Below are positions 1 through 64,000 of a stretch of 64,000 bases of DNA, in pieces. A program made the translations under genes and the position numbers. Positions within the stretch are counted from its first letter, which is position 1, and every line of letters starts with the position of its first letter. The notes beneath the pieces were generated by a model, which saw only the letters and a list, made by a program, of their open reading frames with translations, made no database searches and was not told where the DNA came from. Origin of the DNA: Bradyrhizobium barranii subsp. barranii (GTDB lineage Bacteria > Pseudomonadota > Alphaproteobacteria > Rhizobiales > Xanthobacteraceae); the NCBI RefSeq assembly GCF_017565645.3, contig NZ_CP086136.1, positions 2,370,001 through 2,434,000 on the forward strand, written 5' to 3'.

Positions 1-1428
1 CGCCGTGAGCAGATGTACGGCCCGGTCGGTCACCGTGCACCGACGCGTCAGCGGCTGCGCATTGGCACGGACGGCGAAGGGCGCCTGACCGCGCTCGATC
101 ATCACGCCAGAACCGTGTCGAGCACATTCGACGATTTTTACGAGCCGGCCGCGGATGCCTCGCATACACTCTATGCCAGTCCGTCAATCCGTACCTCGCA
201 TGACGCCGTGCGCGTGAACACCGGCACGCCGCTGTTCATGCGTGCGCCCGGCGAGGCCACCGGCTCGATCGCGCTCGAAAGCGCGATCGACGAGATGGCC
301 TGGGCCTGCGGCATCGATCCGCTGGCTTTCCGCCTGAAGAACTACGCCGAGGTCGAGCCGATCACGGGAAAACCGTTCTCCTCGAAGGCGCTGCGGGCCT
401 GCTACGAGCAGGGCGCGGCGCGCTTCGGCTGGTCGAAGCGTTCGCTCCAGCCGCTGCAGATGCGTGATGATGCCGGCCTTCTCGTCGGTTGGGGCATGGG
501 CACGGCGACCTTCCCGGCGCTGATGTTCCAGGCCGAAGCGCGCGCAGTGCTCCGCCGCGACGGTAGCGGTGCGATGGAAATCGGCGCGCATGACATGGGG
601 CAGGGCGCCTGGACGGCACTCGCCCAGATCGCAGCCGACGAACTCGGGCTCGACATCGACCGTGTCGAGTTCAAGGCCGGTTCATCCGACTTGCCCGACG
701 CCGGTATTGCCGGCGGCTCGGCGCACACCGCGACCGCGGGTGCTGCGATCCATAGCGCCGGTGCGGCCGTGGTCGCAAAGCTCGCCGATCTCGCCACCAG
801 TGACGAGCGCTCGCCGCTGTTCGGTGCCGGCAATGCCGGCGTCATCGCACGCGAGGGCCGGTTGATCCGTCGCGATGACGAAAACCGCGGAGAGAGCTAC
901 GTCGAGATCCTCGCGCGCGCTGGCGTTGCCGAGGTCGAGGCGCGCGGCACCGGCGCGCCAAATCCTGCGGCGATGGAAGAGTATGCGATGCATGCCCACG
1001 GCGCGGTGTTCGCGGAGGTGAAGGTCGATCCCGAGCTCGGCCAGGTCCGGGTCAGCCGCATGGTCGGCGCCTTCGCTGCGGGGCGCATCGTCAATCCGCA
1101 TCTGGTGAAGAGCCAGCTGTTCGGCGGCATGATCTGGGGCATGTCCTTCGCGCTGCATGAGGAAGCCATCACCAACCGCCGCAGCGGCCGGATCATGAAT
1201 GCCAATCTCGGCGAGTACCATATCCCCGTGAATGCCGACGTGCCGCCGCTCGACGTGATCATGGTCGAGGAGCACGATCCGCATGTGAATGCGCTCGGCA
1301 TCAAGGGCGTCGGGGAGATCGGCATTACCGGCAGCGCCGGCGCGGTCGCCAATGCGGTGTGGCATGCGACCGGCGTGCGTGTCCGCCGCTTTCCGATCAA
1401 GATCGAGGAGTTGCTGACGCAGCGTTGA
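1..1428 (+). CDS. paoC: Aldehyde/xanthine oxidoreductase molybdenum-binding subunit, C-terminal part (PaoC-like)
   Basis: The frame is open from the first base, so the 5' part lies outside the window; about 475 C-terminal residues remain. It is the molybdopterin-binding subunit of a xanthine dehydrogenase family enzyme that hydroxylates aldehydes or N-heterocycles. The recognisable parts are MYGPVGHRAPTRQ at the left edge, FMRAPGEATG with the following LALESAID-like helix, the substrate-channel segment GAHDMGQG, and GVGEIGITGSAG near the C-terminus, whose Glu is the conserved catalytic base of the family. The PFSSKALRACYEQGAARFGW stretch resembles E. coli PaoC (YagR) more than XdhB. FAD and 2Fe-2S subunits would be expected upstream. 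The gene ends before a bidirectional-looking hairpin. Confidence 0.88.
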   Translation, partial: RREQMYGPVGHRAPTRQRLRIGTDGEGRLTALDHHARTVSSTFDDFYEPAADASHTLYASPSIRTSHDAVRVNTGTPLFMRAPGEATGSIALESAIDEMAWACGIDPLAFRLKNYAEVEPITGKPFSSKALRACYEQGAARFGWSKRSLQPLQMRDDAGLLVGWGMGTATFPALMFQAEARAVLRRDGSGAMEIGAHDMGQGAWTALAQIAADELGLDIDRVEFKAGSSDLPDAGIAGGSAHTATAGAAIHSAGAAVVAKLADLATSDERSPLFGAGNAGVIAREGRLIRRDDENRGESYVEILARAGVAEVEARGTGAPNPAAMEEYAMHAHGAVFAEVKVDPELGQVRVSRMVGAFAAGRIVNPHLVKSQLFGGMIWGMSFALHEEAITNRRSGRIMNANLGEYHIPVNADVPPLDVIMVEEHDPHVNALGIKGVGEIGITGSAGAVANAVWHATGVRVRRFPIKIEELLTQR

Positions 1429-1436
1429 GACAAAAA

Positions 1437-1463
1437 GGCGGGACGAGATCTTCTCGTTCCGCC
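1437..1463 (-). terminator. Hairpin terminator between convergent genes
   Basis: A 12-bp stem (1437-1448 with 1452-1463, one G-T type mismatch) closes a 3-nt loop. Read on the minus strand it is followed by a TTTTT run, so it is a good intrinsic terminator for the 50-aa gene at 1472-1624. It also lies just after the stop of the + strand paoC gene and may act there too. Confidence 0.7.
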
Positions 1464-1471
1464 GCGTCCTG

Positions 1472-1624
1472 CTAGTGCAGTTTCTTGCGGAGCGCCTTCA
1501 GCGCCTCTCGCTGCGTCTCGATATAGTCGGCAATAACCTTACGCAGCTCCTGCGAACGGAGCTTGTCGGTGTCGCGCTGCACTTCATCGAGCGCAGCCTC
1601 TGCATTGGCGAGCGTGATCTTCAT
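1472..1624 (-). CDS. Small charged helical protein, 50 aa, unknown function
   Basis: A short minus-strand frame begins with ATG at 1624 and ends with TAG at 1472. An in-frame TAA four codons upstream fixes this ATG as the only normal start. The product begins MKITLANAEAALDEVQRD and ends ALKALRKKLH. It is rich in Lys, Arg, Glu and Ala and should form one long amphipathic helix, possibly a coiled coil. There is no signal peptide or membrane segment. A hairpin with a T-run lies 9 nt beyond the stop, which supports a real transcript. I do not recognise a family; a regulatory or protein-binding peptide is possible but unproven. Confidence 0.55.
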   Translation of the reverse strand: MKITLANAEAALDEVQRDTDKLRSQELRKVIADYIETQREALKALRKKLH

Positions 1625-1770
1625 CTGCGAGCCCAGTTATGAAGCGGCGCCGGAATGTTTCCTCGGCTTGGGTTCGCAACATATAGAGGATCGACGCGCG
1701 GAAATTGAGATGCCTCAAGCTCCGTAAGACACCGGGGCACTCCGTAAGATTCCGGATAATGTCGAGCGCC

Positions 1771-2319
1771 TCAAAACGTCGGCGGCGTGCAGGCCGAGAT
1801 CACTTCGCACGGCTTGCCGCCGACGCAGCGGAAGCGATGCGGGCGACGGCTCTCGAAGTAGTAGGCATCGCCGGGATTGAGGATGCGGCGCTCGTCCTCG
1901 ACGGTGACTTCGAGCTTGCCCGAGATCACGATGCCGCCTTCCTCGCCGTCATGGACGAGGTGAACGCGTCCGGTGTCGCTGCCGGGCTCGTAACGCTCTT
2001 TCAAAATCTGCAGGCTGCGGCCGAACAGATTGTCGCCGATCTGGCGATACGAGATCGGCTTCTTGCCGACCTCGGTCAGCTCCTCCGCACGGTAGAAGAT
2101 CTTGCGCCGCGACTCCGGCTCCAGCGCGAAAAACTCGGCGAGCCCCATCGGGATGCCGTCGAGGATGCGCTTGAGCGCGCCGACCGACGGGTTCATCTGG
2201 TTGGATTCGATCAGCGAGATCGTCGAATTGGTGACCCCGGCGCGCTTGGCGAGCTCGCGCTGCGACAGCTTGTGGTGCGCCCGGATGAATCGCAGCCGTC
2301 CACCGATGTCGACGCTCAT
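1771..2319 (-). CDS. XRE-cupin transcriptional regulator (PuuR-like), 182 aa
   Basis: DNA-binding regulator with an N-terminal XRE helix-turn-helix (about residues 8-62, including LSQRELAKRAGVTNSTIS) and a C-terminal cupin sensor domain (about 105-178, with HDGEEGGIVISGKLEVTVED and SRRPHRF). This architecture is that of PuuR-type regulators, which control polyamine or amino-acid catabolism and sense small ligands through the cupin. I chose the ATG at 2319; longer open frame upstream is only antisense to the next gene. The gene is divergent from the omega-amino-acid transaminase at 2470, and a 16-bp palindrome at 2343-2358 sits 24 nt before its start, so it probably controls both itself and the transaminase. 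A second regulator of the same architecture lies at 5398-6057. Confidence 0.88.
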   Translation of the reverse strand: MSVDIGGRLRFIRAHHKLSQRELAKRAGVTNSTISLIESNQMNPSVGALKRILDGIPMGLAEFFALEPESRRKIFYRAEELTEVGKKPISYRQIGDNLFGRSLQILKERYEPGSDTGRVHLVHDGEEGGIVISGKLEVTVEDERRILNPGDAYYFESRRPHRFRCVGGKPCEVISACTPPTF

Positions 2320-2342
2320 GCCCCTGGTCCCTGTTGCAGGTG

Positions 2343-2358
2343 TTGCGGGATCGCGCAA
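2343..2358. promoter_or_regulatory. Candidate operator palindrome in divergent promoter region
   Basis: TTGCGGGATCGCGCAA is palindromic in seven of eight base pairs. It lies 24 nt upstream of the XRE-cupin start and 112 nt upstream of the transaminase start. A dimeric XRE regulator would be expected to bind such a site. Binding by the adjacent regulator is inference. Confidence 0.5.
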
Positions 2359-2469
2359 ATATGGACCAGCAGCCCCAGTAAAATCAATGGCTTGCAGGTG
2401 ACCAGAAAAGGACTTGTTGCGCTTCCGAAGCCGTGCCTCTGCTATCCGGTCAGCAAAGGAGCGTGGCCC

Positions 2470-3798
2470 GTGACCCTTCATCAGATTCCTAACACTATCA
2501 AGACCGACTCGTTCTGGATGCCGTTCACGGCCAACCGTCAGTTCAAGAAGGCGCCGCGCCTGTTCTCCTCGGCCGAGGGCATGCACTACACCACCGTCGA
2601 CGGCCGCAAGGTGATCGACGGCTCCGCCGGCCTCTGGTGCGTCAATGCCGGTCACGGCCGCAAGCAGATCGCCGCCGCCGTCGAGCGCCAGCTGATGACG
2701 CTGGACTTCGCCCCGTCGTTCCAGATGGGCCATCCGCTGGCATTCGACTTCGCCGAGCGTCTCGCCGAGATCGCGCCGAAGGGCCTCGACCGCATCTTCT
2801 TCACCAACTCCGGCTCCGAGTCGGTCGACACTGCGCTGAAGATCGCGCTCGCCTATCACCGCGCCAACGGCCAGGCGAGCCGCACCCGTTTGATCGGCCG
2901 CGAGCGCGGCTATCACGGCGTCGGCTTCGGCGGCATGTCGGTCGGCGGCATGGTCGCCAATCGCCGCGCCTTCGCCACCCATCTTCCGGGCGTCGACCAC
3001 ATCCGCCACACCCACGATCTCACCCGCAACGCCTTCGCCAAGGACCAGCCTGAGCATGGCGCCGAGCTCGCCGACGATCTCGAGCGTCTGGTCGGCCTGC
3101 ATGGCGCCGAGACGATCGCGGCCGTCATCGTCGAGCCGGTGCCGGGCTCGACCGCGGTGCTGCCGCCGCCGAAGGGCTATCTCAAGCGTCTGCGCGAGAT
3201 CTGCGACAAGCACGGCATCCTCCTCATCTTCGACGAGGTCATCACCGGCTTCGGCCGCCTCGGCACGCCGTTCGCCGCCGACTTCTTCGGCGTCACGCCG
3301 GACCTGATGACGACGGCCAAGGGCATCACCAACGGCACCATTCCCTGCGGCGCGGTGTTCGCGAGCCGCAAGGTTCACGACGGCCTGATGGTCGGCCCGG
3401 AGAACCAGATGGAGCTGTTCCACGGTTACACCTATTCGGCGCATCCGACCGCCTGCGCCGCCGGTATCGCGACGCTCGACATCTACAAGGACGAGGGCCT
3501 GCTGACGCGCGGTGCGTCGATCGCCGGGTACTGGGGCGATGCGCTGCATTCGCTGAAGGGCCTGCCGAACGTCGTCGACATCCGCAATTGCGGCCTGATG
3601 GGCGCTGTCGAGCTGTCGTCGCGTGATGGTGCGGTCGGCGCGCGTGGTTACGACGTCATGGTCGATTGCTTCAATCGCGGTCTGTACTTCCGCATGAGCG
3701 GCGATAGCTTCGCGCTGTCGCCCCCGCTCATCGTCGAGAAGAGCCATATCGACGATATGGTCTCGATCCTCGGCGACGCCATCAAGCGGGTGGCCTGA
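2470..3798 (+). CDS. Omega-amino acid:pyruvate aminotransferase (class III), 442 aa
   Basis: PLP-dependent class III transaminase. It resembles beta-alanine/omega-amino-acid:pyruvate aminotransferases in FWMPFTANRQFK at the N-terminus, the GLWCVNAGHGR segment, FTNSGSESVDTALK (phosphate-binding loop), the LIFDEVITGFGRLG strand with its PLP-binding Asp, and TTAKGITNG with Lys284 as the Schiff-base lysine. GTG at 2470 is chosen because it gives the family's normal N-terminus and length; the open frame before it is antisense to the regulator. It would move the terminal amino group of beta-alanine, GABA or a polyamine-derived amine to pyruvate. Its neighbours (XRE-cupin regulator, dadA, PuuB-like enzyme) fit amine catabolism. 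The exact substrate cannot be read from sequence. Confidence 0.88.
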   Translation: MTLHQIPNTIKTDSFWMPFTANRQFKKAPRLFSSAEGMHYTTVDGRKVIDGSAGLWCVNAGHGRKQIAAAVERQLMTLDFAPSFQMGHPLAFDFAERLAEIAPKGLDRIFFTNSGSESVDTALKIALAYHRANGQASRTRLIGRERGYHGVGFGGMSVGGMVANRRAFATHLPGVDHIRHTHDLTRNAFAKDQPEHGAELADDLERLVGLHGAETIAAVIVEPVPGSTAVLPPPKGYLKRLREICDKHGILLIFDEVITGFGRLGTPFAADFFGVTPDLMTTAKGITNGTIPCGAVFASRKVHDGLMVGPENQMELFHGYTYSAHPTACAAGIATLDIYKDEGLLTRGASIAGYWGDALHSLKGLPNVVDIRNCGLMGAVELSSRDGAVGARGYDVMVDCFNRGLYFRMSGDSFALSPPLIVEKSHIDDMVSILGDAIKRVA

Positions 3799-3806
3799 TA
3801 ATTGCT

Positions 3807-3841
3807 CTCGCCGTTGCGGAGTTTGTTCTTGCAGCGGCGAG
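3807..3841. other. Intercistronic hairpin
   Basis: An 11-bp stem with one mismatch (3807-3817 with 3831-3841) and a 13-nt loop lies between the transaminase and dadA. There is no T-run after it, so it is more likely an mRNA-stability or attenuation element than a strong terminator. Confidence 0.45.
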
Positions 3842-3868
3842 CGTGATGCCGCGGGAGTTTGACGAAGC

Positions 3869-5134
3869 GTGAAAGTTCTGATCCTCGGCAGCGGTGTCAT
3901 CGGTGTCACCTCTGCCTACTACCTTGCGCGTGCCGGTCATGAGGTGACGGTCGTCGACCGTCAGCCCGAGCCGGCGCTGGAGACCTCGTTCGCCAACGCG
4001 GGCGAGGTGTCGCCCGGCTATTCCTCGCCCTGGGCCGGCCCCGGCGTGCCGGTGAAGGCGATCAAATGGCTGCTGATGAAGCATGGCCCGCTGGTGATCC
4101 GGCCGAAGCTCGACCCCGTGATGTGGGTCTGGCTGTCCAAGATGCTGCGCAACTGCACCAGCGCGCGTTACGCGGTCAACAAGAGCCGGATGATCCCGAT
4201 CGCGGAATACAGCCGCGATTGCCTGCGCGACCTGCGCCGCGACATCGGCATTCAATATGACGAGCGTTCGCAGGGCACGCTGCAGCTGTTCCGCTCCCAG
4301 GCGCAGCTCGATGGCACGGGTGAGGACATCGCCGTGCTCAAGCAGTATGGCGTTCCTTTCGAAGTGCTGAGCCGGGAGGGCTGCATCGCGGTCGAGCCGG
4401 CGCTCGCTGGCGTGAAGGAGAAGTTCGCCGGCGGGCTTCGCTTGCCGCAGGACGAGACCGGCGACTGCCACATGTTCACGCAGGCGCTGGCCAAGCATGC
4501 CGAAGCGCTCGGCGTTCGCTTCATGTTCAACACCGGCATCGATTGCATCGTCACGGACGGCGCGCGCGTCAGTGGTGTCGTGACCAGTGCGGGCACGTTG
4601 CAGGCCGATGCCTACGTTCTCGCGCTCGGAAGCTGGTCGTCACGGCTCGTCGCACCGCTCGGCATCTCATTGCCGGTCTATCCGGTGAAGGGCTATTCGA
4701 TCACGGTGCCGATCAAGGACGCCTCCGGCGCGCCTGAATCGACCGTGATGGACGAGAGCTACAAGGTCGCGATCACCCGCCTCGGCAATCGCATCCGCGT
4801 CGGTGGCACCGCCGAGATCTCCGGCTATTCGAGCCAGCTCTATGACGCCCGCCGCGCCACGCTCGATCATTCGCTGACCGATCTGTTCCCGCGCGGCGGC
4901 GATCTCTCCAAGGCGACGTTCTGGAGCGGCCTGCGTCCCATGACGCCGGATGGCCCGCCTGTGATCGGCCCGACGCAGTATGGCAACCTCCACCTCAACA
5001 CCGGCCATGGCACGCTCGGCTGGACCATGTCCTGCGGCTCCGGCCGTGTACTCGCGGACATGCTGTCGGGCAGGAAGCCGGAGGTCGATGTGAGCGCGCT
5101 GACGGTGGACCGGTACAAGTATCGGTTCGGGTGA
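3869..5134 (+). CDS. dadA: D-amino acid dehydrogenase, 421 aa
   Basis: FAD-dependent oxidoreductase that deaminates D-amino acids to 2-oxo acids and passes electrons to the respiratory chain. The N-terminus has the dinucleotide-binding GSGVIG (residues 7-12) followed by the DadA-typical [19 protein letters not shown]. The C-terminus has the second FAD contact region [18 protein letters not shown]. The length matches the DadA family. The start is GTG, 70 nt after the transaminase stop and beyond a hairpin, so co-transcription is possible. Together with the omega-transaminase it suggests breakdown of amino acids and amines as carbon and nitrogen sources. No separate racemase gene is visible in the window. 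Confidence 0.9.
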
Positions 5135-5147
5135 TTCTCTATCTGCT

Positions 5148-5228
5148 CGTCATTGCGAGCGCAGCGAAGCAATCCAGTATCTTTCCGCGGTGGCAGTTCT
5201 GGATTGCTTCGCTGCGCTCGCAATGACG
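5148..5228. repeat. Perfect 30-bp inverted repeat (intergenic palindromic element)
   Basis: Bases 5148-5177 and 5199-5228 are exact reverse complements over 30 bp, separated by 21 nt. The arms begin CGTCATTGCGAGCGCAGCGA. Such long palindromes are dispersed extragenic repeats in Bradyrhizobium relatives. It lies just after dadA, between convergent genes, where it may also end transcription. Confidence 0.8.
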
Positions 5229-5255
5229 GTGGAGAGGCATCGCGCACTCACTCGA

Positions 5256-5366
5256 CCGTCACCCTGAGGTGGCCGCTTCTTCAGCGGCCCTCGAAGGGCG
5301 ACGGCCCGGCTCTATCGGGGCCGTGCATCCTTCGAGGCTCGCTGCGCGAGCGCCTCAGGATGACGG
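5256..5366. repeat. Second, imperfect palindromic intergenic repeat
   Basis: Outer arms 5256-5269 and 5353-5366 pair with one mismatch (CCGTCACCCTGAGG against CCTCAGGATGACGG). Inside are further complementary blocks around TCGAAGG and CCTTCGA, so the whole can fold into a branched cruciform. It is a different element from the 30-bp repeat just to its left. With it, this accounts for nearly all of the gap between dadA and the minus-strand regulator. Confidence 0.65.
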
Positions 5367-5397
5367 GACTGGAATTGCGCTCGCCGCGCGAAAGAAG

Positions 5398-6057
5398 CTA
5401 CCCCGCCCCCGTCACGCAATTCACCCACAGCACCACAGCCTTCGCATCATTGGCCGGATTGGAAAAACGGTGCGGCCTTCGGCTCGCGAACCGAAAGCTG
5501 TCGCCCGTCTTCAGCGACCAAGTCTCGCTGTCCACCGTCAGCATCATCTCGCCTTCGAGCACCAGGCCGGCCTCTTCGCCATCGTGAGTGTAGAGCTCGT
5601 CACCGGTGGAGCCGCCCGGTTCCAGATGCACCAGGAACAGGTTGAGCTTGTTGTCGGCGCTCGCCGGGCTCAGCAATTGTTTCGATACGCCGGTGCGCCA
5701 GAGCTTCAACTCGGGCCGCTGGAGCCCGCGCGTCACCACCTGATCGGAGACGCCATCGGCGCTTGGGCTCGCGCCGAAGAGCGCGGCGATCCCGACGCCG
5801 AGCACATCTGCGAGTGTGGCCAGCACGCGCAGCGATGGCGACGACAGGCCGCGCTCGATCTGGCTGAGGAAGCCGATCGACAGGTCGGTGCGCGCCGCGA
5901 CGGTCTCGAGCGAGAATTGTCTGACACGCCTGAGATCGCGGATACGGCGGCCGACCGCGACATCCATCGCGGGCTCGGCCGGCTTGGTGGTAGCCTTGGC
6001 TTTCACCTTCGCCGGCTTTGCGGCGGCCGGTTTGCGCATTCTTTTGCCACCGCTCAC
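5398..6057 (-). CDS. XRE-cupin transcriptional regulator, 219 aa
   Basis: Second PuuR-like regulator in this block. A basic Ala/Lys/Pro-rich N-terminal tail (residues 1-30) precedes an XRE helix-turn-helix (about 35-95, with FSLETVAARTDLSIGFLSQI) and a cupin domain (about 135-212, with HDGEEAGLVLEGEMMLTVDS and SRRPHRFSNP). It is divergent from the polar amino-acid ABC importer at 6219. Two related TTCAT-N5-TGAA palindromes lie between them, so it probably controls the importer and itself in response to the imported compound or a catabolite. The Lys-rich tail may add non-specific DNA binding. It could also be assigned to the wider HipB/cupin group; the ligand is unknown. Confidence 0.88.
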   Translation of the reverse strand: MSGGKRMRKPAAAKPAKVKAKATTKPAEPAMDVAVGRRIRDLRRVRQFSLETVAARTDLSIGFLSQIERGLSSPSLRVLATLADVLGVGIAALFGASPSADGVSDQVVTRGLQRPELKLWRTGVSKQLLSPASADNKLNLFLVHLEPGGSTGDELYTHDGEEAGLVLEGEMMLTVDSETWSLKTGDSFRFASRRPHRFSNPANDAKAVVLWVNCVTGAG

Positions 6058-6071
6058 GTCAAACCGCTTCC

Positions 6072-6085
6072 TTCATGTGCATGAA
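6072..6085. promoter_or_regulatory. Operator candidate 1 (TTCAT-N5-TGAA)
   Basis: TTCATGTGCATGAA is a 14-bp palindrome apart from its two central bases. It lies 15 nt before the start of the minus-strand XRE-cupin gene. It matches the site at 6119-6138 at ten of fourteen positions. Confidence 0.5.
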
Positions 6086-6118
6086 AACCGCTTGCATCGC
6101 CCGCGAAAGTGTGACCAA

Positions 6119-6138
6119 ATTTTCATATTGGTGAAAAT
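6119..6138. promoter_or_regulatory. Operator candidate 2 (ATTTTCA-N6-TGAAAAT)
   Basis: A perfect 7-bp inverted repeat with a 6-bp centre, 80 nt before the ABC binding-protein start. Its core TTCATATTGGTGAA aligns with the palindrome at 6072, which suggests two binding sites for the same dimeric regulator in this divergent promoter. Confidence 0.55.
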
Positions 6139-6218
6139 AGGCCGAAACGGCTTGGCCCGCAACGTCTGATCACGACATGCGCGAGCGCCGACATCGGCCA
6201 AGCCCAAAGGGGGATGCG

Positions 6219-6977
6219 ATGAAGCGTTTTGGTCTGGCCGCGGTCGCGGCGCTCGCGATTGCAGCGGTGATGCCGGCTTCGGCGCAGCAGGCGTTGAAGG
6301 TCGGCTCGACGCCGACAGGCATTCCCTTCACCTTCCTCGACACCAAGACCAACACGATCCAGGGCATCATGGTCGACATCGTCACCGAGATCGGCAAGGA
6401 CGCCGGCCTCAGCGTGCAGATCGAGCCGATGGCGTTCTCGGCGCTGATCCCGTCGCTGACATCGGGCAAGATCGACATGATTGCGGCGGCGATGTTCATC
6501 ACCGCACCGCGCAAGGAGGTCGTCGACTTCTCCGATCCGATCTACACCTACGGCGAGGGCCTGGTGGTCCCGAAGAGCGACACCAAGGCCTATGCCACGC
6601 AGGATGATCTGAAGGGCGAGACGGTCGGCGCCCAGGTCGGTACCGCCTTCGTCGATGCGCTGAAGAAGTCCGGCCTGTTTGCCGACGTCAAGGCCTACGA
6701 CACCATCCCTGACATCCTGCGCGACGTGAACACCGGTCGCCTTAAGGCCGGCTACGCCGACTATCCGATCCTCGCCTACAATCTGAAGCAGGGCGGTTTC
6801 CCCGAGGTGCGTCTGGTCGACGGCTACAAGCCCGTCACGGTCGGCTCGGTCGGCATCGGCGTCCGCAAGGGCGAGGCCGCGCTGCTCGGCAAGATCAACG
6901 CCTCGCTCGCGAAGCTCAAGGCCAACGGCACCATCGACAAGATCCTCGAGAAGTGGGGTCAGAAGGCGCAGGGTTGA
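6219..6977 (+). CDS. Polar amino-acid ABC transporter substrate-binding protein, 252 aa
   Basis: Periplasmic receptor of the SBP_bac_3 family. A clear signal peptide (MKRFGLAAVAALAIAAVMPASA) runs to about residue 22. The mature part has GIPFTFLDTKTNTIQGIMVD, the usual start of domain 1, followed by FSDPIYTYGEGLVV, the usual crossover. ATG at 6219 is chosen over an upstream ATG because it gives the signal peptide and has AAAGGGGG as ribosome binding site 6 nt before it. It leads an operon with the permease and ATPase at 7-8.4 kb. The ligand is probably a polar or diamino compound judging from the neighbouring catabolic genes; this is inference. Confidence 0.9.
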   Translation: MKRFGLAAVAALAIAAVMPASAQQALKVGSTPTGIPFTFLDTKTNTIQGIMVDIVTEIGKDAGLSVQIEPMAFSALIPSLTSGKIDMIAAAMFITAPRKEVVDFSDPIYTYGEGLVVPKSDTKAYATQDDLKGETVGAQVGTAFVDALKKSGLFADVKAYDTIPDILRDVNTGRLKAGYADYPILAYNLKQGGFPEVRLVDGYKPVTVGSVGIGVRKGEAALLGKINASLAKLKANGTIDKILEKWGQKAQG

Positions 6978-7056
6978 TCGACAGAGGCTGGTAAGGCTGA
7001 CCGATGAAAGGCTGAAAGGCTTCTGGCACGACGCCGTCGAATTCTTCCCGATCCTG

Positions 7057-7665
7057 ATGAGCGGCGTCGCGCTGACGATCGTCGTCACCATCGGCTCGCT
7101 GCTGCTCTCGACGGTGCTGGGTCTGATCTGGGCGATGATGCGGGTCTCCGGCATCAAGGTGCTGTCGATGCTCAGTGCCAGCCTGATCAACGTGATCCGC
7201 GGCATCCCGATCATCGTGCTGTTGTTCTACCTCTATTTCGTGATGCCGGATCTCGGTGTCACGCTATCGGCCTTGCAGGCCGCGATCCTCGGGCTCGGCA
7301 TCGCCTATTCGGCCTATCAGGCCGAGAATTTCCGCGCGGGCATCGAGGCGATCGACAAGGGCCAGATCGAGGCGGCGCAGTCGATCGGCATGGGCTGGTG
7401 GCTCACCATGCGCCGTGTGGTGCTGCCCCAGGCAGTGCGCATCGTGCTGCCGCCCTACGGCAACGTCATGATCATGATGTTGAAGGATTCGTCGCAAGCC
7501 TCGACCATCACGGTCGCCGAGCTCGCGCTGCAAGGCAAGCTGATCGCGTCCTCGACCTTCAAGAACACCAACGTGTTCACGCTTGTGGCGCTGATGTATC
7601 TCACCATGAGCATTCCGCTGATCCTGCTGGTCCGTCACTTCGAGAAGCGGGCGGGCAAGAAATGA
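7057..7665 (+). CDS. Polar amino-acid ABC transporter permease (HisM/GlnP type); true start probably upstream
   Basis: Inner-membrane permease with about five hydrophobic segments and the EAA loop (AAQSIGMGWWLTMRRVVLPQ, then PPYGNVMIMMLKDSS). The first ATG in frame, at 7057, falls inside the pre-TM1 region: upstream codons in the same frame encode FWHDAVEFFPIL, which is normal family sequence. A better ATG with GTAAGG as ribosome binding site lies at 7004, but it is one base out of frame. One extra A in the AAA run at 7007-7009 would give a 220-residue protein starting MKRLKGFWHDAVEFF. I therefore suspect a base-calling deletion. CTG at 6997 is the alternative start. The stop overlaps the ATPase start. 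Confidence 0.85.
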   Translation: MSGVALTIVVTIGSLLLSTVLGLIWAMMRVSGIKVLSMLSASLINVIRGIPIIVLLFYLYFVMPDLGVTLSALQAAILGLGIAYSAYQAENFRAGIEAIDKGQIEAAQSIGMGWWLTMRRVVLPQAVRIVLPPYGNVMIMMLKDSSQASTITVAELALQGKLIASSTFKNTNVFTLVALMYLTMSIPLILLVRHFEKRAGKK

Positions 7666-8393
7666 TCGAGCTCACCGACGTCCACAAGAGCTTTGGCCAG
7701 AACGAGGTGCTCAAGGGCATCACGGCGAACGTTGAGAAGGGCGAGGTGGTCTGCATCATTGGCCCCTCGGGCTCCGGCAAATCGACGATCCTGCGCTGTA
7801 TCAACGGGCTGGAAAGCTACGACCGCGGCGAGATCAACGTCGAGGGACTGAAGGTCGACCGCGATGCGTCCTCCATCGTGAAGGTCCGCACCCAGGTCTC
7901 GATGGTGTTCCAGCGCTTCAACCTGTTCCCGCATCGCACCGTGCTGGAGAACGTCGTCGAAGGCCCGCTCTTTGTAAAGAAGGAGCCGCGTGTGCAGGTG
8001 CTCGAGCGCGGCCGCGCGCTGCTCGGTCAGGTGGGCCTCGCCGAAAAGGCCGATGCGCATCCGCCGCAACTCTCCGGCGGCCAGCAGCAGCGCGTCGCGA
8101 TCGCGCGCGCGCTGGCGATGCAGCCAAAGGCGATCCTGTTCGACGAGCCGACCTCGGCGCTCGATCCCGAGCTGGTCGGTGACGTGCTCGGCGTGATGCG
8201 CAAGCTCGCCGATGACGGCATGACCATGGTCGTCGTCACCCACGAGATGGGCTTTGCCCGCGACGTCGCCGACCGCGTGCTCTTCATCGACGGCGGCGTC
8301 ATCGTCGAGCAGAGGCCGGCCAAGGCGCTGCTCAACCAACCCCAGCATCCGCGCACGCAGGACTTTTTGCGCCGCGTGCTGCATCCGCTCTGA
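7662..8393 (+). CDS. Polar amino-acid ABC transporter ATP-binding protein, 243 aa
   Basis: GlnQ/HisP-type ATPase that powers the importer encoded just upstream. Walker A is GPSGSGKST (residues 34-42), the Q-loop is MVFQRFNLFPH, the signature is LSGGQQQR, Walker B is AILFDEPTSALDPE and the switch His is in VVVTHEMGFA. All catalytic residues are present. Its ATG overlaps the permease stop in an ATGA arrangement, so the two are translationally coupled. The length is normal for the family. Confidence 0.93.
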   Translation: MIELTDVHKSFGQNEVLKGITANVEKGEVVCIIGPSGSGKSTILRCINGLESYDRGEINVEGLKVDRDASSIVKVRTQVSMVFQRFNLFPHRTVLENVVEGPLFVKKEPRVQVLERGRALLGQVGLAEKADAHPPQLSGGQQQRVAIARALAMQPKAILFDEPTSALDPELVGDVLGVMRKLADDGMTMVVVTHEMGFARDVADRVLFIDGGVIVEQRPAKALLNQPQHPRTQDFLRRVLHPL

Positions 8394-8405
8394 TCGGTCC
8401 TCGTC

Positions 8406-9692
8406 ATGACTACGCGCCTGCCTCTGCCGCCCTCGCTCTATGCCGACACCGCCGTCGCGCGGGTTGCCACGCCGCCGCTCGATGTCGACAAGACCGTCCC
8501 CGTCGCGATCGTCGGCGGCGGCTACACCGGTCTGTCCACGGCCTTGCATCTGGCGGAGCAAGGTGTCGAGGCGCTGGTGCTGGAGGCGCAGGAACCTGGT
8601 TGGGGCGCATCGGGCAATAATGGTGGTCACACCAATCCCGGCCTGAAGCATGACCCCGATCAGATCGAGGCCGATTTCGGCGCTGAGCTCGGCCGCCGCA
8701 TGATCGACTTCTCCTACGGCACGACCAATTTCACGCACGACCTGATCCGCCGCTACCAGATCCCTTGCGAAGCGCGGCAGAATGGCACGCTGCGCGCGGC
8801 CTACAACGAGGCCAGCGCCGCCGCGATCGAGAAGACGGCGCAGCAATGCATCCGCCGCGGCATGCCGGTGCAATATCTGAACTGCGAGCAGTTGCGCGAG
8901 ATGACCGGCACGGACCGCTACATCGGCGCGATGCTGGACACGCGCGGTGGCGATCTACATCCTCTCAGCTACGCCCGCGGCCTCGCGCGCGCCGCGATCT
9001 CCGCGGGCGCGAAGGCCCATGGCGAAACGCCGGCGCTGTCGCTCCGTCGCGACGGCGCGCGCTGGCGCATCGAGACGCCGCGCGCGGTGGTGCATGCCGA
9101 CAAGGTCCTGCTCGCCACCAACGGCTTCACCGACGATCTCTGGCCGGCGCTCCGCCGCACCATCGTGCCGGTGTTCTCCTCGATTGCCGCCACGGCGCCG
9201 CTCTCCGACGCGGTCGCCCGCTCGATTATGCCGACACGGCCGGTGCTCTACGAGAGCGGCCACATCACGGTCTATTACCGCATCGATCAGCACAACCGCC
9301 TCTTGATGGGCGGTCGCGGCCCGATGCGCTGGATCAAGTCGCCCAACGACGTCGCCTATCTCATGCGTTATGCCGAGCGGCTATGGCCGCAGCTCAAGGG
9401 CGCCGCCTGGACGCACGGCTGGAACAGCCGGCTCGCCATCACCAAGGATCATTATCCCCATGTGCACGAGCCGGCGGAGAGCGTCCTGATCTCGCTCGGC
9501 TGCAACGGCCGCGGCGTCGCGCTCTCGACCGCGATGGGCGCGCAGCTCGCGCGCCGGCTGATCGGCGGCGCCAAGGCCGAGATCGACATGCCCGTCACAG
9601 GCATCAAGCCGATTCCGATGCACGCATTTTGGCCCTTGGGGGTTACTACTGCTGTGATCACGGGCCGGGTGCGGGACCGGCTGGGCGTTTGA
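8406..9692 (+). CDS. FAD-dependent oxidoreductase, PuuB/OrdL-like, 428 aa
   Basis: DAO-family flavoenzyme. The FAD-binding motif GGGYTGLSTALHLAE begins at residue 37 and is followed by EAQEPGWGASGNNGGHTNPG, the segment typical of gamma-glutamylputrescine oxidoreductase (PuuB) and relatives. Later parts such as LLMGGRGP and the C-terminal LGCNGRGVALSTAMG close the FAD site. It lies 12 nt after the ATPase gene and is probably the last gene of the importer operon, so the imported compound is likely its substrate or a precursor. Oxidation of a glutamylated or free amine is the most reasonable role. No PuuA-type glutamylating ligase is seen in the window, so the full Puu pathway cannot be claimed. 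Confidence 0.85.
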   Translation: MTTRLPLPPSLYADTAVARVATPPLDVDKTVPVAIVGGGYTGLSTALHLAEQGVEALVLEAQEPGWGASGNNGGHTNPGLKHDPDQIEADFGAELGRRMIDFSYGTTNFTHDLIRRYQIPCEARQNGTLRAAYNEASAAAIEKTAQQCIRRGMPVQYLNCEQLREMTGTDRYIGAMLDTRGGDLHPLSYARGLARAAISAGAKAHGETPALSLRRDGARWRIETPRAVVHADKVLLATNGFTDDLWPALRRTIVPVFSSIAATAPLSDAVARSIMPTRPVLYESGHITVYYRIDQHNRLLMGGRGPMRWIKSPNDVAYLMRYAERLWPQLKGAAWTHGWNSRLAITKDHYPHVHEPAESVLISLGCNGRGVALSTAMGAQLARRLIGGAKAEIDMPVTGIKPIPMHAFWPLGVTTAVITGRVRDRLGV

Positions 9693-9748
9693 AGAAGAAG
9701 GCGCCGCCCCGTCAGGAGCGACGCCTTGCATAACTTGCAGATAGGGCG

Positions 9749-9985
9749 TCAGCAGCGGCCCTGTTTCCACAGGCCGGGCGGGCAGCCCCTGCCGCGCCAG
9801 CCGACCTTGCGCCCGTGGTGCCATCCGGGAGGAGTGGCATGGCGATGTCCATGGTATCCGCCATGATGGCCGTGACCATGGCCATGGCCGTGACCATGTC
9901 CGTGGCCGCCCTTGGCGAATGCGGCGTTTGGCATGGTGAAGCCGGCCGCGATGATCAGTGTTGCGGCGAGCGCAAGTTTCTTCAT
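9749..9985 (-). CDS. Small secreted His/Gly-rich protein, 78 aa
   Basis: Signal peptide of about 24 residues (MKKLALAATLIIAAGFTM, then PNAAFA) followed by an uninterrupted HGHG-type run near residues 27-40 and a second His-rich patch (YHGHRH). The C-terminus carries two Cys (RGCPPGLWKQGRC) that could form a disulfide. The dense histidines make binding of a transition metal in the periplasm likely (Ni, Zn, Cu or Co). Length and layout resemble other small rhizobial His-rich exported peptides; no enzyme fold is expected. It is convergent with the PuuB-like gene and monocistronic as far as can be seen. Confidence 0.75.
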   Translation of the reverse strand: MKKLALAATLIIAAGFTMPNAAFAKGGHGHGHGHGHGHGHHGGYHGHRHATPPGWHHGRKVGWRGRGCPPGLWKQGRC

Positions 9986-10076
9986 CCTAAATCTCTCCTG
10001 TTAGGCACGCATCTGTCCGTTCGACGAACGAACATCGATCGCGGTGTCGCGTGCAAATGCGGAGGAGTCGTGACGC

Positions 10077-11666
10077 TCAGGATTCGGCGACAGCGTCGGC
10101 CCAGGGCTGGAAGATCTCGACCGCGCCGGAATTCGTATCGCCCTGGCGCATCACCACGCTGGGGCAGGCGAACTTCTGCGGCAGGGCCTGCACTTGCGTC
10201 TCTTCATAATCGAAGCGTGCGGCAAGTGTCTTGCGCACGTCTGCCGGCAGTCTGATATCGCCGATCACGACCGCGCCTTCGCTTGCGTCGATCCGCGGCT
10301 GGTGGATGGCCGCGTCGAGGTCCATGCCGAAATCCATCGCAAAGGACACGAGCTGCATCACCGACGGCAGGATGCGGCGGCCGCCGGAGGCGCCGACCGC
10401 GAGACGCTTGCCGTCCTTCGTTTCGGCGATGACGGGCGTGTAGTTGCAGAGACAGCGCTTCCCGGGAGCGAGCGAGTTGGTGGTGCCCGGCATCGGGTCG
10501 AACCACATGATGCCGTTGTTCATGGCGATGCCGGTGTGCGGCGTCACGTATTTCGAGCCGAAGGACGAGAGCAGCGTCTGCGTGACCGCTGCGATGTTGC
10601 CGTGGCGGTCGACCACGGAGAAATGCGTGGTGCAGGCGGGCGCCAGATATTCGGCGCCGAGCGAGCGCTTGCCGTCGGCATCGCCCATGTCCTTGAGCCG
10701 CTCGCGGAAGGCTGCTTGCAGCGCCACCGCATATTCGCTGTAGGTGGTCGCGTCGGGTGCGCTTCCAGGCTTCAGACTCTGCTGCAACAGCCGCAGCGCA
10801 TGCGCCATTGTCGGTCCGGCCGTGAGCTCCGGCGTCGCATACACCTTGCCGCCGCGATAGGGGATCGCCAGCGGCTCGCGCAGATGGGCGCGAAACGCGG
10901 CGAGATCCTCCACCGACAGCGAGCCGCCGTCGGCCTTGATGTCGGATGCGATGCTTTTGGCGAGATCGCCCTGGTAGAAATCGCGGGGGCCAGCCTCGGC
11001 GAGGTGCGACAACGTTGCCTTCAACGTGGCCAGCGGCAGCCGCGTCTCGGACTTGACGCCCCACGGCGCGCTCGGCGGCAGGCCATCCTTCAGGAAGGTG
11101 GCCGCGCTCGCGGGATAGCGCCTGAGATCGGCTGCCGATGCCGCGATTGTCAGCGTGGTCCACCAATCGACCAGCAGGCCTTCGCCGGCGAGCGCGGCGG
11201 CCGGCGCGACCAGATCCTTCCACGGCATCTTGGCGTAGCGGCGATGCGCCTCCTCCATGCCGGCGACAACGCCGGGCACGGCGACCGAGCCGGGGCCGTG
11301 AATGTTGCGATCGTCCTTGACCCGCGGCCACGGAAACAGATCGGAGGCCGCGCCTTCGCCACTGAGCGGATAGTCGGCGGCGCGCAGGCTCTGCGGCGCG
11401 CACATGCCGTAATCGATCACCTCGGTGCGATTTTCCTTGGCACGGTACAACACCATCGCGCCGCCGCCGCCGATGCCGCTGTTCCAGGGCTCCAGCACGT
11501 TCAGCGCAAAGGTGGTCGCGACGATCGCGTCCACGCAGTCGCCGCCTGCCGCCAGCACCTGCGCCCCCACTTCGGCCGCGCGCCGCGATTGCGAGGCGAC
11601 GATGCCGCCCTTGGATGTGACGGCGGGTTTGCGGACGGCTTGGGCGAGGCTGAACTGATGAGGCAT
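10077..11666 (-). CDS. Gamma-glutamyltransferase family hydrolase, 529 aa
   Basis: Ntn-hydrolase of the GGT family, which cleaves itself before a Thr and transfers or hydrolyses gamma-glutamyl groups. The self-processing and nucleophile region is ACTTHFSVVDRHGN, with Thr346 aligning to the E. coli nucleophile; NNGIMWFDPMPG and GASGGRRILPSV follow as in the small subunit. No signal peptide is apparent, unlike E. coli GGT, which suggests a cytoplasmic enzyme or a glutaryl-acylase-like variant. ATG at 11666 is used because the open frame beyond it runs antisense into the next gene and encodes only Arg-rich sequence. In this neighbourhood it could remove gamma-glutamyl groups from amines, but that is inference. 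Confidence 0.88.
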   Translation of the reverse strand: MPHQFSLAQAVRKPAVTSKGGIVASQSRRAAEVGAQVLAAGGDCVDAIVATTFALNVLEPWNSGIGGGGAMVLYRAKENRTEVIDYGMCAPQSLRAADYPLSGEGAASDLFPWPRVKDDRNIHGPGSVAVPGVVAGMEEAHRRYAKMPWKDLVAPAAALAGEGLLVDWWTTLTIAASAADLRRYPASAATFLKDGLPPSAPWGVKSETRLPLATLKATLSHLAEAGPRDFYQGDLAKSIASDIKADGGSLSVEDLAAFRAHLREPLAIPYRGGKVYATPELTAGPTMAHALRLLQQSLKPGSAPDATTYSEYAVALQAAFRERLKDMGDADGKRSLGAEYLAPACTTHFSVVDRHGNIAAVTQTLLSSFGSKYVTPHTGIAMNNGIMWFDPMPGTTNSLAPGKRCLCNYTPVIAETKDGKRLAVGASGGRRILPSVMQLVSFAMDFGMDLDAAIHQPRIDASEGAVVIGDIRLPADVRKTLAARFDYEETQVQALPQKFACPSVVMRQGDTNSGAVEIFQPWADAVAES

Positions 11667-11794
11667 GATGTCGTCTTGATCTCTGGATTCGGTTGTTCTG
11701 GCTTCGTTGCGCTGACGCGGAAGCTGCAGCATTGGCGGGGCGCGCGAAGGATGGCACATTGCCGCCAACGAGAAAATCCAAAGGGAGACGCGGC

Positions 11795-12568
11795 ATGGCA
11801 GGTGTGAAACAGGCGCGGGATGGCGCCGTCGGAATTCTGACCCTCGACGAGCCGGCGAGTCTGAACGCGATGACGCCGGAGCTGCTCGGCGCGCTCGCTG
11901 CCGCCGTCGCCGAGATGACAGGGGATGAGGGCATTCGCGCACTGATCCTCACCGGCGCGGGGCGCGGATTTTGCGCAGGACAGAATTTGAAGGCTTCGGA
12001 AGCGCTGGGCGAGGACATCGCCGCCGGCGTGATGCGCTTCTACTGGCCCACGTTCAAGGCGTTGCGCGAATGCCGCGTGCCTGTCGTGGTCGCCGTCAAC
12101 GGCGTCGCGGCCGGCGGCGGCTTCAGCCTTGCGATGGCCGGCGACATGATTGTTGCGGCGCGGTCGGCGAGCTTCATCCAGGTGTTCAGCCGCATCGCCC
12201 TGGTGCCCGATCTCGGTTCGACCTGGCTGCTGCCGCGGCTGGTCGGCCGGCAGCGCGCGCTTGAGCTGATGTTGCTGAACGAGCCCCTGACGGCCGAACG
12301 CGCGCAGGAGATCGGCCTGGTGCGGCAGGTCGTTGACGATGCGAAGCTGATGGACGAGGCGCTGGCCCTGGCGCGCCGTCTGGCGGACGGCCCGACGCGC
12401 GCTTTGGTCGCAACGCGCGCGCTTGTCGAGGAGAGCGAGCATGCGGCTTACGAGGCACAGTTCCGCCGCGAGATCGAGATTCAGGCCACGATCCGCAAGA
12501 GCGCCGACGCCATCGAAGGCCGCACCGCCTTCGTCGAGAAGCGCAAGGCGAAGTTTACGGGGAAGTAG
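11795..12568 (+). CDS. Enoyl-CoA hydratase/isomerase family protein, PaaG-like, 257 aa
   Basis: Crotonase-fold enzyme. The oxyanion-hole segments are GRGFCAGQNLK (about residues 56-66) and NGVAAGGGFSLAMAGD (about 102-117). The active-site loop reads IALVPDLGSTWLLPRLVG, with Asp139 at the position of the catalytic Asp in PaaG, and without the Glu pair of a classical hydratase. It is therefore more likely an isomerase or ring-opening type activity on a CoA thioester than simple crotonase. AGGGAGA precedes the ATG at 11795 by about 6 nt. It is divergent from the GGT-family gene. There is no other phenylacetate gene in view, so the pathway stays open. Confidence 0.85.
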   Translation: MAGVKQARDGAVGILTLDEPASLNAMTPELLGALAAAVAEMTGDEGIRALILTGAGRGFCAGQNLKASEALGEDIAAGVMRFYWPTFKALRECRVPVVVAVNGVAAGGGFSLAMAGDMIVAARSASFIQVFSRIALVPDLGSTWLLPRLVGRQRALELMLLNEPLTAERAQEIGLVRQVVDDAKLMDEALALARRLADGPTRALVATRALVEESEHAAYEAQFRREIEIQATIRKSADAIEGRTAFVEKRKAKFTGK

Positions 12569-12589
12569 AGGAGCAGCCGCGGACTGCGC

Positions 12590-12766
12590 TCAGAGCCTGC
12601 GATCCAGCCGGCTGGCCTGATATTTGGCGTGCCATTTCGGGCCAGGCCCGCGCATGTAGTGAAGCTCGGGGCGGTAGGGGTTGCCTGCGATCCGCACCAG
12701 CTTCTGCCACTTGGTGGCGACGAAGTTGAGGGGCTGGCAGAGCAGGGTTAATGAAGCGAACAGCAC
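12590..12766 (-). CDS. Small hydrophobic-basic protein, 58 aa, unknown
   Basis: Short minus-strand frame starting with GTG at 12766. An AGGTGA ribosome binding site lies about 4 nt before the start and overlaps the stop codon of the preceding DUF6894-like gene, so translation of the two is probably coupled. The product begins MLFASLTLLCQPLNFVATKW, hydrophobic at first, and continues with an Arg/Tyr/Pro-rich tail ending ASRLDRRL. The N-terminus could be a short membrane anchor. I do not recognise a family. The strong ribosome binding site and tight spacing are the main reasons for calling it a gene. Confidence 0.55.
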   Translation of the reverse strand: MLFASLTLLCQPLNFVATKWQKLVRIAGNPYRPELHYMRGPGPKWHAKYQASRLDRRL

Positions 12767-12775
12767 GGCATCACC

Positions 12776-13009
12776 TCAATGCGGCTTGCCGAGCATGGCG
12801 GTGAAGGGAAGGTCGAAGATCTCCTCGCCGTCGGAGCCGCTGACATGGATCACCCAGTCGCGCCAGTCTTCGGCACCCGGGGTGTAGATCATCGAGTGCA
12901 TGATCTGGGCCGCACGGTCACGCGCCTCGGTCAGGCTGGCCACCGCGGTACCGCTGCGATCGATCAGCGTGCCTTCGGTGTTGGAGCAGTGAAAATAGAC
13001 CTGGACCAT
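12776..13009 (-). CDS. DUF6894-like small protein, 77 aa
   Basis: The product begins MVQVYFHCSNTEGTLIDRSG and continues with a helix TEARDRAAQIMHSMI and a strand WVIHVSGSDGEEIFDLPFT. This beta-alpha-beta layout (YFH near the start, an Asp-Gly turn, an Ala/Arg-rich helix, then DxDGxxLxxLPF) is that of the DUF6894 family of small proteins that is abundant in rhizobia. Function is unknown. ATG at 13009 is preferred over an upstream ATG because it gives the family's usual N-terminus. It is followed without a gap by the 58-aa gene, and divergent from the dehydrogenase-cytochrome gene. Confidence 0.7.
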   Translation of the reverse strand: MVQVYFHCSNTEGTLIDRSGTAVASLTEARDRAAQIMHSMIYTPGAEDWRDWVIHVSGSDGEEIFDLPFTAMLGKPH

Positions 13010-13216
13010 ATGCGTCTCCTGTCGGGAGCGACTGGGATGGCAAATCGATACCACCCGAGGCCTTTGCGAAACATTCGGGGCGAGCCCGGTAAGGGAATCT
13101 ACGGAGATTGGTCGCTGCGAAGGCCCGAGCGGGTTTGATCACAGGGGGGTGATGATCAACTGGACGGCGTTCCCATGGCATGGAACAACTTTGGACCGAA
13201 AGTCCGGGGGACCGCC

Positions 13217-15283
13217 GTGAACCAGCTCACATTCTGGCATGAATGCCGAAGCTTGTTTGCTGCGATCGTCGCCGGAGCGCTGTTCGGTCTTGCCCCGGGA
13301 GCCTCCTCCGAGCCGGTGAGGAACAGCGGCTACGCGATCGGCACGGAAACCTGTGGCAGCGGCGATCTCGCCTTTCCCAGAATCCAGATCGACATGAAGG
13401 CGGGATTCTGCGCCGGTCTCGTCGCCAGCGAAGAGGATCGCCTGAAATTTCCGCGCTCGATCATCCAGGTGCCGGGCCGTGACCTGTTCGTGGTCGCCGA
13501 CATGGGCGGCTGGGGCCACACCGATGGACGGCTGCTGCTGCTCGATCCGCATGCGCCGCAGGGGCAGCGGTTCAAGGAGCTGCTGACCGCAATCGAATAT
13601 CCGTTCGGCCTCGTGATTGGCCCGGACAAGAAGTTGTACGCCTCGACCGCGGAGACGATCTTCCGGTTCGATCCGCTCGCCGACAATCCCCGCAGCACGG
13701 TCGAGACCATCATCCGGCACATGCCCGGCCGCCGGATCACATTGCCTGACGGCACCAGGCTCGACGAGAGTGCCCATCCGCTCAAGCAGTTCGTCTTTGA
13801 CAGGAACGGGCGGCTGTTCGTCAATGTCGGCTCGCATAGCGACGGCTGCATCACGTCGGCGCCGATCACAAGGCCATGCGCGGCGGCCGAGGGCGCGTCC
13901 GCGATGGCCTCGATCTGGCTATTCACACCGCCCGCAGGCGGCATCTTCCCGGCGCTGAAGCCGGCCGATCCCGACCCGCCGCACACCGTCTATGCGCGCG
14001 GCCTGCGCAACTCGATGGCGCTGGCGCTGCATCCGAATTTTCCCGATGCCGGCTATGCCTTCCTGCAGGGCGAGAACGGCCGCGACCTGCCCGACATCTT
14101 CAAGCCGAACGAGGAGATCAACGCGATCGAGCAGGGCAGGCATTATGGCTGGCCCTATTGCTACGACCTGTCGACGCCGAGCCCCGAATTCAAGCTCGTG
14201 CTGCAATCCGGGGTCTACAAGTCGCTCTGCACGGCCAATGCGCTCTACAAGGCACCGTTCTCGCTGATGCCGCCGCACGGCGCGCCGCTCGCGATGCTCT
14301 ATTATCACGGCGCGAAATTCCCGGAGCTGGAAGGCAAGCTGCTGGTCGGCCTGCACGGCTATCGTCCGACCGGCAGCCGCGTCCTCGTCTATGACGTCGA
14401 CGACCATGGCTTCCCGAAGCCCGCCCCGGCGCCGGTGCGCTACCACGTCAGTTGCGCGGCAGATCCGACCCACAGCTTTCAGACCGACGCCGGCGACGTC
14501 GCCGCCGCGCCATTCGACGAACTGATCGCAGGCTGGCACCGCGTCAACGGCGCGCGGCCGCAAGGAGCGCCCGTCGGCATGACGGTCGCGGAGGACGGCG
14601 CAATCTGGCTGGTCGAGGACAAGAACCAGACGGTAATCCGCATCGATCGCGCTGCTGGCGATCCGCCGCCGTTGCCTTGCGACATGCGCAGCCAGGAGCT
14701 GATCGATCAGCTTGCCGCCTTCGTCGCAAAAGACGCGCAGAACAGCATCCGGCTCACCACGCTGCGTAAGGGGCTCGTCGAAAAGCACTGCGTCGGCTGC
14801 CACTCGGATTTCGGCCTGAAGGCAGGGCAATCGGATGCGGAAAAGGACGCGACGGTGCTGCGCTTCATGCTGTCGCAGGACGGCTGGATCTATCCAGGCG
14901 ATCCAGGCTCCGGCAAGCTGCGCACGCGGCTGCGCGGCGTCGGCGCCGAGAAGCTGATGCCGCCGGGCGGCGAAAGCCTGCCCAGGACCGAACCTGGTTA
15001 CACGCGCGTGCTCGATACCGCAGACCTGCTGGTTGCGAAAATGGTTCCGGGCACGCGGATGCGGATCAAGTCCGGCCCGCCGCAGCGCAAGTTCTTTGGC
15101 AAGACCAACAAGGAATGCGGCGAAATACCGGCCGCCAAGGTCGTTGTCGTGACACAAAGGAGCGCTGTAGACAAACCCGGCTTCAGCCGATTCTTCCGGC
15201 CTGCCGATCCCTATCTGAATGGCGAGTGCAGCGACGACGATGGCTATTACATCCGGCAGGAATTTCTGGTGCCTGTGCAGTAG
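13217..15283 (+). CDS. Sorbosone/glucose dehydrogenase-like beta-propeller fused to cytochrome c, 688 aa
   Basis: Exported protein with a signal peptide (about residues 1-32, hydrophobic core AAIVAGALFGLAPGA). A beta-propeller of the PQQ-dependent glucose/sorbosone dehydrogenase class follows; NSMALALHPNF and EEINAIEQGRHYGWPYCYD are its typical segments. The C-terminal part has a single c-type heme site CVGCH (Cys525, Cys528, His529), so substrate oxidation could feed electrons to a periplasmic heme. GTG at 13217 is preferred to the in-frame ATG at 13175 because it follows a GGGGGA ribosome binding site and starts a cleaner signal peptide. The 3' end overlaps the next gene by up to 65 nt in another frame. 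The substrate is unknown. Confidence 0.8.
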   Translation: MNQLTFWHECRSLFAAIVAGALFGLAPGASSEPVRNSGYAIGTETCGSGDLAFPRIQIDMKAGFCAGLVASEEDRLKFPRSIIQVPGRDLFVVADMGGWGHTDGRLLLLDPHAPQGQRFKELLTAIEYPFGLVIGPDKKLYASTAETIFRFDPLADNPRSTVETIIRHMPGRRITLPDGTRLDESAHPLKQFVFDRNGRLFVNVGSHSDGCITSAPITRPCAAAEGASAMASIWLFTPPAGGIFPALKPADPDPPHTVYARGLRNSMALALHPNFPDAGYAFLQGENGRDLPDIFKPNEEINAIEQGRHYGWPYCYDLSTPSPEFKLVLQSGVYKSLCTANALYKAPFSLMPPHGAPLAMLYYHGAKFPELEGKLLVGLHGYRPTGSRVLVYDVDDHGFPKPAPAPVRYHVSCAADPTHSFQTDAGDVAAAPFDELIAGWHRVNGARPQGAPVGMTVAEDGAIWLVEDKNQTVIRIDRAAGDPPPLPCDMRSQELIDQLAAFVAKDAQNSIRLTTLRKGLVEKHCVGCHSDFGLKAGQSDAEKDATVLRFMLSQDGWIYPGDPGSGKLRTRLRGVGAEKLMPPGGESLPRTEPGYTRVLDTADLLVAKMVPGTRMRIKSGPPQRKFFGKTNKECGEIPAAKVVVVTQRSAVDKPGFSRFFRPADPYLNGECSDDDGYYIRQEFLVPVQ

Positions 15284-16181
15284 CGTCCTTCTCGTCATCG
15301 CGGCATCGCCGGCCCATGCGGAAACAAAGCTGTTCGAAAGCGTGCAGGTGACGCCGCCGGGCGAATACACCTTCGGCATCGAAGGGCCGGCGGCCGATCT
15401 CGACGGCAATCTCTTCGTGGTCAACTTTGGCAAGCCCGGCACCATCGGCAAGCTGCCGGTGGGCGGCGCCGCTTCGGAGCAATTCACGGCACTGCCCGCG
15501 GGCAGCGTCGGCAACGCCATCCGCTTTGCGCGTGACGGCACCATGTTCATTGCCGACTACAAGAAGCACAACATCTTCGCGATCCCGAAGGGCGCGAGCG
15601 AGCCCGTGGTCTGGTTTCATTCCGACGAGATGAACCAGCCCAACGACATCACGGTCGCGCGCGACGGCACGATCTATGCGAGCGATCCGAATTGGAAGGG
15701 CAGGGAAGGCCACATCTGGCGTATCGCCAAATCTGCGGACGGCACGGTGCAGGGGCAGGTGATGTCGGCGCCGCGCGCGATGGGCACCACCAACGGCATC
15801 GACCTCGGCCCTGACGGCAAGACGCTCTATGTCGGGGAATCCAGCAGCGGCGAAATCTGGTCCTACACCGTCCGCGGCAACGAACTCACCGGCGCAAAAC
15901 TCGTCAAAGCCTTTCAGCCCGACACCGTCGACGGGCTGCGCACCGACGTCGCCGGCCGTCTCTATGTCGCGCGCATCCTCAAGGGCACCATCGCGCTGAT
16001 GAAGCCCAATGGTGCAGTCGAACGCGAGATCGCGCTGAAGGGCAAGGAGCCGACCAATCTCGCCTTCGGCGGCAGCGACGGCAAGACCGTCTTCGTCACC
16101 CAGCGTCAGGGCGGCTTCGTCGAGTCCTTCCGCACCGACCAGCAGGGCCGCGAGCACTGCGTCCAGCGCGGGCGCTGCTGA
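15219..16181 (+). CDS. Exported SMP-30/gluconolactonase-like beta-propeller, 320 aa
   Basis: Six-bladed propeller of the SMP-30/LRE type, with repeated segments such as GPAADLDGNLFVVNFG, DGTMFIADYKKHNIF, QPNDITVARDGTIYASDP and TNGIDLGPDGKTLYVGES. The Asn and Asp of these repeats are the usual metal ligands of the family. A signal peptide ends near SPAHAE. The start may be ATG 15219 or ATG 15240; both lie inside the preceding dehydrogenase gene in a different frame, so the two are translationally coupled. A lactonase acting on the product of the upstream sugar-dehydrogenase-like enzyme is an attractive reading, but lactonase activity is not proven by sequence. Confidence 0.82.
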   Translation: MASAATTMAITSGRNFWCLCSSVLLVIAASPAHAETKLFESVQVTPPGEYTFGIEGPAADLDGNLFVVNFGKPGTIGKLPVGGAASEQFTALPAGSVGNAIRFARDGTMFIADYKKHNIFAIPKGASEPVVWFHSDEMNQPNDITVARDGTIYASDPNWKGREGHIWRIAKSADGTVQGQVMSAPRAMGTTNGIDLGPDGKTLYVGESSSGEIWSYTVRGNELTGAKLVKAFQPDTVDGLRTDVAGRLYVARILKGTIALMKPNGAVEREIALKGKEPTNLAFGGSDGKTVFVTQRQGGFVESFRTDQQGREHCVQRGRC

Positions 16182-16308
16182 GCGTCACGGGCGGTCTGCC
16201 CTTGGCGCAGAGCAGCACCAAAGCTGCGGCATTCTTCTTGCTTGCATCTGGCCGCCGCAGGCATTTAGACATCTGTGGGCACCGTCAACGCGACCACGGA
16301 GTGTTTGA

Positions 16309-17334
16309 GTGAAAGCCGTCCATACCGAACTGCATCGCAGCCACGATCCGCAATTCTTCCTGGTTCGCGGTGTCGTCAAGCGCACTACGGAACAGCCAGA
16401 GCGCGCCGATCGCCTGCTCAAGGGGTTGAAGGACGGCAAGCATCAGCTGGTCGAACCGACGACATTCGGACAGGGGCCGCGTGCGCGGATTCACAGCCCG
16501 GAATATCTGTCGTTCCTCAGCGAAGCCTGGGACGCCTGGACCGCGCTCGGCGATTCCGGCCCGGAGATGATCGGCAACATCCATCCCGTGCGCCATGCGG
16601 CGACCTATCCGACCCACATCGTCGGCAAGCTTGGCTGGCACACCGCCGACACCGCAGCGCCGATCGGTCCCGGCACCTGGGCCGCGGCCTGCGCCGCCAC
16701 CGACGTTGCGGTCACGGCAGCGCAGATGGTGATGGACGGCGAGGATGCGACCTATGCACTCTGCCGCCCGCCCGGTCATCACGCCTACCGCGACATGGCC
16801 GGCGGTTTCTGTTTCCTCAACAACAGCGCGATCGCGGCCGCACATCTGCGGCTCAAGCATGAACGCGTCGTGATCCTGGACGTCGACGTCCATCACGGCA
16901 ACGGCACGCAAGGAATCTTCTACGCACGCCCTGACGTCTACACGGTGTCGATCCACGCCGACCCCATCGCGTACTATCCCTATGTGTGGGGCTACGCGCA
17001 TGAGCGCGGCGAAGGACCCGGCCTCGGCGCCAATCTCAACATCCCCCTGGCCATCGGCACCGGCGACGACGGCTATATCCAGGCGATGGACGTCGCGCGC
17101 AAGGCGATCGAATCCTTTGCACCTGGCGCCCTTGTCATCGCACTCGGCCTCGACGCCTCGGAGCACGATCCACTGAAGGGCCTCGCCGTCACCACGCCGG
17201 GCTTCCGCCGCATCGGCCAGGCGATCGCGAAGCTGGGCCTGCCGACCGTGTTCGTGCAGGAGGGCGGCTATCTCTCGGATATTCTGGGCGCGAACCTGAC
17301 CTCGGTGCTGGCCGGGTTTGAAGAGGCGCGGTGA
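16309..17334 (+). CDS. Acetylpolyamine amidohydrolase (histone-deacetylase family), 341 aa
   Basis: Class II HDAC-like zinc amidohydrolase that deacetylates acetylputrescine or similar amines. Zinc ligands are Asp193 and His195 in ILDVDVHHGNGT and Asp282 in LGLDASEHD. The catalytic His pair is His157-His158 in RPPGHHAYRD and the transition-state Tyr is Tyr321 in QEGGYLSD. These positions are all two less than the residues of Mycoplana ramosa acetylpolyamine amidohydrolase, and the length is the same, so assignment to that subfamily is strong. The start is GTG. It fits the amine-catabolism theme of the left part of the window. A palindromic repeat follows the stop. Confidence 0.88.
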   Translation: MKAVHTELHRSHDPQFFLVRGVVKRTTEQPERADRLLKGLKDGKHQLVEPTTFGQGPRARIHSPEYLSFLSEAWDAWTALGDSGPEMIGNIHPVRHAATYPTHIVGKLGWHTADTAAPIGPGTWAAACAATDVAVTAAQMVMDGEDATYALCRPPGHHAYRDMAGGFCFLNNSAIAAAHLRLKHERVVILDVDVHHGNGTQGIFYARPDVYTVSIHADPIAYYPYVWGYAHERGEGPGLGANLNIPLAIGTGDDGYIQAMDVARKAIESFAPGALVIALGLDASEHDPLKGLAVTTPGFRRIGQAIAKLGLPTVFVQEGGYLSDILGANLTSVLAGFEEAR

Positions 17335-17340
17335 AGTTTA

Positions 17341-17389
17341 CCTCTCCCCGCTTGCGGGGAGAGGTCGGAATTTGCGTAAGCAAATTCCG
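17341..17389. repeat. Double-hairpin intergenic repeat
   Basis: Two adjacent perfect hairpins: an 11-bp stem (17341-17351 with 17354-17364) made of CCTCTCCCCGC and its complement, and a 10-bp stem (17366-17375 with 17380-17389) closed by GTAA, a GNRA-type tetraloop in RNA. It begins 6 nt after the amidohydrolase stop and lies between convergent genes. It is a dispersed extragenic element of alphaproteobacteria and may also protect or end the transcript. Confidence 0.75.
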
Positions 17390-17450
17390 GGTGAGGGGGA
17401 CTCTCCGCGAGTTCGACTGTCACCGTGCGCGCGGAGACAACCCGCCGCGC

Positions 17451-18290
17451 CTAATCCCTGAACAAAATCTGCTCCAGCAGGTCGATCCGCCTGATCTGGA
17501 TGGTGCTGCCGTCGATGGCGATGATGCGGCGGTTCTGGAAACGCTTCAGCATCATCGTCACCCATTGCCGGGTCGAGCCCACCATGGCTGCGATCTGGTC
17601 ATGGGTGATCTTACGGTTGATGACGATGGTGTCGCCGTCGGCCGTGCCATGCAATTCCGACAGCGTGAGCAGGAATTGCGCCAGCCGCTCGATCACCGAG
17701 CGCGTGCCGAGGATCTGTGCCATCGAGGAGTAGCATTTGCCCTTGGCGATGAGGCCGTCGATCAGCGCCAGCGCGAAGCTCGGCATGCCGGTCAACAGCT
17801 TCTCGAGCGCGGGGCCGGAGAGTGCGGCGATCTCGCAGGCCTCGATGGCGATGCCCGACCACATGTGAATGCCACCGCCGGATATCTCGGGGCCTCCGAT
17901 GAAATGTCCCGGCGTCCAATAGGCGAGCGTGATCTCGCGGCCCGACGGCGCGGTGTAATAGACCCGCACCTGTCCGCGGCGGATGATGAAGATGCCGTCG
18001 TGGCCATCGCCTTGGCTGAATACCATTTCGCCCTGCGGCACCGAGATGATGCGGCCGGCCGCGTGCACGCGCGCCTGCTCCGACGCGGACAAGCGGTCGA
18101 GGAAATGCGCGCCGGCATTCAGCCCGTCGATGGTCTCGCTCATGAACAGAGCCGAGCTTGCGGGCCTTGCACGTGTGCTGCGGACCCGCCGCGTCTTCTT
18201 GTGGTCGGTCCAGTCGAACGGAACGCCTGCATGAGGCCGGTCGCCAAAAGCGGCAGGCTCGGTCGCGGCAGCTTCCTTGAGTATGGTCAT
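17451..18290 (-). CDS. Crp/Fnr family transcriptional regulator, 279 aa
   Basis: A cyclic-nucleotide-binding-fold domain (about residues 60-180, with GRIISVPQGEMVFSQGDGHD and FIIRRGQVRVYY) is followed by a Crp-type winged helix with recognition helix ITHDQIAAMVGSTRQWVTMM. There is no N-terminal Cys cluster, so it is not an oxygen-sensing Fe-S FNR; a nucleotide or other ligand is likely. The first 49 residues are an unusual extension; an internal ATG at 18143 (MSETIDG) gives a standard-length protein and is a reasonable alternative start. It is divergent from the NitT/TauT-type importer, which it may control. Confidence 0.85.
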   Translation of the reverse strand: MTILKEAAATEPAAFGDRPHAGVPFDWTDHKKTRRVRSTRARPASSALFMSETIDGLNAGAHFLDRLSASEQARVHAAGRIISVPQGEMVFSQGDGHDGIFIIRRGQVRVYYTAPSGREITLAYWTPGHFIGGPEISGGGIHMWSGIAIEACEIAALSGPALEKLLTGMPSFALALIDGLIAKGKCYSSMAQILGTRSVIERLAQFLLTLSELHGTADGDTIVINRKITHDQIAAMVGSTRQWVTMMLKRFQNRRIIAIDGSTIQIRRIDLLEQILFRD

Positions 18291-18595
18291 CGCAATCCGT
18301 CAGCTCTCCAGGGGCTTGCGAATAGGTAAGTGCGGCGGTGGTGCGATGTCCATCTCTTTGCGATCGTTCCAAATCACATAGCAAAGCTTGATGTGTGCGG
18401 CGACCGGCCGCGAAACGATTCCTCTGTCCATGGCTCCGTCCTGAGAAAATCCTTTGCGTCGTTGCGCGACGGAATCGTGACGCGAACGTCCTGCGACAGC
18501 GATGCAAGTAATTGCTTCAAGCGTTGCGCCGCGCCTTCGATAGTGCCGGCCAGCGTTGTCGCCGGCACGCGCCCGGCCTTCCCGAGGACAGTTCG
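18291..18595. other. Divergent intergenic region with leader hairpin
   Basis: This 305-nt gap separates the Crp-type regulator from the importer operon and should hold both promoters. The clearest structure is an 8-bp perfect stem at 18543-18550 with 18561-18568 (GTGCCGGC and complement, 10-nt loop), 15 nt before the GAGGA ribosome binding site of the binding-protein gene, so it probably lies in that mRNA leader. I see no convincing TGTGA-N6-TCACA Crp site. Confidence 0.45.
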
Positions 18596-20017
18596 ATGAT
18601 CGAATTCGGCTCTTTGAGAATCAGTGTGGCCATTGTGGCCATCACTGTTGCGATGTTCGCGCCGGCCCAGGCGGAGACGATCCGTGTGGCAGTTGGGACG
18701 CAGGACACGACGATCAATTGCGCGACCGGCGGACTGCTCATTCGCGAGCTCAAGCTGCTTGAGAAATTTCTGCCCCATGACGGCAAGTACAAGGATGTCA
18801 CCTACGACATCCAGTGGAAGAATTTTACGAGCGGCGCGCCGCTCACCAACGAGATGGTCGCAGGCAAGCTCGATTTCGGCGCGATGGCTGACTTTCCGGG
18901 CTCGCTGAACGGCGTGGCGTTCCAGAAGGCTGGCCGCCGCAGCCTCTTCATCAGCGTGCTTTCCGGCAGCACCAAGGGCAGTGGCAACGGCATCGTGGTG
19001 CCGTCGAACTCACCGGTGCAATCGCTCGATGAGCTCAAAGGCAAGACCATCTCGGTTCCCTTCGCCTCGACCTCGCACGGCATGCTGCTCCGCGCGATCG
19101 AGGCGAAGGGCTGGAATCCCGAGACCGATGTCAACATCATCACGCAGGCGCCGGAGGTTGCGGGGCCGGCCTTGCAGGCTGGCAAGATCGAGGCGCATGC
19201 CGACTTCGTTCCGTTCGCCGAACTGTTCCCGTGGCGCGGCTTCGCGCGCAAGATCTTTGACGGCGCGCAGGCCAATGCCCCGACATTCCACGGCGGGCTG
19301 GTCGATGCCGATTATGCCGAGAAATATCCCGAGATCGTCGTCGCCTATCTGCGCGCAGCGCTGGAAGCGGATCGCCTGATCGCGGAAGAGCCGGAGAAGT
19401 ACAGCGAGCTGATCGCGAAGGTGACCGGCATCGAGGCGGAGGTCGACTACCTCTTTCACGGACCGCTCGGTCTCCAGACCCGCGATGTGACCTGGAAGCC
19501 GGAGTACCGCCAGGCGGTCGCAACCTCGATCAAGACGCTGAAGCTGCTCAAGCGCGCGGACAGCGATCTCGACATCAACCAGTTCGTCACCGACAAGTTC
19601 ATCCGTATCGCGGCGGCGCAGGCGGGCCGCGATTACGACTCCGAACTGAAGAACTATGCGCAGCTTCCGCTTCGCGCCAAGGACGCCGCAACGGGCGCCG
19701 AGATCAGCGACTTCAGCCGCGTCGCACAGATCTGGGTCAAAGACGAGGCTCATGTACGTCACTATGCCTCGCCCGAGAACGCGCTGAAGGCGCTCGCCGG
19801 CCTCGAGAAGGACGGCAAGACCATCCGCGTCGTCTATGCGCAGGATCGTGAAAGCGGCATCAAGCTGTTCGCAAACCAGGCCTGGTTCGTGCGGTCGTCC
19901 AAGGGCGAGCTGAGCGCGTTCCTGCTCAAGCAGGCGGCCGAGGGCTGGTCGAAGACAAACGGGGGCGCGGTGCTCGACTTCGCGGCCGCGCGCGAGTCCC
20001 TCGTCGCGAGCCGGTGA
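18596..20017 (+). CDS. NitT/TauT-type ABC transporter substrate-binding protein, 473 aa
   Basis: Periplasmic receptor. The signal peptide ends near MFAPAQAE; the mature part has the family's GKLDFGAMADFPGSLNGVAF and GIVVPSNSPVQSLDELKGKT (start of the second lobe), followed by a TISVPFASTSHG ligand loop. ATG at 18596 is chosen because GAGGA lies 7 nt before it and it starts the signal peptide. At 473 residues it is much longer than SsuA or TauA, with an added C-terminal region of about 130 residues. Such long forms occur among nitrate/sulfonate-type receptors of rhizobia. The ligand is unknown. The permease gene starts 4 nt after the stop. Confidence 0.85.
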   Translation: MIEFGSLRISVAIVAITVAMFAPAQAETIRVAVGTQDTTINCATGGLLIRELKLLEKFLPHDGKYKDVTYDIQWKNFTSGAPLTNEMVAGKLDFGAMADFPGSLNGVAFQKAGRRSLFISVLSGSTKGSGNGIVVPSNSPVQSLDELKGKTISVPFASTSHGMLLRAIEAKGWNPETDVNIITQAPEVAGPALQAGKIEAHADFVPFAELFPWRGFARKIFDGAQANAPTFHGGLVDADYAEKYPEIVVAYLRAALEADRLIAEEPEKYSELIAKVTGIEAEVDYLFHGPLGLQTRDVTWKPEYRQAVATSIKTLKLLKRADSDLDINQFVTDKFIRIAAAQAGRDYDSELKNYAQLPLRAKDAATGAEISDFSRVAQIWVKDEAHVRHYASPENALKALAGLEKDGKTIRVVYAQDRESGIKLFANQAWFVRSSKGELSAFLLKQAAEGWSKTNGGAVLDFAAARESLVASR

Positions 20018-20021
20018 GGCG

Positions 20022-20822
20022 ATGGCCACCGCTATCAAGGCGCGGCCTGCGGGCATCCGCTGGATGGTCCGCGGCCTTTCGATCATGGCCTGCATTGCCC
20101 TGTGGCAGGTCGCTTCGACAACGCATCTCAATCTGGGGATCGTGACCTTCCGCAACGTGCCGCCGCCGGTCGAGGTCGTTCAATCTGCGCTCGCCCTGTT
20201 TCGTTCGCCGAAATTGACGGCACATATCACCAGTAGCCTCTGGCGCGTGTTCGCGGGCTACGGTGCGGCGGTGGTGATCGGCGTGATCCTTGGTTTTGCC
20301 ATCGGCCGGTCACGCGCCGCGAGCGACCTTTTGCTGCCGCCCCTGGAATTGCTGCGCCCGATACCGGCGGTGGCGTGGATACCGCTGTCGATCCTGATCT
20401 TTCCGTCGTCCGAACTCTCGATGATCTACATCACCTTCATCGGTGCCTTGTTTCCGATCGTGCTGAACACCGTCCACGGTGCCGCCAATGTCGACCGCCG
20501 GCTGGTTGCTTCCGCCCGCAGCCTCGGCGCGGGGGAGTTGGCGATCCTGAGGGAAGTCGTGCTGCCGGATGCCGCGCCCAGCATCGTCACGGGGCTTGCG
20601 ATCGGCATGGGCACCTCATGGTTCTGCCTCGTCACCGCGGAGATGATCTCGGGCCAGTTCGGTATCGGCTATTACACTTGGGAAGCCTACACGCTCCAGA
20701 ACTACGCCGACATCATCGTCGGCATGCTGATCATCGGCCTGCTCGGCATGGGTTCGAGCTGGCTGCTGACGACGGCCGGGCGGCTTCTGATGCCCTGGCG
20801 TAGCCCGAGGGTGGCGCGATGA
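20022..20822 (+). CDS. NitT/TauT-type ABC transporter permease (SsuC-like), 266 aa
   Basis: Inner-membrane permease with about six hydrophobic segments. The EAA loop reads ASARSLGAGELAILREVVLPDAAP and is followed by GLAIGMGTSWFCLVTAEM, as in SsuC/TauC. It lies 4 nt after the binding-protein gene, and its last 4 nt overlap the ATPase start (ATGA). It forms the channel of the importer at 18.6-21.7 kb. Since the paired ATPase gene is interrupted by a stop codon, the transporter as sequenced may be non-functional. Confidence 0.88.
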   Translation: MATAIKARPAGIRWMVRGLSIMACIALWQVASTTHLNLGIVTFRNVPPPVEVVQSALALFRSPKLTAHITSSLWRVFAGYGAAVVIGVILGFAIGRSRAASDLLLPPLELLRPIPAVAWIPLSILIFPSSELSMIYITFIGALFPIVLNTVHGAANVDRRLVASARSLGAGELAILREVVLPDAAPSIVTGLAIGMGTSWFCLVTAEMISGQFGIGYYTWEAYTLQNYADIIVGMLIIGLLGMGSSWLLTTAGRLLMPWRSPRVAR

Positions 20823-21658
20823 ACATCCGGGTCGCGGATATCGGCACGAAGAGCGTCGGTCGGATCGACTTCGCCGATGTCTCGATTTCACTCGGATCGG
20901 GCGGCGATGCATTCGAAGCGGTCAGCGGTCTCGATGTCGCGATTGCGCCGGGCGAGCTCGTCTGCGTCCTCGGTCCCTCCGGCTGTGGCAAATCCACGCT
21001 GCTCGGCGCGCTGGCCGGGCATTTGCCGATCACGGCTGGCCGTCTCACGGTCGACGGCCAGCAGGTCCAGAGCCCGAGCCCGGACCGGGGTATGGTGTTT
21101 CAGCAGCACACGCTGTTTCCCTGGAAGCGGGTGCGTGACAATGTCGCCTTCGGCCCGAAGATGCGGGGTCTCGGGAGGAGGGAGCGCGACCGTGCCGCCG
21201 ACGCGATCCTGAAGCTGGTCGGCCTCTCCGGCTTCGAGGCGTTCTATTCGGCGCAATTGTCGGGCGGTATGCAGCAGCGCGTGGAAATTGCGAGGGTCCT
21301 GATCAACTAGCCGCGGGTGCTGCTGATGGACGAGCCCTTCAGCGCGCTCGACGCGCAGACGCGCGGCATGATGCAGGAGGTCCTGCTCGACATCTGGAGC
21401 AAGATCCCGACCACAACCGTCTTCGTCACCCACGACATCGACGAGGCATTGTTCCTCGCGGATCGTATCGTCGTGATGAGCGCAAGACCCGGCCGGGTGA
21501 TCGAGGATGTCGTGCTGCCTTTCGCGCGGCCACGCAGCCACGATCTCGTGACCGAACCCGAGTTCGTACGCCTGAAGCGGCATGTCATGCAGCTTTTGCG
21601 ACGGCCGGAAGGTTCTGAGCCGTTGGCACGGCTCAGTCCGCTCGGCGTGACGTCCTAG
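20819..21658 (+). pseudogene. NitT/TauT-type ABC transporter ATPase (SsuB-like) interrupted by an amber codon
   Basis: The whole 279-residue ATPase can be read in one frame if the TAG at 21308-21310 is ignored. Before it come Walker A GPSGCGKST (residues 52-60), the Q-loop and the signature LSGGMQQRVEIARVLIN. After it, without any frame change, come PRVLLMDEPFSALDAQTR (Walker B and D-loop) and FVTHDIDEALFLADR (switch His). The stop therefore removes Walker B and should abolish ATP hydrolysis. A CAG-to-TAG transition would explain it (LIN-Q-PRVLLMDEP). It may be a true nonsense mutation, a sequencing error, or a read-through codon; the first is the simplest. The last bases overlap the convergent LLM gene. 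Confidence 0.85.
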
Positions 21659-22635
21659 AACATCCCGCTCGCCGCGAGCGCCTTGCGGACGTGCTGCATC
21701 TCGGCCTCGTCGGCGACCATGTCGAGCATGATCGTGGTCAGGCCCTTCGCCGCAAAATCCTTCAGCTTTGCACCGACCTCGGTGTAGCTGCCGACGAGAT
21801 AGGGGCAGTCGGCCTGGAAGGTGAGGTACGGCAGCAGCCAGTAGCCATTGTCGGCGAGCTCGCCGCTCTGGCCGTCATAGAGCCGCCGCTTCCACACGGA
21901 ATCGCTGTTCTCCACGGTGAGCGCGAGCAGCTCGCGATCATCGGGATTGTCGCGGAAGCGTGCCTTCGCGGCTTGCCGTGCCTCGTCGCGTCCCTCGCGG
22001 GCGAAGATGCCAAAGTTCATTCCGGGTGCATCGAGGCCGCGATCGAGATCGGGCGGCAGCATCTGCATCTTGATGCAGCCGGTCTCCTTCGCCACGCGCT
22101 GCGCCGCCTCCGACTGGCCCGCGACCAGGAATTCCGGCATCAGCTCCGCCGGCAGGCGCGGGCGAAGTTGCAGATTGCTTGCGCGGTAGAACCGGCCCTC
22201 GACATTCACCGGGCGGGGGCTTTCCAGCAATTGGCGCATCAGCGCGACGAATTCGCCGAGCCGGACGTAGCGGTCCGCATGCGACTGCTCGTCGCCCAGC
22301 CCCTGCAGGTCGCTGACCGCGGTCCCCGTGATCATGTTGAGATAGACCTTGCGGCCGTGGAGCTGCGCAAAGGACGAGACGAACTTTGCCGCGGCGAACG
22401 GGTGCATGTAGACCGGATTGACCGCGATCAGCGGCGAGCTTCGCGTGGTCTCACCCATGATGTGCTGGGCCATCGCCCAGGGCTCGACGAACACGTCGTT
22501 GCCTTCGAACAGCAGGATGCCTTCGAAGCCGTTGCGGTCGGCGAACTGTGCCACCCGCATCAGCTCGCCGACATATTTCTTGGGATCGCGGTTGCGCGAG
22601 ATCGCGGGAAAGACGCGCAGCCGCGGGGGCGTCAT
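21655..22635 (-). CDS. LLM-class flavin-dependent monooxygenase, 326 aa
   Basis: Bacterial luciferase-like TIM barrel of the SsuD/alkanesulfonate monooxygenase group that uses reduced FMN. Typical segments are RVAQFADRNGFEGILLFEGN, VNPVYMHPFAAAKFVSSFA, KVYLNMITGTAVSDLQGLGD (flavin phosphate side) and DRYVRLGEFVALMRQLLESP. The ATG at 22635 overlaps the stop of the phosphopantetheinyl transferase gene (ATGA), so the two are co-translated. This ties the enzyme to the NRPS locus and suggests that it oxidises the peptide product or a building block, rather than acting in sulfonate use. It also runs into the SsuABC-like importer gene tail to tail, so a link with sulfonates cannot be excluded. Confidence 0.85.
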   Translation of the reverse strand: MTPPRLRVFPAISRNRDPKKYVGELMRVAQFADRNGFEGILLFEGNDVFVEPWAMAQHIMGETTRSSPLIAVNPVYMHPFAAAKFVSSFAQLHGRKVYLNMITGTAVSDLQGLGDEQSHADRYVRLGEFVALMRQLLESPRPVNVEGRFYRASNLQLRPRLPAELMPEFLVAGQSEAAQRVAKETGCIKMQMLPPDLDRGLDAPGMNFGIFAREGRDEARQAAKARFRDNPDDRELLALTVENSDSVWKRRLYDGQSGELADNGYWLLPYLTFQADCPYLVGSYTEVGAKLKDFAAKGLTTIMLDMVADEAEMQHVRKALAASGMF

Positions 22636-23363
22636 TCAGCCGCTTCCTGGAACGGCCAGGAATTGCGGGTGATGGGAAGGCCGCCGTGCGCGCGGGAGCC
22701 GTCGGCGATCGCGAGGCGATGCGAGGGCGACGGCGAGCACAGCGAGAAGCGCCATGCATGCGGATCATCGGCGATATCGGGCTTGAAGCTGATCTCGATG
22801 GCCTCGCGGGACACCTGCATCGCGAAAGCGTCGAGCGGCAGATTGAGCCCAAAGCCCCTTGCCTTCAGATAGGCCTCCTTGAGCGTCCAATAGTCGAAAA
22901 AGCGCTCGATCGCGGCGGGCTCCGGCAGTCCGCGCAACGTTTCGACCTCCTCCGGCGCAAAGAAGCGAAGCGCGGTGGACAGTGGCGCGACACGCCGCGA
23001 CACGGTTTCGACGTCGACGCCGACGGTCTCGTGGCCGGACACGACGCAGGCAACGCAGCCATCGGCATGGGACAGGCTGAAATGCAGCGCGGTCGAGGTC
23101 GCGGGCGCCGCAACAAACGGCCGCCCGTAGCGACCGGCCCCGAAGGACCAATCGGTGGGTGCGACGTTCGGTGCGGCCTGCGACAGCGCCAGGCGCAGCA
23201 TCGCGTGCGCGAAGATATATTGCCGCCGATGCCGCTCGAACATGAAGCGGTCGGCGCGGATCCGTTCGTCGACCGAAAGCAGGCGTCGGCACGCATCGAC
23301 TGCGCCCGGAGCGTCAATGGTCTCGATCAGTCCGACAAACAGTTCAATTCTGTCGTCTGCCAT
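22632..23363 (-). CDS. 4'-phosphopantetheinyl transferase, Sfp type, 243 aa
   Basis: Transfers the phosphopantetheine arm of CoA to carrier-protein serines. The Sfp-type motifs are LHFSLSHADGCVACVVS, GVDVETV (magnesium-binding Asp/Glu) and FFDYWTLKEAYLKARGFGL (the WxxKEAxxK helix). At 243 residues it is of the pseudodimeric Sfp type, not the short AcpS type. It lies in the same direction as the two-carrier NRPS gene and would activate its T domains. Start ATG at 23363; a TTG directly before it was not used. Stop and start overlap with the LLM gene. Confidence 0.9.
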   Translation of the reverse strand: MADDRIELFVGLIETIDAPGAVDACRRLLSVDERIRADRFMFERHRRQYIFAHAMLRLALSQAAPNVAPTDWSFGAGRYGRPFVAAPATSTALHFSLSHADGCVACVVSGHETVGVDVETVSRRVAPLSTALRFFAPEEVETLRGLPEPAAIERFFDYWTLKEAYLKARGFGLNLPLDAFAMQVSREAIEISFKPDIADDPHAWRFSLCSPSPSHRLAIADGSRAHGGLPITRNSWPFQEAAE

Positions 23364-23412
23364 CAATAAGGCCCATGGCGTCAGGCGGAGGCCAAGTCTC
23401 CGGCCCTGACGG

Positions 23413-23442
23413 AAGAATCAACTGAGCAAGAATCAACTGAGC
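23413..23442. repeat. Exact 15-bp tandem duplication
   Basis: AAGAATCAACTGAGC occurs twice head to tail just upstream of the phosphopantetheinyl transferase gene. It lies in the untranslated stretch between that gene and the 55-aa gene. It may be replication slippage; the copy number is a possible strain marker. Confidence 0.75.
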
Positions 23443-23596
23443 GGACCGCTTCTAACGGTCCACCCGGGCAATTTCTTGTCGATTTGCAGGCCGGTTTACA
23501 GGCGCAAGCTTGTGCGAGACCCCAACTCGATGAGCGAGCGGCCCATATCCGGAAAGGGAAGCCTGAGGATTCGTGCGGCGTCCCGGCCGACGATCC

Positions 23597-23764
23597 TTAC
23601 TTCTTCTTCTTGGCTTTCTTCGCTCCGCCCAGCATCGAAAGGCTGGCGTCGACATCCTTGAGCGCGGACTGGAGCTTCTTCTTCTCGGCGCCCAGCAGCT
23701 TTTGCAGGGCCTTGCGGTCCTTGTCGCTCAACGAGGTACCTTTGGTAAATTTGATGAAACCCAT
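23597..23764 (-). CDS. Lys-rich 55-aa protein in the NRPS locus
   Basis: The product begins MGFIKFTKGTSLSDKDRKAL, continues as one Lys/Leu/Ala-rich helix (QKLLGAEKKKLQSALKDVDA) and ends GGAKKAKKKK. There is no signal peptide or membrane segment. The ATG at 23764 is chosen because GGGGGAG lies 6 nt before it; codons further upstream in the frame look non-coding. It lies between the NRPS and phosphopantetheinyl transferase genes on the same strand. It is not an MbtH protein: it is shorter and lacks the MbtH Trp and Asn-Glu motifs. A nucleic-acid-binding or protein-binding helix is possible. I do not recognise a family. Confidence 0.65.
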   Translation of the reverse strand: MGFIKFTKGTSLSDKDRKALQKLLGAEKKKLQSALKDVDASLSMLGGAKKAKKKK

Positions 23765-23906
23765 AACATACTCCCCCGGTTGAAAATAATCGTCCAAATC
23801 AAATCGAGGGAATAATCTTGCGCGCTGGCGCCAAATAATCAAGATGCAACTTGGTCATGCACAGCTTTGGCGAGTGAACTTGTGTTCTCCCGTCCCGTAC
23901 AGCCGG

Positions 23907-26900
23907 TCATGCCGCCCTGCGAGCGAGTAATCGGCCGAGCGGCGTGTTGGGGTGGGCGACGGCCGCATCCAGCAGCGCGACGAGATGCGCCATCCACTCA
24001 CCGACCCTGCGGCCATCGAGCAGCTCGCCCTTGTAATTGCATGAGCCGGTGATTCCGGTGGGGCGTTCCTTGAGCATCAGCGACAGCCAGGTCTGGTCGA
24101 TCGGCAGCACCGGCTGGCCTTCGCGCGCGACGTTGCCGATCGATTCGATCGTGACGTCAGCCAGATCGAGCGGCTGGCGCAGCGGATTTTGCAGGGTGAA
24201 ATAGACCTGGAGCAGCGAGGCCGGATCTATCCCCTCCTGCTCCAGATGGTCGGCCAGAATGTTGAACGGCAGCTCCTGGCGCGCATGCGCGTCGAGCACG
24301 CTCTGGCGCACCCGGGCCAGGGCTTGCGCGAACGACAGCTCCGGCGTGATTCGGGTACGGACGATCACCGTGTTCTCGAACGGACCGACGACCCGGTCGG
24401 TATCCGGCTGGGCGCGATTGGCCATGGCGGTGGCGACCGAAATGTCGTTGCGGCCGCTCTGCGCCAGCAGCAGGGCTTTCAGGCCGGTGAGAAGGCACAT
24501 GAACAGCGTGCTGTTATGCCGGCCGGCGAACGCCGTGAGCCGGCCGATCAGCTCGCGCTCGAGGCTGACGGGGTGATGCCCGGCGGACGCGCCGGGGCTT
24601 GCGTCACCGTCGAAGACGGGGGTCGCGCCGCGCAGATTCTCCGTCCAGTCGGCGGCCTGGCGGCGTGCGGCGTCGGTGCCGCACCACCAGCGCTGCCAGC
24701 GGGCGACGTCCGAAAAGGCGAGCGGCAATTTCGGCAGCGGCACGGACGGACGTCCGGTCAGCGCCGTATAGCGGTTGGACAGCTCCTCGAACAGCACGCC
24801 GATCGACCAGCCGTCGGCAATGGCATGGTGCAGCGTCAGCAGCAGCACATGATCGTCGGCATGGAGCCGCAACAGCCGCGCCCGCAACAACGGCGGCCGC
24901 GCGGTGTCGAACGGGGCGTAGGTCTCCTGCTCGATCAGGAGATCGATCTTCCTGAGTTCGAGGGCTTTGCGCCGCTTGTTGTCGTGGGGACGTCCGTCGC
25001 CGATGACCTCGATCGTGAGGGCCGGTCCGAGCTCGCCGGGTGTGGCGATGCGACTGACGGGCTCTTCGCCGCTCCGGCCGAATCCGGTCCGCAGCGATTC
25101 GTGGCGGCGCACGATGTCGCCGAACGCCTGCGCGAGGGTAGTCGGATCGAGCGGGCCCTGGAGGCGGAAGGCAAAGGGCAGGTTGAACAACGGCAGGCCC
25201 GGCAGGTTCTGCTCGATCCGCATCATCTGGTCCTGTGCGATCGAGAGCGTTGGGATCCCGCCTTCAGCAGGCCGCAGCATGCCTGTTGCCGCCTTGCGCG
25301 GCTTTGCTGCCACTGCCTCGTCAACCCGCCGGGCGAGTTCTTCGATCGTCGGAGCCTCGAAGATGGTCTTGATCGGCAGCGACACGCCGAGCGCACGGGC
25401 GACGCGCGCCATCGCCTGGCCCGCCAGCAGCGAATGGCCGCCGAGATCGAAGAAATTATCGGTCACGCCGAGGCTCTCGACCTTCAGCAGGTCGACCCAG
25501 ATGTCCGAGAGCACCTTTTCGGTGAAGTGCCGCGCCGGCACGGCGGCGTCCGGTCCGGAGACGTCCTGCTGCGCGGGCGCCAGCAGCGCCGACCGGTCGA
25601 TCTTGCCATGGGCATTGAGCGGCATCTGGTCCAGGAACAGGAATGCGGACGGGATGGCATGGCCCGGCAACCGGCTCTTCAGGAAGTCGCGCAGCTCGCT
25701 GGCGCTGCTCTGGCTGCCGGCCCTTGCGACGATATGGGCGATCAGCCTGACATCGCCGCTCGCCTCGCGGCGCGGCTCGACGATGCCGGCGCGCACCGCA
25801 GGATGGTCGGCAAGCGCGTTCTCGATCTCCTTGAGCTCGATACGGTAGCCCCGGACCTTGACCTGATGGTCGGCGCGGCCGAGGCATTCGATGGTGCCGT
25901 CGGCGCGACGGCGTGCGAGGTCGCCGGTCCGGTACAGCCGCGCGCCTTCCTGGCGCGAGAACGGATTGGGGAGGAAGCGCTGCCGGCTCTGCGCGGGATC
26001 GTTGATGTAGCCGCGGCCGACACCGGCGCCGCCGATGCAGAGCTCGCCGGTCACGCCGACCGGCAGCGGCTGGAGGTTTTGATCGAGCACATGGAGCTGG
26101 GTGTTGGGCAGCGGCGCGCCGACCGGGACGTTGCTCGTCGCCGCCGCCGGCGCTTTGGTCAGGCGATGCAGCGAGACGTCGTCGGAACATTCCGACGCGC
26201 CATAGGCGTTGATCAGCGGCACCTTCGGGCAGCGGGCGAACCAGGCGCGGCAGAGATCGACCGGCAGCGGCTCGCCGGTCGAGATCAGGAGCCGCAATCC
26301 CTCAAAGGCGCGCTGGACCTGTGCGTCGTCCATGCGGTCGAGGATCACCCGCAGCAGCGACGGGACGATCTCGAGCACGCTGATGCCTTCGCGCTCGATC
26401 TCCCGCGCGAGCAGGATCGGGTCCTGCACGATTGCGTTGGCGCAGACATGGACGCGCGCGCCGACCATGGGACCGGCAAGGAACTGCCAGACCGAGATGA
26501 CAAAGCTCTGCGGCGCAGTCTGGGCGATCACGTCGCTGGCCGTAATGCCGAGCTCGGAAATGAGCGACGCCAGATGGTTCGACAGCCCGCGCTGCTCGAT
26601 CATGACGCCCTTTGGCGCGCCGGAGGAGCCGGATGTGTAGATGAGATAGGCGAGGCTCACGGCTGCGCGCCGCGCGGCGCGGGCAGGCCTGGTCGATCCG
26701 GGTGCGATCGCGTCCTCGAGCTCGGCGACATGAATGCGCTCGACCAGCGGTTCGAGCAGCGCCTCGACCATGGCCGACTGGGCGCGCCCTGTCAGCAGCA
26801 TGCGGGCGCAGCTCGATCCGAGGATGGTCGCAAGCCGCGCCGGCGGCTGGTCGGGATCGAGATTGAGGAAGGCTGCGCCCACGCGCTGCGCGGCGATCAT

Positions 26901-29900
26901 CGCGGCGAGGAGGTCGGGCCCGCGATCCGCAAGCAAGGCGACAACGCTCTCGGCGCCGACACCTTCGCGCGCGAGCCAGCGCGCCGCTGCCTGGCTGCGG
27001 CGGGCGAGCTCGCGATAAGTCAGGGAGGTGCGGCCGTCGGAGACGGCGATCGCGTTCGGTGTCTTCTTCGCCTGGCGCTCGAGGCGTTCGCAAAGATTGC
27101 CGCGCGCGGTGAAATTGGCCACCACGCCCTGGCCTTTCGCCAGCAACTGCCGGCGTTCGGCCTCCGTCAGGAGCGGCAGGCGCGAGATGCGCTGCTCCGG
27201 ATTGGCGATCACGGCCTTGAGCAGGGTCTTGAACTGAGCGGCCATGCCTTCGATGGTCGCCGCGTCGAACAGATCGGTGGCGTATTCGAAGAAGCCCGTG
27301 AAGCGGCCGTCGGCCTCGACCAGTTCGAGCGTGATGTCGAAGCGCGCGACTTTCGGGTCGACCTCCAGCCGCCGCGTCGACAGGCCGGGGAAACGCGCCG
27401 CCTCGATCGAGGCGTTCTGGAGAATGAACATGATCCGGAACAGCGGGTTGCCGTCGCTCCGGCGCGCGATCTGCAGCGCGCGCAGCACTTCCTCGATCGG
27501 GAGGTCCTGGTTGCGGTAGGCATCCAGCGTGACCTGCCGCACCCGCCGCAACATCTCGCCAAAGCCGGGATCGCCGCCGAAATCGTTGCGCAGGATCAGG
27601 GTGTTGGCGAACAGCCCGATCAATCGCTCGCTCTCGATCTGGTTGCGGTTGGCGATCAGCGATCCCGTCGCGACATCCTCGTGTCCGGTGTGGCGGAACA
27701 ACAGGCACTGGAAAGCCGCGAGCAGCGTCATGAAAGGCGTGACGCCCTGGTCCTGGCTGAGCGCGCGCAGATCGGCCGACAGTGCCTTGGAGAATTCGAG
27801 ATAGTGACGGGCGCCGTGACCGCTCCAGACCTCCGGGCGTGGCCGGTCGGTCCGCAGCGGCAGTGTGGTGACACCGTCGAGCTGGGTCCGCCAGTAATCG
27901 AGCTGCTCCTTCGCCGCCGGCGCCTGAGCCCAGCTCTGCTGCCATAGCGCAAAGTCACGATACTGGAAGGCGGGCGAGGGCAACGTCACCGCGCTTGCCT
28001 TGCGTGCAGCGGAATAATGGGCGGCAAGCTCCTCCCAGAACAGCCGTTGCGACCAGCCGTCGGTGACGAGATGATGGACGTTGACCACCAGCGCGTGGCT
28101 GGATTTGTCGAACGACAGCAGGGTAACCTTGAGCGGCGGCTCGTGCGCCAGGTCGAAGGGATATTGCGCGAGCTCGAGCGCCTCGCGCCGGATGATTGCG
28201 CCCTGCTTGTCCGCCGCGCAGGGCTTGAGCTTGATCCGCTCGAACCGCGGAGGTGATTGCAGCACCCGCTGCGCCGGCTCGCCCTCGCGTTCGATGAAGA
28301 CCGAGCGCAGCGCCTCGTGGCGCGCGCAGATCGAGGCGAGGCTCGCAGAAAGCGCGGCGACGTCGACCAGGCCCTTGAGAACGGCGACCTCGACGACGTT
28401 GTAATTGTAGCGGGTCGGATCGAGCCGCGAGAGCACATACATCCGCTGCTGCTGGAACGACAGCGGCGCGTCGGCTGCCGCCGCCTGGCGCCATGCGGGC
28501 ACCATCGTCTCGCGATGGGTTGTGGCGGTCTCGATCCGGGCCGCAAGCGCTGAGACCGTGGCGCAATCGAAGATGTCCTCGAAGGAGAAGTCGACATTGA
28601 AGCGTTCGCGCAAGCGCGAGCGCATCTGCGTCGCCGCGAGCGAGTCCGCGCCGAGCGCAAAGACATCCTGGTCGATGCCGACCTGCGGCAGCTCCAACAG
28701 ACCGGCCCAGATCCCCGCGAGCTGGGTCTCCAGCGCGTTGCGCGGCAATTGCGCTTCGACGCCATGCTCCGCGGTTGCGATCAGATCGGCCAGCGCGTTG
28801 CGCTTGACCTTCCCGCTCGCGCCTTTCGGCAGTGCGGCCACGCCGCGGATCAGGCTCGGCACCTTGTAGGCCGCAAGACGTTTGCGCGCGAACTGCCGAA
28901 GCTGGTCCGGAGTTGCTTCGGAATTCGGGCGCAGCACCACGACGGCGGCGACGTTTTCGCCGAGCTTCTGGTGCGGGACGGCGAACACGCCGGCCTCCAG
29001 CACCGCCGGATGGCTCAGCAGGACCTCTTCGACCTCCAGGGGCGAGATCTTCTGCCCGCCGCGGTTGATGACGTCCTTGATGCGGCCGACGATGAAGAGA
29101 TAGCCGTCGGCGTCGAGATAACCGAGGTCGCCGGTCCGGAACCAGCCGTTGCGGAAGGCGGCCCGTGTCGCCGCCTCGTCATTATAATAGCCGCGGCTCA
29201 TGTTCGGCCCGCGCAGCATGATCTCACCATGCTCGCCGCTCGCAAGCGTGCGGCCCGCCCCGTCCATGATCGCGATCTCGGGGCCCGCAGCGCGGCCGAC
29301 CGATCCGACCTTGCGCAGCTCGAATGGATTGGCGGAGATCTGCGAGGCCGCTTCCGTCATGCCGTAGGTCTCGAGCACGGGAACGCCGAACATCGCCTCC
29401 AGCCCGTTCAGGATCGCAGGCGCGAGCGAGGATGAGGCCGAGCGGATCACGCGCAGCGACGACGAGCGGGCGCGGTCCGGGTCGGCCTCGGCCGCCGTCA
29501 GCAGCGCGCGATGGATGGTCGGCACCGCCGTGTACCAGGTCGGTCGCAGCTCCTGCATCCAGCCGAAGAAGGACAATGCGTCGAAACCGTTGGTGCAGAT
29601 CACGCTGGAGCCCGCGGCCAGCGCCGTCAGCAGGCCGGAGATCAGACCATGGGCGTGAAACAGCGGCAGAGCGTTGAGCAGGCGGTCGTGGGCTGCGAGC
29701 GACAGCACGCGGCCGGCATTGTATGCGGACAGGCACACATTGCGCTGCGTCAGCGGCACCATTTTCGGCCGCGCCGCCGTGCCTGACGTCAACAGGATGA
29801 AGGCGTCATCGTCGCCGCGCGAGGCGCCGCTCGTGCTGGCCGGCCCGACTGCCGGGCCGATGAACGCGCAGCCGCCGAGATTGTCGTTCGGCCCCGGCAC

Positions 29901-30350
29901 GTAATCGATCACCGCGATATCGAGCGCCTTGGCAACGTCACGACTTGGTGAATTCATCTCGGCCCGGGTGACGAGCGCGGTCAGCTTCAATTCGCTGAAA
30001 TAGCGTTGCAACTCGTCGGCCGTCAGATCGGGATTGACCGGGACACAGGCGCCGGCCGAGGCGACCGCGATCAGCGCCAGCGCGCTGTCGGCGCCGCGCG
30101 GCAGCGCAACGGCGATCCGGTCGGCAGGGGCAATGCCGAGCCCCCGCAGGGTGCGGACCAGTTGCTGGATCAACTCACCCAGCTTGCCGTAGGTGAGGGC
30201 CGGCCGGCCCGGCGCGAAGAGAGCCGGTGCCGACGGCGTCTTGCGCGCATAAAAGTCGAGAAGGCCGCCGATATCGGCAAAGGTCCTGGTTTCGGCGCCT
30301 GCGCTGTCCGAATCCTCTCCCGCTACGGATGCAATGTGGGACAATGCCAT
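23907..30350 (-). CDS. Two-module non-ribosomal peptide synthetase, A-T-C-A-T-C, 2147 aa
   Basis: Domains in order: an adenylation domain of the acyl-CoA-ligase type (about residues 25-530, with LLTSGTAARPK, YGMTEAA, WFRTGDL and PKGASGKVKRNA); a carrier domain with Ser570 in LGADSLAA; a condensation domain (about 628-1065, HHLVTDG at 759-765); a second adenylation domain (about 1085-1590, TSGSSGAPKG, YRTGDLA, HGKIDRSAL); a carrier domain with Ser1640 in LGGHSLLAG; and a terminal condensation domain (about 1698-2147, HHAIADG at 1841-1847). No thioesterase, reductase, epimerase or methylation domain is present. In the second A domain the usual FDxSVW core reads FVISVW, so the Asp that binds an alpha-amino group is replaced. 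Start ATG 30350 is used; an in-frame TTG lies at 30383. Confidence 0.93.
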   Translation of the reverse strand: MALSHIASVAGEDSDSAGAETRTFADIGGLLDFYARKTPSAPALFAPGRPALTYGKLGELIQQLVRTLRGLGIAPADRIAVALPRGADSALALIAVASAGACVPVNPDLTADELQRYFSELKLTALVTRAEMNSPSRDVAKALDIAVIDYVPGPNDNLGGCAFIGPAVGPASTSGASRGDDDAFILLTSGTAARPKMVPLTQRNVCLSAYNAGRVLSLAAHDRLLNALPLFHAHGLISGLLTALAAGSSVICTNGFDALSFFGWMQELRPTWYTAVPTIHRALLTAAEADPDRARSSSLRVIRSASSSLAPAILNGLEAMFGVPVLETYGMTEAASQISANPFELRKVGSVGRAAGPEIAIMDGAGRTLASGEHGEIMLRGPNMSRGYYNDEAATRAAFRNGWFRTGDLGYLDADGYLFIVGRIKDVINRGGQKISPLEVEEVLLSHPAVLEAGVFAVPHQKLGENVAAVVVLRPNSEATPDQLRQFARKRLAAYKVPSLIRGVAALPKGASGKVKRNALADLIATAEHGVEAQLPRNALETQLAGIWAGLLELPQVGIDQDVFALGADSLAATQMRSRLRERFNVDFSFEDIFDCATVSALAARIETATTHRETMVPAWRQAAAADAPLSFQQQRMYVLSRLDPTRYNYNVVEVAVLKGLVDVAALSASLASICARHEALRSVFIEREGEPAQRVLQSPPRFERIKLKPCAADKQGAIIRREALELAQYPFDLAHEPPLKVTLLSFDKSSHALVVNVHHLVTDGWSQRLFWEELAAHYSAARKASAVTLPSPAFQYRDFALWQQSWAQAPAAKEQLDYWRTQLDGVTTLPLRTDRPRPEVWSGHGARHYLEFSKALSADLRALSQDQGVTPFMTLLAAFQCLLFRHTGHEDVATGSLIANRNQIESERLIGLFANTLILRNDFGGDPGFGEMLRRVRQVTLDAYRNQDLPIEEVLRALQIARRSDGNPLFRIMFILQNASIEAARFPGLSTRRLEVDPKVARFDITLELVEADGRFTGFFEYATDLFDAATIEGMAAQFKTLLKAVIANPEQRISRLPLLTEAERRQLLAKGQGVVANFTARGNLCERLERQAKKTPNAIAVSDGRTSLTYRELARRSQAAARWLAREGVGAESVVALLADRGPDLLAAMIAAQRVGAAFLNLDPDQPPARLATILGSSCARMLLTGRAQSAMVEALLEPLVERIHVAELEDAIAPGSTRPARAARRAAVSLAYLIYTSGSSGAPKGVMIEQRGLSNHLASLISELGITASDVIAQTAPQSFVISVWQFLAGPMVGARVHVCANAIVQDPILLAREIEREGISVLEIVPSLLRVILDRMDDAQVQRAFEGLRLLISTGEPLPVDLCRAWFARCPKVPLINAYGASECSDDVSLHRLTKAPAAATSNVPVGAPLPNTQLHVLDQNLQPLPVGVTGELCIGGAGVGRGYINDPAQSRQRFLPNPFSRQEGARLYRTGDLARRRADGTIECLGRADHQVKVRGYRIELKEIENALADHPAVRAGIVEPRREASGDVRLIAHIVARAGSQSSASELRDFLKSRLPGHAIPSAFLFLDQMPLNAHGKIDRSALLAPAQQDVSGPDAAVPARHFTEKVLSDIWVDLLKVESLGVTDNFFDLGGHSLLAGQAMARVARALGVSLPIKTIFEAPTIEELARRVDEAVAAKPRKAATGMLRPAEGGIPTLSIAQDQMMRIEQNLPGLPLFNLPFAFRLQGPLDPTTLAQAFGDIVRRHESLRTGFGRSGEEPVSRIATPGELGPALTIEVIGDGRPHDNKRRKALELRKIDLLIEQETYAPFDTARPPLLRARLLRLHADDHVLLLTLHHAIADGWSIGVLFEELSNRYTALTGRPSVPLPKLPLAFSDVARWQRWWCGTDAARRQAADWTENLRGATPVFDGDASPGASAGHHPVSLERELIGRLTAFAGRHNSTLFMCLLTGLKALLLAQSGRNDISVATAMANRAQPDTDRVVGPFENTVIVRTRITPELSFAQALARVRQSVLDAHARQELPFNILADHLEQEGIDPASLLQVYFTLQNPLRQPLDLADVTIESIGNVAREGQPVLPIDQTWLSLMLKERPTGITGSCNYKGELLDGRRVGEWMAHLVALLDAAVAHPNTPLGRLLARRAA

Positions 30351-30419
30351 TCCCTTTTGATCTGATTGAGCTATTCTTCCCAAGACTTAGGGAACGCGTC
30401 CAGTCTGAGGTGAAGTTCG

Positions 30420-30446
30420 GGCCCCAAAATCTGTGATTGAGGGGCC
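30420..30446. other. Short inverted repeat in divergent NRPS/cyclase promoter region
   Basis: GGCCCC at 30420-30425 and GGGGCC at 30441-30446 flank a 15-nt AT-rich centre. The site lies in the 135-nt gap between the divergent NRPS and cyclase genes, 40 nt before the latter. It could be a protein-binding site or leader hairpin; evidence is weak. Confidence 0.3.
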
Positions 30447-30485
30447 TAAAGCCCTTCGACGGAGTGAAGGTCGGGCAGAATCACC

Positions 30486-33400
30486 ATGCTGGAGAATGAA
30501 CCTGTTACGGGGACGGAAGGCGGGTTGAAGCGCTGGCTCGAAGGCGTCGGTCTTGGACATTACACCGATCTCTTCGCGCAGCACCGCCTCGATCTCGATG
30601 TGATGGGGGACCTGACGGAATCCGACCTGGTCGAGCTCGGATTGCCGCTCGGCGATCGCAAGCGGCTTCAGCGCGCGATGTCGGCGCTATTCCAGGCTGA
30701 GACCGCAGAGAAGCCCGATGCGGCGGCGCGCCCGCAAGTCCGGGCGGAAGTCGGTGCCGAACGGCGTCAGCTCACCACCATGTTCTGCGACATGGTGGAT
30801 TCCACCTCGCTGTCGGTGCAGTTCGATCCGGAAGACGTGCGCGACATGATCGCGAGCTTTCGCGAGACCTGCGTCCGGGTGGTGAAACATTACGAGGGGT
30901 TTGCCGCGCGCTTCGTCGGCGACGGTATTCTTGTCTATTTCGGCTATCCGACCGCGCATGAGGACGATGCCGAGCGATCGGTGCGCGCCGGGCTCGAGAT
31001 CGTGCGGGTGCTGTCGACTGCGCGCGCGATCGAGCCGCGCGGTGCGCTGAGCCACGCCCCCGCCGTCCGCATCGGGATCGCAACCGGTCTCGTCGTGGTC
31101 GGCGACCTCGTTGGCCAAGGCACCGAGGAGCGCGATTCCGCGGTCGGAGAAACCGTCAATCTCGCCGCGCGCCTGCAAGGTCTGGCGCCACCCAACGGCG
31201 TCGTGATCTCGTCCTCGACACAGTCGCTGCTGAAGGGCAAGTTCGACTACCGCAATCTCGGCGTCCATGCGCTGAAAGGCATCTCGGAGAAGACGCAGGC
31301 CTGGCACGTGGTGCGCGCCTCGCGGGCGGAGACCCGCTTCGCCGCTGCCATGGGCGGGCGGTTGACGCCGCTCGTCAACCGCGAGGAGGAGATCGCGCTG
31401 CTGATGGGGCGCTGGCAGCAGGTCAAGGACGGCGACGGCCAGGTCGTGGTCAAGTTCGGCGAGCCCGGCATCGGCAAGTCGCGCATCATCCAGGAGATCT
31501 TCGACCGGATCGCGGGCGACCGCCATGGACACGTCTCGTTCCAGTGCTCGCCCTATTACACCTCCACGGCGTTCTATCCGTTCTCCGAGCAGCTCAAATT
31601 CTCGCTCGGCCTCGACCGCGAGGATCCATCCGCGACGTCGCTGGCGGGTCTGGAGACCGCGATCGCGGCCGCCCATGGCGACATCGAACAGGTCACGCCG
31701 CTGTTTGCCGCGCTGCTGTCGATCCCGACCGGAGACCGCTATCCGCCGCTCGACCTGTCGCCGCAGCAGCAGAAGGACGCGACCGTCGCGGCGCTGGTCA
31801 ATCATTTCCTCGGCCTTGCGCGCGACATGCCGCTGGTGATCGCGCTTGAGGATCTGCACTGGATCGACCCGACCTCCCGCGAGGTGATCGACCTCCTCGT
31901 CGCCCGGGTGCAGAACCAGCCGGTCCTTGTCATCATCACCGCGCGCTCCGAATTCCAGCCGAGCTGGAACGCGCATTCGCACATCACCACGCTGGTGCTG
32001 AACCGCCTGAGCCGGCAGCTGCGCACGACGCTGGTCGAGCGCGTCGCGGGCCGCGAGCTTCCCAAGGAGGTGGTCGAGGAGATCATCGTCAAGACCGACG
32101 GCGTGCCGCTGTTCCTGGAAGAGCTGACCAAGACCGTTCTCGAATCCAACCTCCTGACCGAGCGGCACGGGCGCTACGTGCTGTCGGGCCCATGGCGGCA
32201 GCTCGCGATCCCGGCGACCCTCACCGACTCGCTGATGGCGCGGCTGGACCGGATGGGGCCGTTCAAGCGCATCGCGCAGATCGGCGCCACCATCGGTCGC
32301 GAGTTCTCCTACGCGACGCTGCACGCGGTCGCCAACACGCCGGCGGAGCAGATCGAGGCCGCGCTCAATCATCTGGAGGAGGCCGGGTTGATCATGCGCC
32401 GCGGCCGTCCGCCCGGCGCGCTCTACTCCTTCAAGCACGTGATGATCCAGAACGCCGCGCACGACAGCCTGCTGCACAGTGAGCGGCGCAAGCTGCATTC
32501 GCGGATCGCGCAGGTGCTCGCCGAGATGTATCCGGAGAAGACCGAGCGCGAACCGGAGCTGCTCGCCCATCACCTCACCGAATCCGGCCAGAGCGAGGGC
32601 GCCGCCAGCTTCTGGCTCAAGGCCGGCAAGCAGGCGGCCAAGAGCGGCGCCAATCTGGAGGCGATCGGGCATTTGCGCCGGGGCTTGAGCGTCGTGCAGG
32701 CCAATGCGCGCATGCAGGGCGCCGACGAGATGGAGCTGGAGCTGCGCATCGCGCTCGGCAACGCATTGATTGCCGCCAAAGGCTACGCCGTGCAGGAGGT
32801 CGAGGAGAACTACATCCGCGCGCTCGAGCTCGGTCAGCAGCTCGACGACGACGAGAAGGCCTTCGCCGCCACGCGCGGGCTCTGGGTCTGCCATTTCATC
32901 CGTGCCGATCTCAGCCGCGCGCACGATCTGAGCGTCGAGCTGTTGAAGTTCGCCAAGCGCGAACGGCTGAACGAGCGCACGCAGCCGGCGCAGCAGACCG
33001 GCTATCTGATCGAGGCGCACCGCTCGATCGCGATGACGATGCTCTATCGCGGCCGTTTTGCCGCCTCCCAGCACCATCTGCACCGCTGCATCAACCTCTA
33101 CAGTCCCGATCTGCACTCCGATCTGATGGAGCGGCACGGTACCGATCCCGGCGTCGTTTCGCTGTCCTATCTCGGCTATCTCCTATGGTTCCTCGGCCGG
33201 CCCGACGCGGCGCGCCAGCACAGCGAGCAGGCGATCGCGAATGCCGAGAAGATCCGCCATCCCTTCACGCTCGCCTTCGCGCTCGTGTTCGGCGCCTATC
33301 TGTGCCAGCATTTGCGCGACGTCGAGGGTACGCGCGACCACGCCAACCGCGCCATGATCATCGCCACCGAGCACAATTTCCTGCACTGGAAGCAGCAGGC

Positions 33401-33956
33401 GGCGATCCTGCGCGGCTGGGCGCTGGCCCAGCTCGGCGAGGCCGACGAAGGTCTCAGCCAGATGCGCCTCGGCCTCGACGAATACGAGGCGATGGATTCC
33501 TGGCTCGCCGGCTGCTGGTTCCGCTGCCTGCTTGCGGAAGCCTATGCCAAGGTCGGGATGCGCGATGCCGCCTTGCGCGCGCTGGACGGCGCGCTCGCGA
33601 CCGCGAGACGGACCGGCGATCACTCCTATCTCGCCGAGGTCTATCGCCTGCAGGGCGAGATCACAATGTCGGACGGTGATCCGGCATCGGTGCAGGAGGC
33701 CGAGGACCTGTTCGCCCTGTCGCTAGAGACCGCGCGCAAGCAGGGCGCGCTATCATGGGAGCTTCGGACCGCCGTCAGCCTTGCGCGCCTGTCGCACCAA
33801 GCCGGCAAGCGCGAGCACGCAAGTCTTCTGCTTTTGCCGATCGTCGGCAAGTTCAGCGAGGGCTTTTATACTCCGGACCTGAAGCAGGCGATGCAGCTCC
33901 TCAGCGAGCTCGGCGGAGACGTGCCCGTCCTTGAACAGGCCGATGCGATGAAATGA
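30486..33956 (+). CDS. SAM-domain adenylate/guanylate cyclase with AAA ATPase and TPR region, 1156 aa
   Basis: Multidomain signalling protein. An N-terminal sterile-alpha-motif domain (about residues 13-70, LKRWLEGVGLGHYTDLF) precedes a class III nucleotide cyclase domain (about 95-275). Its metal-binding Asp residues are Asp102 in MFCDMVDST and Asp146 in RFVGDGILVYFG. A P-loop ATPase domain follows, with GEPGIGKS at 325-332 and Walker B LVIALEDLHWIDP. The remaining C-terminal part of about 500 residues is Ala/Leu-rich helical sequence of TPR type. This is the rhizobial type with cyclase plus STAND-like ATPase; it is cytosolic with no membrane segment. The stop overlaps the next gene's ATG. 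It is divergent from the NRPS gene, so shared control is possible. Confidence 0.9.
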   Translation: MLENEPVTGTEGGLKRWLEGVGLGHYTDLFAQHRLDLDVMGDLTESDLVELGLPLGDRKRLQRAMSALFQAETAEKPDAAARPQVRAEVGAERRQLTTMFCDMVDSTSLSVQFDPEDVRDMIASFRETCVRVVKHYEGFAARFVGDGILVYFGYPTAHEDDAERSVRAGLEIVRVLSTARAIEPRGALSHAPAVRIGIATGLVVVGDLVGQGTEERDSAVGETVNLAARLQGLAPPNGVVISSSTQSLLKGKFDYRNLGVHALKGISEKTQAWHVVRASRAETRFAAAMGGRLTPLVNREEEIALLMGRWQQVKDGDGQVVVKFGEPGIGKSRIIQEIFDRIAGDRHGHVSFQCSPYYTSTAFYPFSEQLKFSLGLDREDPSATSLAGLETAIAAAHGDIEQVTPLFAALLSIPTGDRYPPLDLSPQQQKDATVAALVNHFLGLARDMPLVIALEDLHWIDPTSREVIDLLVARVQNQPVLVIITARSEFQPSWNAHSHITTLVLNRLSRQLRTTLVERVAGRELPKEVVEEIIVKTDGVPLFLEELTKTVLESNLLTERHGRYVLSGPWRQLAIPATLTDSLMARLDRMGPFKRIAQIGATIGREFSYATLHAVANTPAEQIEAALNHLEEAGLIMRRGRPPGALYSFKHVMIQNAAHDSLLHSERRKLHSRIAQVLAEMYPEKTEREPELLAHHLTESGQSEGAASFWLKAGKQAAKSGANLEAIGHLRRGLSVVQANARMQGADEMELELRIALGNALIAAKGYAVQEVEENYIRALELGQQLDDDEKAFAATRGLWVCHFIRADLSRAHDLSVELLKFAKRERLNERTQPAQQTGYLIEAHRSIAMTMLYRGRFAASQHHLHRCINLYSPDLHSDLMERHGTDPGVVSLSYLGYLLWFLGRPDAARQHSEQAIANAEKIRHPFTLAFALVFGAYLCQHLRDVEGTRDHANRAMIIATEHNFLHWKQQAAILRGWALAQLGEADEGLSQMRLGLDEYEAMDSWLAGCWFRCLLAEAYAKVGMRDAALRALDGALATARRTGDHSYLAEVYRLQGEITMSDGDPASVQEAEDLFALSLETARKQGALSWELRTAVSLARLSHQAGKREHASLLLLPIVGKFSEGFYTPDLKQAMQLLSELGGDVPVLEQADAMK

Positions 33957-34747
33957 GCGATCTTGCCGCCGCGCGTGCGCGCTACGTCGAGTTGATTGCG
34001 AAGCGAGAGCGGATCGCCTCGCCACGCCTGCTCGAAGCGCTCGCCGCCATCCCGCGCGAGGATTTTCTGGCGAAGGGACCCTGGCGCATCAAGAGCGAGG
34101 CGGCGCGCAGCTACCGGCTGACGCTGGATGCCGATCCCGTTCATCTCTACGACAATGTGCTGGTCGCGATCGATGCGCGCCGCAAGCTCGACACCGGGCT
34201 GCCGAGCCTGTGGGCGCACTTCATCGATCTGCTCGACGTCGGGGAGAAGGACCGCGTGGTCCAGATCGGCTGCGGTCTTGGCTATTTTTCCGCGGTGTTG
34301 TCGAAGATCGTGGGGCCCAAGGGCAGGGTGCATGCAATCGAATGCGACGAGCGGCTTGCGGCGCGTGCCGCGAATTACCTTCGCCCCTATCGCAATGTCG
34401 AGGTCGTGCATGGCGATGGATGCGAGGAGATCGGCGAGCCCGCCGACGTGATCATCGTTCATGCCGGCTTCCCGCACCCGCATCCGCTCTGGCTTCAGTC
34501 GCTCCGTCCGCGCGGCCGTCTCCTGGCGCCGCTGACGCAGCGCGACCGCGAGGGCGCCGCCCTCAAGATCACGCGCAAGGGCAGGGGGTTCGAGGCCGAG
34601 GCGGTGCAGCAGATCCGGATCTTCCCCGGCCAGGGTCGCGGTGTGACCGCACTCGACGACCGCGTCGCCGACTGGTGGCAGCGCGCCGCCGCGCTGGCGC
34701 CACTGCGTTTTCGCGCCATCGAGCAGGGGCTGCCGTCGGATGGCTAA
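33953..34747 (+). CDS. Protein-L-isoaspartate O-methyltransferase-like protein, 264 aa
   Basis: SAM-dependent methyltransferase of the PCMT group. It has IPREDFL near residue 35, the SAM-binding motif VVQIGCGLGYFSAVLSKIVG, the acidic ribose contact HAIECDE, and ADVIIVHAGFPHPHPLW in place of the usual IxVxAAxxxIP strand. The canonical substrate loop before motif I is altered (LPSLWAHFIDLL), so the substrate may not be isoaspartyl protein. It is longer than E. coli Pcm (208 aa). Its ATG overlaps the cyclase stop, so the two are translationally coupled, which suggests a functional link that I cannot name. Confidence 0.75.
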   Translation: MSDLAAARARYVELIAKRERIASPRLLEALAAIPREDFLAKGPWRIKSEAARSYRLTLDADPVHLYDNVLVAIDARRKLDTGLPSLWAHFIDLLDVGEKDRVVQIGCGLGYFSAVLSKIVGPKGRVHAIECDERLAARAANYLRPYRNVEVVHGDGCEEIGEPADVIIVHAGFPHPHPLWLQSLRPRGRLLAPLTQRDREGAALKITRKGRGFEAEAVQQIRIFPGQGRGVTALDDRVADWWQRAAALAPLRFRAIEQGLPSDG

Positions 34748-34821
34748 TGCTTGGTTTCGTTTTACCTTGATTCCGTTTGTGAGTTTCCAGCATCTCGCGG
34801 TGCGGCTATGAGTGCGGCCCG

Positions 34822-35795
34822 ATGGCCATTCGAGCGCGCTCCATGCATTCCGTTGCCCTGCTGACCGCCAGCTACGCCAAGGATATCGAACGCTTTTCGC
34901 TGCTCAGCGAGAGCATCGACACCTGGCTCTCGGGATACACGCGGCATTATGTTCTCGTTAACGATGAGGACGTACCGCTGTTCGAGCGGTTCGCGTCCGA
35001 CAAGCGCGTCATCGTTCCGGCCTCGAATTATCTGCCGAAATGGCTGTGGGCGCTGCCGCCGGCGCTTCAGTTCCTCAGCAAGCGCCGGGTCTGGCTGTCG
35101 CTGCTGTCGTCGCCGGTGCATGGCTGGCACATCCAGCAGATCCTCAAGATCGCCGGCGTCCTCAACGCGCCGGAGCAACGTGTCTGCATCCTGGATTCGG
35201 ACAATCTGTTCTTCCGCGAATTCGACGTTGGCCAATATGCCGGCGCCGAGAAGACGCCGCTGTTCGTTACCCCGAAGGACATCGGCGCGGACCATCCGCT
35301 GCATGGGCTGTGGCTGCGCACCGTCGATCAGCTTCTCGGTATCAAGGAACGCTCGTTCCCCGCCGATGACTATGTCGGCAACGCGCTGGTCTGGGACAAG
35401 GACACCGCGCGCGCGATGACCGACGCCATCAAGGCGGCGACGGGCTTGAACTGGGTTCTGGCGCTGTGCCGGAAGAAGAAGTTCTCGGAGTATCTGATGT
35501 ACGGACACTTCGTCGCGAAGTCGCCCGCGCATCTGGCCACCCATCGGGTCACCGAAGACAGCATTGCGGTCTCGCATTGGGACGACACGCCCCTCGACCG
35601 TCCCGCCATCGAAGCGATGATGCGCGCGGCCTCGCCCGAACAGGTCGCGCTCTGCATCCAGTCCTATTCGTCGACCTCGGTCGACGACACCGCGACGTGT
35701 TCCGCCTTAGCTCGCGGGATCGACGCAGCCCGAGCCTGTCTCCTGAAGATATGGGTGATGCGGCCGAATTCGAAGTGCCGGCGAAGACGCGCTAA
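34822..35795 (+). CDS. DUF6492-like (putative glycosyltransferase-fold) protein, apparent frameshift near C-terminus
   Basis: The frame from 34822 encodes HSVALLTASYAKDIERFSLL at the start, YVLVNDEDVPLFERFA and VCILDSDNLFFREFD, the DxD-like segment expected in a nucleotide-sugar-binding fold. This layout matches DUF6492 proteins near polysaccharide genes, in keeping with the flippase at 37.2 kb. After QSYSSTSVDDT the frame continues into low-complexity Arg-rich sequence to 35931, antisense to the xylanase gene. If one C is added to the CC at 35690-35691, it reads DVFRLSSRDRRSPSLSPEDM and stops at 35795, giving 324 residues. I take that as the true end. An in-frame ATG at 34843 is an alternative start. 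Confidence 0.68.
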
Positions 35796-35804
35796 GGCCG
35801 CGTC

Positions 35805-36871
35805 TCAGGCGTCTCTCGTGAACTTGCTGATCACGTCCATGAACGGCTTCGGCTTGAACTCGCCGTCGAGCGGCAAGGGGCGGTTCGGCTGCTTGTCCGC
35901 GCGGGCGAAGGTGCCGTTGATCCAGCTATAGCGATCCGAGAGCCCCAGGTCAGGATCGAGCGCACCGGGCCGCTGGTCGAGATCGCTGTCAGGAGATCGT
36001 CGACGCGCTTGGCGACGATGGCGTCGCGCTCTGCCGGATTGCCCGTCAGCTTCTGGTCGTCGACATCGAGCTCGGTGACGAGCACCTCGAGGCCCCAGGA
36101 GCGCAACTCGGTGACGAATTCGGCGAGCCCATGCGTGTCGATCTCGAGCTCGGCATGCAGATGCGATTGCAGGCCTACGGCGTGCAGCGGCACGCCCTGG
36201 TCGAGCAGGTCCATGATCAGGTTGCGGTACGCCGCGCGCTTGGCAATGAACGAGTCCTTCGCCGACTCGATGTCGTATTCGTTGATCGCGAGCTTGACGA
36301 AGGGATCGGCCGCGGCCGCCGTGCGGAAGGCCAGCGGAATCCAGCGGTTGCCCAGATGCTGCGTCCAGAACGTGTCGCGCCGGTCGGTGATCTTCTTCGG
36401 ATTGTCCGGGATCGGCTCGTTGACGACGTCCCACGACGTCAGCTTTTTCCTTGTAATAGGACACGACGGTGCCGATGTGGTCGACATAGGCGCGCTCGAG
36501 CCTTTGGAATCCTTGATCTGCTTGGCCCAGTCCGGAATGTCGTGATACCAGGCGAGCGCGTGGCCGCGCATCGTCAGATCGTTCTCCCTGGCGAAATCCA
36601 GGATCGCGTCGGCGCGCTCGAAGTTGAACGTGTGCGCGTTCGGCCGCAGCATCGGCCATTTCAGCTCGAGCACCGGCACCACCTGGGTGCAATAGGTGCT
36701 GATGGCTTCGCCGAGCCTGGGATCGGCTTGCAGGTCCCAGAGCGTCGCCGCAGCGCCAAAGCCCGGACGGCGTTGCGCGAGTTTTGATGCCGGCGCGGCA
36801 GACGCCGTTGCCCCCGCCGCGAGTGCTGCGGCGCCGCCGAGGAGAAATTCGCGTCTGTCGAGCCTGGTCAC
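35805..36871 (-). pseudogene. Endo-1,4-beta-xylanase, GH10, broken by three single-base indels
   Basis: A Tat-type signal (RREFLLGGAAALAAGATASA) leads into a single GH10 domain. WDVVNEPIPDN carries the acid/base Glu and LVTELDVDD the nucleophile Glu. The frame is lost at 36503-36505 (one T too few) and regained at 36444-36448 (one T too many); between these the correct reading is RLERAYVDHIGTVVSYYKEK. A third shift lies near 35942-35946, after which the family-like end SDRYSWINGTFARAD and FKPKPFMDVISKF is read to the stop at 35805. Restoring all three gives 355 residues, the usual length for a one-domain GH10 enzyme. Homopolymer miscalls are more likely than decay. The start is GTG with AAAGGAA before it. 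Confidence 0.82.
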
Positions 36872-37226
36872 GGTGGGACGTTCCTTTTGGAACCAATGCG
36901 CGCCATCGTACCAAGCGGCGCCTTGCGACGCCGGGGTTTCCTGTCGTTGGGTTAACCTTTGCGGATGTCCGGTGCGCAACGCGCGTGGCGCTGCATCGCT
37001 GTTCCAGTCTGGATCAGGGTTTCGTGTCGTGGTCGCCGGAACCACTCCAGGGAAAGGGCAAATTTAACGCTAACCCGCGAAAGCGGCCTTCCAGCCTCAT
37101 TCGCTGCCCGATCTGCAGACTTATGTGACACTCTTGAGAGATGCTGCGGCGCAGTTCGTTCGCCCCGCCAAGGTCATTGATTAACGGCCGTCACCATCGC
37201 AACACCGTTGCCGGTCCTGTGCTCGC

Positions 37227-38663
37227 ATGCTGAACCGCCATTTCTCGATTTATCTCGTCGCCTACATCCTGCCCGCAGCGGTGGGTTTCTTTGCGGTCAC
37301 GGCCTACACGCGGCTGCTGACGCCGGCCGAGTACGGCGTCTATGTCGTCGGCATCAGCCTTGCCGGCATATTGGGCGCGATCTTCTTCGCCTGGATCAAG
37401 CTGTCGGTGTCCCGCTATCAGGCGATGTCGGCGGAGGTGGATTTTCGCGGCACGGCGATGGTCGCCTTCGGGCTGACGGCCGCGGTCCTCTGCGCCACCA
37501 CGCCGCTGGTCATTCTGTTCCGTAGCGACCTCAGTGCCGAGCTGCTGCTCGCCAGCATGTTCGTGGCGATCATGGCCAATGCCGTCGATGTCGGCCAGGA
37601 ATTCGAGCGCGCCAAATTGCGCCCCTACAGGTTCGCGGCGATCTCGATCGTCCGCAGCGTGTCGAGCGTCGGCTTTGGCCTGCTCGGCATCTGGCTCGGC
37701 TGGGGTGGCTTGGGATTGCTCGCCGCGTTCGGCCTGGGCTCGCTCACCGGCAGCATCCTCAATCTCGTCGGCGACCGCACGAAGATCGCCCGCTTCGAGC
37801 GAAGCCAGTTCATGCAGCTGGCGCGCTACGGCCTGCCGCTGACGCTGGCCGGATTGTCCGTTGCGGTCTATTCGGCCTGCGACCGGCTCATCGTCGCTTA
37901 TCTGCTCGGCAAGGACGCCGCCGGCATTTTCGGCGTCGCCGCCGATCTGCCGCGCCAGTTCATGGTCATGATCGCCTCCAGCGTCGCCGCGGCAACCGTG
38001 CCGCTGGTGTTCCGGTCGTTGTCGGAGAAGAACAACGAGACGACGCGGGAGCGCCTGAGCGAGAGCCTCGAGCTGCTGCTCGTCGTCGTCGCGCCCGTTG
38101 CCGTCTGGCTCGCGCTCGCGGCCGACCAGGTCGCGGGCACGCTCGTCGGCGTCGATTTCCGCGCCGGCGTGTCGGCGCTGCTGCCGACGCTGGTGCTCGC
38201 GCGCTTCTTCGGCATCGCCAATCAATTCTATGTGCAGATCAGCTTCCAGCTCGCCGAGCGGCCGTTCATGCTGGCGGCGCAGTCCTTCCTCACGCTCGTT
38301 CTAAGCGTGGCACTGATGTTCGCGCTGGTGGCCGGCTACGGCCTTTACGGCGCAGCGCTCGCCACCCTCGCCACCGAAGCGCTCGGCTTCGTCGTCGCCG
38401 TCGCCCTGATGCACCGGGCCCATCCCGTGCCGTTCGACGTCAACCGCCTCGCCGGCGTTGCGGCTTCGGCTGCGGCGATGGCGGGCGCTATCCTCATTGC
38501 GCGGATGCAGGCCGGCGGTACCGGTATCGTGGCGTTGATGGTCGTCAGCTCCGCGGGTGGGGTTGCTTACGCCGCTGCGGCCTGGCTGCTCAACGTCGCG
38601 AATGTGCGGACGTTGTCGCTGCGCTTCCTGCGGACGTTCAACCGCAAGGCGCTGGGCGTATAG
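37227..38663 (+). CDS. Polysaccharide flippase / Wzx-like membrane protein, 478 aa
   Basis: Integral membrane protein with about 12-14 hydrophobic segments, of the polysaccharide-biosynthesis (MOP/Wzx) type. Recognisable parts are the N-terminal YILPAAVGFFAVTAYTRLLT followed by PAEYGVYVV, and the mid-protein RYGLPLTLAGLSVAVYSACDR segment. Such proteins move lipid-linked sugar units across the inner membrane. It is divergent from the xylanase gene and convergent (9 nt apart) with the SDR gene. No glycosyltransferase operon is visible nearby apart from the DUF6492-like gene. Confidence 0.85.
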   Translation: MLNRHFSIYLVAYILPAAVGFFAVTAYTRLLTPAEYGVYVVGISLAGILGAIFFAWIKLSVSRYQAMSAEVDFRGTAMVAFGLTAAVLCATTPLVILFRSDLSAELLLASMFVAIMANAVDVGQEFERAKLRPYRFAAISIVRSVSSVGFGLLGIWLGWGGLGLLAAFGLGSLTGSILNLVGDRTKIARFERSQFMQLARYGLPLTLAGLSVAVYSACDRLIVAYLLGKDAAGIFGVAADLPRQFMVMIASSVAAATVPLVFRSLSEKNNETTRERLSESLELLLVVVAPVAVWLALAADQVAGTLVGVDFRAGVSALLPTLVLARFFGIANQFYVQISFQLAERPFMLAAQSFLTLVLSVALMFALVAGYGLYGAALATLATEALGFVVAVALMHRAHPVPFDVNRLAGVAASAAAMAGAILIARMQAGGTGIVALMVVSSAGGVAYAAAAWLLNVANVRTLSLRFLRTFNRKALGV

Positions 38664-38672
38664 ACCCGCGCG

Positions 38673-39407
38673 CTACCCCGCCAGAAAGCCGCCATCCACC
38701 GCAATGACGGTGCCGGTCGCATATTGCGAAGCCGGCATGCAGAGGAAGGCAACGGCGCCGGCAATGTCCTCCGGCTGTCCCCAGCGCTTGAAGGCGGTGC
38801 GATCGGCGACGCGCTGATAATGCGCAAGGTCGCCGCGGCCGGCGGCGTTGATCGCGGTTTCGACATAGCCGGGCGCGACCGCGTTGACGCGGATGCCTTC
38901 TTCGGCCCACTTCAAAGCCAGCGCCTTGGTCAGCATCACGACGCCGCCCTTGCTGGCGCAATAGGCGGGAATCCGCGGCAGCGCCAACGTCGCGTTCATC
39001 GAAGCGATGTTGACGATCGATCCCGTCTGCTCCGCGAGCAGGGGATGGAAGGCCATGCAGGTCCGGAACGTGCCGGTGAGATTGACGTCGAGCACCTTCA
39101 TGAAGGTCTCGATCTCGAATTCCTTGTCGCGCGCGAGAATGCCGGCGCAGTTGATCAGCGCGTCGACGCGCTTGTGATTCCGGGCGAAGGACGTGACGGC
39201 CGCATCATCGGTGACGTCGAGCGTCGCGAGCGTGAGGCCCGCGCGCGGTTTGAGCAGCGTGCGCGAGAGGTCCGCCTCGTTCGCGCCGGTTGCAGTCACC
39301 GTCGCACCCAGATCGCAGAATTGATTGCTGATGGCGGCACCAATGTCGCCGGCGCCGCCGATCACAACGGCATGGAAGCCGGGGGCGAGGGAAAAGTTCG
39401 GATTCAT
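38673..39407 (-). CDS. Short-chain dehydrogenase/reductase, 244 aa
   Basis: Classical SDR with the nucleotide-binding motif [10 protein letters not shown] (in place of TGxxxGxG), NCAGIL, catalytic Ser in VNIASMN and the Tyr-Lys pair in YCASKGG, then PGYVETAI. All catalytic residues are present. It begins 10 nt after the LacI-type regulator on the same strand, so the two are co-transcribed and divergent from the sugar importer operon. A role in oxidising the imported sugar or sugar acid is likely; cofactor (NAD or NADP) and substrate are not evident from sequence. Confidence 0.88.
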
Positions 39408-39417
39408 CGGGAGTGTC

Positions 39418-40458
39418 TCACTTCAGGGATTTCGGAGGCGCTGCCGTCGACTCGCGGACGACCAGCGAGAAGTCGATCTCGCGATGCATGATGGTTTGCT
39501 CGCCGGCGAGGCTGCGCACCAGATATTCACCGGCGCGCTGCCAGGTTTCTCCGGTCGGTACGTGGATCGTGGTCAGGCTCGGCCGCAAATGCCGGCTCCA
39601 GTCGAGGTCGTCGAAGCCGACCACCGACAGGTCGCGCGGCACCGAAAAGCCGCTGCGCTCGGCTTCGAGCAGCACGCCATAGGCGATAACGTCGTTGCCG
39701 CACACCACGGCTGTCGGACGGTCCTCGAGGCCCAGGAGATAGCGCGCCGCCTCGCGCGCGTCGTCCAGCGTATAGGGCACCTCGACATGCCATTGCGAAG
39801 GCAATTCGAGCCCGTTCTCCGACAGCGCGCGGCGAAAGCCGGCGACGCGCGCGCTGGCGCGGTCGTTGTTGCGCTGGAGCGCCGAGACGATCCCGATGCG
39901 GCGGTGGCCGAGCTCGATGACATGCGCGGCGGCGCGATGGGCGGCGGCTTCGTTGTCGGTGCCGACGCAAGGATAGGGCCGGTCGGGCTGGTAGATGCCG
40001 ACATTGATGAAGGGTACGGCATTGTCCGCCAGCAGCTTGCGCAATCCGTCGTGATGGCAATCGCCGCGCAGCACGAGGCCGTCGACGCCGCGGCTGATCA
40101 GATTGCGCGCCTGCTGCAATTCGACGTCGAGATCGTAGCCGCTCGTGGTGAGAAACAGCATGTATCCGACCGACGACAAATATTGCTGCAGCGAGGCGAT
40201 GCCGCGTGCGAACATCGTGTTGTCGATCGTCGGTACGATTGCGCCAAGCGTGCGCGAGCGTCGTGACGACAGGATGCGCGCCGGCGCATGCGGGATGTAG
40301 CCGAGCGCGTCGATGGCCTGCTCGATACGCGCCCGCAAGGAAGGGCTCACCGCGTCGGGGTTGTTGAGGGCGCGCGAGACCGATGCCGTCGAGACGCCGG
40401 CGCGGGCCGCCACGGCGCGGATGCCCTGCTTCACAGACTTGGCGTTGGTCAGTCTCAT
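39418..40458 (-). CDS. LacI-family transcriptional regulator, 346 aa
   Basis: N-terminal LacI helix-turn-helix ([20 protein letters not shown] with hinge helix ending in SRRSRTLG) and a periplasmic-binding-protein-like effector domain ([17 protein letters not shown], then [20 protein letters not shown] near the C-terminus). ATG at 40458 is chosen; it lies 3 nt from a perfect 14-bp palindrome at 40461-40474 that is a good LacI-type operator, so autorepression is likely. It is divergent from the ABC sugar operon and leads the SDR gene. Its inducer is probably the sugar or an intermediate of this pathway. Confidence 0.9.
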
Positions 40459-40460
40459 GA

Positions 40461-40474
40461 ATGTAACGTTACAT
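40461..40474. promoter_or_regulatory. LacI-type operator O1
   Basis: ATGTAACGTTACAT is a perfect 14-bp palindrome with the central CG step typical of LacI-family sites. It ends 3 nt from the regulator's start codon. Confidence 0.7.
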
Positions 40475-40544
40475 CGGACATAGTGAGCCGCATGGTAGCG
40501 GCAATGTCGCAAATCTGCCGCAGATTGTGCGGCTTGTCCATCGC

Positions 40545-40572
40545 TTGACACGGCGGATGCGAGGTCTATTTT
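40545..40572 (+). promoter_or_regulatory. Sigma-70-type promoter of the sugar operon
   Basis: TTGACA at 40545-40550 and TATTTT at 40567-40572 are spaced by 16 bp. The promoter lies about 80 nt before the start codon of the sugar-binding protein and directly abuts a second operator-like sequence. Confidence 0.6.
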
Positions 40573-40585
40573 GTAACCGTTTTCA
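40572..40585. promoter_or_regulatory. Operator candidate O2 overlapping transcription start
   Basis: TGTAACCGTTTTCA, within TTGTAACCGTTTTCAAG, shares the half-site TGTAAC and the central CG with the perfect palindrome at 40461. Its position at the -10/+1 boundary would let the LacI-type protein block the sugar operon. Confidence 0.5.
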
Positions 40586-40650
40586 AGTGCTGCTCAAACG
40601 TGTTCAAAATGGTCCGCCAGCTTAAGGCGGCCAGCCGGGAGGAGAGTTCG

Positions 40651-41952
40651 ATGAAGGCCAGGATGCTCGCGACCCACGTCGCGTTGCCCGTTCTCGCGAT
40701 TGCTGCGGCGATCGCGCAGGCGCACGCCGCCGATTTCGACTGGATGAAGTTCAAGGGCAAGACCGTCACCTTTCTCGCCAACAACAATCCGGTGTCGCAG
40801 GCGCTGCTGACTTACAAGGCCGATTTCGAGAAGCTGACCGGCATGACCCTCAAGGTCGACGGCTATCAGGAACAGCAGATGCGCCAGCGTCTGGTGACCG
40901 TCATGAATGCGAACAGCGACGAGGTGGACGTGTTCATGACGCTGCCCTCGCGCGAGGGCGAGCAGTTCGCCGCCGCCGGCTGGTACGGCGATCTCACCGC
41001 GATGGCCAAGAACGAGGTGGCTAGGGAATACGACCCCAACGGATTGAGCCAGGCCCTGCTGAAGGCCGCGACCTTCGGCGGCAAGCTGACCAGCATGCCC
41101 ATGAACATCGAAGGCCCGATCTTCTATTACCGCACCGACATCTTCAAAAAGTGCGGCCTCGAGGCGCCGAAGACGATCAAGGACGTCGAGGCCGCTGCCG
41201 AGAAGATCAAGAGCTGCGACAGCACCGTGACGCCGTTCGTCTCGCGCGGCCTCAAGCCCGCGATTGCCTATACCTTCAGCAACATGCTGCACAATGTCGG
41301 CGGCAGCTATATCGCAAACGGCAAGTCGAACCTCTGTTCGGCCAAGGGCAAGGAAGCGCTCGACACCTATAGCCGGTTGCTGCGCGATTTCGGACCGCCT
41401 GGCGTCGTCAACTACAGTTTCCAGCAGATTTCGGCGCTCTACCGCGGCGGCCGCGCCGCGATGGCGTTTGAGTCGTCGAATGAGTTGCGCACGGTGATGG
41501 AAGGCGGCGCGCGCCTGAAGGACACCGGCCTGCTGCCGTTCCCGGCCGGCGATGCCGGCCAGGTGCCGACCACGATCGGCTGGGGCATGGCAGTGTCCTC
41601 GCACAGCAAGCAGCCGGATGCGGCCTGGTACTTCGTGCAATGGGCGACCAGCCCCGAGGTGCAGAAGAAGATGGCGCTTCAGGGCATTGCCCCGCCGCGT
41701 CCGTCGGTCGCCAAAGATCCTGAATACCGCAAGTGGATCGACGAGGAGCCGGTGCGGAAGGAATGGCAGGCCGCGCTCGACGTGCTCGCAACGAAGGGCT
41801 CCTCCGAGGTCGGCTATCCCATCGTCGCCAATCCGCAATCGCGCGAGTTCATCGGGCAGGCGGTACAGGATCTCATCCTGAAGCAGAAGACCGTCGATCA
41901 GGCCTGCGCGGATGCCGACAAGGCGCTGGATGCGCTGATCGCGCTGAACTAA
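40651..41952 (+). CDS. ABC sugar transporter substrate-binding protein, 433 aa
   Basis: Periplasmic solute receptor of the SBP_bac_1 (CUT1) family. Signal peptide MKARMLATHVALPVLAIAAA with cleavage after AHA near residue 25. The mature part has the family features VDVFMTLPSREGEQFAAAGW, MNIEGPIFYYRTDIFKKCGL and RAAMAFESSNELRTVMEGG. ATG at 40651 has a perfect GGGAGGAGAG ribosome binding site before it. It is first in an operon of importer and catabolic genes. The bound sugar cannot be told from sequence. A hairpin after the stop probably lowers expression of the permeases relative to this gene. Confidence 0.92.
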   Translation: MKARMLATHVALPVLAIAAAIAQAHAADFDWMKFKGKTVTFLANNNPVSQALLTYKADFEKLTGMTLKVDGYQEQQMRQRLVTVMNANSDEVDVFMTLPSREGEQFAAAGWYGDLTAMAKNEVAREYDPNGLSQALLKAATFGGKLTSMPMNIEGPIFYYRTDIFKKCGLEAPKTIKDVEAAAEKIKSCDSTVTPFVSRGLKPAIAYTFSNMLHNVGGSYIANGKSNLCSAKGKEALDTYSRLLRDFGPPGVVNYSFQQISALYRGGRAAMAFESSNELRTVMEGGARLKDTGLLPFPAGDAGQVPTTIGWGMAVSSHSKQPDAAWYFVQWATSPEVQKKMALQGIAPPRPSVAKDPEYRKWIDEEPVRKEWQAALDVLATKGSSEVGYPIVANPQSREFIGQAVQDLILKQKTVDQACADADKALDALIALN

Positions 41953-41960
41953 CGGCCTCA

Positions 41961-41987
41961 TGCCGGCAGGCTTGCTGCCTGCCGGCA
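41961..41987 (+). other. Intercistronic hairpin after sugar-binding protein
   Basis: A perfect 10-bp stem, TGCCGGCAGG with CCTGCCGGCA, or 11 bp with a 5-nt loop, starts 8 nt after the stop of the binding-protein gene. There is no T-run. Such hairpins usually protect the upstream mRNA and allow more receptor than permease to be made. Confidence 0.65.
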
Positions 41988-42013
41988 CCCAACTCGATCG
42001 AGGACACGAACGC

Positions 42014-42901
42014 ATGTCTGATGCGGCTGCGACACTCACGCAGGACCGGCAGAAGCTGGAGATGGCGGCCCTATCGGCGCCGGCCGTGGTCTTCACGGTC
42101 GCGATGATCGCGTTTCCGGTCGTCTATACGATCTGGCTCGGCTTCCAGACTTTTTCCTCGACCGGCAAGCAGTCCTTCGCGGGCCTTGCCAATTATTCGA
42201 AGCTGATCTCCGATTACGAATTCTGGCACGGGCTGTGGATCACCATTGCGCTATTCGTGCTGTCCTTGGCGCTGCAGCTCGTCTTCGGCGTCTGGCTGGC
42301 GCTGGTGCTGTTCCACGCCAAGCGGCTGCCGGGCATCGTGCGCTCGTTGTTCATCTCGCCCTTCATGATGCCGCCGGTGGTGGCGGGCATGATGTGGCTG
42401 GTGATCCTCGATCCGTCGCTCGGTGCTGCCAACTATATCCTCCAGTCGTTCGGCCTGCCGCCGTCGGACTGGCTGGCCTCGCCGACCTGGGTCATTCCGA
42501 CCGTGGCTCTGATCGACAGCTGGCAGTGGACGCCTTATGTCGCCCTGATCGTGCTGGGCGGCCTGCAATCCCTGCCGCCGAGCGTCTACGAGGCGGCGCA
42601 GATCGACGGCGCGTCGCCATTCAGGACTTTCCAGCGCATCACGCTGCCGCTGCTGCTGCCGACCATCGTCACCGCGGCGATCCTGCGCAGCGTCGATCTG
42701 CTGCGCTTCTTCGACATCATCTACATCACGACCCAGGGCGGCCCGGGCAACGCCTCGAACACGCTCAACATCTACGGCTTCAGGGTCGGCTTCGAATTCT
42801 TCAACATCGGCTATGCCAGCGCCCTGATGCTGACGCTGACGGCGATCGTGTTCGGCGCCGTGCTTGCCTTCAATCGCCTCCGCGGTGCAGTGGCCTGGTG
42901 A
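42014..42901 (+). CDS. ABC sugar transporter permease 1 (CUT1, MalF/UgpA type), 295 aa
   Basis: Integral membrane subunit with about six hydrophobic segments. The EAA loop reads YEAAQIDGASPFRTFQRITLPLL and is followed by FFDIIYITTQGGPGNAS, as in MalF/UgpA-type permeases. ATG at 42014 has CGAGGA about 8 nt before it; an upstream ATG would read through the intercistronic hairpin and was rejected. The stop lies 4 nt before the next permease start. Confidence 0.92.
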   Translation: MSDAAATLTQDRQKLEMAALSAPAVVFTVAMIAFPVVYTIWLGFQTFSSTGKQSFAGLANYSKLISDYEFWHGLWITIALFVLSLALQLVFGVWLALVLFHAKRLPGIVRSLFISPFMMPPVVAGMMWLVILDPSLGAANYILQSFGLPPSDWLASPTWVIPTVALIDSWQWTPYVALIVLGGLQSLPPSVYEAAQIDGASPFRTFQRITLPLLLPTIVTAAILRSVDLLRFFDIIYITTQGGPGNASNTLNIYGFRVGFEFFNIGYASALMLTLTAIVFGAVLAFNRLRGAVAW

Positions 42902-42905
42902 TGTC

Positions 42906-43733
42906 ATGAACGATGCCGCCAACACCGACCGCTGGATCCGCTGGCTCAACACGGTGCAACTCGTGCTCGCCGGCGTGCTCATCATGGCGCCGACGGTCTG
43001 GATGGTGCTGTCCTCGTTCAAGCCGTCGTTCGAGGTCACCGCCTATCCGCCGACGCTGAGCTTCTCGCCGACGCTGGAAAATTATGTCGAGCTGACAAGG
43101 ACCACGCCGTTCCTCAGCTATGCGCTCAACAGCCTCATCGTCACCGTTGGCTCGACCGCACTCGGTCTGCTGTTTGGAATTCCTGCTGCCTTCGCCGTCT
43201 CCTGGACGCGGATTTCGTGGCCGGCCATCCTGACGCTCGCCGCGCGCATGGCGCCCGGCACGTTGTTCCTGCTGCCGTGGTACGTGATGTTCCGGCAGGT
43301 CGGCATGATCGGCTCCTACACCGCGCTGATCCTCAGCCACGCCGTCATCACGCTGCCGATCGTGATCTGGGTTTTGCTGCCGTCCTTCGACGGCATTCCG
43401 CGCAGCGTGTTCGAGGCGGCGCAGGTGGATGGGTGCAGCGTCACGCGCATCCTCTGGCGCATCGCGCTGCCGCTGGTGGCATCAGGCGTCGCCGTCTCGG
43501 CGATCCTCGCCTTCGTGTTTTCGTGGAACTACTTCCTGTTTGCGCTGGTGCTCTCCAACGGCGACACCAAGACGCTGATCGCGGCCGCCTTCAACTTCAT
43601 CGGCGAAGGCTCGACGCAATGGGGTGCCCTCATGGCTGCGGCGACGCTGATCGCGTTGCCGCCGCTGGTGCTGGCGGCCCTGGTTCAGCGCTGGCTGGTG
43701 TCCGGACTGACGCTCGGTGCGGTGAAAGGCTAG
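42906..43733 (+). CDS. ABC sugar transporter permease 2 (CUT1, MalG/UgpE type), 275 aa
   Basis: Second inner-membrane subunit, about six hydrophobic segments, with EAA loop FEAAQVDGCSVTRILWRIALPL and the following FVFSWNYFLFALVLS. Segment LKP-like SSFKPSFEVTAYPP after the first helix is typical of the MalG group. ATG at 42906 lies just after the stop of permease 1; the open frame upstream belongs to shadow sequence. It pairs with permease 1 and the ATPase at 44.8 kb. Confidence 0.92.
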   Translation: MNDAANTDRWIRWLNTVQLVLAGVLIMAPTVWMVLSSFKPSFEVTAYPPTLSFSPTLENYVELTRTTPFLSYALNSLIVTVGSTALGLLFGIPAAFAVSWTRISWPAILTLAARMAPGTLFLLPWYVMFRQVGMIGSYTALILSHAVITLPIVIWVLLPSFDGIPRSVFEAAQVDGCSVTRILWRIALPLVASGVAVSAILAFVFSWNYFLFALVLSNGDTKTLIAAAFNFIGEGSTQWGALMAAATLIALPPLVLAALVQRWLVSGLTLGAVKG

Positions 43734-43741
43734 GTATCGAA

Positions 43742-44746
43742 ATGAACGTGTCGCCCCGTCCGAATTCGATCATGCAGGCCGCGGTCTTCCACGGCAATGA
43801 CCGCATCACCATCGAGCGCGTCGCGATGCCCGATGTCGGCCCAGGTGAAGTGCTCGTCCGCGTCTCGCGCACCGCGCTGTGCGGTTCCGACTTCAAGCTC
43901 TGGCACAAGGGCTCCGAGTTTACTGCGGGCCACGAGATCTTTGGCGTGGTCGAGCAGCCCGGTCATCGCCTGCACGGCCGCCGCTGCGCCGTCTATATCC
44001 CCTTGCACTGCGGCCACTGCGCCGCTTGCAAGCGCGGTGATACCCAGATGTGCCTGGAAGTCTCCAGCCTGATCGGCTGGAACAGGCCGGGCGGCTATGC
44101 CGAATATGTGCCGGTGCCGGAAAACTGCCTGCTGCCGGTGCCAGACGATATCGAGGACAGCCTTGCGCCGCTGCTGCTCGACACCATCGGCACCTCAGGC
44201 CACGCCGTCCGCTTTGTCAGCCGCGTGGTGCCGCCGAGCGAGGCCGGTCCAGTTCTCGTCATGGGCGCGGGGCCTGTCGGCCTTGGCGTCGTGCTGGCGC
44301 TCCGCGCGCTCGGTTACAACGACATCTACGTCGCCGATCCCAACGTCACACGCCTGAAGATCGCCCAATCCTTCGGCGCGAAGGCGCATCCCGTCGGAGA
44401 TACCTCGAAGCGCTTCGCCCTCATCATGGAATGCTCCGGCGCCCATGCGGCGCGCAACCTCGGCATCGAGCTGGTCCTGCCGCGCGGTGCGCTGGTGCTG
44501 GTCGGCGAGAACGCCGCGCCCTGGACCATCGAGGAAGGCAAGGTCTTCCGCCGCAAGGATTTTTATATGATCCGGACCTTCTACTTCCCGGTCTCGGATT
44601 TCGAGCCGAATGTCGAACTGCTGCGCAAGTACAAGGACGAATACCGCGTCCTGGTCGATGGCGAGTTCGGCCTGTCGGCTCTGCCAGAGAATTTCGCCCG
44701 CTTCGCCAAAGGCGAGCTGATCAAGCCCGTGCTGGCGCTGGACTGA
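43742..44746 (+). CDS. Zinc-dependent alcohol/polyol dehydrogenase, 334 aa
   Basis: Medium-chain dehydrogenase. Catalytic zinc ligands are expected at Cys in TALCGSDFKLW and His in GHEIFG. The four structural-zinc Cys are in CGHCAACKRGDTQMC. The cofactor loop is MGAGPVGLGVVLALRALG and the following acidic residue (VADPN) suggests NAD. It lies between the permease and ATPase genes of a sugar importer, so a sugar, polyol or sugar-acid substrate is likely. It resembles L-idonate/threonine/galactitol-type dehydrogenases; a finer call is not safe. Confidence 0.88.
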   Translation: MNVSPRPNSIMQAAVFHGNDRITIERVAMPDVGPGEVLVRVSRTALCGSDFKLWHKGSEFTAGHEIFGVVEQPGHRLHGRRCAVYIPLHCGHCAACKRGDTQMCLEVSSLIGWNRPGGYAEYVPVPENCLLPVPDDIEDSLAPLLLDTIGTSGHAVRFVSRVVPPSEAGPVLVMGAGPVGLGVVLALRALGYNDIYVADPNVTRLKIAQSFGAKAHPVGDTSKRFALIMECSGAHAARNLGIELVLPRGALVLVGENAAPWTIEEGKVFRRKDFYMIRTFYFPVSDFEPNVELLRKYKDEYRVLVDGEFGLSALPENFARFAKGELIKPVLALD

Positions 44747-44752
44747 GCGATC

Positions 44753-45822
<1,070 letters not shown>

Positions 45823-45826
<4 letters not shown>

Positions 45827-46782
45827 GTGCGTCGGCAAACATCGGCGATCTCTCGGCGCTGGCCGACCTCGCGTCCGGCACGAAGCCCGTGCACGTGATC
45901 TGCCTCGGCCTGTCCGCGCTCGACCAGGTCTGGCGCGTCGATCGGCCGTTCGCGGGTGGAAGCGAGAAGATCAAGGCGGTCGAGTACGGCACGCTCGGCG
46001 GCGGCATGGCCGCCAATGCGAGCGCGGCCGTGGCGAAGCTCGGCGCGTCCGTCGCGTTCTGGGGGCGGGCAGGGAATGATGCCGCCGGCCATGAGATGAA
46101 ATCGGCCTTCACCGCTGAAGGCGTCGATGTCGAGAATTTCCGGCTGTTTCCCGATGGCCGCTCGTCGGTCTCCGGGATTATCGTCGATAGCCGCGGCGAG
46201 CGGCAGATCGTCAATTTTCGCGGTCTTTACCCGGAGGCAGCAGACTGGCTGCCGCTCGAAGCCGTCGCGCGCGCATCCTCCGTGCTGGCCGATCCGCGCT
46301 GGGCCGAAGGCGCCGCGACGTTGTTTCGGGAAGCGCGATCGCGCGGCATTCCGACAGTGCTCGACGGCGACATGGCCGATACCGAGGTATTCGAGCGGCT
46401 GCTGCCCTTGACCGATCACGCCATCTTCTCCGAGCCCGCGCTCGCCGCCTTTGCCGGCTCGGCCGAAGATAAATCTCTCGCAGCCCTTGCGCGCTTCGGC
46501 TGTCGCGTCATCGCCGTTACGCGCGGCGAGGGCGGCGTGAGCTGGCACGAGAACGGCCAGCTGCACCGGCAGGCCGCCTACACCGTCGACGTCGTCGACA
46601 CCACAGGCGCGGGCGACGTCTTCCACGGCGCCTATGCGCTCGCGATCGGCGCCGGCCTCGACGTGCGCGCCACCATGGCGTTTTCGGCGGCGACGGCCGC
46701 CATGAAATGCCGCCACGCCGGCGGCCGTAACGGAATCCCTGAGATCAACGAGTGTCTTGTATTCATGAGGACGAAGCCATGA
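45823..46782 (+). CDS. PfkB-family sugar kinase, 319 aa
   Basis: Ribokinase-type kinase. The N-terminal substrate site has the GG pair in YGTLGGGMAANASAAVAKLG; the C-terminal anion hole and catalytic Asp are in VVDTTGAGDVFHGAYALAIG. Start overlaps the ATPase stop and the stop overlaps the aldolase start, so translation is coupled on both sides. It could phosphorylate a ketose, a ketose phosphate or a 2-keto-3-deoxy acid; the neighbouring aldolase and dehydratase leave two pathway models open (see findings). Confidence 0.92.
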
Positions 46783-47816
46783 GAACGATTGGAAAGAACC
46801 GCGGCCTGGCACGGCTTGCTGACGCGGATGGCCATTTTCGCATGGTCGCGCTGGATCAGCGGCCGCCGTTGTTCGACGCCATTGCAAAGGCAAAGGGGAT
46901 CACGCGGGACCAGGTCGAATATTCCGACGTCACGGCGGCCAAGCGTCTTCTGGTCGAGAACCTCGCGCCGCATTGCAGCTCGATGCTGTTCGACCCGAAC
47001 TTTGCCGTGCCTGCCGCGATCGATCTGTTGCCGCCGCGCTGCGGCCTGATCATGACGCTGGAAGAGCACCGCGTTGAGGAAACCGCGGGCGGCCGCAAGT
47101 CGCGCGCGATCACCAATTGGAGCGTGGAAAAGATCCGCGCCATGGGCGGCGACGCCGTCAAGGTGCTGGCCTGGTACCGGCCGGACGCCGATGCCGCGGT
47201 GAACGAGCACCAGAAGCGTTTCGTGCGCGAAATCGGCGAAGACTGCGCCCGTCACGATATCCCGTACGTGCTCGAGTTGCTGGTCTACCCGTTCCTCGGC
47301 AGCGCCAATCACACGGCCGATTACGTGGAATCGCCCGGCAAGCTCCCGGGCCTCGTCATCGACAGCGTGCGCGAATTCGCAAAGCCTGAATACGGCGTCG
47401 ATCTTCTCAAGCTGGAGAGCCCGCTTGCAGCCAACAGCCTGCCGGCGCGTGACGGCAGCGCGGAAGCAAAGGCCGCGCAGAAGGAGTTCGATGCGATCGG
47501 CGATATTTGCCGCGAACGCAGCATCCCCTGGGTGTTGCTGTCGGGCGGGGCTGCGCCTGAAAAGTTCGAGCGCGTGCTCGACTACTCCTATGCCGCAGGC
47601 GCAAGCGGTTTCCTGGCGGGCCGCACCATCTGGCTGGATGCCGTCCTGAAGAACTTTCCGGACCGCGCAGCGGTGTCGGCCAGCCTGCGCAAGGATGGCC
47701 TCGCGGTGCTGGAACGGCTCAATCAGCTGACCACGGCCAAGGGCACGCCGTGGAAGGCGCGCTTCCCGGTGTTCGCTGATATCAAGCAGGAAGGTGACTT
47801 CGCGCGCGCCTACTGA
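46779..47816 (+). CDS. LacD-type class I aldolase (tagatose-bisphosphate aldolase family), 345 aa
   Basis: TIM-barrel aldolase related to LacD and YihT. Matching segments are MVALDQRPPLF at the start, MGGDAVKVLAWYRPDADAAV, LELLVYPF, YGVDLLKLESPL (Schiff-base Lys of the family), WVLLSGGAAPEKFERVLDYS and GFLAGRTIW (phosphate-binding). The ATG at 46779 overlaps the kinase stop. The length is close to LacD (326 aa). It would cleave a phosphorylated ketose or keto-deoxy acid to triose units; the substrate is not certain. Confidence 0.85.
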   Translation: MRTIGKNRGLARLADADGHFRMVALDQRPPLFDAIAKAKGITRDQVEYSDVTAAKRLLVENLAPHCSSMLFDPNFAVPAAIDLLPPRCGLIMTLEEHRVEETAGGRKSRAITNWSVEKIRAMGGDAVKVLAWYRPDADAAVNEHQKRFVREIGEDCARHDIPYVLELLVYPFLGSANHTADYVESPGKLPGLVIDSVREFAKPEYGVDLLKLESPLAANSLPARDGSAEAKAAQKEFDAIGDICRERSIPWVLLSGGAAPEKFERVLDYSYAAGASGFLAGRTIWLDAVLKNFPDRAAVSASLRKDGLAVLERLNQLTTAKGTPWKARFPVFADIKQEGDFARAY

Positions 47817-47864
47817 GGTGGTAACGGTCCCGCGTGGTCTCAACTCGGTCGCAGGACCTGCAAT

Positions 47865-48992
47865 ATGACGACTGACAGCTTCACCATCCGCTCGATCGAG
47901 GCCTTCTGCTATCGCTATCCCTTGGCGACGCCGGTGGTGACGTCGTTCGGCAAGATGCTCAACCGTCCGGCCGTCTTCGTTCGCGCAGTCGACGAGGACG
48001 GTGTCGAGGGATGGGGCGAAGCCTGGTCCAACTTTCCTGCACCGGGCGCCGAGCACCGTGCCCGGCTTGTCAACGAAGCGCTCGCTCCGGGCCTTGTCGG
48101 GCGCAGGTTCGACAGTCCCGCCCAGGCTTTCGAGGTCCTGTCGAAAGGTACCGAAGTGCTCGCGCTTCAATGCGGCGAGCCCGGTCCGTTCGCGCAGGCG
48201 ATTTCGGGCATCGATCTCGCGCTGTGGGATCTCTCCGCGCGCCGGCAGCGCTTGCCGCTGTGGTGGCTTCTCGGTGGGCAGTCGCGCAGGATCAAGGTCT
48301 ATGCCAGCGGCATCAATCCGGGCGGCGCCGCGCAGACGGCCGAAGCCGCGCTCGCGCGTGGCCATCGCGCGTTGAAGCTGAAGGTCGGCTTCGGTGCCGA
48401 GACCGATCTCGCCAATCTGGCCGCGCTGCGCGCGATCGTCGGTGCGGGCATGCTCGCTGCCGATGCCAATCAGGGCTGGTCGGTCGATCAGGCGCTGGAG
48501 ATGGTGCCGCGGTTGGCCGCGTTCGATCTGCGATGGCTGGAGGGGCCCATCCGCGCCGACCGGCCGCGCGAGGAATGGCGCAGGCTGCGGGCAGCCGCGA
48601 AAATGCCGATTGCCGCGGGCGAGAACATTTCGAGCGTCGAGGGATTCAAGGACGTCCTGGCCGAAGACGTGCTCGGCGTTGTTCAGCCCGACATCGCGAA
48701 ATGGGGCGGGCTGAGCGCATGCGCTGGCGTCGCGCGCGACATTTTGAAGGCGGCCAAGACGTTCTGCCCGCATTATCTCGGCGGTGGCATCGGACTGCTC
48801 ACCTCGGCGCATCTGCTGGCAGGCATCGGCGGCGACGGCTGGCTCGAGGTCGACGCCAACGACAATCCGCTGCGCGACCGGTTCTGCGGTGCCGTTGCCA
48901 ATGTCACGGATGGTACGATCGTCCTCGGCGAGGAACCGGGGCTCGGATTCACGCCAGACCTGTCGGGAATCGCGGACTATCGCAGCCTGTAG
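47865..48992 (+). CDS. Enolase-superfamily dehydratase/racemase (MR/MLE family), 375 aa
   Basis: Mandelate racemase/muconate lactonizing enzyme type. The base pair Lys-x-Lys is in RALKLKVGFG, the metal ligands are Asp in ADANQGW, Glu in RWLEGPI and Glu in AAGENIS, and the later catalytic segment QPDIAKWGGLS is followed by FCPHYLGGG with a possible second catalytic His. This set suits a sugar-acid dehydratase. It is the last gene of the sugar operon, 48 nt after the aldolase gene. The product would be a 2-keto-3-deoxy acid if it is a dehydratase. Confidence 0.88.
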   Translation: MTTDSFTIRSIEAFCYRYPLATPVVTSFGKMLNRPAVFVRAVDEDGVEGWGEAWSNFPAPGAEHRARLVNEALAPGLVGRRFDSPAQAFEVLSKGTEVLALQCGEPGPFAQAISGIDLALWDLSARRQRLPLWWLLGGQSRRIKVYASGINPGGAAQTAEAALARGHRALKLKVGFGAETDLANLAALRAIVGAGMLAADANQGWSVDQALEMVPRLAAFDLRWLEGPIRADRPREEWRRLRAAAKMPIAAGENISSVEGFKDVLAEDVLGVVQPDIAKWGGLSACAGVARDILKAAKTFCPHYLGGGIGLLTSAHLLAGIGGDGWLEVDANDNPLRDRFCGAVANVTDGTIVLGEEPGLGFTPDLSGIADYRSL

Positions 48993-49173
48993 ACGGCTGC
49001 GACACCTGCGTCGTCGGGCGCCGCGCAGGCCAGTTTCCCCTTGCGTTCTATTCCTCGTCGCGGAAAGCTGCCGGCGAGACGGGTAGCCGCCTTCACATTT
49101 CATAACGATGGCCGGAGCCATGTCTCGCCGAGCTTGAAAATCAAAGTTCGTTCTGCTCATTAGGGATCTGCAA

Positions 49174-49216
49174 TTGCGCTGCAACATGCGCAAAAAGCCC
49201 ATCGACTAAAGTCGAT
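49174..49216. promoter_or_regulatory. Two palindromes in leader of the branched-chain amino-acid importer
   Basis: TTGCGC-N8-GCGCAA (49174-49193) and ATCGACT-AA-AGTCGAT (49201-49216, perfect) lie within 65 nt of the start codon at 49238. The second may form a leader hairpin just before the GAGGAAA ribosome binding site. They are the only clear structures in the 245-nt gap after the dehydratase gene. Confidence 0.4.
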
Positions 49217-49237
49217 AGCCAGCGAGGAAACGAAAAA

Positions 49238-50470
49238 ATGCGCAAGCTCACTTTGGCCATTGCCGTGATCGCCCCGATGCTCGGTCATGCCGCGTCGGCT
49301 GAGGACACCCTCAAGATCGGCTACATCGATCCGCTCTCCGGCGGTGGCGCCAGCGTCGGCGAGGGTGGTCTGAAGACATTCCAGTATCTGGCCGACGAGC
49401 TCAACGCCAAGGGCGGCATTCTCGGCCACAAGATCGAGATCGTGCCGCTCGACAACAAGACCAATCCGCAGGAAAGCCTGGTGCAGGCCCAGAAGGCGAT
49501 CGACGCCGGGGTCCACTACATCACGCAAGGCAACGGCTCGTCCGTCGGCGCGGCGCTGTCGGATTTCGTCACCAAGAACAACACGCGCAATCCCGGCAAG
49601 GAAGTGCTGTACTTCAACTACGCCGCCGTCGATCCCAGCCTGACCAACGAGAAGTGCAGCTACTGGCATTTCCGCTGGGATGCGAGCTCCGACATCAAGA
49701 TGGAGGCGCTCACCAACTACATGAAGGACACCGCCTCGATCAAAAAGGTGTACCTGATCAACCAGGACTATTCGTTCGGTCAGTCCGTCCGCTCCGACGC
49801 GCGCAAGATGCTCGGCGCCAAGCGGCCCGACATCCAGATCGTCGGCGACGAGCTGCATCCGCTGCTGAAGGTCACCGATTTCTCGCCCTATATCGCCAAG
49901 ATCAAGGCGTCCGGCGCCGACAGCGTCGTCACCGGCAACTGGGGCCAGGACTTCGCGCTGCTGCTCAAGGCTGCCGCTGACGCCGGCCTGAAGGTCAACT
50001 GGTACACCTATTATGCCGGTGGCGCCGGCGGCCCCACTGCCGTCAAGCAGACCGGTCTCGATCATCAGGTCTTCCAGATCACCGAAGGCTTTGCGAATTC
50101 CGGCAACAAGACCGCGATGGATTACGAGAAGGCGTTCCGCGCCAAGGTCAATCTGTCGCTCTGGTACCCGCGTGCGGTCAACGAGATGCGCATGTTCAAG
50201 GCGGCTGCCGAGAAGGCCAACTCGATCGATCCCGTGAAGGTGGCGGCGGCGCTCGAGGACCTGAAGTTCGAGGTCCTGGACGGCGGCTCCGGCATCATGC
50301 GCAAGGACGACCACCAGTTCCTTCAGCCGATCTACATTTCCTCCTTCGGCAAGCTGACCGAGAATGAGCCGTTCGACGAGGAAAACACCGGCTGGGGCTG
50401 GCACCTCGTCTCCAAGGTCGACACGGCGCAGGCCATGGTCCCCACGACCTGCAAGATGGCGCGGCCGTAA
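49238..50470 (+). CDS. Branched-chain amino-acid-type ABC substrate-binding protein (LivK-like), 410 aa
   Basis: Type I periplasmic-binding-protein fold. Signal peptide MRKLTLAIAVIAPMLGHAAS ending near ASA. The mature part has the family start DTLKIGYIDPLSGGGASVGE and the lobe segments KIEIVPLDNKTNPQESLVQAQ and KVYLINQDYSFGQSVRSDAR. It heads the livHMGF-type cassette. In Bradyrhizobium such receptors also take aromatic acids, amides and other compounds, so leucine is not assured. The gap of about 120 nt to livH suggests that the receptor may also be translated at a higher level. Confidence 0.92.
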   Translation: MRKLTLAIAVIAPMLGHAASAEDTLKIGYIDPLSGGGASVGEGGLKTFQYLADELNAKGGILGHKIEIVPLDNKTNPQESLVQAQKAIDAGVHYITQGNGSSVGAALSDFVTKNNTRNPGKEVLYFNYAAVDPSLTNEKCSYWHFRWDASSDIKMEALTNYMKDTASIKKVYLINQDYSFGQSVRSDARKMLGAKRPDIQIVGDELHPLLKVTDFSPYIAKIKASGADSVVTGNWGQDFALLLKAAADAGLKVNWYTYYAGGAGGPTAVKQTGLDHQVFQITEGFANSGNKTAMDYEKAFRAKVNLSLWYPRAVNEMRMFKAAAEKANSIDPVKVAAALEDLKFEVLDGGSGIMRKDDHQFLQPIYISSFGKLTENEPFDEENTGWGWHLVSKVDTAQAMVPTTCKMARP

Positions 50471-50589
50471 TCACGACATCCGTCGTTTTCCCGCGGCCGC
50501 CATCGGTCGCGGGAAGGCGGTGGCCGGACTATTCTTGATTGGGCGATGTTCACCGGGGCCATCAGGCCCCGGACAGAGACGAGTGCGCT

Positions 50590-51537
50590 GTGCTTGAACT
50601 CATTGTCATTTCGACCCTGAACGGCGTGCTGTTCGGCATGCTGCTCTTCCTGCTGTCGAGCGGGCTGACCGTCATCTTCAGCATGATGGGCGTGCTCAAC
50701 TTCGCGCATGCCAGCTTCTACATGCTCGGCGCCTTCTTCGGCTTCCAGCTCACTAAGTGGATCGGCTTCTGGCCGGCGCTGGTGCTGGCGCCGCTACTGG
50801 TCGGCGCCATCGGCATGGCGGTGGAGCGCTACGGCCTGCGCAACACCCACAAGCACGGTCATGTCGCGGAATTGCTGCTGACCTTCGGTCTGGCTTTTGC
50901 GATCGAAGAGATCGTGTCGATGATCTGGGGCAAGAGCCCGGTCGACTATCGCGTGCCGGCGCTGCTCGACTTCCCTGCTTTCACGATCTTCTCTACCAAC
51001 TATCCCGCCTACAAGATCTTCATGCTGGCCGTGTCGGTCGTGATCTTCGTGGCGCTGCTGGTCGTGCTCAAACGCACCCGCGTCGGCCTGATCGTGCAGG
51101 CGGCGCTGACGCATCCGCACATGGTCGGGCATCTCGGCCACAATGTCGGGCGCGTGTTCATGGTGGTGTTCGGCGTCGGCAGCGCGCTCGCCGGCATTGC
51201 CGGCGTCATTGCCGGACCGGCCCTGGTGACGCAGTCGGACATGGCCGCGGCGCTCGGGCCCATCCTGTTCGTCGTCATCGTGTTCGGTGGCCTCGGCTCC
51301 TTGCCCGGCGCTTTCATCGCCTCGCTCGTCATCGGACTGGTGCAGACTTTTGCGGTGGCGCTGAACGGCTCGCTGGCGAGTGCGTTCGGACCGCTCGATC
51401 CGTCGACGGGACCGTCGGTCCTCACCGACATCTGGAACGTCACGATCGCGCAGGTCGCGCCGATCGTTCCCTATATGCTGCTGGTGCTCATTCTGATCGT
51501 TCGCCCCATGGGCCTGATGGGGACGCGCGAGTCATGA
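50590..51537 (+). CDS. livH: Branched-chain amino-acid ABC permease LivH, 315 aa
   Basis: Membrane permease with about eight hydrophobic segments, typical of LivH: NGVLFGMLLFLLSSGLTVIF, MGVLNFAHASFYMLGAFFGF, and the cytoplasmic loop VVLKRTRVGLIVQAALTHP. It starts at GTG 50590. Its stop overlaps the livM start. It pairs with LivM to form the channel. Confidence 0.92.
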   Translation: MLELIVISTLNGVLFGMLLFLLSSGLTVIFSMMGVLNFAHASFYMLGAFFGFQLTKWIGFWPALVLAPLLVGAIGMAVERYGLRNTHKHGHVAELLLTFGLAFAIEEIVSMIWGKSPVDYRVPALLDFPAFTIFSTNYPAYKIFMLAVSVVIFVALLVVLKRTRVGLIVQAALTHPHMVGHLGHNVGRVFMVVFGVGSALAGIAGVIAGPALVTQSDMAAALGPILFVVIVFGGLGSLPGAFIASLVIGLVQTFAVALNGSLASAFGPLDPSTGPSVLTDIWNVTIAQVAPIVPYMLLVLILIVRPMGLMGTRES

Positions 51538-52814
51538 CCGCCAAACCGATTTCGACATCGAAGCCCGCCGGCGACGGCCTGCGCTTCTACGGCGTCTGGC
51601 TGATCGGCATCGCCGCGCTGATCGTCCTGCCGCTGATCTTCTCCTCCGGCGGCTCGCTGACGTCCTTCAGCCTGATCGGCATCGCGATCGTCTTCGCGCT
51701 GTCCTACAACATCCTGCTCGGCCAGACCGGCCTGCTGTCGTTCGGTCACGCCGTGCATTACGGCCTCGGCGGCTTCGCGGCCTGTCACATGATGAATGCG
51801 GTGGTGTCGCATGGCTGGCCGATCCCGCTGCCGTTCATCCCGTTGTTCGGCGGGATCGGTGGTCTCGTCTTCGCTGTCATCATCGGCTGGGTCATGACCA
51901 AGCGCGCCGGCACCGTGTTCGCGATGATCTCGCTCGGCATCGGCGAATTGGTGGCGTCGTCCTCGCTGATCCTGCGTTCGGTGTTCGGCGGCGAAGCCGG
52001 CATCACCACGGATCGCACGGCGCTGCCCAAGATGTTCGGCTGGTCGTTCGGGCCGCAGGTTCAGGTCTATTACCTCATCGCGTTCTGGCTGGTGCTGTCG
52101 GCGATTGCGATGTACGCGCTGACGCGGACGCCGCTGGGGCGGATCAGCAACGCGGTCCGCGACAATCCCGAGCGCGTCCAGTTCATCGGCTACGATCCTC
52201 ACGTCGTCCGCTATCTCGCCTATTGCTTTGCCGGGTTCTTCGCGGGCGTCGCCGGCGGCCTGACCGCGATCAATTTCGAGATCGCGAACTCCGCGCTGCT
52301 CGGTGCGATCCAGTCCGGCCTCGTGCTGTTCTCCACCTTCATCGGCGGCATCGCCTATTTCTTCGGGCCGATCCTCGGCGCGATCCTGGTGACCTATCTC
52401 CAGCTCGGGCTGACAGGCCTCACCAGCGTCTGGCAGCTCTATTTCGGCATCATCTTCATCGGCATCGTGATGTTCGCGCCGGGCGGCATCGCCGGCCTGT
52501 TGATGATGCACCGGCCGCTGGTTCGCGCCGGAACGCTGTGGACGGTGATCCCGTCCTATCTCGTCGCTGTCGTGCCGACCCTGGCGCTCGCCTGCGGCGT
52601 CATCCTCACCATCGAGACGGTCGCGCGCTATTCCGGCGGCGACCCGATCAACCTGTTTGGCATTCCGTTCAATGCGAAATCCCCGGTGACGTGGATTCCC
52701 GCAGCAGTTCTCGTCGTCGGCGGTGCGTTCGTCGCGCGGCTGAGCTGGCGGAGGATCGCGGACGCGTGGGACAGGGCTGCGACGGTCGCCCGTGACCGGG
52801 GGTATCTGGCATGA
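51534..52814 (+). CDS. livM: Branched-chain amino-acid ABC permease LivM, 426 aa
   Basis: Membrane permease with the LivM signature stretch LSYNILLGQTGLLSFGHAVHYGLGG and RISNAVRDNPERVQFIGYDP. At 426 residues it is longer than many LivM proteins because of an extra hydrophobic region at the C-terminus (two or three added helices ending in GAFVARLSWRR). ATG at 51534 overlaps the livH stop, and the livG start overlaps its own stop. Confidence 0.92.
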   Translation: MTAKPISTSKPAGDGLRFYGVWLIGIAALIVLPLIFSSGGSLTSFSLIGIAIVFALSYNILLGQTGLLSFGHAVHYGLGGFAACHMMNAVVSHGWPIPLPFIPLFGGIGGLVFAVIIGWVMTKRAGTVFAMISLGIGELVASSSLILRSVFGGEAGITTDRTALPKMFGWSFGPQVQVYYLIAFWLVLSAIAMYALTRTPLGRISNAVRDNPERVQFIGYDPHVVRYLAYCFAGFFAGVAGGLTAINFEIANSALLGAIQSGLVLFSTFIGGIAYFFGPILGAILVTYLQLGLTGLTSVWQLYFGIIFIGIVMFAPGGIAGLLMMHRPLVRAGTLWTVIPSYLVAVVPTLALACGVILTIETVARYSGGDPINLFGIPFNAKSPVTWIPAAVLVVGGAFVARLSWRRIADAWDRAATVARDRGYLA

Positions 52815-53563
52815 GCGGAGCAGCCATCGAAGTCCGCGCCGTCGAAAAGCGCTTCGGCAATGTCGGCATCATCCGCGACCTCAACCTCAGCGTCGCGAAA
52901 GGCGAGCGTCACGCCGTCATCGGCCCGAACGGCGCCGGAAAATCCACGACGTTCAATCTGATCAGCGGCCACATCAAGCCGACCTCGGGCGAGGTGAAGC
53001 TGAACGGCGATGTGATCTCCGGCCTGCGGCCGTTCGAGATCAACCGGCGCGGCCTGTCGCGCTCGTTCCAGGTCACCAACGTGTTCGCCCGCATGTCGGT
53101 CTGGGAGAACGTCCGCTGTGCCGTGCTGTGGGCGACGGGGCATCGCTACGCCTTCTGGAAGAACGTCGACAGCCTGCCGGAAGTGCGCGAGCGCACGGCC
53201 CAGATCCTGGACGACATCCATCTCACCCATCGGCGCGATGTTCCGGCGGGACTTCTGACCTATGCCGAGCAGCGCGAGCTCGAGATCGGCATCACCATCG
53301 CGAGCGGGGCCACGGTCGTCATGCTCGACGAGCCGACCGCCGGCATGAGCCACGCCGAAACTGACCGCGCGGTGTCGCTGATCCGGCGACTGACCGAGGG
53401 CAAGACCTTGGTCATCGTCGAGCACGACATGAGCGTCGTATTCGGCCTTGCCGACCGCATCTCCGTGCTGGTCTACGGCCACATCATCGCATCGGGAACG
53501 CCGGAAGAGATCCGGCGCGATCCTAAGGTCAAGGAAGCCTATCTCGGCGAGGAAGCGCACTGA
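52811..53563 (+). CDS. livG: Branched-chain amino-acid ABC ATPase LivG, 250 aa
   Basis: ATPase with Walker A GPNGAGKST (residues 38-46), the LivG-type RRGLSRSFQVTNVFARMSVWEN region, Walker B VVMLDEPTAGMS and switch His in VIVEHDMSVVFG. The signature motif is degenerate (LLTYAEQRELEIG in place of LSxGxQ), as is usual for LivG homologues of this subgroup. Start overlaps livM and the stop overlaps livF. Confidence 0.92.
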   Translation: MSGAAIEVRAVEKRFGNVGIIRDLNLSVAKGERHAVIGPNGAGKSTTFNLISGHIKPTSGEVKLNGDVISGLRPFEINRRGLSRSFQVTNVFARMSVWENVRCAVLWATGHRYAFWKNVDSLPEVRERTAQILDDIHLTHRRDVPAGLLTYAEQRELEIGITIASGATVVMLDEPTAGMSHAETDRAVSLIRRLTEGKTLVIVEHDMSVVFGLADRISVLVYGHIIASGTPEEIRRDPKVKEAYLGEEAH

Positions 53564-54257
53564 TGCTCGAGGTCAGGGATCTCCACGCCTATTACGGCAA
53601 GAGCCACATCCTCCAGGGCGTCGACCTCGACGTCGCCGCGGGCGAGGTCGTGAGCCTGCTCGGCCGCAACGGTGTCGGCCGCTCGACCACGGTCAAGGCG
53701 ATCATGGGCGAGGTCGCGCCGCAAGGCACGATCCGCTTCAAGGGCAAGGACATCGCCGGCCTTCCCAGCTACAAGATCGCGCACCTCGGCCTCGGCTATG
53801 TCCCTGAACATCGCGATATCTTCCCGAGCCTGACGGTTCGCCAAAACCTCCTGCTCGGCGTCAAGGACACGCCCGCCCCGGCAAATGGCGGCTTGAGGAC
53901 ATGCTCGAGATGTTCCCCAATCTCGCCGCGCGTGCCGATACGGCCGCGGGCGTGCTGTCCGGCGGCGAGAAGCAGATGCTCACGACCTGCCGGACGCTGA
54001 TGGGCGATCCGGACCTGATCATGATCGACGAGCCGACCGAAGGTCTGGCACCGCTGATCGTACAGCAGGTCGGCGATCTCATCGCCCGCATCGCGCAGGC
54101 CGGCGTCGCAATCCTGCTCGTCGAGCAGAAGCTCTCGATCGCGATGCGGATCTCGAAGCGCGTCTACATCATGGGCCACGGCCGCGTCGTGTTCGAGGGC
54201 ACGCCGGACGAGCTCAAGGCCAACGCCGCCGTGCGTCAGGAATGGCTCGAAGTCTGA
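53563..54257 (+). pseudogene. livF: Branched-chain amino-acid ABC ATPase LivF, frameshifted as sequenced
   Basis: The first 107 codons encode a normal LivF start, up to VRQNLLLGVKDTPAPA, then the frame is lost. The rest (DMLEMFPNLAARADTAAGVL, LSGGEKQ, IMIDEPTEGLAPLI, LLVEQKLSIAMRI) is read one base over from about 53883. Adding one G to the GG at 53880-53881 restores a single 231-residue LivF with KWRLEDMLEMFPNL in the middle. A homopolymer deletion in the sequence is more likely than loss of the gene. The Walker A reads GRNGVGRST (34-42), with Arg40 in place of the invariant Lys; this part is unaffected by the frameshift and so is probably real. Confidence 0.88.
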
Positions 54258-54482
54258 CGCTCACATTGTCGTGTGACGCGCGCGCAAAATAGAACGGCTG
54301 CGCGATGCGCATACGCATCTGAATTCTTCGCTACATCTCACGCTTCATAATCCTTGTATCGTCGCGCTCGCTGGCATCGCAATCGATGCGGCCGATGATA
54401 ACCAAGAAGAAAGTGGAGGGTGCCGGCGGCAGCCTGTGAGCTCGCGCGTCGATGCGTCTTGCCTGGGAAGGAGATGCCGAGC

Positions 54483-55688
54483 ATGCCGGGAAGACAACTG
54501 GTCCGTGGAGTCGTTGCTCTGCTTGCGGCGCTGGGCGCCGCTTCGGCCGCGACGGCCGGAAACTACGACACCGGCGCGACCGACACGTCGATCAAGCTCG
54601 GGCAGACCATGCCCTATTCGGGACCGGCCTCCGCCTATTCCGCGATTGGCCGCGCCGAGATCGCCTATTTCAAGATGCTCAACGACAAGGGCGGCATCAA
54701 CGGCCGCAAGGTCGAGCTGCTCAGCATGGACGACGGTTATTCGCCGTCGAAGACGGTCGAGCAGGTTCGCCGCCTCGCCGAGAGCGACGAGGTGCTGGCG
54801 ATGTTCTCGATGCTCGGCACCGGTCCCAACATCGCCGCGCAGAAATACCTCAACGCCAAGAAGATTCCGCAGCTGTTCCCGTCGAGCGGCGCCAGCCGCT
54901 GGAACGATCCGCAGCATTTTCCCTGGACCACCGGTTCGCAGCCGACCTACCGGACGGAAGGCCGCATCTATGCCAAGTGGATTCTTGCGAACAAGCCGAA
55001 CGCCAAAATCGCCGTCATCACGCCGAACGAAGATCCCGGGCGCGACTATCTCGCCGGCTTCAAGGAAGGGTTAGGGGAGCACGTCAACCAGATCGTGTCC
55101 GAGGCCACCTACGAGACATCGGATCCGACCGTCGACTCCCAGATCGTCAAGTTCAAGGCCGCCGGCGCCGACGTTGTTTTCAACGAGTGCACGCCGAAAT
55201 TCGCGGCGCAGGCCATCAAGAAAATCGCCGAGCTCGGCTGGAAGCCGCAGATCATCCTTCCCGCCGTTTCCAACTCCGTCGGCTCCGTGCTGGTGCCGGC
55301 CGGGCTCGACAATTCCGTCGGCATCGTCACCGGTGCTTTCCAGAAGGATCCCGGTGATCCGCGCTGGGAGAATGATTCCGGCATGAAAGCCTGGCGCGAA
55401 TGGATGAAGACGTACAATTCGGGCGCCGATCCGGCCGACGTATTCAACGTCACCGGCTACACCATGGCGCAGATCATGGAGCTGGTGCTGCAGCGCGCCG
55501 GCAACGACCTCACCCGCGCCAATTTGATGAAGCAGACGCAATCCTTCAAGGATGTCGAATTGCCGATGCTGCTGCCGGGCATCAAGCTCAACACCTCGGC
55601 CGAGCAGGTGACGCCGATCCGGCAGTTGCAGATGGCGCGCTTCAACGGCAAATCCTGGGAGCTGTTCGGCGACGTGATCGGCGAATAG
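54483..55688 (+). CDS. Branched-chain amino-acid-type ABC substrate-binding protein 2, 401 aa
   Basis: Second LivK-type receptor, not closely like the first. Signal peptide with core VRGVVALLAALGAASAATA. The mature start TDTSIKLGQTMPYSGPASAY and lobe segment VELLSMDDGYSPSKTVEQVR, then AVITPNEDPGRDYLAGFKEG, are typical. ATG at 54483 is chosen because AAGGAG lies 9 nt before it; the ATG at 54474 is too close. It follows livF by 225 nt with a small inverted repeat (GATGCG-CATA-CGCATC) between. It may feed the same LivHMGF permease with another ligand. Confidence 0.9.
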   Translation: MPGRQLVRGVVALLAALGAASAATAGNYDTGATDTSIKLGQTMPYSGPASAYSAIGRAEIAYFKMLNDKGGINGRKVELLSMDDGYSPSKTVEQVRRLAESDEVLAMFSMLGTGPNIAAQKYLNAKKIPQLFPSSGASRWNDPQHFPWTTGSQPTYRTEGRIYAKWILANKPNAKIAVITPNEDPGRDYLAGFKEGLGEHVNQIVSEATYETSDPTVDSQIVKFKAAGADVVFNECTPKFAAQAIKKIAELGWKPQIILPAVSNSVGSVLVPAGLDNSVGIVTGAFQKDPGDPRWENDSGMKAWREWMKTYNSGADPADVFNVTGYTMAQIMELVLQRAGNDLTRANLMKQTQSFKDVELPMLLPGIKLNTSAEQVTPIRQLQMARFNGKSWELFGDVIGE

Positions 55689-55776
55689 GATCGACGCAAT
55701 CTGACGGGCGGGCTGGTACCAGCCCGCCCGCCTGTCTTGTCCCGCAGTTGCTTCCTCCAACGACAGTGAAACGACG

Positions 55777-56970
55777 ATGACACCGACCGGCCCCCTCAGC
55801 GGTATCCGCGTTCTCGATCTGACGAGCGTGCTGTTCGGCCCCTACGCCGCGCAGATGCTCGGGGACTGGGGCGCCGATGTCATCAAGGTCGAGCCGCCCG
55901 CGGGCGATACCTGGCGCTACACCGGCGTGTTCCGGAACCGCGGCATGAGCGGCCAGTTCATGGCCGTCAACCGCAACAAGCGCAGCCTCGCGCTCGACCT
56001 GAAGCATCCTGACGGCAAGGCGGCGCTGGCAAAACTGATCCCGACGGTCGATGCGCTCGTCACCAATGTGCGACCCGCGGCGATGGCGCGGCTCGGCTTC
56101 GGTTACGAGGCCTGCGCAAAGCTCAATCCGCGGCTGATCTATGCCGCGGCGACCGGCTTTGGCCAGGACGGGCCGTGGGCAGCACGCCCCGCCTTCGACG
56201 AGATCATCCAGGCGGCTTCAGGCCTTGCGTCATCGATCGGATCGGACGAGGAGCCGGAATTCGTTCCGAGCCTGATCGGCGACAAGATCTGCGCGATGGC
56301 GATGGTCGGCGCGGTGTCCGCGGCCTTGTTCCGGCGCGAGCGCAGCGGGCAGGGCCAGATGGTCGAAGTCCCCATGCTGGAAACCATCGCCGGCTTCAAC
56401 AGTATCGAGATGCTGGGCGGGCACGCGTTCGATCCGCCGATCGGCCCGACCGGCTACAAGCGGATGAAGAACCGGCGCCCGGTGCAGACCAAGGATGGCT
56501 GGCTGACGATGCTGCCTTACTCCGGAGACAATTGGTGCGCGTTCTTCGAGGCTGTCGGCCGCCCCGAGCTGATCGAGGAACTCGGGGTGCGCGATCCCGT
56601 GCTTCGTTCCCAGAACATCGACAAGGTCTACGACCGCATGAGCGAGATCGGGCCGACCCGCACCACCGCGGAGTGGGAGGAATTGCTGCTGCGCTTGGAC
56701 GTGCCGCACACCGCCTTCGCCCGGCTCACCGAGATCGGCGAGCAGCCGCATCTCGCCGCCGTCGCATTGTTTGCGGATATCGATCATCCGACCGAAGGCC
56801 GAATCCGGCAGGCGCGGCCCGCGACGAAATTCTCGGAAAGCCCGGCCGGCATCCATCGCATGGCGCCGCGCCTCGGCGAGCATTCGCGCGAGGTGTTGCG
56901 CGAGGCGGGCCTGAGCGAGGCGGAAATCCAGGCGGCGGTGGATAGCAAGGCGGTCGGGGTCGCGTCCTGA
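55777..56970 (+). CDS. CoA-transferase family III (CaiB/BaiF), 397 aa
   Basis: CoA transferase that moves CoA between carboxylic acids. Family parts are GIRVLDLTSVLFGPYAAQML, GDWGADVIKVEPPAGDTWR and VNRNKRSLALDLKHPDGKAA. The catalytic Asp is expected in RPAFDEIIQAASGL. It lies 88 nt after the second receptor gene and so may activate an acid brought in by that receptor, for example an aromatic or branched acid. No acyl-CoA dehydrogenase or hydratase follows it. Confidence 0.9.
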   Translation: MTPTGPLSGIRVLDLTSVLFGPYAAQMLGDWGADVIKVEPPAGDTWRYTGVFRNRGMSGQFMAVNRNKRSLALDLKHPDGKAALAKLIPTVDALVTNVRPAAMARLGFGYEACAKLNPRLIYAAATGFGQDGPWAARPAFDEIIQAASGLASSIGSDEEPEFVPSLIGDKICAMAMVGAVSAALFRRERSGQGQMVEVPMLETIAGFNSIEMLGGHAFDPPIGPTGYKRMKNRRPVQTKDGWLTMLPYSGDNWCAFFEAVGRPELIEELGVRDPVLRSQNIDKVYDRMSEIGPTRTTAEWEELLLRLDVPHTAFARLTEIGEQPHLAAVALFADIDHPTEGRIRQARPATKFSESPAGIHRMAPRLGEHSREVLREAGLSEAEIQAAVDSKAVGVAS

Positions 56971-57072
56971 GCCGGCCGGCGTTCGGGAACCGCATCTCTG
57001 TGATGACGGTCACATCCTGCTGTCACGGGCGGGTCTAGCGTAGGTCTGTTCATCTTCGCCCCGGATGCGGTC

Positions 57073-57291
57073 ATGACCACCACCGGCTTTGCCTTCGTTC
57101 TGCGCAGGCTGGGCCTTGCTGCCGCCCTCATCTGCGTCCTCCTGAGCCTGACCGTGTTCGCGGTCCTGCTAATCGTGGAGCACGAGCCGGTCGGGCAGGC
57201 TGCCGCGCACGCTCTGCCGCTCATGGTGTATGCGCTGTTCGGCCTGTTCGGCGCTGCAATGACCCGGCTGATCGGGCGCCGTACCCACTAA
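57073..57291 (+). CDS. Small two-helix membrane protein, 72 aa
   Basis: Two hydrophobic segments (AALICVLLSLTVFAVLLIV, about residues 17-35, and ALPLMVYALFGLFGAAM, about 47-63) are joined by a short loop and flanked by Arg residues, RRLG before and RLIGRRTH after. That predicts a helical hairpin in the inner membrane. No family is recognised. The gene stands alone between the CoA-transferase and L,D-transpeptidase genes. Confidence 0.6.
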   Translation: MTTTGFAFVLRRLGLAAALICVLLSLTVFAVLLIVEHEPVGQAAAHALPLMVYALFGLFGAAMTRLIGRRTH

Positions 57292-57512
57292 CCGGACATT
57301 GTGCCGCAGCGATTCGTGACCAGCCCCGGGCCAGCTCCGGCGCCAGCCCACCTTCCGCCCGCGCGAGCCCTCGTATATGAGAGATTTGCCGCCCGATAGG
57401 TCCGAATATTGCCGGATACGGAACGCAAGGTGGCTGCGAATTCTTAATTCAAAGATCGCAATCTGACGTGATCGACGTACGGCGCGGACTGGTACTTGGA
57501 CCGGGGAATGGC

Positions 57513-59075
57513 ATGAAAGACCTGATGACGACGGCGCAATCCACCACGGCGATGCGGCGTTGGCGGCCCCCCGGATTTGTTGCGCTCGCAACGGCCATTG
57601 CCCTGACGGCGCTGAGCGGAAGCGCCGAGGCGGCCAAGCAGACCCGCCAGCCGGCCGAGGCGGTGGCGCCGCGCGAGGCCGGCGAGCCGATTATGGCGAT
57701 CGTGTCGATCAAGAGCCAGCAGGTCACTTTCTACGATTCCGACGGCTGGATTCTGCGCGCGCCGGTGTCCACCGGCACCACCGGGCGCGAGACGCCGGCC
57801 GGCGTCTTCGCCATCGTCGAGAAGGACAAGGACCACCGCTCGACCATGTATGACGATGCCTGGATGCCCAACATGCAGCGCATCACCTGGAACGGCATCG
57901 CGCTGCATGGCGGGCCGCTGCCGGGCTATGCCGCTTCGCACGGCTGCGTGCGCATGCCCTTCAACTTCGCCGAGGGCCTGTTCGACAAGACCAACATCGG
58001 CATGCGCGTGATCATCTCGCCGAACGACGCGGCCCCGATCGATTTCACTCACCCCTCGCTGTTCGTGCCGAAGCGCGAGGCCATCGCGGCCGTGCCGAAC
58101 CGGGCCGACAAGCTCTCCGCGGAAGCCGAGGAGGCGATCCAGGCTGCCGCCGAGGCCAAGAAGGCTGCGGCCGCGGCCGCGAAGGAGGCCGCGTCGCTTC
58201 CCGCATCGCTGCGCAAGCTGGAACAGCAGAAGGCCAAGGCCGACGCCGAGCTTGCTTTCGCCGACAAGAAGATCGCGGCCGCCAAGACCGATCAGGCGCG
58301 GGCGCAGGCCGAGGAGCTGAAGCAGAAGGCCGCGACCAAGGCCGCCGACGCTGCGTCGGCGCTCGATGCCGCCAAGGCCGCCGCACAGCCGAAGCGCGAC
58401 GCCGTTGCCGCCACCAAGGAGGCCGCAAAGGTCGCGGCAACGAGGAAGGCCGATGCCGTGACGGCTGCGACCGACGCCAAGCTCGCGCTCGAACCGGTCT
58501 CGGTCTACATCAGCCGCGCGACGCAGAAGCTCTACGTGCGGCGGAACACGCACAAGCCGGCGCCGGATGGCGGCGGCGAAGTGTTCGACACCAGCATCGA
58601 GGTGCCCGTCACCATCCGCAATCCCGACCAGCCGCTCGGCACGCACATCTTCACCGCGATGGCGAAGACCGATACCGGCCTGCGCTGGAGCGTGGTCACG
58701 ATCGAGAACGGCGACGGTGCCAAGGACGCGCTCGATCGCATCACCATTCCGCAGGACGTCTGGGATCGCATCGGGCCGACGGCATTGCCGCGTTCGTCGA
58801 TCGTGATTTCGGACGAGCCGCTGAGCGCCGAGACCAACTACCGCACCGAGTTCGTCGCGGTGCTGAGCAATCATCCGCAGGGCGGCTTCATCACCCGCAA
58901 GCCGACCGCGCCGCCGCCGATGGAAATGGCAAGCGATGACAGCTGGGGCAATGGCGGCAACGGCTTCGGCTTCTTCTTCCAGCAGCAGCCGAACCCGCAG
59001 CCCGTCAATCCGCGCCGCCGCGGCCAGTATCAGTATTATCAGCCGGCGCAGCCGATGCAGCGGGGCTTCTGGTAG
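57513..59075 (+). CDS. L,D-transpeptidase (YkuD) with coiled-coil linker and second non-catalytic domain, 520 aa
   Basis: Exported cell-wall enzyme. A signal or anchor helix (FVALATAIALTALSGSAEA) precedes a YkuD domain (about residues 55-185) with His132 in ALHGGPLPG and catalytic Cys145 in ASHGCVRMP. An Ala/Lys/Glu-rich segment of about 120 residues (about 205-325) should form a long coiled coil. A second beta-rich region follows (YISRATQKLYVRRN, EVPVTIRNPDQPLGTHIFTA) that resembles the N-terminal half of a YkuD domain but lacks SHGC. The tail is Gln/Asn/Pro/Tyr-rich. ATG at 57513 is used, with CGGGGAA before it. It probably makes 3-3 crosslinks or anchors proteins. Confidence 0.85.
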   Translation: MKDLMTTAQSTTAMRRWRPPGFVALATAIALTALSGSAEAAKQTRQPAEAVAPREAGEPIMAIVSIKSQQVTFYDSDGWILRAPVSTGTTGRETPAGVFAIVEKDKDHRSTMYDDAWMPNMQRITWNGIALHGGPLPGYAASHGCVRMPFNFAEGLFDKTNIGMRVIISPNDAAPIDFTHPSLFVPKREAIAAVPNRADKLSAEAEEAIQAAAEAKKAAAAAAKEAASLPASLRKLEQQKAKADAELAFADKKIAAAKTDQARAQAEELKQKAATKAADAASALDAAKAAAQPKRDAVAATKEAAKVAATRKADAVTAATDAKLALEPVSVYISRATQKLYVRRNTHKPAPDGGGEVFDTSIEVPVTIRNPDQPLGTHIFTAMAKTDTGLRWSVVTIENGDGAKDALDRITIPQDVWDRIGPTALPRSSIVISDEPLSAETNYRTEFVAVLSNHPQGGFITRKPTAPPPMEMASDDSWGNGGNGFGFFFQQQPNPQPVNPRRRGQYQYYQPAQPMQRGFW

Positions 59076-59168
59076 GACGGCGCGCCGCGCTGGGCCGCGT
59101 CATCGCCTGAGCTGAAGATATCTGTCGTCGGCGACCGCAGCGGCGCCGACGACGGGCATTCCGGCTGT

Positions 59169-59573
59169 CTACTGTGGACCCGTCGACATGCCCTGCAACT
59201 GCCGAAGCGGATTGAGCGGGCCAAGCGGGATCAGCTCGAAGCTCATGAGATGAGCCTGCCCCAGGGGCAGCTTTTCGAGCATGTCATGAGCGGCCGCGAT
59301 ATCCGTGACGTTCAGGATGAACGCGACGCCGACACGATTTTGCAGCGAGTACCACTGGTCGATTTTGCCATCGAGATAGAGCTTCACCGTCTCGCGCACT
59401 TCCATCGGCAGGATGGCGCGCGCAGCGGCGACATCGGCGCCGGGGTTTACCGTGCCGATCGCGAGAATTCGGGTGGTCGGTGTCGGTGGCGTGGGTGACT
59501 GCGCGCGTCCGGGGACGGCGGAGGTCAGGCACAGGGCGAATGCCAGGAGACCGGCAGCGAGTGTAAGCTTCAT
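59169..59573 (-). CDS. Exported small protein, paralogue of the next gene, 134 aa
   Basis: Signal peptide MKLTLAAGLLAFALCLTSAV, cleaved near GRAQ, then a Pro/Thr stretch and a compact domain: ILAIGTVNPGADVAAARAIL, MEVRETVKLYLDGKIDQWY, GVAFILNVTDIAAAHDMLEK and FELIPLGPLNPLRQL. This domain matches the protein at 59725-60017 almost blockwise (KLYLDGKI-Q, F-(L/M)NV, LPL, (G)PL-PL). It resembles ferredoxin-like small dimers of the YCII / muconolactone-isomerase type. Function is unknown. It is on the same strand as its paralogue and downstream of it. Confidence 0.7.
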   Translation of the reverse strand: MKLTLAAGLLAFALCLTSAVPGRAQSPTPPTPTTRILAIGTVNPGADVAAARAILPMEVRETVKLYLDGKIDQWYSLQNRVGVAFILNVTDIAAAHDMLEKLPLGQAHLMSFELIPLGPLNPLRQLQGMSTGPQ

Positions 59574-59724
59574 TTGAAATCCTCCATGTTCCGAGGTTTA
59601 CGCTCTTCATTTAGTCATGCTTCGCCGGCAGCGATTGCCGCACGTTGCATCGCCGCCGTGGAACGGCGGCGATGCGGGCCGGTTCGGAAGGTTGGTGGAA
59701 GCGTCGCGTCGGTCTGGCGCGCGG

Positions 59725-60017
59725 TCACTTGCCCTGGATGAGCATGCCCAACGGCGCGAGCGGACCGACTTGCATCAGCTCGTAGGTGGCGAAGCCGTCG
59801 GTGACGAGCGGCAGTGCTTCCACGGTCGCCTTGGCCTGTTCGAGGGATTCGACGTTCATCAGGAAGACCACGCCTGGCTTGTCCTGGCGAAACCAGAACT
59901 GCTCGATCTTCCCGTCGAGATAGAGCTTGAGCGTGGCCGGCACTTCCCTCGGCATGATCTGCTGCCGCTGCTCGGTGTCGGTGCCTTGCCGATGTTACCG
60001 ATGGCGATGACTTTCAT
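59725..60017 (-). pseudogene. YCII/muconolactone-isomerase-like small protein, frameshifted as sequenced
   Basis: From ATG 60017 the product begins MKVIAIGNIGK, then the frame is lost. If one base is added at the CC of 59984-59985 (plus-strand coordinates), reading continues as GTDTEQRQQIMPREVPATLK, then LYLDGKIEQFWFRQDKPGVV and FATYELMQVGPLAPLGMLIQ to the stop at 59725. That gives a 97-residue cytosolic protein. It is the unsecreted paralogue of the 134-aa exported protein just downstream. The indel is in a short homopolymer and is probably a sequence error. It is divergent from the GlxA-type regulator. Confidence 0.72.
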
Positions 60018-60079
60018 GTGGGCTCCTTTGGATTGCTGCTTGTCAGTGGACGGCATCGGATCAAGGGCCTCCTGCAATG

Positions 60080-60116
60080 TTGTCAAAAACGCTATTTTTA
60101 GAGGCGTTTACGCCAT
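60080..60116. repeat. 37-bp direct repeat, copy 1 (candidate regulatory site)
   Basis: Matches 60248-60284 at 26 of 37 positions without gaps; both run from TTGTC to CGCCAT. Copy 1 contains the interrupted palindrome AAACGC-N11-GCGTTT (60087-60109). It lies 63 nt before the start of the minus-strand small-protein gene. Confidence 0.55.
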
Positions 60117-60247
60117 CGATCCCTCGAGCACACATCTGGAATAGCTTTGTTTGTTCAGATGATTGCCCTTATCTATCGATCGCGATGAAGGCCCTCGTTC
60201 CGGTTGCCGTTGCATCGCAAGCTAGGCTTTCTTCCGTTCGAACGGTA

Positions 60248-60284
60248 TTGTCGTAAACGACAACTTTGAGAGCGTTTCCGCCAT
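60248..60284. repeat. 37-bp direct repeat, copy 2, overlapping regulator start
   Basis: Second copy of the 60080 element; its last bases are the first two of the regulator's ATG (60283). The palindrome is weaker here (AAACGA-N11-GCGTTT). It could be an autoregulatory site. Confidence 0.55.
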
Positions 60285-61248
60285 GCGCATTCAATTGCTC
60301 GCCCTGGAGGGATTTTGGGACACCGGGCTGACCGTGACGCTCGACGCGTTCACGATCGCCAACAATTTCGCAGCCGCTCAAACGGGCGGAGCGCCCCATT
60401 TCGATGTCTCAATTGTCGGCGTGCGGAAGAAGGTCCGATCCGGGCAGGGCTTTGCGATCCCCGTCAAATCGGTAACGTCCGATCTGAAGCCGGACTGGGT
60501 CATCGTGCCGGCGTTGAATACGAGCCGGCCGGAACAGCTGATTCCGGCGCTCGACCGGCGCGATGTCAGAGAGGCAGTGAAACAGCTCCAGTCCTGGTAC
60601 GCCGAGGGCGCGCGCATCGCCGCGTCCTGCATCGGTACCTTCGTGCTGGCGGAGGCGGGGCTGCTCGATGGACGGGACGCGACCACCACGTGGTGGCTGT
60701 CACCCTTGTTTCGCCAACGCTACCCCAATGTTCGTCTCGATGAGACACGCATGCTGGTGACATCGGACCGCGTCGTCACGGCGGGCGCTGCGATGGGGCA
60801 TCTCGATCTTGCGCTGTGGTTCATACGCCAGGCGAGCCCCGAGCTCGCGGCCGTCGTGTCGCGCTATCTGCTCGCCGACCTGCGCTCCCTGCAGGCGCCC
60901 TTCATCATTCCCAATCACCTCGCGCAGGCCGATCCGCTCATCCAGCGTTTCGAGCGCTGGGCGCGCGAACATCTCAAGCAAGGGTTTTCGCTGCAGGAGG
61001 CCGCCAGTGCGCTCGCGACGAGCGCACGCACCTTGCAGCGCCGGTGCGAGTCGGTGCTCGGTAAGTCTCCGCTCTCCTACTTTCAGGATCTGCGAGTCGA
61101 GCGCGCGCAGTCGCTGCTGCATGGCAGCGGTCTCGACGTCGATGCGATCGCCGCCGAGGTCGGCTATGAGGACGGCGCGACGCTCCGGACGCTCTTGCGG
61201 GAACGGCTCGGACGCGGCGTGCGCGAGCTTCGCGCAAACCTGCGCTGA
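60283..61248 (+). CDS. GlxA-family AraC-type transcriptional regulator, 321 aa
   Basis: An N-terminal DJ-1/PfpI-like domain (about residues 1-190, with AEGARIAASCIGTFVLAEAG around the nucleophile-elbow Cys and DGRDATTTWW) is joined to a C-terminal AraC helix-turn-helix pair (about 220-321, with LQEAASALATSARTLQRRCE and VDAIAAEVGYEDGATLRTLL). This is the GlxA/FtrA architecture. It is divergent from the small protein at 59725-60017. The repeats at 60080 and 60248 flank the intergenic region and are candidate binding sites. The ligand is unknown. Confidence 0.9.
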   Translation: MRIQLLALEGFWDTGLTVTLDAFTIANNFAAAQTGGAPHFDVSIVGVRKKVRSGQGFAIPVKSVTSDLKPDWVIVPALNTSRPEQLIPALDRRDVREAVKQLQSWYAEGARIAASCIGTFVLAEAGLLDGRDATTTWWLSPLFRQRYPNVRLDETRMLVTSDRVVTAGAAMGHLDLALWFIRQASPELAAVVSRYLLADLRSLQAPFIIPNHLAQADPLIQRFERWAREHLKQGFSLQEAASALATSARTLQRRCESVLGKSPLSYFQDLRVERAQSLLHGSGLDVDAIAAEVGYEDGATLRTLLRERLGRGVRELRANLR

Positions 61249-61258
61249 GGGTCCGCAC

Positions 61259-62071
61259 CTACGGCCGAGCCTCGATCACGATCGCCTGAATCTTGCCTTC
61301 GACCGCTCCGGACCCATGGCGCGATCGGAGTGCCTCGGCGACGAGGTCGGTCGCAGCCTGAAGCTTGCTGGCATCCCTGGCCTCGATCTCGCTCCGCAGC
61401 GGCGTACCCTGGCAGAGCGCGATCGCGACATACTCGGCCGACGGCGCGCGGCTCACCGCAGCAAGCGTTTGGATCGAGATGTGGCGGAAGCCCGCTTGTT
61501 CCAGATCGGCTCTGATAATGGCCTTGTCGTGATAGCCATGCGGCGTCCGCACCATGAAACGGGGCGGATCATCGGGAAACATTTTTCCGAGCGCGGCGGT
61601 GGCGTCGTCAGCGAACACGTTCTCCTCGATGCGGTCCCAGACGTTGAATACGAACGTGCCTTCCGGTCGCAACACCCGCTTTGCCTCGGCATAGCCTTTG
61701 ACGCGGTCGGGAAAGAACATGACGCCGAACTGGCAGCAGACCGCGTCGAATGCGGCTTCGTCAAAGGGCAGGGCGGTGGCATCCGCCTGATGCCATGTCA
61801 TGCGCGGGTCCTCACCCTGGCGCTGCGCCGCGATCGCGAGCATCGGCTCGTTGAGATCGGTTGCGACGTAACGGATGCCGGGAGGCAGCGCCGCGGTCAC
61901 GGCCCGCGTAACGGCGCCGGTACCTGCCGCGGTTTCCAGTATCGTCGACGGGGAAAGAGCCGCGATACGCTTCGCGATGTCGGCGGCGTAGTGGGCAAAG
62001 ATCAGCGGGACGAGATACTCGTCGTAGATTTTCGGAATCGAGCCGGCGAAAACCTTGTCAGTGTTGGACAT
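61259..62071 (-). CDS. SAM-dependent methyltransferase (UbiE-like), 270 aa
   Basis: Class I methyltransferase: motif I ILETAAGTGAVTRAV (about residues 44-58), motif II ATDLNEPML, then ADATALPFDEAAFDAVCCQF and VLRPEGTFVFNVWD. Length and motifs fit the methyltransferase 11 / UbiE-type group acting on small molecules. It is the most downstream gene of the minus-strand group MBL, TctC, VOC, methyltransferase, but 100 nt separate it from the VOC gene, so it may have its own promoter. Confidence 0.88.
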   Translation of the reverse strand: MSNTDKVFAGSIPKIYDEYLVPLIFAHYAADIAKRIAALSPSTILETAAGTGAVTRAVTAALPPGIRYVATDLNEPMLAIAAQRQGEDPRMTWHQADATALPFDEAAFDAVCCQFGVMFFPDRVKGYAEAKRVLRPEGTFVFNVWDRIEENVFADDATAALGKMFPDDPPRFMVRTPHGYHDKAIIRADLEQAGFRHISIQTLAAVSRAPSAEYVAIALCQGTPLRSEIEARDASKLQAATDLVAEALRSRHGSGAVEGKIQAIVIEARP

Positions 62072-62171
62072 GCTTGCCTCGCTGAAGGTTCGGACACGAG
62101 GTTCATGCTACCATGGATCGCGGTCGTACCGCAGCAGTCGCCTCTTCCGGGCGCAAGCCGGCGATCGGATG

Positions 62172-62711
62172 CTAAGATTTCGCTCCGCCGACCTCGCGGA
62201 TCGGCCGCGTCCCGTCCCAGGTCATCGCCGCCTGCCGGACCTTCTCGAAGAACGGCCCCTTGGTGCCGCTGATGTCGGAGATTTCGATGATGGTTCCTGG
62301 ATGGGCCTGCGTGTCGAAATAGGCAAAGCGTCCCTTGTCTCCGCCGATCTGGCCTTCATGGCCTATCCTGTAGCCGAGCCCGAGTGCCTTGTCGTAGAGC
62401 GCCTGATAGTCACGGCTCCAGTAGGACATGTGCTGCAGGCCTTCGTGGCCGGCGTCCAAAAATTCCTTGTACAGCGAGGGCGCGTCGTTGCGCTGCTGGA
62501 TCAGCTCGATCTGGAGATCGCCGGAATTGGCCAGCGCAATGCTCATCTCGACCGCGGAGTCCTGGCCGCGGTGGCGGAACCAGTCCGTCTTGACGCGGTC
62601 CATGTAGTACCAGGGACCGACGCCCATCACCTCGATCCAGTGCTTCATGGCGGCATGAATGTCCCGCACGACGTATCCGTTCTGGCGCACCGCGCCGAAA
62701 ATGCGGCTCAT
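62172..62711 (-). CDS. VOC-family protein (glyoxalase-like), 179 aa
   Basis: Vicinal-oxygen-chelate fold with paired beta-alpha-beta modules: QNGYVVRDIHAAMKHWIEVM GVGPWYYMD at the start with a later QIELIQQ Glu and HEGLQHMSYW with a metal-type His, then TIIEISD with a Glu. These are the expected metal ligands. It resembles methylmalonyl-CoA epimerase-like and lactoylglutathione-lyase-like proteins of catabolic clusters. It starts 31 nt after the TctC-type gene. Confidence 0.82.
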   Translation of the reverse strand: MSRIFGAVRQNGYVVRDIHAAMKHWIEVMGVGPWYYMDRVKTDWFRHRGQDSAVEMSIALANSGDLQIELIQQRNDAPSLYKEFLDAGHEGLQHMSYWSRDYQALYDKALGLGYRIGHEGQIGGDKGRFAYFDTQAHPGTIIEISDISGTKGPFFEKVRQAAMTWDGTRPIREVGGAKS

Positions 62712-62742
62712 GCCCGCGCTCCCTTCTGATCGCTCGCGATCG

Positions 62743-63711
62743 TCACTTGACCTCTATCCCTGCATCCTTGGCAACCTGCTTCCAGGCCGCGATGTCGCGG
62801 GCGTTGATGTCGCGCTGCTCGTCGCCCGGCACGTATTGCGGCGTGATGCCGAGCCCCAAAAGCTTCTCCTTCACCTCGGCATCGCCCAGCGCGTCCTTCA
62901 ACGCCGCCGACAATTTCTGTGCGATCGGGGGAGCGAGGCCGGCGGGACCATACATCGCCCAGGACAGGCTGCGGTCGAACGGCACGCCCTGTTCCTTGTA
63001 GGTTGCGACGTCAGGCAGGCTCGGCGAGCGCTCGCCGCAGGCGGCCAGCGCCTTGATAGAGCCGTCCTTCACCAGCGGCGTTGCGGTTGCCATGTCCAGC
63101 GTTGCAAGCGAGATGTGGCCGCCAAGCAGGTCGCCCGCGAGTTTGGCGATGCCGTTGAACGGCACGTGATCCATCTTGATGCCGGTCTGCTGCATCAGGA
63201 TTTCCGCACAGAATTGCCCGGTCGAGCCGACGCCCCAGCTTCCGTACTGGATCGGCTCGCCCTTCTTGGAAAGCGCGATCAGGCTCTTGATGTCATTGGC
63301 AGCAAAGTCTTTGGTTGCCACCAGCATGATCGAGGACGTCCCGATGCGTCCGATCGTCGTAAAATCCTTGATCGAATCGTAGGGCAGTTTCGGATAGATC
63401 GCCGGCGCGAGCACATGCGTGGTCATGCCGCCGACGGTGATGGTGTAGCCGTCGTTCGGCGACGCCGCTACCATCTGCGTGCCGAGTGTGCCGGCAGCAC
63501 CCGTGTGGTTCTCGATATAGACGCCCTGTCCTAGCGTCTTGCCCATCTTGTCGGCGAGCAAGCGGCCGATCACGTCGCCGCCGCCGCCGGCCGCATAGGG
63601 CAGAAGCATTTTGATCTTGTGCGTGGGGTAGGCGGCAGGATCCTCGGCGTGTGCCGGCAGCGCCGCCGACAGCAATGCGAGCAATGACAGCGTGACGGTG
63701 CGCAGCTTCAT
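62743..63711 (-). CDS. Tripartite tricarboxylate transporter substrate-binding protein (TctC/Bug family), 322 aa
   Basis: Periplasmic receptor. Signal peptide MKLRTVTLSLLALLSAALPA ending at AHAE. Mature part with the Bug-family segments YPTHKIKMLLPYAAGGGGDV, IGRLLADKMGKTLGQGVYIE and GSWGVGSTGQFCAEILMQQ. Start ATG 63711; sequence upstream in frame belongs to the MBL gene's shadow. No TctA or TctB membrane genes are in the window; orphan receptors are common in this family. The ligand is probably a carboxylate. It lies 11 nt after the MBL gene. Confidence 0.9.
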   Translation of the reverse strand: MKLRTVTLSLLALLSAALPAHAEDPAAYPTHKIKMLLPYAAGGGGDVIGRLLADKMGKTLGQGVYIENHTGAAGTLGTQMVAASPNDGYTITVGGMTTHVLAPAIYPKLPYDSIKDFTTIGRIGTSSIMLVATKDFAANDIKSLIALSKKGEPIQYGSWGVGSTGQFCAEILMQQTGIKMDHVPFNGIAKLAGDLLGGHISLATLDMATATPLVKDGSIKALAACGERSPSLPDVATYKEQGVPFDRSLSWAMYGPAGLAPPIAQKLSAALKDALGDAEVKEKLLGLGITPQYVPGDEQRDINARDIAAWKQVAKDAGIEVK

Positions 63712-63722
63712 GATGGCTTCCC

Positions 63723-64000
63723 CTAATCCTCGAAACGAAATCTGTAGGCGTCGCCGTGCCGGATCACGCGCCCGGCGGTCGGCGCCGGAAAATGGCCGGT
63801 GAGAAGATAGCTCGACGTGTCCGCGAGCTCTTCCAGCAGCACCATCCGCGTCGCGACCGCCGCGGCCGGATCGACGTCGGCGGCATTCGACAACCACGGC
63901 GCGGCGCACTGGATGGGATGGTGGATGACGTCGCCGGACATCACCGCGTGATCGTGGCCGCCATTGAGGTGGATCTGCATGTTGCCGGCGGTATGGCCCG
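63723..64000 (-). CDS. MBL-fold metallohydrolase, C-terminal part
   Basis: The gene runs off the right end. The last 92 residues read in from the window edge as GHTAGNMQIHL (metal His in GHTAGN), then HAVMSGDVIHHPIQ with the metal-bridging Asp in SGDVIHHP, and LLTGHFPAPTAGRVI with the third His. These are the C-terminal motifs of the metallo-beta-lactamase fold hydrolase group acting on small esters or lactones. The N-terminal HxHxDH motif lies outside the window. Confidence 0.85.
   Translation of the reverse strand, partial: GHTAGNMQIHLNGGHDHAVMSGDVIHHPIQCAAPWLSNAADVDPAAAVATRMVLLEELADTSSYLLTGHFPAPTAGRVIRHGDAYRFRFED

Follow-up and report, generated by a model that had tools for sequence, protein, structure and literature searches.

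The window, a stretch of 64,000 nucleotides from Bradyrhizobium barranii subsp. barranii (NZ_CP086136.1, positions 2,370,001 to 2,434,000), encodes an NRPS, a 55-aa Lys-rich protein (K55), a PPTase and an LLM flavin monooxygenase, a set that is conserved within the genus and that, as we hold with moderate confidence, builds a small N-acylated amide; we infer its substrates, release mode, LLM reaction and K55 function. As far as the predicted domains indicate, the likely product is an amide of an acyl group and a non-alpha amino acid, which the LLM enzyme would oxidise in many strains. The main soybean symbionts belong to Bradyrhizobium, whose own natural products are, to our knowledge, little known.

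Gene content and conservation of the locus

All four ORFs of the original prediction are real, the Pfam domains agree, and the ATGA overlap of the PPTase and LLM genes is present in the sequence (Table 1). The gene order NRPS-K55-PPTase-LLM is also found in the loci that we fetched from other genomes. A characterised cluster with the same order as this locus was not found in the open-licence literature.

Table 1. Features of the NRPS locus and its surroundings (positions within the window).
Feature	Position	Strand	Remarks
NRPS ORF	23907-30383	minus	frame opens with TTG at 30383; ATG at 30350 inside; 2147 aa from ATG
NRPS from ATG, A-T-C-A-T-C	23907..30350	minus	ORF list, Pfam, 61-sequence alignment
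A1, acyl-activating domain	28782..30272	minus	nearest solved relative oxalate-CoA ligase (5ie0)
T1, carrier domain	28533..28724	minus	GADSL
C1, condensation domain	27141..28472	minus	HHLVTDG
A2, amino-acid adenylation domain	25575..27083	minus	ten-residue code VIWEITADDK, Asp235 -> Val
T2, carrier domain	25284..25508	minus	GGHSLL
C2, terminal condensation domain	23910..25238	minus	HHAIADG
K55, 55-aa Lys-rich protein	23597..23764	minus	
PPTase ORF, Sfp/HetI-type	22632-23366	minus	ATG at 23363
LLM flavin monooxygenase	21655..22635	minus	SsuD/MsuD-like fold
ABC importer-type operon	18512-21658		directly downstream of the four-gene set
Divergent SAM - class III cyclase - AAA_16 - TPR protein	30486..33956	plus	

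An LLM orthologue with at least 68% identity is encoded in 62 of 146 Bradyrhizobium genomes. A further 11 genomes contain the A-T-C-A-T-C synthetase and K55 with no LLM match in the locus and none of at least 68% identity anywhere in the genome. Among 64 fetched loci, which were chosen by their LLM, a synthetase frame of more than 2000 aa is found in 60 (in L075, one of the 60, a contig end truncates it), and K55 was seen in 63. Together with the purifying selection on K55 (dN/dS ~0.14; 54 sequences, 299 pairs), these counts identify a conserved set and not a chance occurrence, in line with the self-contained biosynthetic set proposed originally. The linkage of PPTase and LLM, on which that proposal laid weight, is kept where an LLM exists (both are shown in 63 of the 64 loci; L102 has no PPTase, and the match in L097 is a short 44% stretch). 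However, since 11 genomes keep the synthetase and K55 without it, the LLM is dispensable and thus accessory, and K55, previously listed as one item of four, is the steadier companion of the synthetase. With an LLM orthologue or an LLM-less synthetase locus in 62 and 11 of the 146 sampled species, respectively, and a high GC3 in the window copy, similar to that of the neighbouring genes, a lasting function of the pathway is to be expected.

Domain architecture and predicted substrates of the synthetase

Pfam detects AMP-binding, PP-binding and Condensation stretches in the NRPS, two of each. In an alignment of 61 synthetases (the window and 60 loci), no substitution occurs at the HHxxxDG positions of either C domain or at the serine of either T domain (61/61), as expected for a modular NRPS with A, T, and C domains and intact catalytic motifs. 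No TE or R domain was detected by Pfam after C2, which is the last domain and retains its HHxxxDG motif, a terminal-C architecture. Rhabdopeptide synthetases are known to release their chain onto a free amine through a terminal C domain (PMC6195595), and by analogy C2 probably releases the chain onto a soluble amine, giving an amide.

Both adenylation domains are of interest with regard to their substrates. A1 carries a serine in all 61 synthetases at a position occupied by histidine in 20 of 20 standalone relatives, so that it lacks the His of the MTEAAHQM motif of oxalyl-CoA synthetases, a residue with an oxalate-binding role. The substrate of A1 is probably a small carboxylic acid other than oxalate, and the missing His leaves oxalate loading as the less probable option.

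In A2, Val235, Trp239, Thr301, Ala322, Asp330, Asp331, and Lys517 occur in 61 of 61 sequences, Ile236 and Ile299 in 60 each, and position 278 has Glu in 59 and Gln in two; in other subtypes, the code of A2 is VIW[E/Q]ITADDK in eight of eight domains. High conservation of Asp235 marks the domains that are selective for alpha-amino acids (PMC11355689), and the absence of this residue here, with Val in all 61 domains, suggests that A2 selects a non-alpha amino acid. The AlphaFold2 model of A2 (pLDDT 46) was too poor for use. We would guess at a beta-alanine-like substrate. The beta-alanine code is VDWVISLADK, and a text search of the open-licence literature for this string and the window code matched no paper. 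A hint of beta-alanine comes from G1062, in which an aspartate decarboxylase gene overlaps that of an LLM relative; the NRPS of G1062 is cut by a contig end, and the three A domains seen in it all have Asp at position 235.

In the pathway that we propose, A1 would load a small carboxylic acid, probably not oxalate, onto T1, and C1 would join it to the amino unit picked by A2, probably a non-alpha one; C2 would then free the chain as an amide of a soluble amine. The PPTase would arm the T domains, the LLM enzyme, where present, may oxidise a carrier-bound intermediate or the product, and K55 is a candidate helical adaptor or docking partner, free in most loci and fused in type II. An acyl unit, an unusual amino-type unit, and amide release, as predicted originally, thus appear to be the best reading of the domains, although the oxidation included in that prediction becomes an accessory step.

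PPTase and LLM monooxygenase

The PPTase matches Pfam ACPS with 60 bits (cut-off 25), has the size of Sfp-type enzymes (244 aa; range ~230-250 aa), and contains the PPTase motifs WxxKEA and GVDVE. As the whole genome has just one other ACPS-superfamily match, this PPTase may also serve other NRPSs of the genome.

With 90.5 bits to Pfam PF00296 (Bac_luciferase; cut-off 27.9), the LLM protein belongs to this superfamily, and its structural model (mean pLDDT 69.9) has MsuD/SsuD as top Foldseek matches. A function as alkanesulfonate monooxygenase was rejected, with 79 bits against an NCBIfam cut-off of 510 and the SsuD residues not kept. LLM relatives at 30-39% adjoin adenylation or NRPS genes in all 12 contexts opened (six Bradyrhizobium loci, G812, G1062, and four plasmid records of seven listed). 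In the genus of G1062, such a relative is present in one of 58 genomes, G1062 itself.

K55, a small companion of the synthetase

K55 is inferred to form one long amphipathic helix followed by a basic tail; this tail is rich in Lys/Arg in most copies and is not strictly conserved, ending in acidic residues in L143. Neither Pfam nor NCBIfam has a family that K55 matches; for four copies, every Pfam match listed at E<=5 falls below the cut-off. K55 is encoded at the 3' end of every intact, C2-ended synthetase of this family that was checked and, in a set of 24 K55 loci, adjoins a C2-ended NRPS in 19; in L230, it lies on the strand opposite to the NRPS and scores weakly (5e-7). The remaining five loci (L168, L225-L228) contain a flavoprotein and, within the stretch that was fetched, no NRPS match; the tie of K55 to an NRPS is therefore not a strict one, and K55 may serve something else too.

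In the three type II loci, C2 is missing and a K55-like segment is fused to the C-terminus of the first synthetase, NRPS1. These tails take the first three places among 320 gene C-termini, at 16.8-19.4 bits with the runner-up at 6.7, and with profile k3, which contains no type II tails, they were reached by none of the shuffles reported (993, 957, and 955 of 1000 per tail). Their margin is narrow under the first-round profile k1, where 2, 1, and 0 of 1000 shuffles score as high or higher, and the ORF search gave them E-values of 0.02-0.2. A profile of 60 type I K55 proteins, run against 6175 ORFs of 19 other loci, retrieved K55 or decayed copies and one match at E 0.63. No K55 was accepted outside Bradyrhizobium among the genomes searched: profile matches in seven genomes of other genera (E 0.0004-0.008) were taken as noise, as were ten matches in ORFs of 376-453 aa (E 0.005-0.01), all over profile positions 8-44.

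Weighing the functions of K55 and of the locus

Judged by its sequence and genomic context, K55 is most likely a dedicated partner of the synthetase family, i.e. a helical adaptor or docking element. In a more specific form, which we advance tentatively, it would be a genus-specific, Lys-rich helical NRPS component that works in trans with a terminal C domain and is fused in TE-released synthetases, as an acceptor or as an adaptor unlike known docking domains. It could instead be an activator or chaperone of the synthetase, MbtH-like in role and not in fold, acting on the A1-T1 part common to all K55-linked NRPSs including the A-T-C form; the distance from the synthetase stop to the start of K55, 89-178 bases in the 60 loci with a full frame, fits this. 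We nevertheless regard such a role as rather unlikely, because the type II segment stands behind T2, far from A1 in sequence, and K55 loci without NRPS exist. Transfer of the acyl chain by C2 to the lysines of K55, giving a peptide-protein conjugate, would make use of the adjacent position of C2 and K55, the basic tail of most copies, and the lack of TE and R domains in the NRPS. It is very improbable in view of the K55-like tail in type II, which has no C2 (and of which a second synthetase has a TE), the NRPS-less loci, and the variable tail with its acidic end in L143.

A class III cyclase, whose protein is conserved beside the type I locus, is likewise encoded close to K55 in loci of type III and of the A-T-C form. 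Among the five NRPS-less loci, four have such a cyclase, and the remaining one (L228) begins at the end of a contig. K55 might therefore belong mainly to a cyclase-signalling unit and merely ride beside the NRPS, which we consider improbable: the genome of the window has 36 cyclase matches, the type I and III cyclases resemble unlinked paralogues (20 compared) about as closely as they resemble each other, and the three type II loci have no match to the type I cyclase. Two cyclases tested for a defence function match PADLOC Pycsar cyclase models via their generic cyclase domain. No PADLOC model matches K55, LLM, or PPTase, and for the type III flavoprotein there is a single, weak match, to a type I specificity subunit at 28.7 bits. 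The cyclase may be part of the NRPS system.

For the locus as a whole, an unrecognised siderophore or malleobactin-type pathway has to be considered, as antiSMASH surveys label many Bradyrhizobium NRPSs in this way. MbaAB homologues are reported in 85 of 278 Bradyrhizobium genomes (PMC12815270), and some of these may be the synthetase described here. However, A2 lacks Asp235, the NRPS has no epimerase or thioesterase domain, and the nine neighbouring ORFs scanned (16309-35931) include no ornithine N-hydroxylase or other siderophore hydroxylase, TonB receptor, or exporter. A siderophore thus seems most implausible, and the original view of the locus as not siderophore-like, together with the absences on which it was based, is borne out for this stretch.

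Comparison with known systems

Over the whole domain, the nearest solved relative of A1 is the oxalyl-CoA synthetase AtAAE3 (5ie0; FadD7 group), from which A1 differs by its fusion to T-C and by the replacement of the conserved His by Ser. Among NCBIfam models, the PPTase scores best with HetI, of the HetI/Sfp-type PPTases, at 120 bits compared to a cut-off of 370. The LLM enzyme is closest in sequence and fold to the SsuD/MsuD alkanesulfonate monooxygenases, yet it shares ~20% identity with them, and the catalytic residues Cys54, Arg226, His228, and Arg297 of SsuD are not kept in the alignment. For C2, the model is the rhabdopeptide/xenortide NRPS Kj12ABC with its terminal C domain and free-amine release, and we also count as a possible likeness the docking elements at its subunit ends. 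In contrast to Kj12ABC, the C domain here acts in cis, an acyl-CoA-ligase-like domain serves as the starter, and the small partner has a gene of its own in most loci. As a small partner with both a free and a fused form, K55 should be useful to NRPS biochemists.

Gene set and conservation in Bradyrhizobium

The original prediction of a compact four-gene set is borne out: minus-strand ORFs encode an NRPS, a 55-aa Lys-rich protein (K55), a PPTase and an LLM monooxygenase, Pfam places two A, two T and two C domains in the NRPS, and an ATGA overlap joins the PPTase and LLM genes. No TE or R domain was found in the NRPS with Pfam. In this 11.4-Mb Bradyrhizobium genome, all four products share 98–100% identity with their B. 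barranii subsp. apii counterparts (locus L039). The ATPase gene of a downstream ABC importer-type operon is broken by an in-frame stop in the window and intact in 13 of 13 related loci checked.

Coordinates of the gene set and of features in related loci (L-numbers)
Feature	Position	Detail
NRPS	from ATG 30350	minus strand; 2147 aa; first in transcription order
K55		minus strand; second
PPTase		minus strand; third
LLM monooxygenase		minus strand; fourth
Importer ATPase gene	20819-21658	in-frame stop
Second K55 gene	L168:7723-7914	window's genome
Decayed K55 copy	L169:7802-7960
Decayed K55 copy	L170:7652-7892
Decayed K55 copy	L171:7076-7234
Type II cluster	L141:3575-14066
Cyclase gene and LLM remnant	L102:6340-10141
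LLM-adenylation pair	L138:8519-11367
Decarboxylase-LLM pair	L159:9318-10767
Plasmid LLM cluster	L251:1619-16865	Tritonibacter mobilis

Searched with the LLM, 62 of 146 Bradyrhizobium genomes gave matches of at least 68% identity, after which identities drop to 39%. Among 64 loci selected by LLM from a scan of named genomes, all with Bradyrhizobium titles except one 'Frankia sp. RB7', 60 have a synthetase frame of >2000 aa (the gene is disrupted in L051 and L077 and truncated by the contig end in L085), 63 have K55 (by tblastn or ORF pattern) and 62 a divergent SAM-cyclase-AAA-TPR gene, which was not found in L075 and L085, where the locus lies at a contig end. The NRPS family is genuine and conserved and, as far as we searched, undescribed: judged by titles and abstract openings, none of the open-licence papers listed describes the NRPS-K55-PPTase-LLM locus. 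Genome surveys count many NRPS clusters in Bradyrhizobium (PMC10708946, PMC12815270). In L102, the cyclase gene adjoins a 47-residue LLM remnant and the synthetase is gone, an arrangement that is a footprint of locus loss.

Two ACPS-superfamily matches in total are present in the window's genome alongside other large NRPSs, and the PPTase may therefore serve those NRPSs too. A class III cyclase lies next to most K55 loci; this genome contains 36 cyclase matches, and the K55-linked cyclases are not distinct from the 20 unlinked paralogues compared.

K55 and locus variants

The most interesting part of this NRPS family is K55, itself a real, linked protein family with an NG86 dN/dS of ~0.14 over the first 45 codons of 54 coding sequences (299 pairs). 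A profile built from 60 copies of type I loci (the window-like A-T-C-A-T-C form), searched against 6175 ORFs of 19 other loci, matched ORFs at the synthetase 3' end in L133, L134, L143 and L145–L147, as well as the L168 paralogue and the decayed copies of L169–L171; the sole further match had an E-value of 0.63. In L230, the K55 ORF at the synthetase 3' end lies on the opposite strand. The decay of K55 in L169–L171 suggests that the type I locus has been lost repeatedly. No Pfam or NCBIfam family matched K55 at default thresholds, a Pfam search to E 5 gave sub-threshold models only, and in a scan of 337 class-level genomes a strong match came from the window's genome alone. The second K55 gene of this genome has no NRPS match nearby; its neighbours are a SAM-cyclase-AAA-TPR gene on one side and a 537-aa flavoprotein on the other.

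In type II loci (L141, L142, L144) the terminal condensation domain (C2) is missing and no separate K55 adjoins the synthetase. Their first synthetases end in K55-like C-termini, ranking as the top three of 320 gene C-termini; with the profile from type I copies alone, 2, 1 and 0 of 1000 shuffles scored at least as high as these tails, a marginal signal, and with a later profile omitting type II tails no reported shuffle scored as high. The gene order is A-T-C-A-T, LLM, then a C-A-T-TE protein (Pfam on L141 only), whose A domain carries a glycine-like code. The L141 cluster, with its K55-like tail, is related to the window's pathway and has a longer predicted product.

With a 12-sequence K55 profile at E 0.01, 88 of the 146 Bradyrhizobium genomes gave a match; about ten of these matches are noise and some are decayed copies. 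From this list 20 loci, none coinciding with LLM loci, were fetched as a chosen, not random, sample and analysed with L133, L134, L143 and L168. An A-T-C-A-T-C synthetase and K55 occur with no LLM match in 11 of these 24 loci (L211–L216, L218–L220, L222, L223), L223 also having no PPTase match; genome-wide, the best LLM match in these 11 genomes is of a remote kind only (E 1e-12 to 1e-15). Six loci carry a shorter A-T-C synthetase (L134, L217, L221, L224, L229, L230), two are of type III and include a flavoprotein (LLM is missing from L133, whereas L143 has both LLM and PPTase), and in five K55 adjoins that flavoprotein with no NRPS match in the stretch (L168, L225–L228). The LLM is accessory.

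Distant relatives of the LLM monooxygenase

In sequence and fold, LLM is nearest to SsuD/MsuD (~20% identity); a function as alkanesulfonate monooxygenase was ruled out by score and residues. At the thresholds used, LLM is rare outside Bradyrhizobium: matches were confined to G812 (a non-Bradyrhizobium genome) and two Bradyrhizobium among 385 class-level genomes (E 1e-40), to G812, G1062 (likewise outside the genus) and six Bradyrhizobium among 398 phylum-level genomes (E 1e-35), and to seven plasmid records (E 1e-30, 31–37% identity). Distant relatives adjoin adenylation or NRPS genes in all 12 contexts opened, namely six of the seven Bradyrhizobium loci of 37–39% identity, G812, G1062 and four of the seven plasmid records (Tritonibacter, Rhizobium, Gemmobacter, Streptomyces), which supports a putative role of LLM on carrier-bound substrates.

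In L138, the LLM relative adjoins a carbamoyltransferase and an amino-acid adenylation enzyme that is free-standing; the LLM-A pair recurs in six of the seven Bradyrhizobium genomes whose LLM is 37–39% identical. An aspartate decarboxylase overlaps the LLM relative in L159, where an NRPS and an RND exporter are neighbours; this LLM occurs in 1 of 58 genomes of that genus. The plasmid locus L251 combines free-standing adenylation enzymes, a carrier protein, a P450, LLM, an acyl-CoA dehydrogenase and a PPTase.

Adenylation domains and known systems

The solved structures nearest to the first adenylation domain (A1) are those of plant oxalyl-CoA synthetases. At one equivalent position, 20 of 20 standalone relatives have His, a residue with a role in oxalate binding; Ser stands there in each of the 61 embedded type I A1 domains and in other subtypes, with Thr in the A-T-C form L134. 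Position 235 of the second domain (A2) is Val in every type I protein (61 of 61); within type I, one protein deviates at 236, one at 299, and two carry Gln at 278; the code VIW[E/Q]ITADDK is found in all eight A2 domains from other subtypes. Since Asp235 is highly conserved among alpha-amino-acid-selective domains (PMC11355689), A2 probably takes an amino acid of another kind, as judged from its code. Known systems described in the literature include the rhabdopeptides, in which a terminal C domain releases the chain onto amines (PMC6195595), docking domains (review PMC9113145), and the bolagladins and kasichelins, for beta-alanine chemistry (PMC7756342, PMC12305651).
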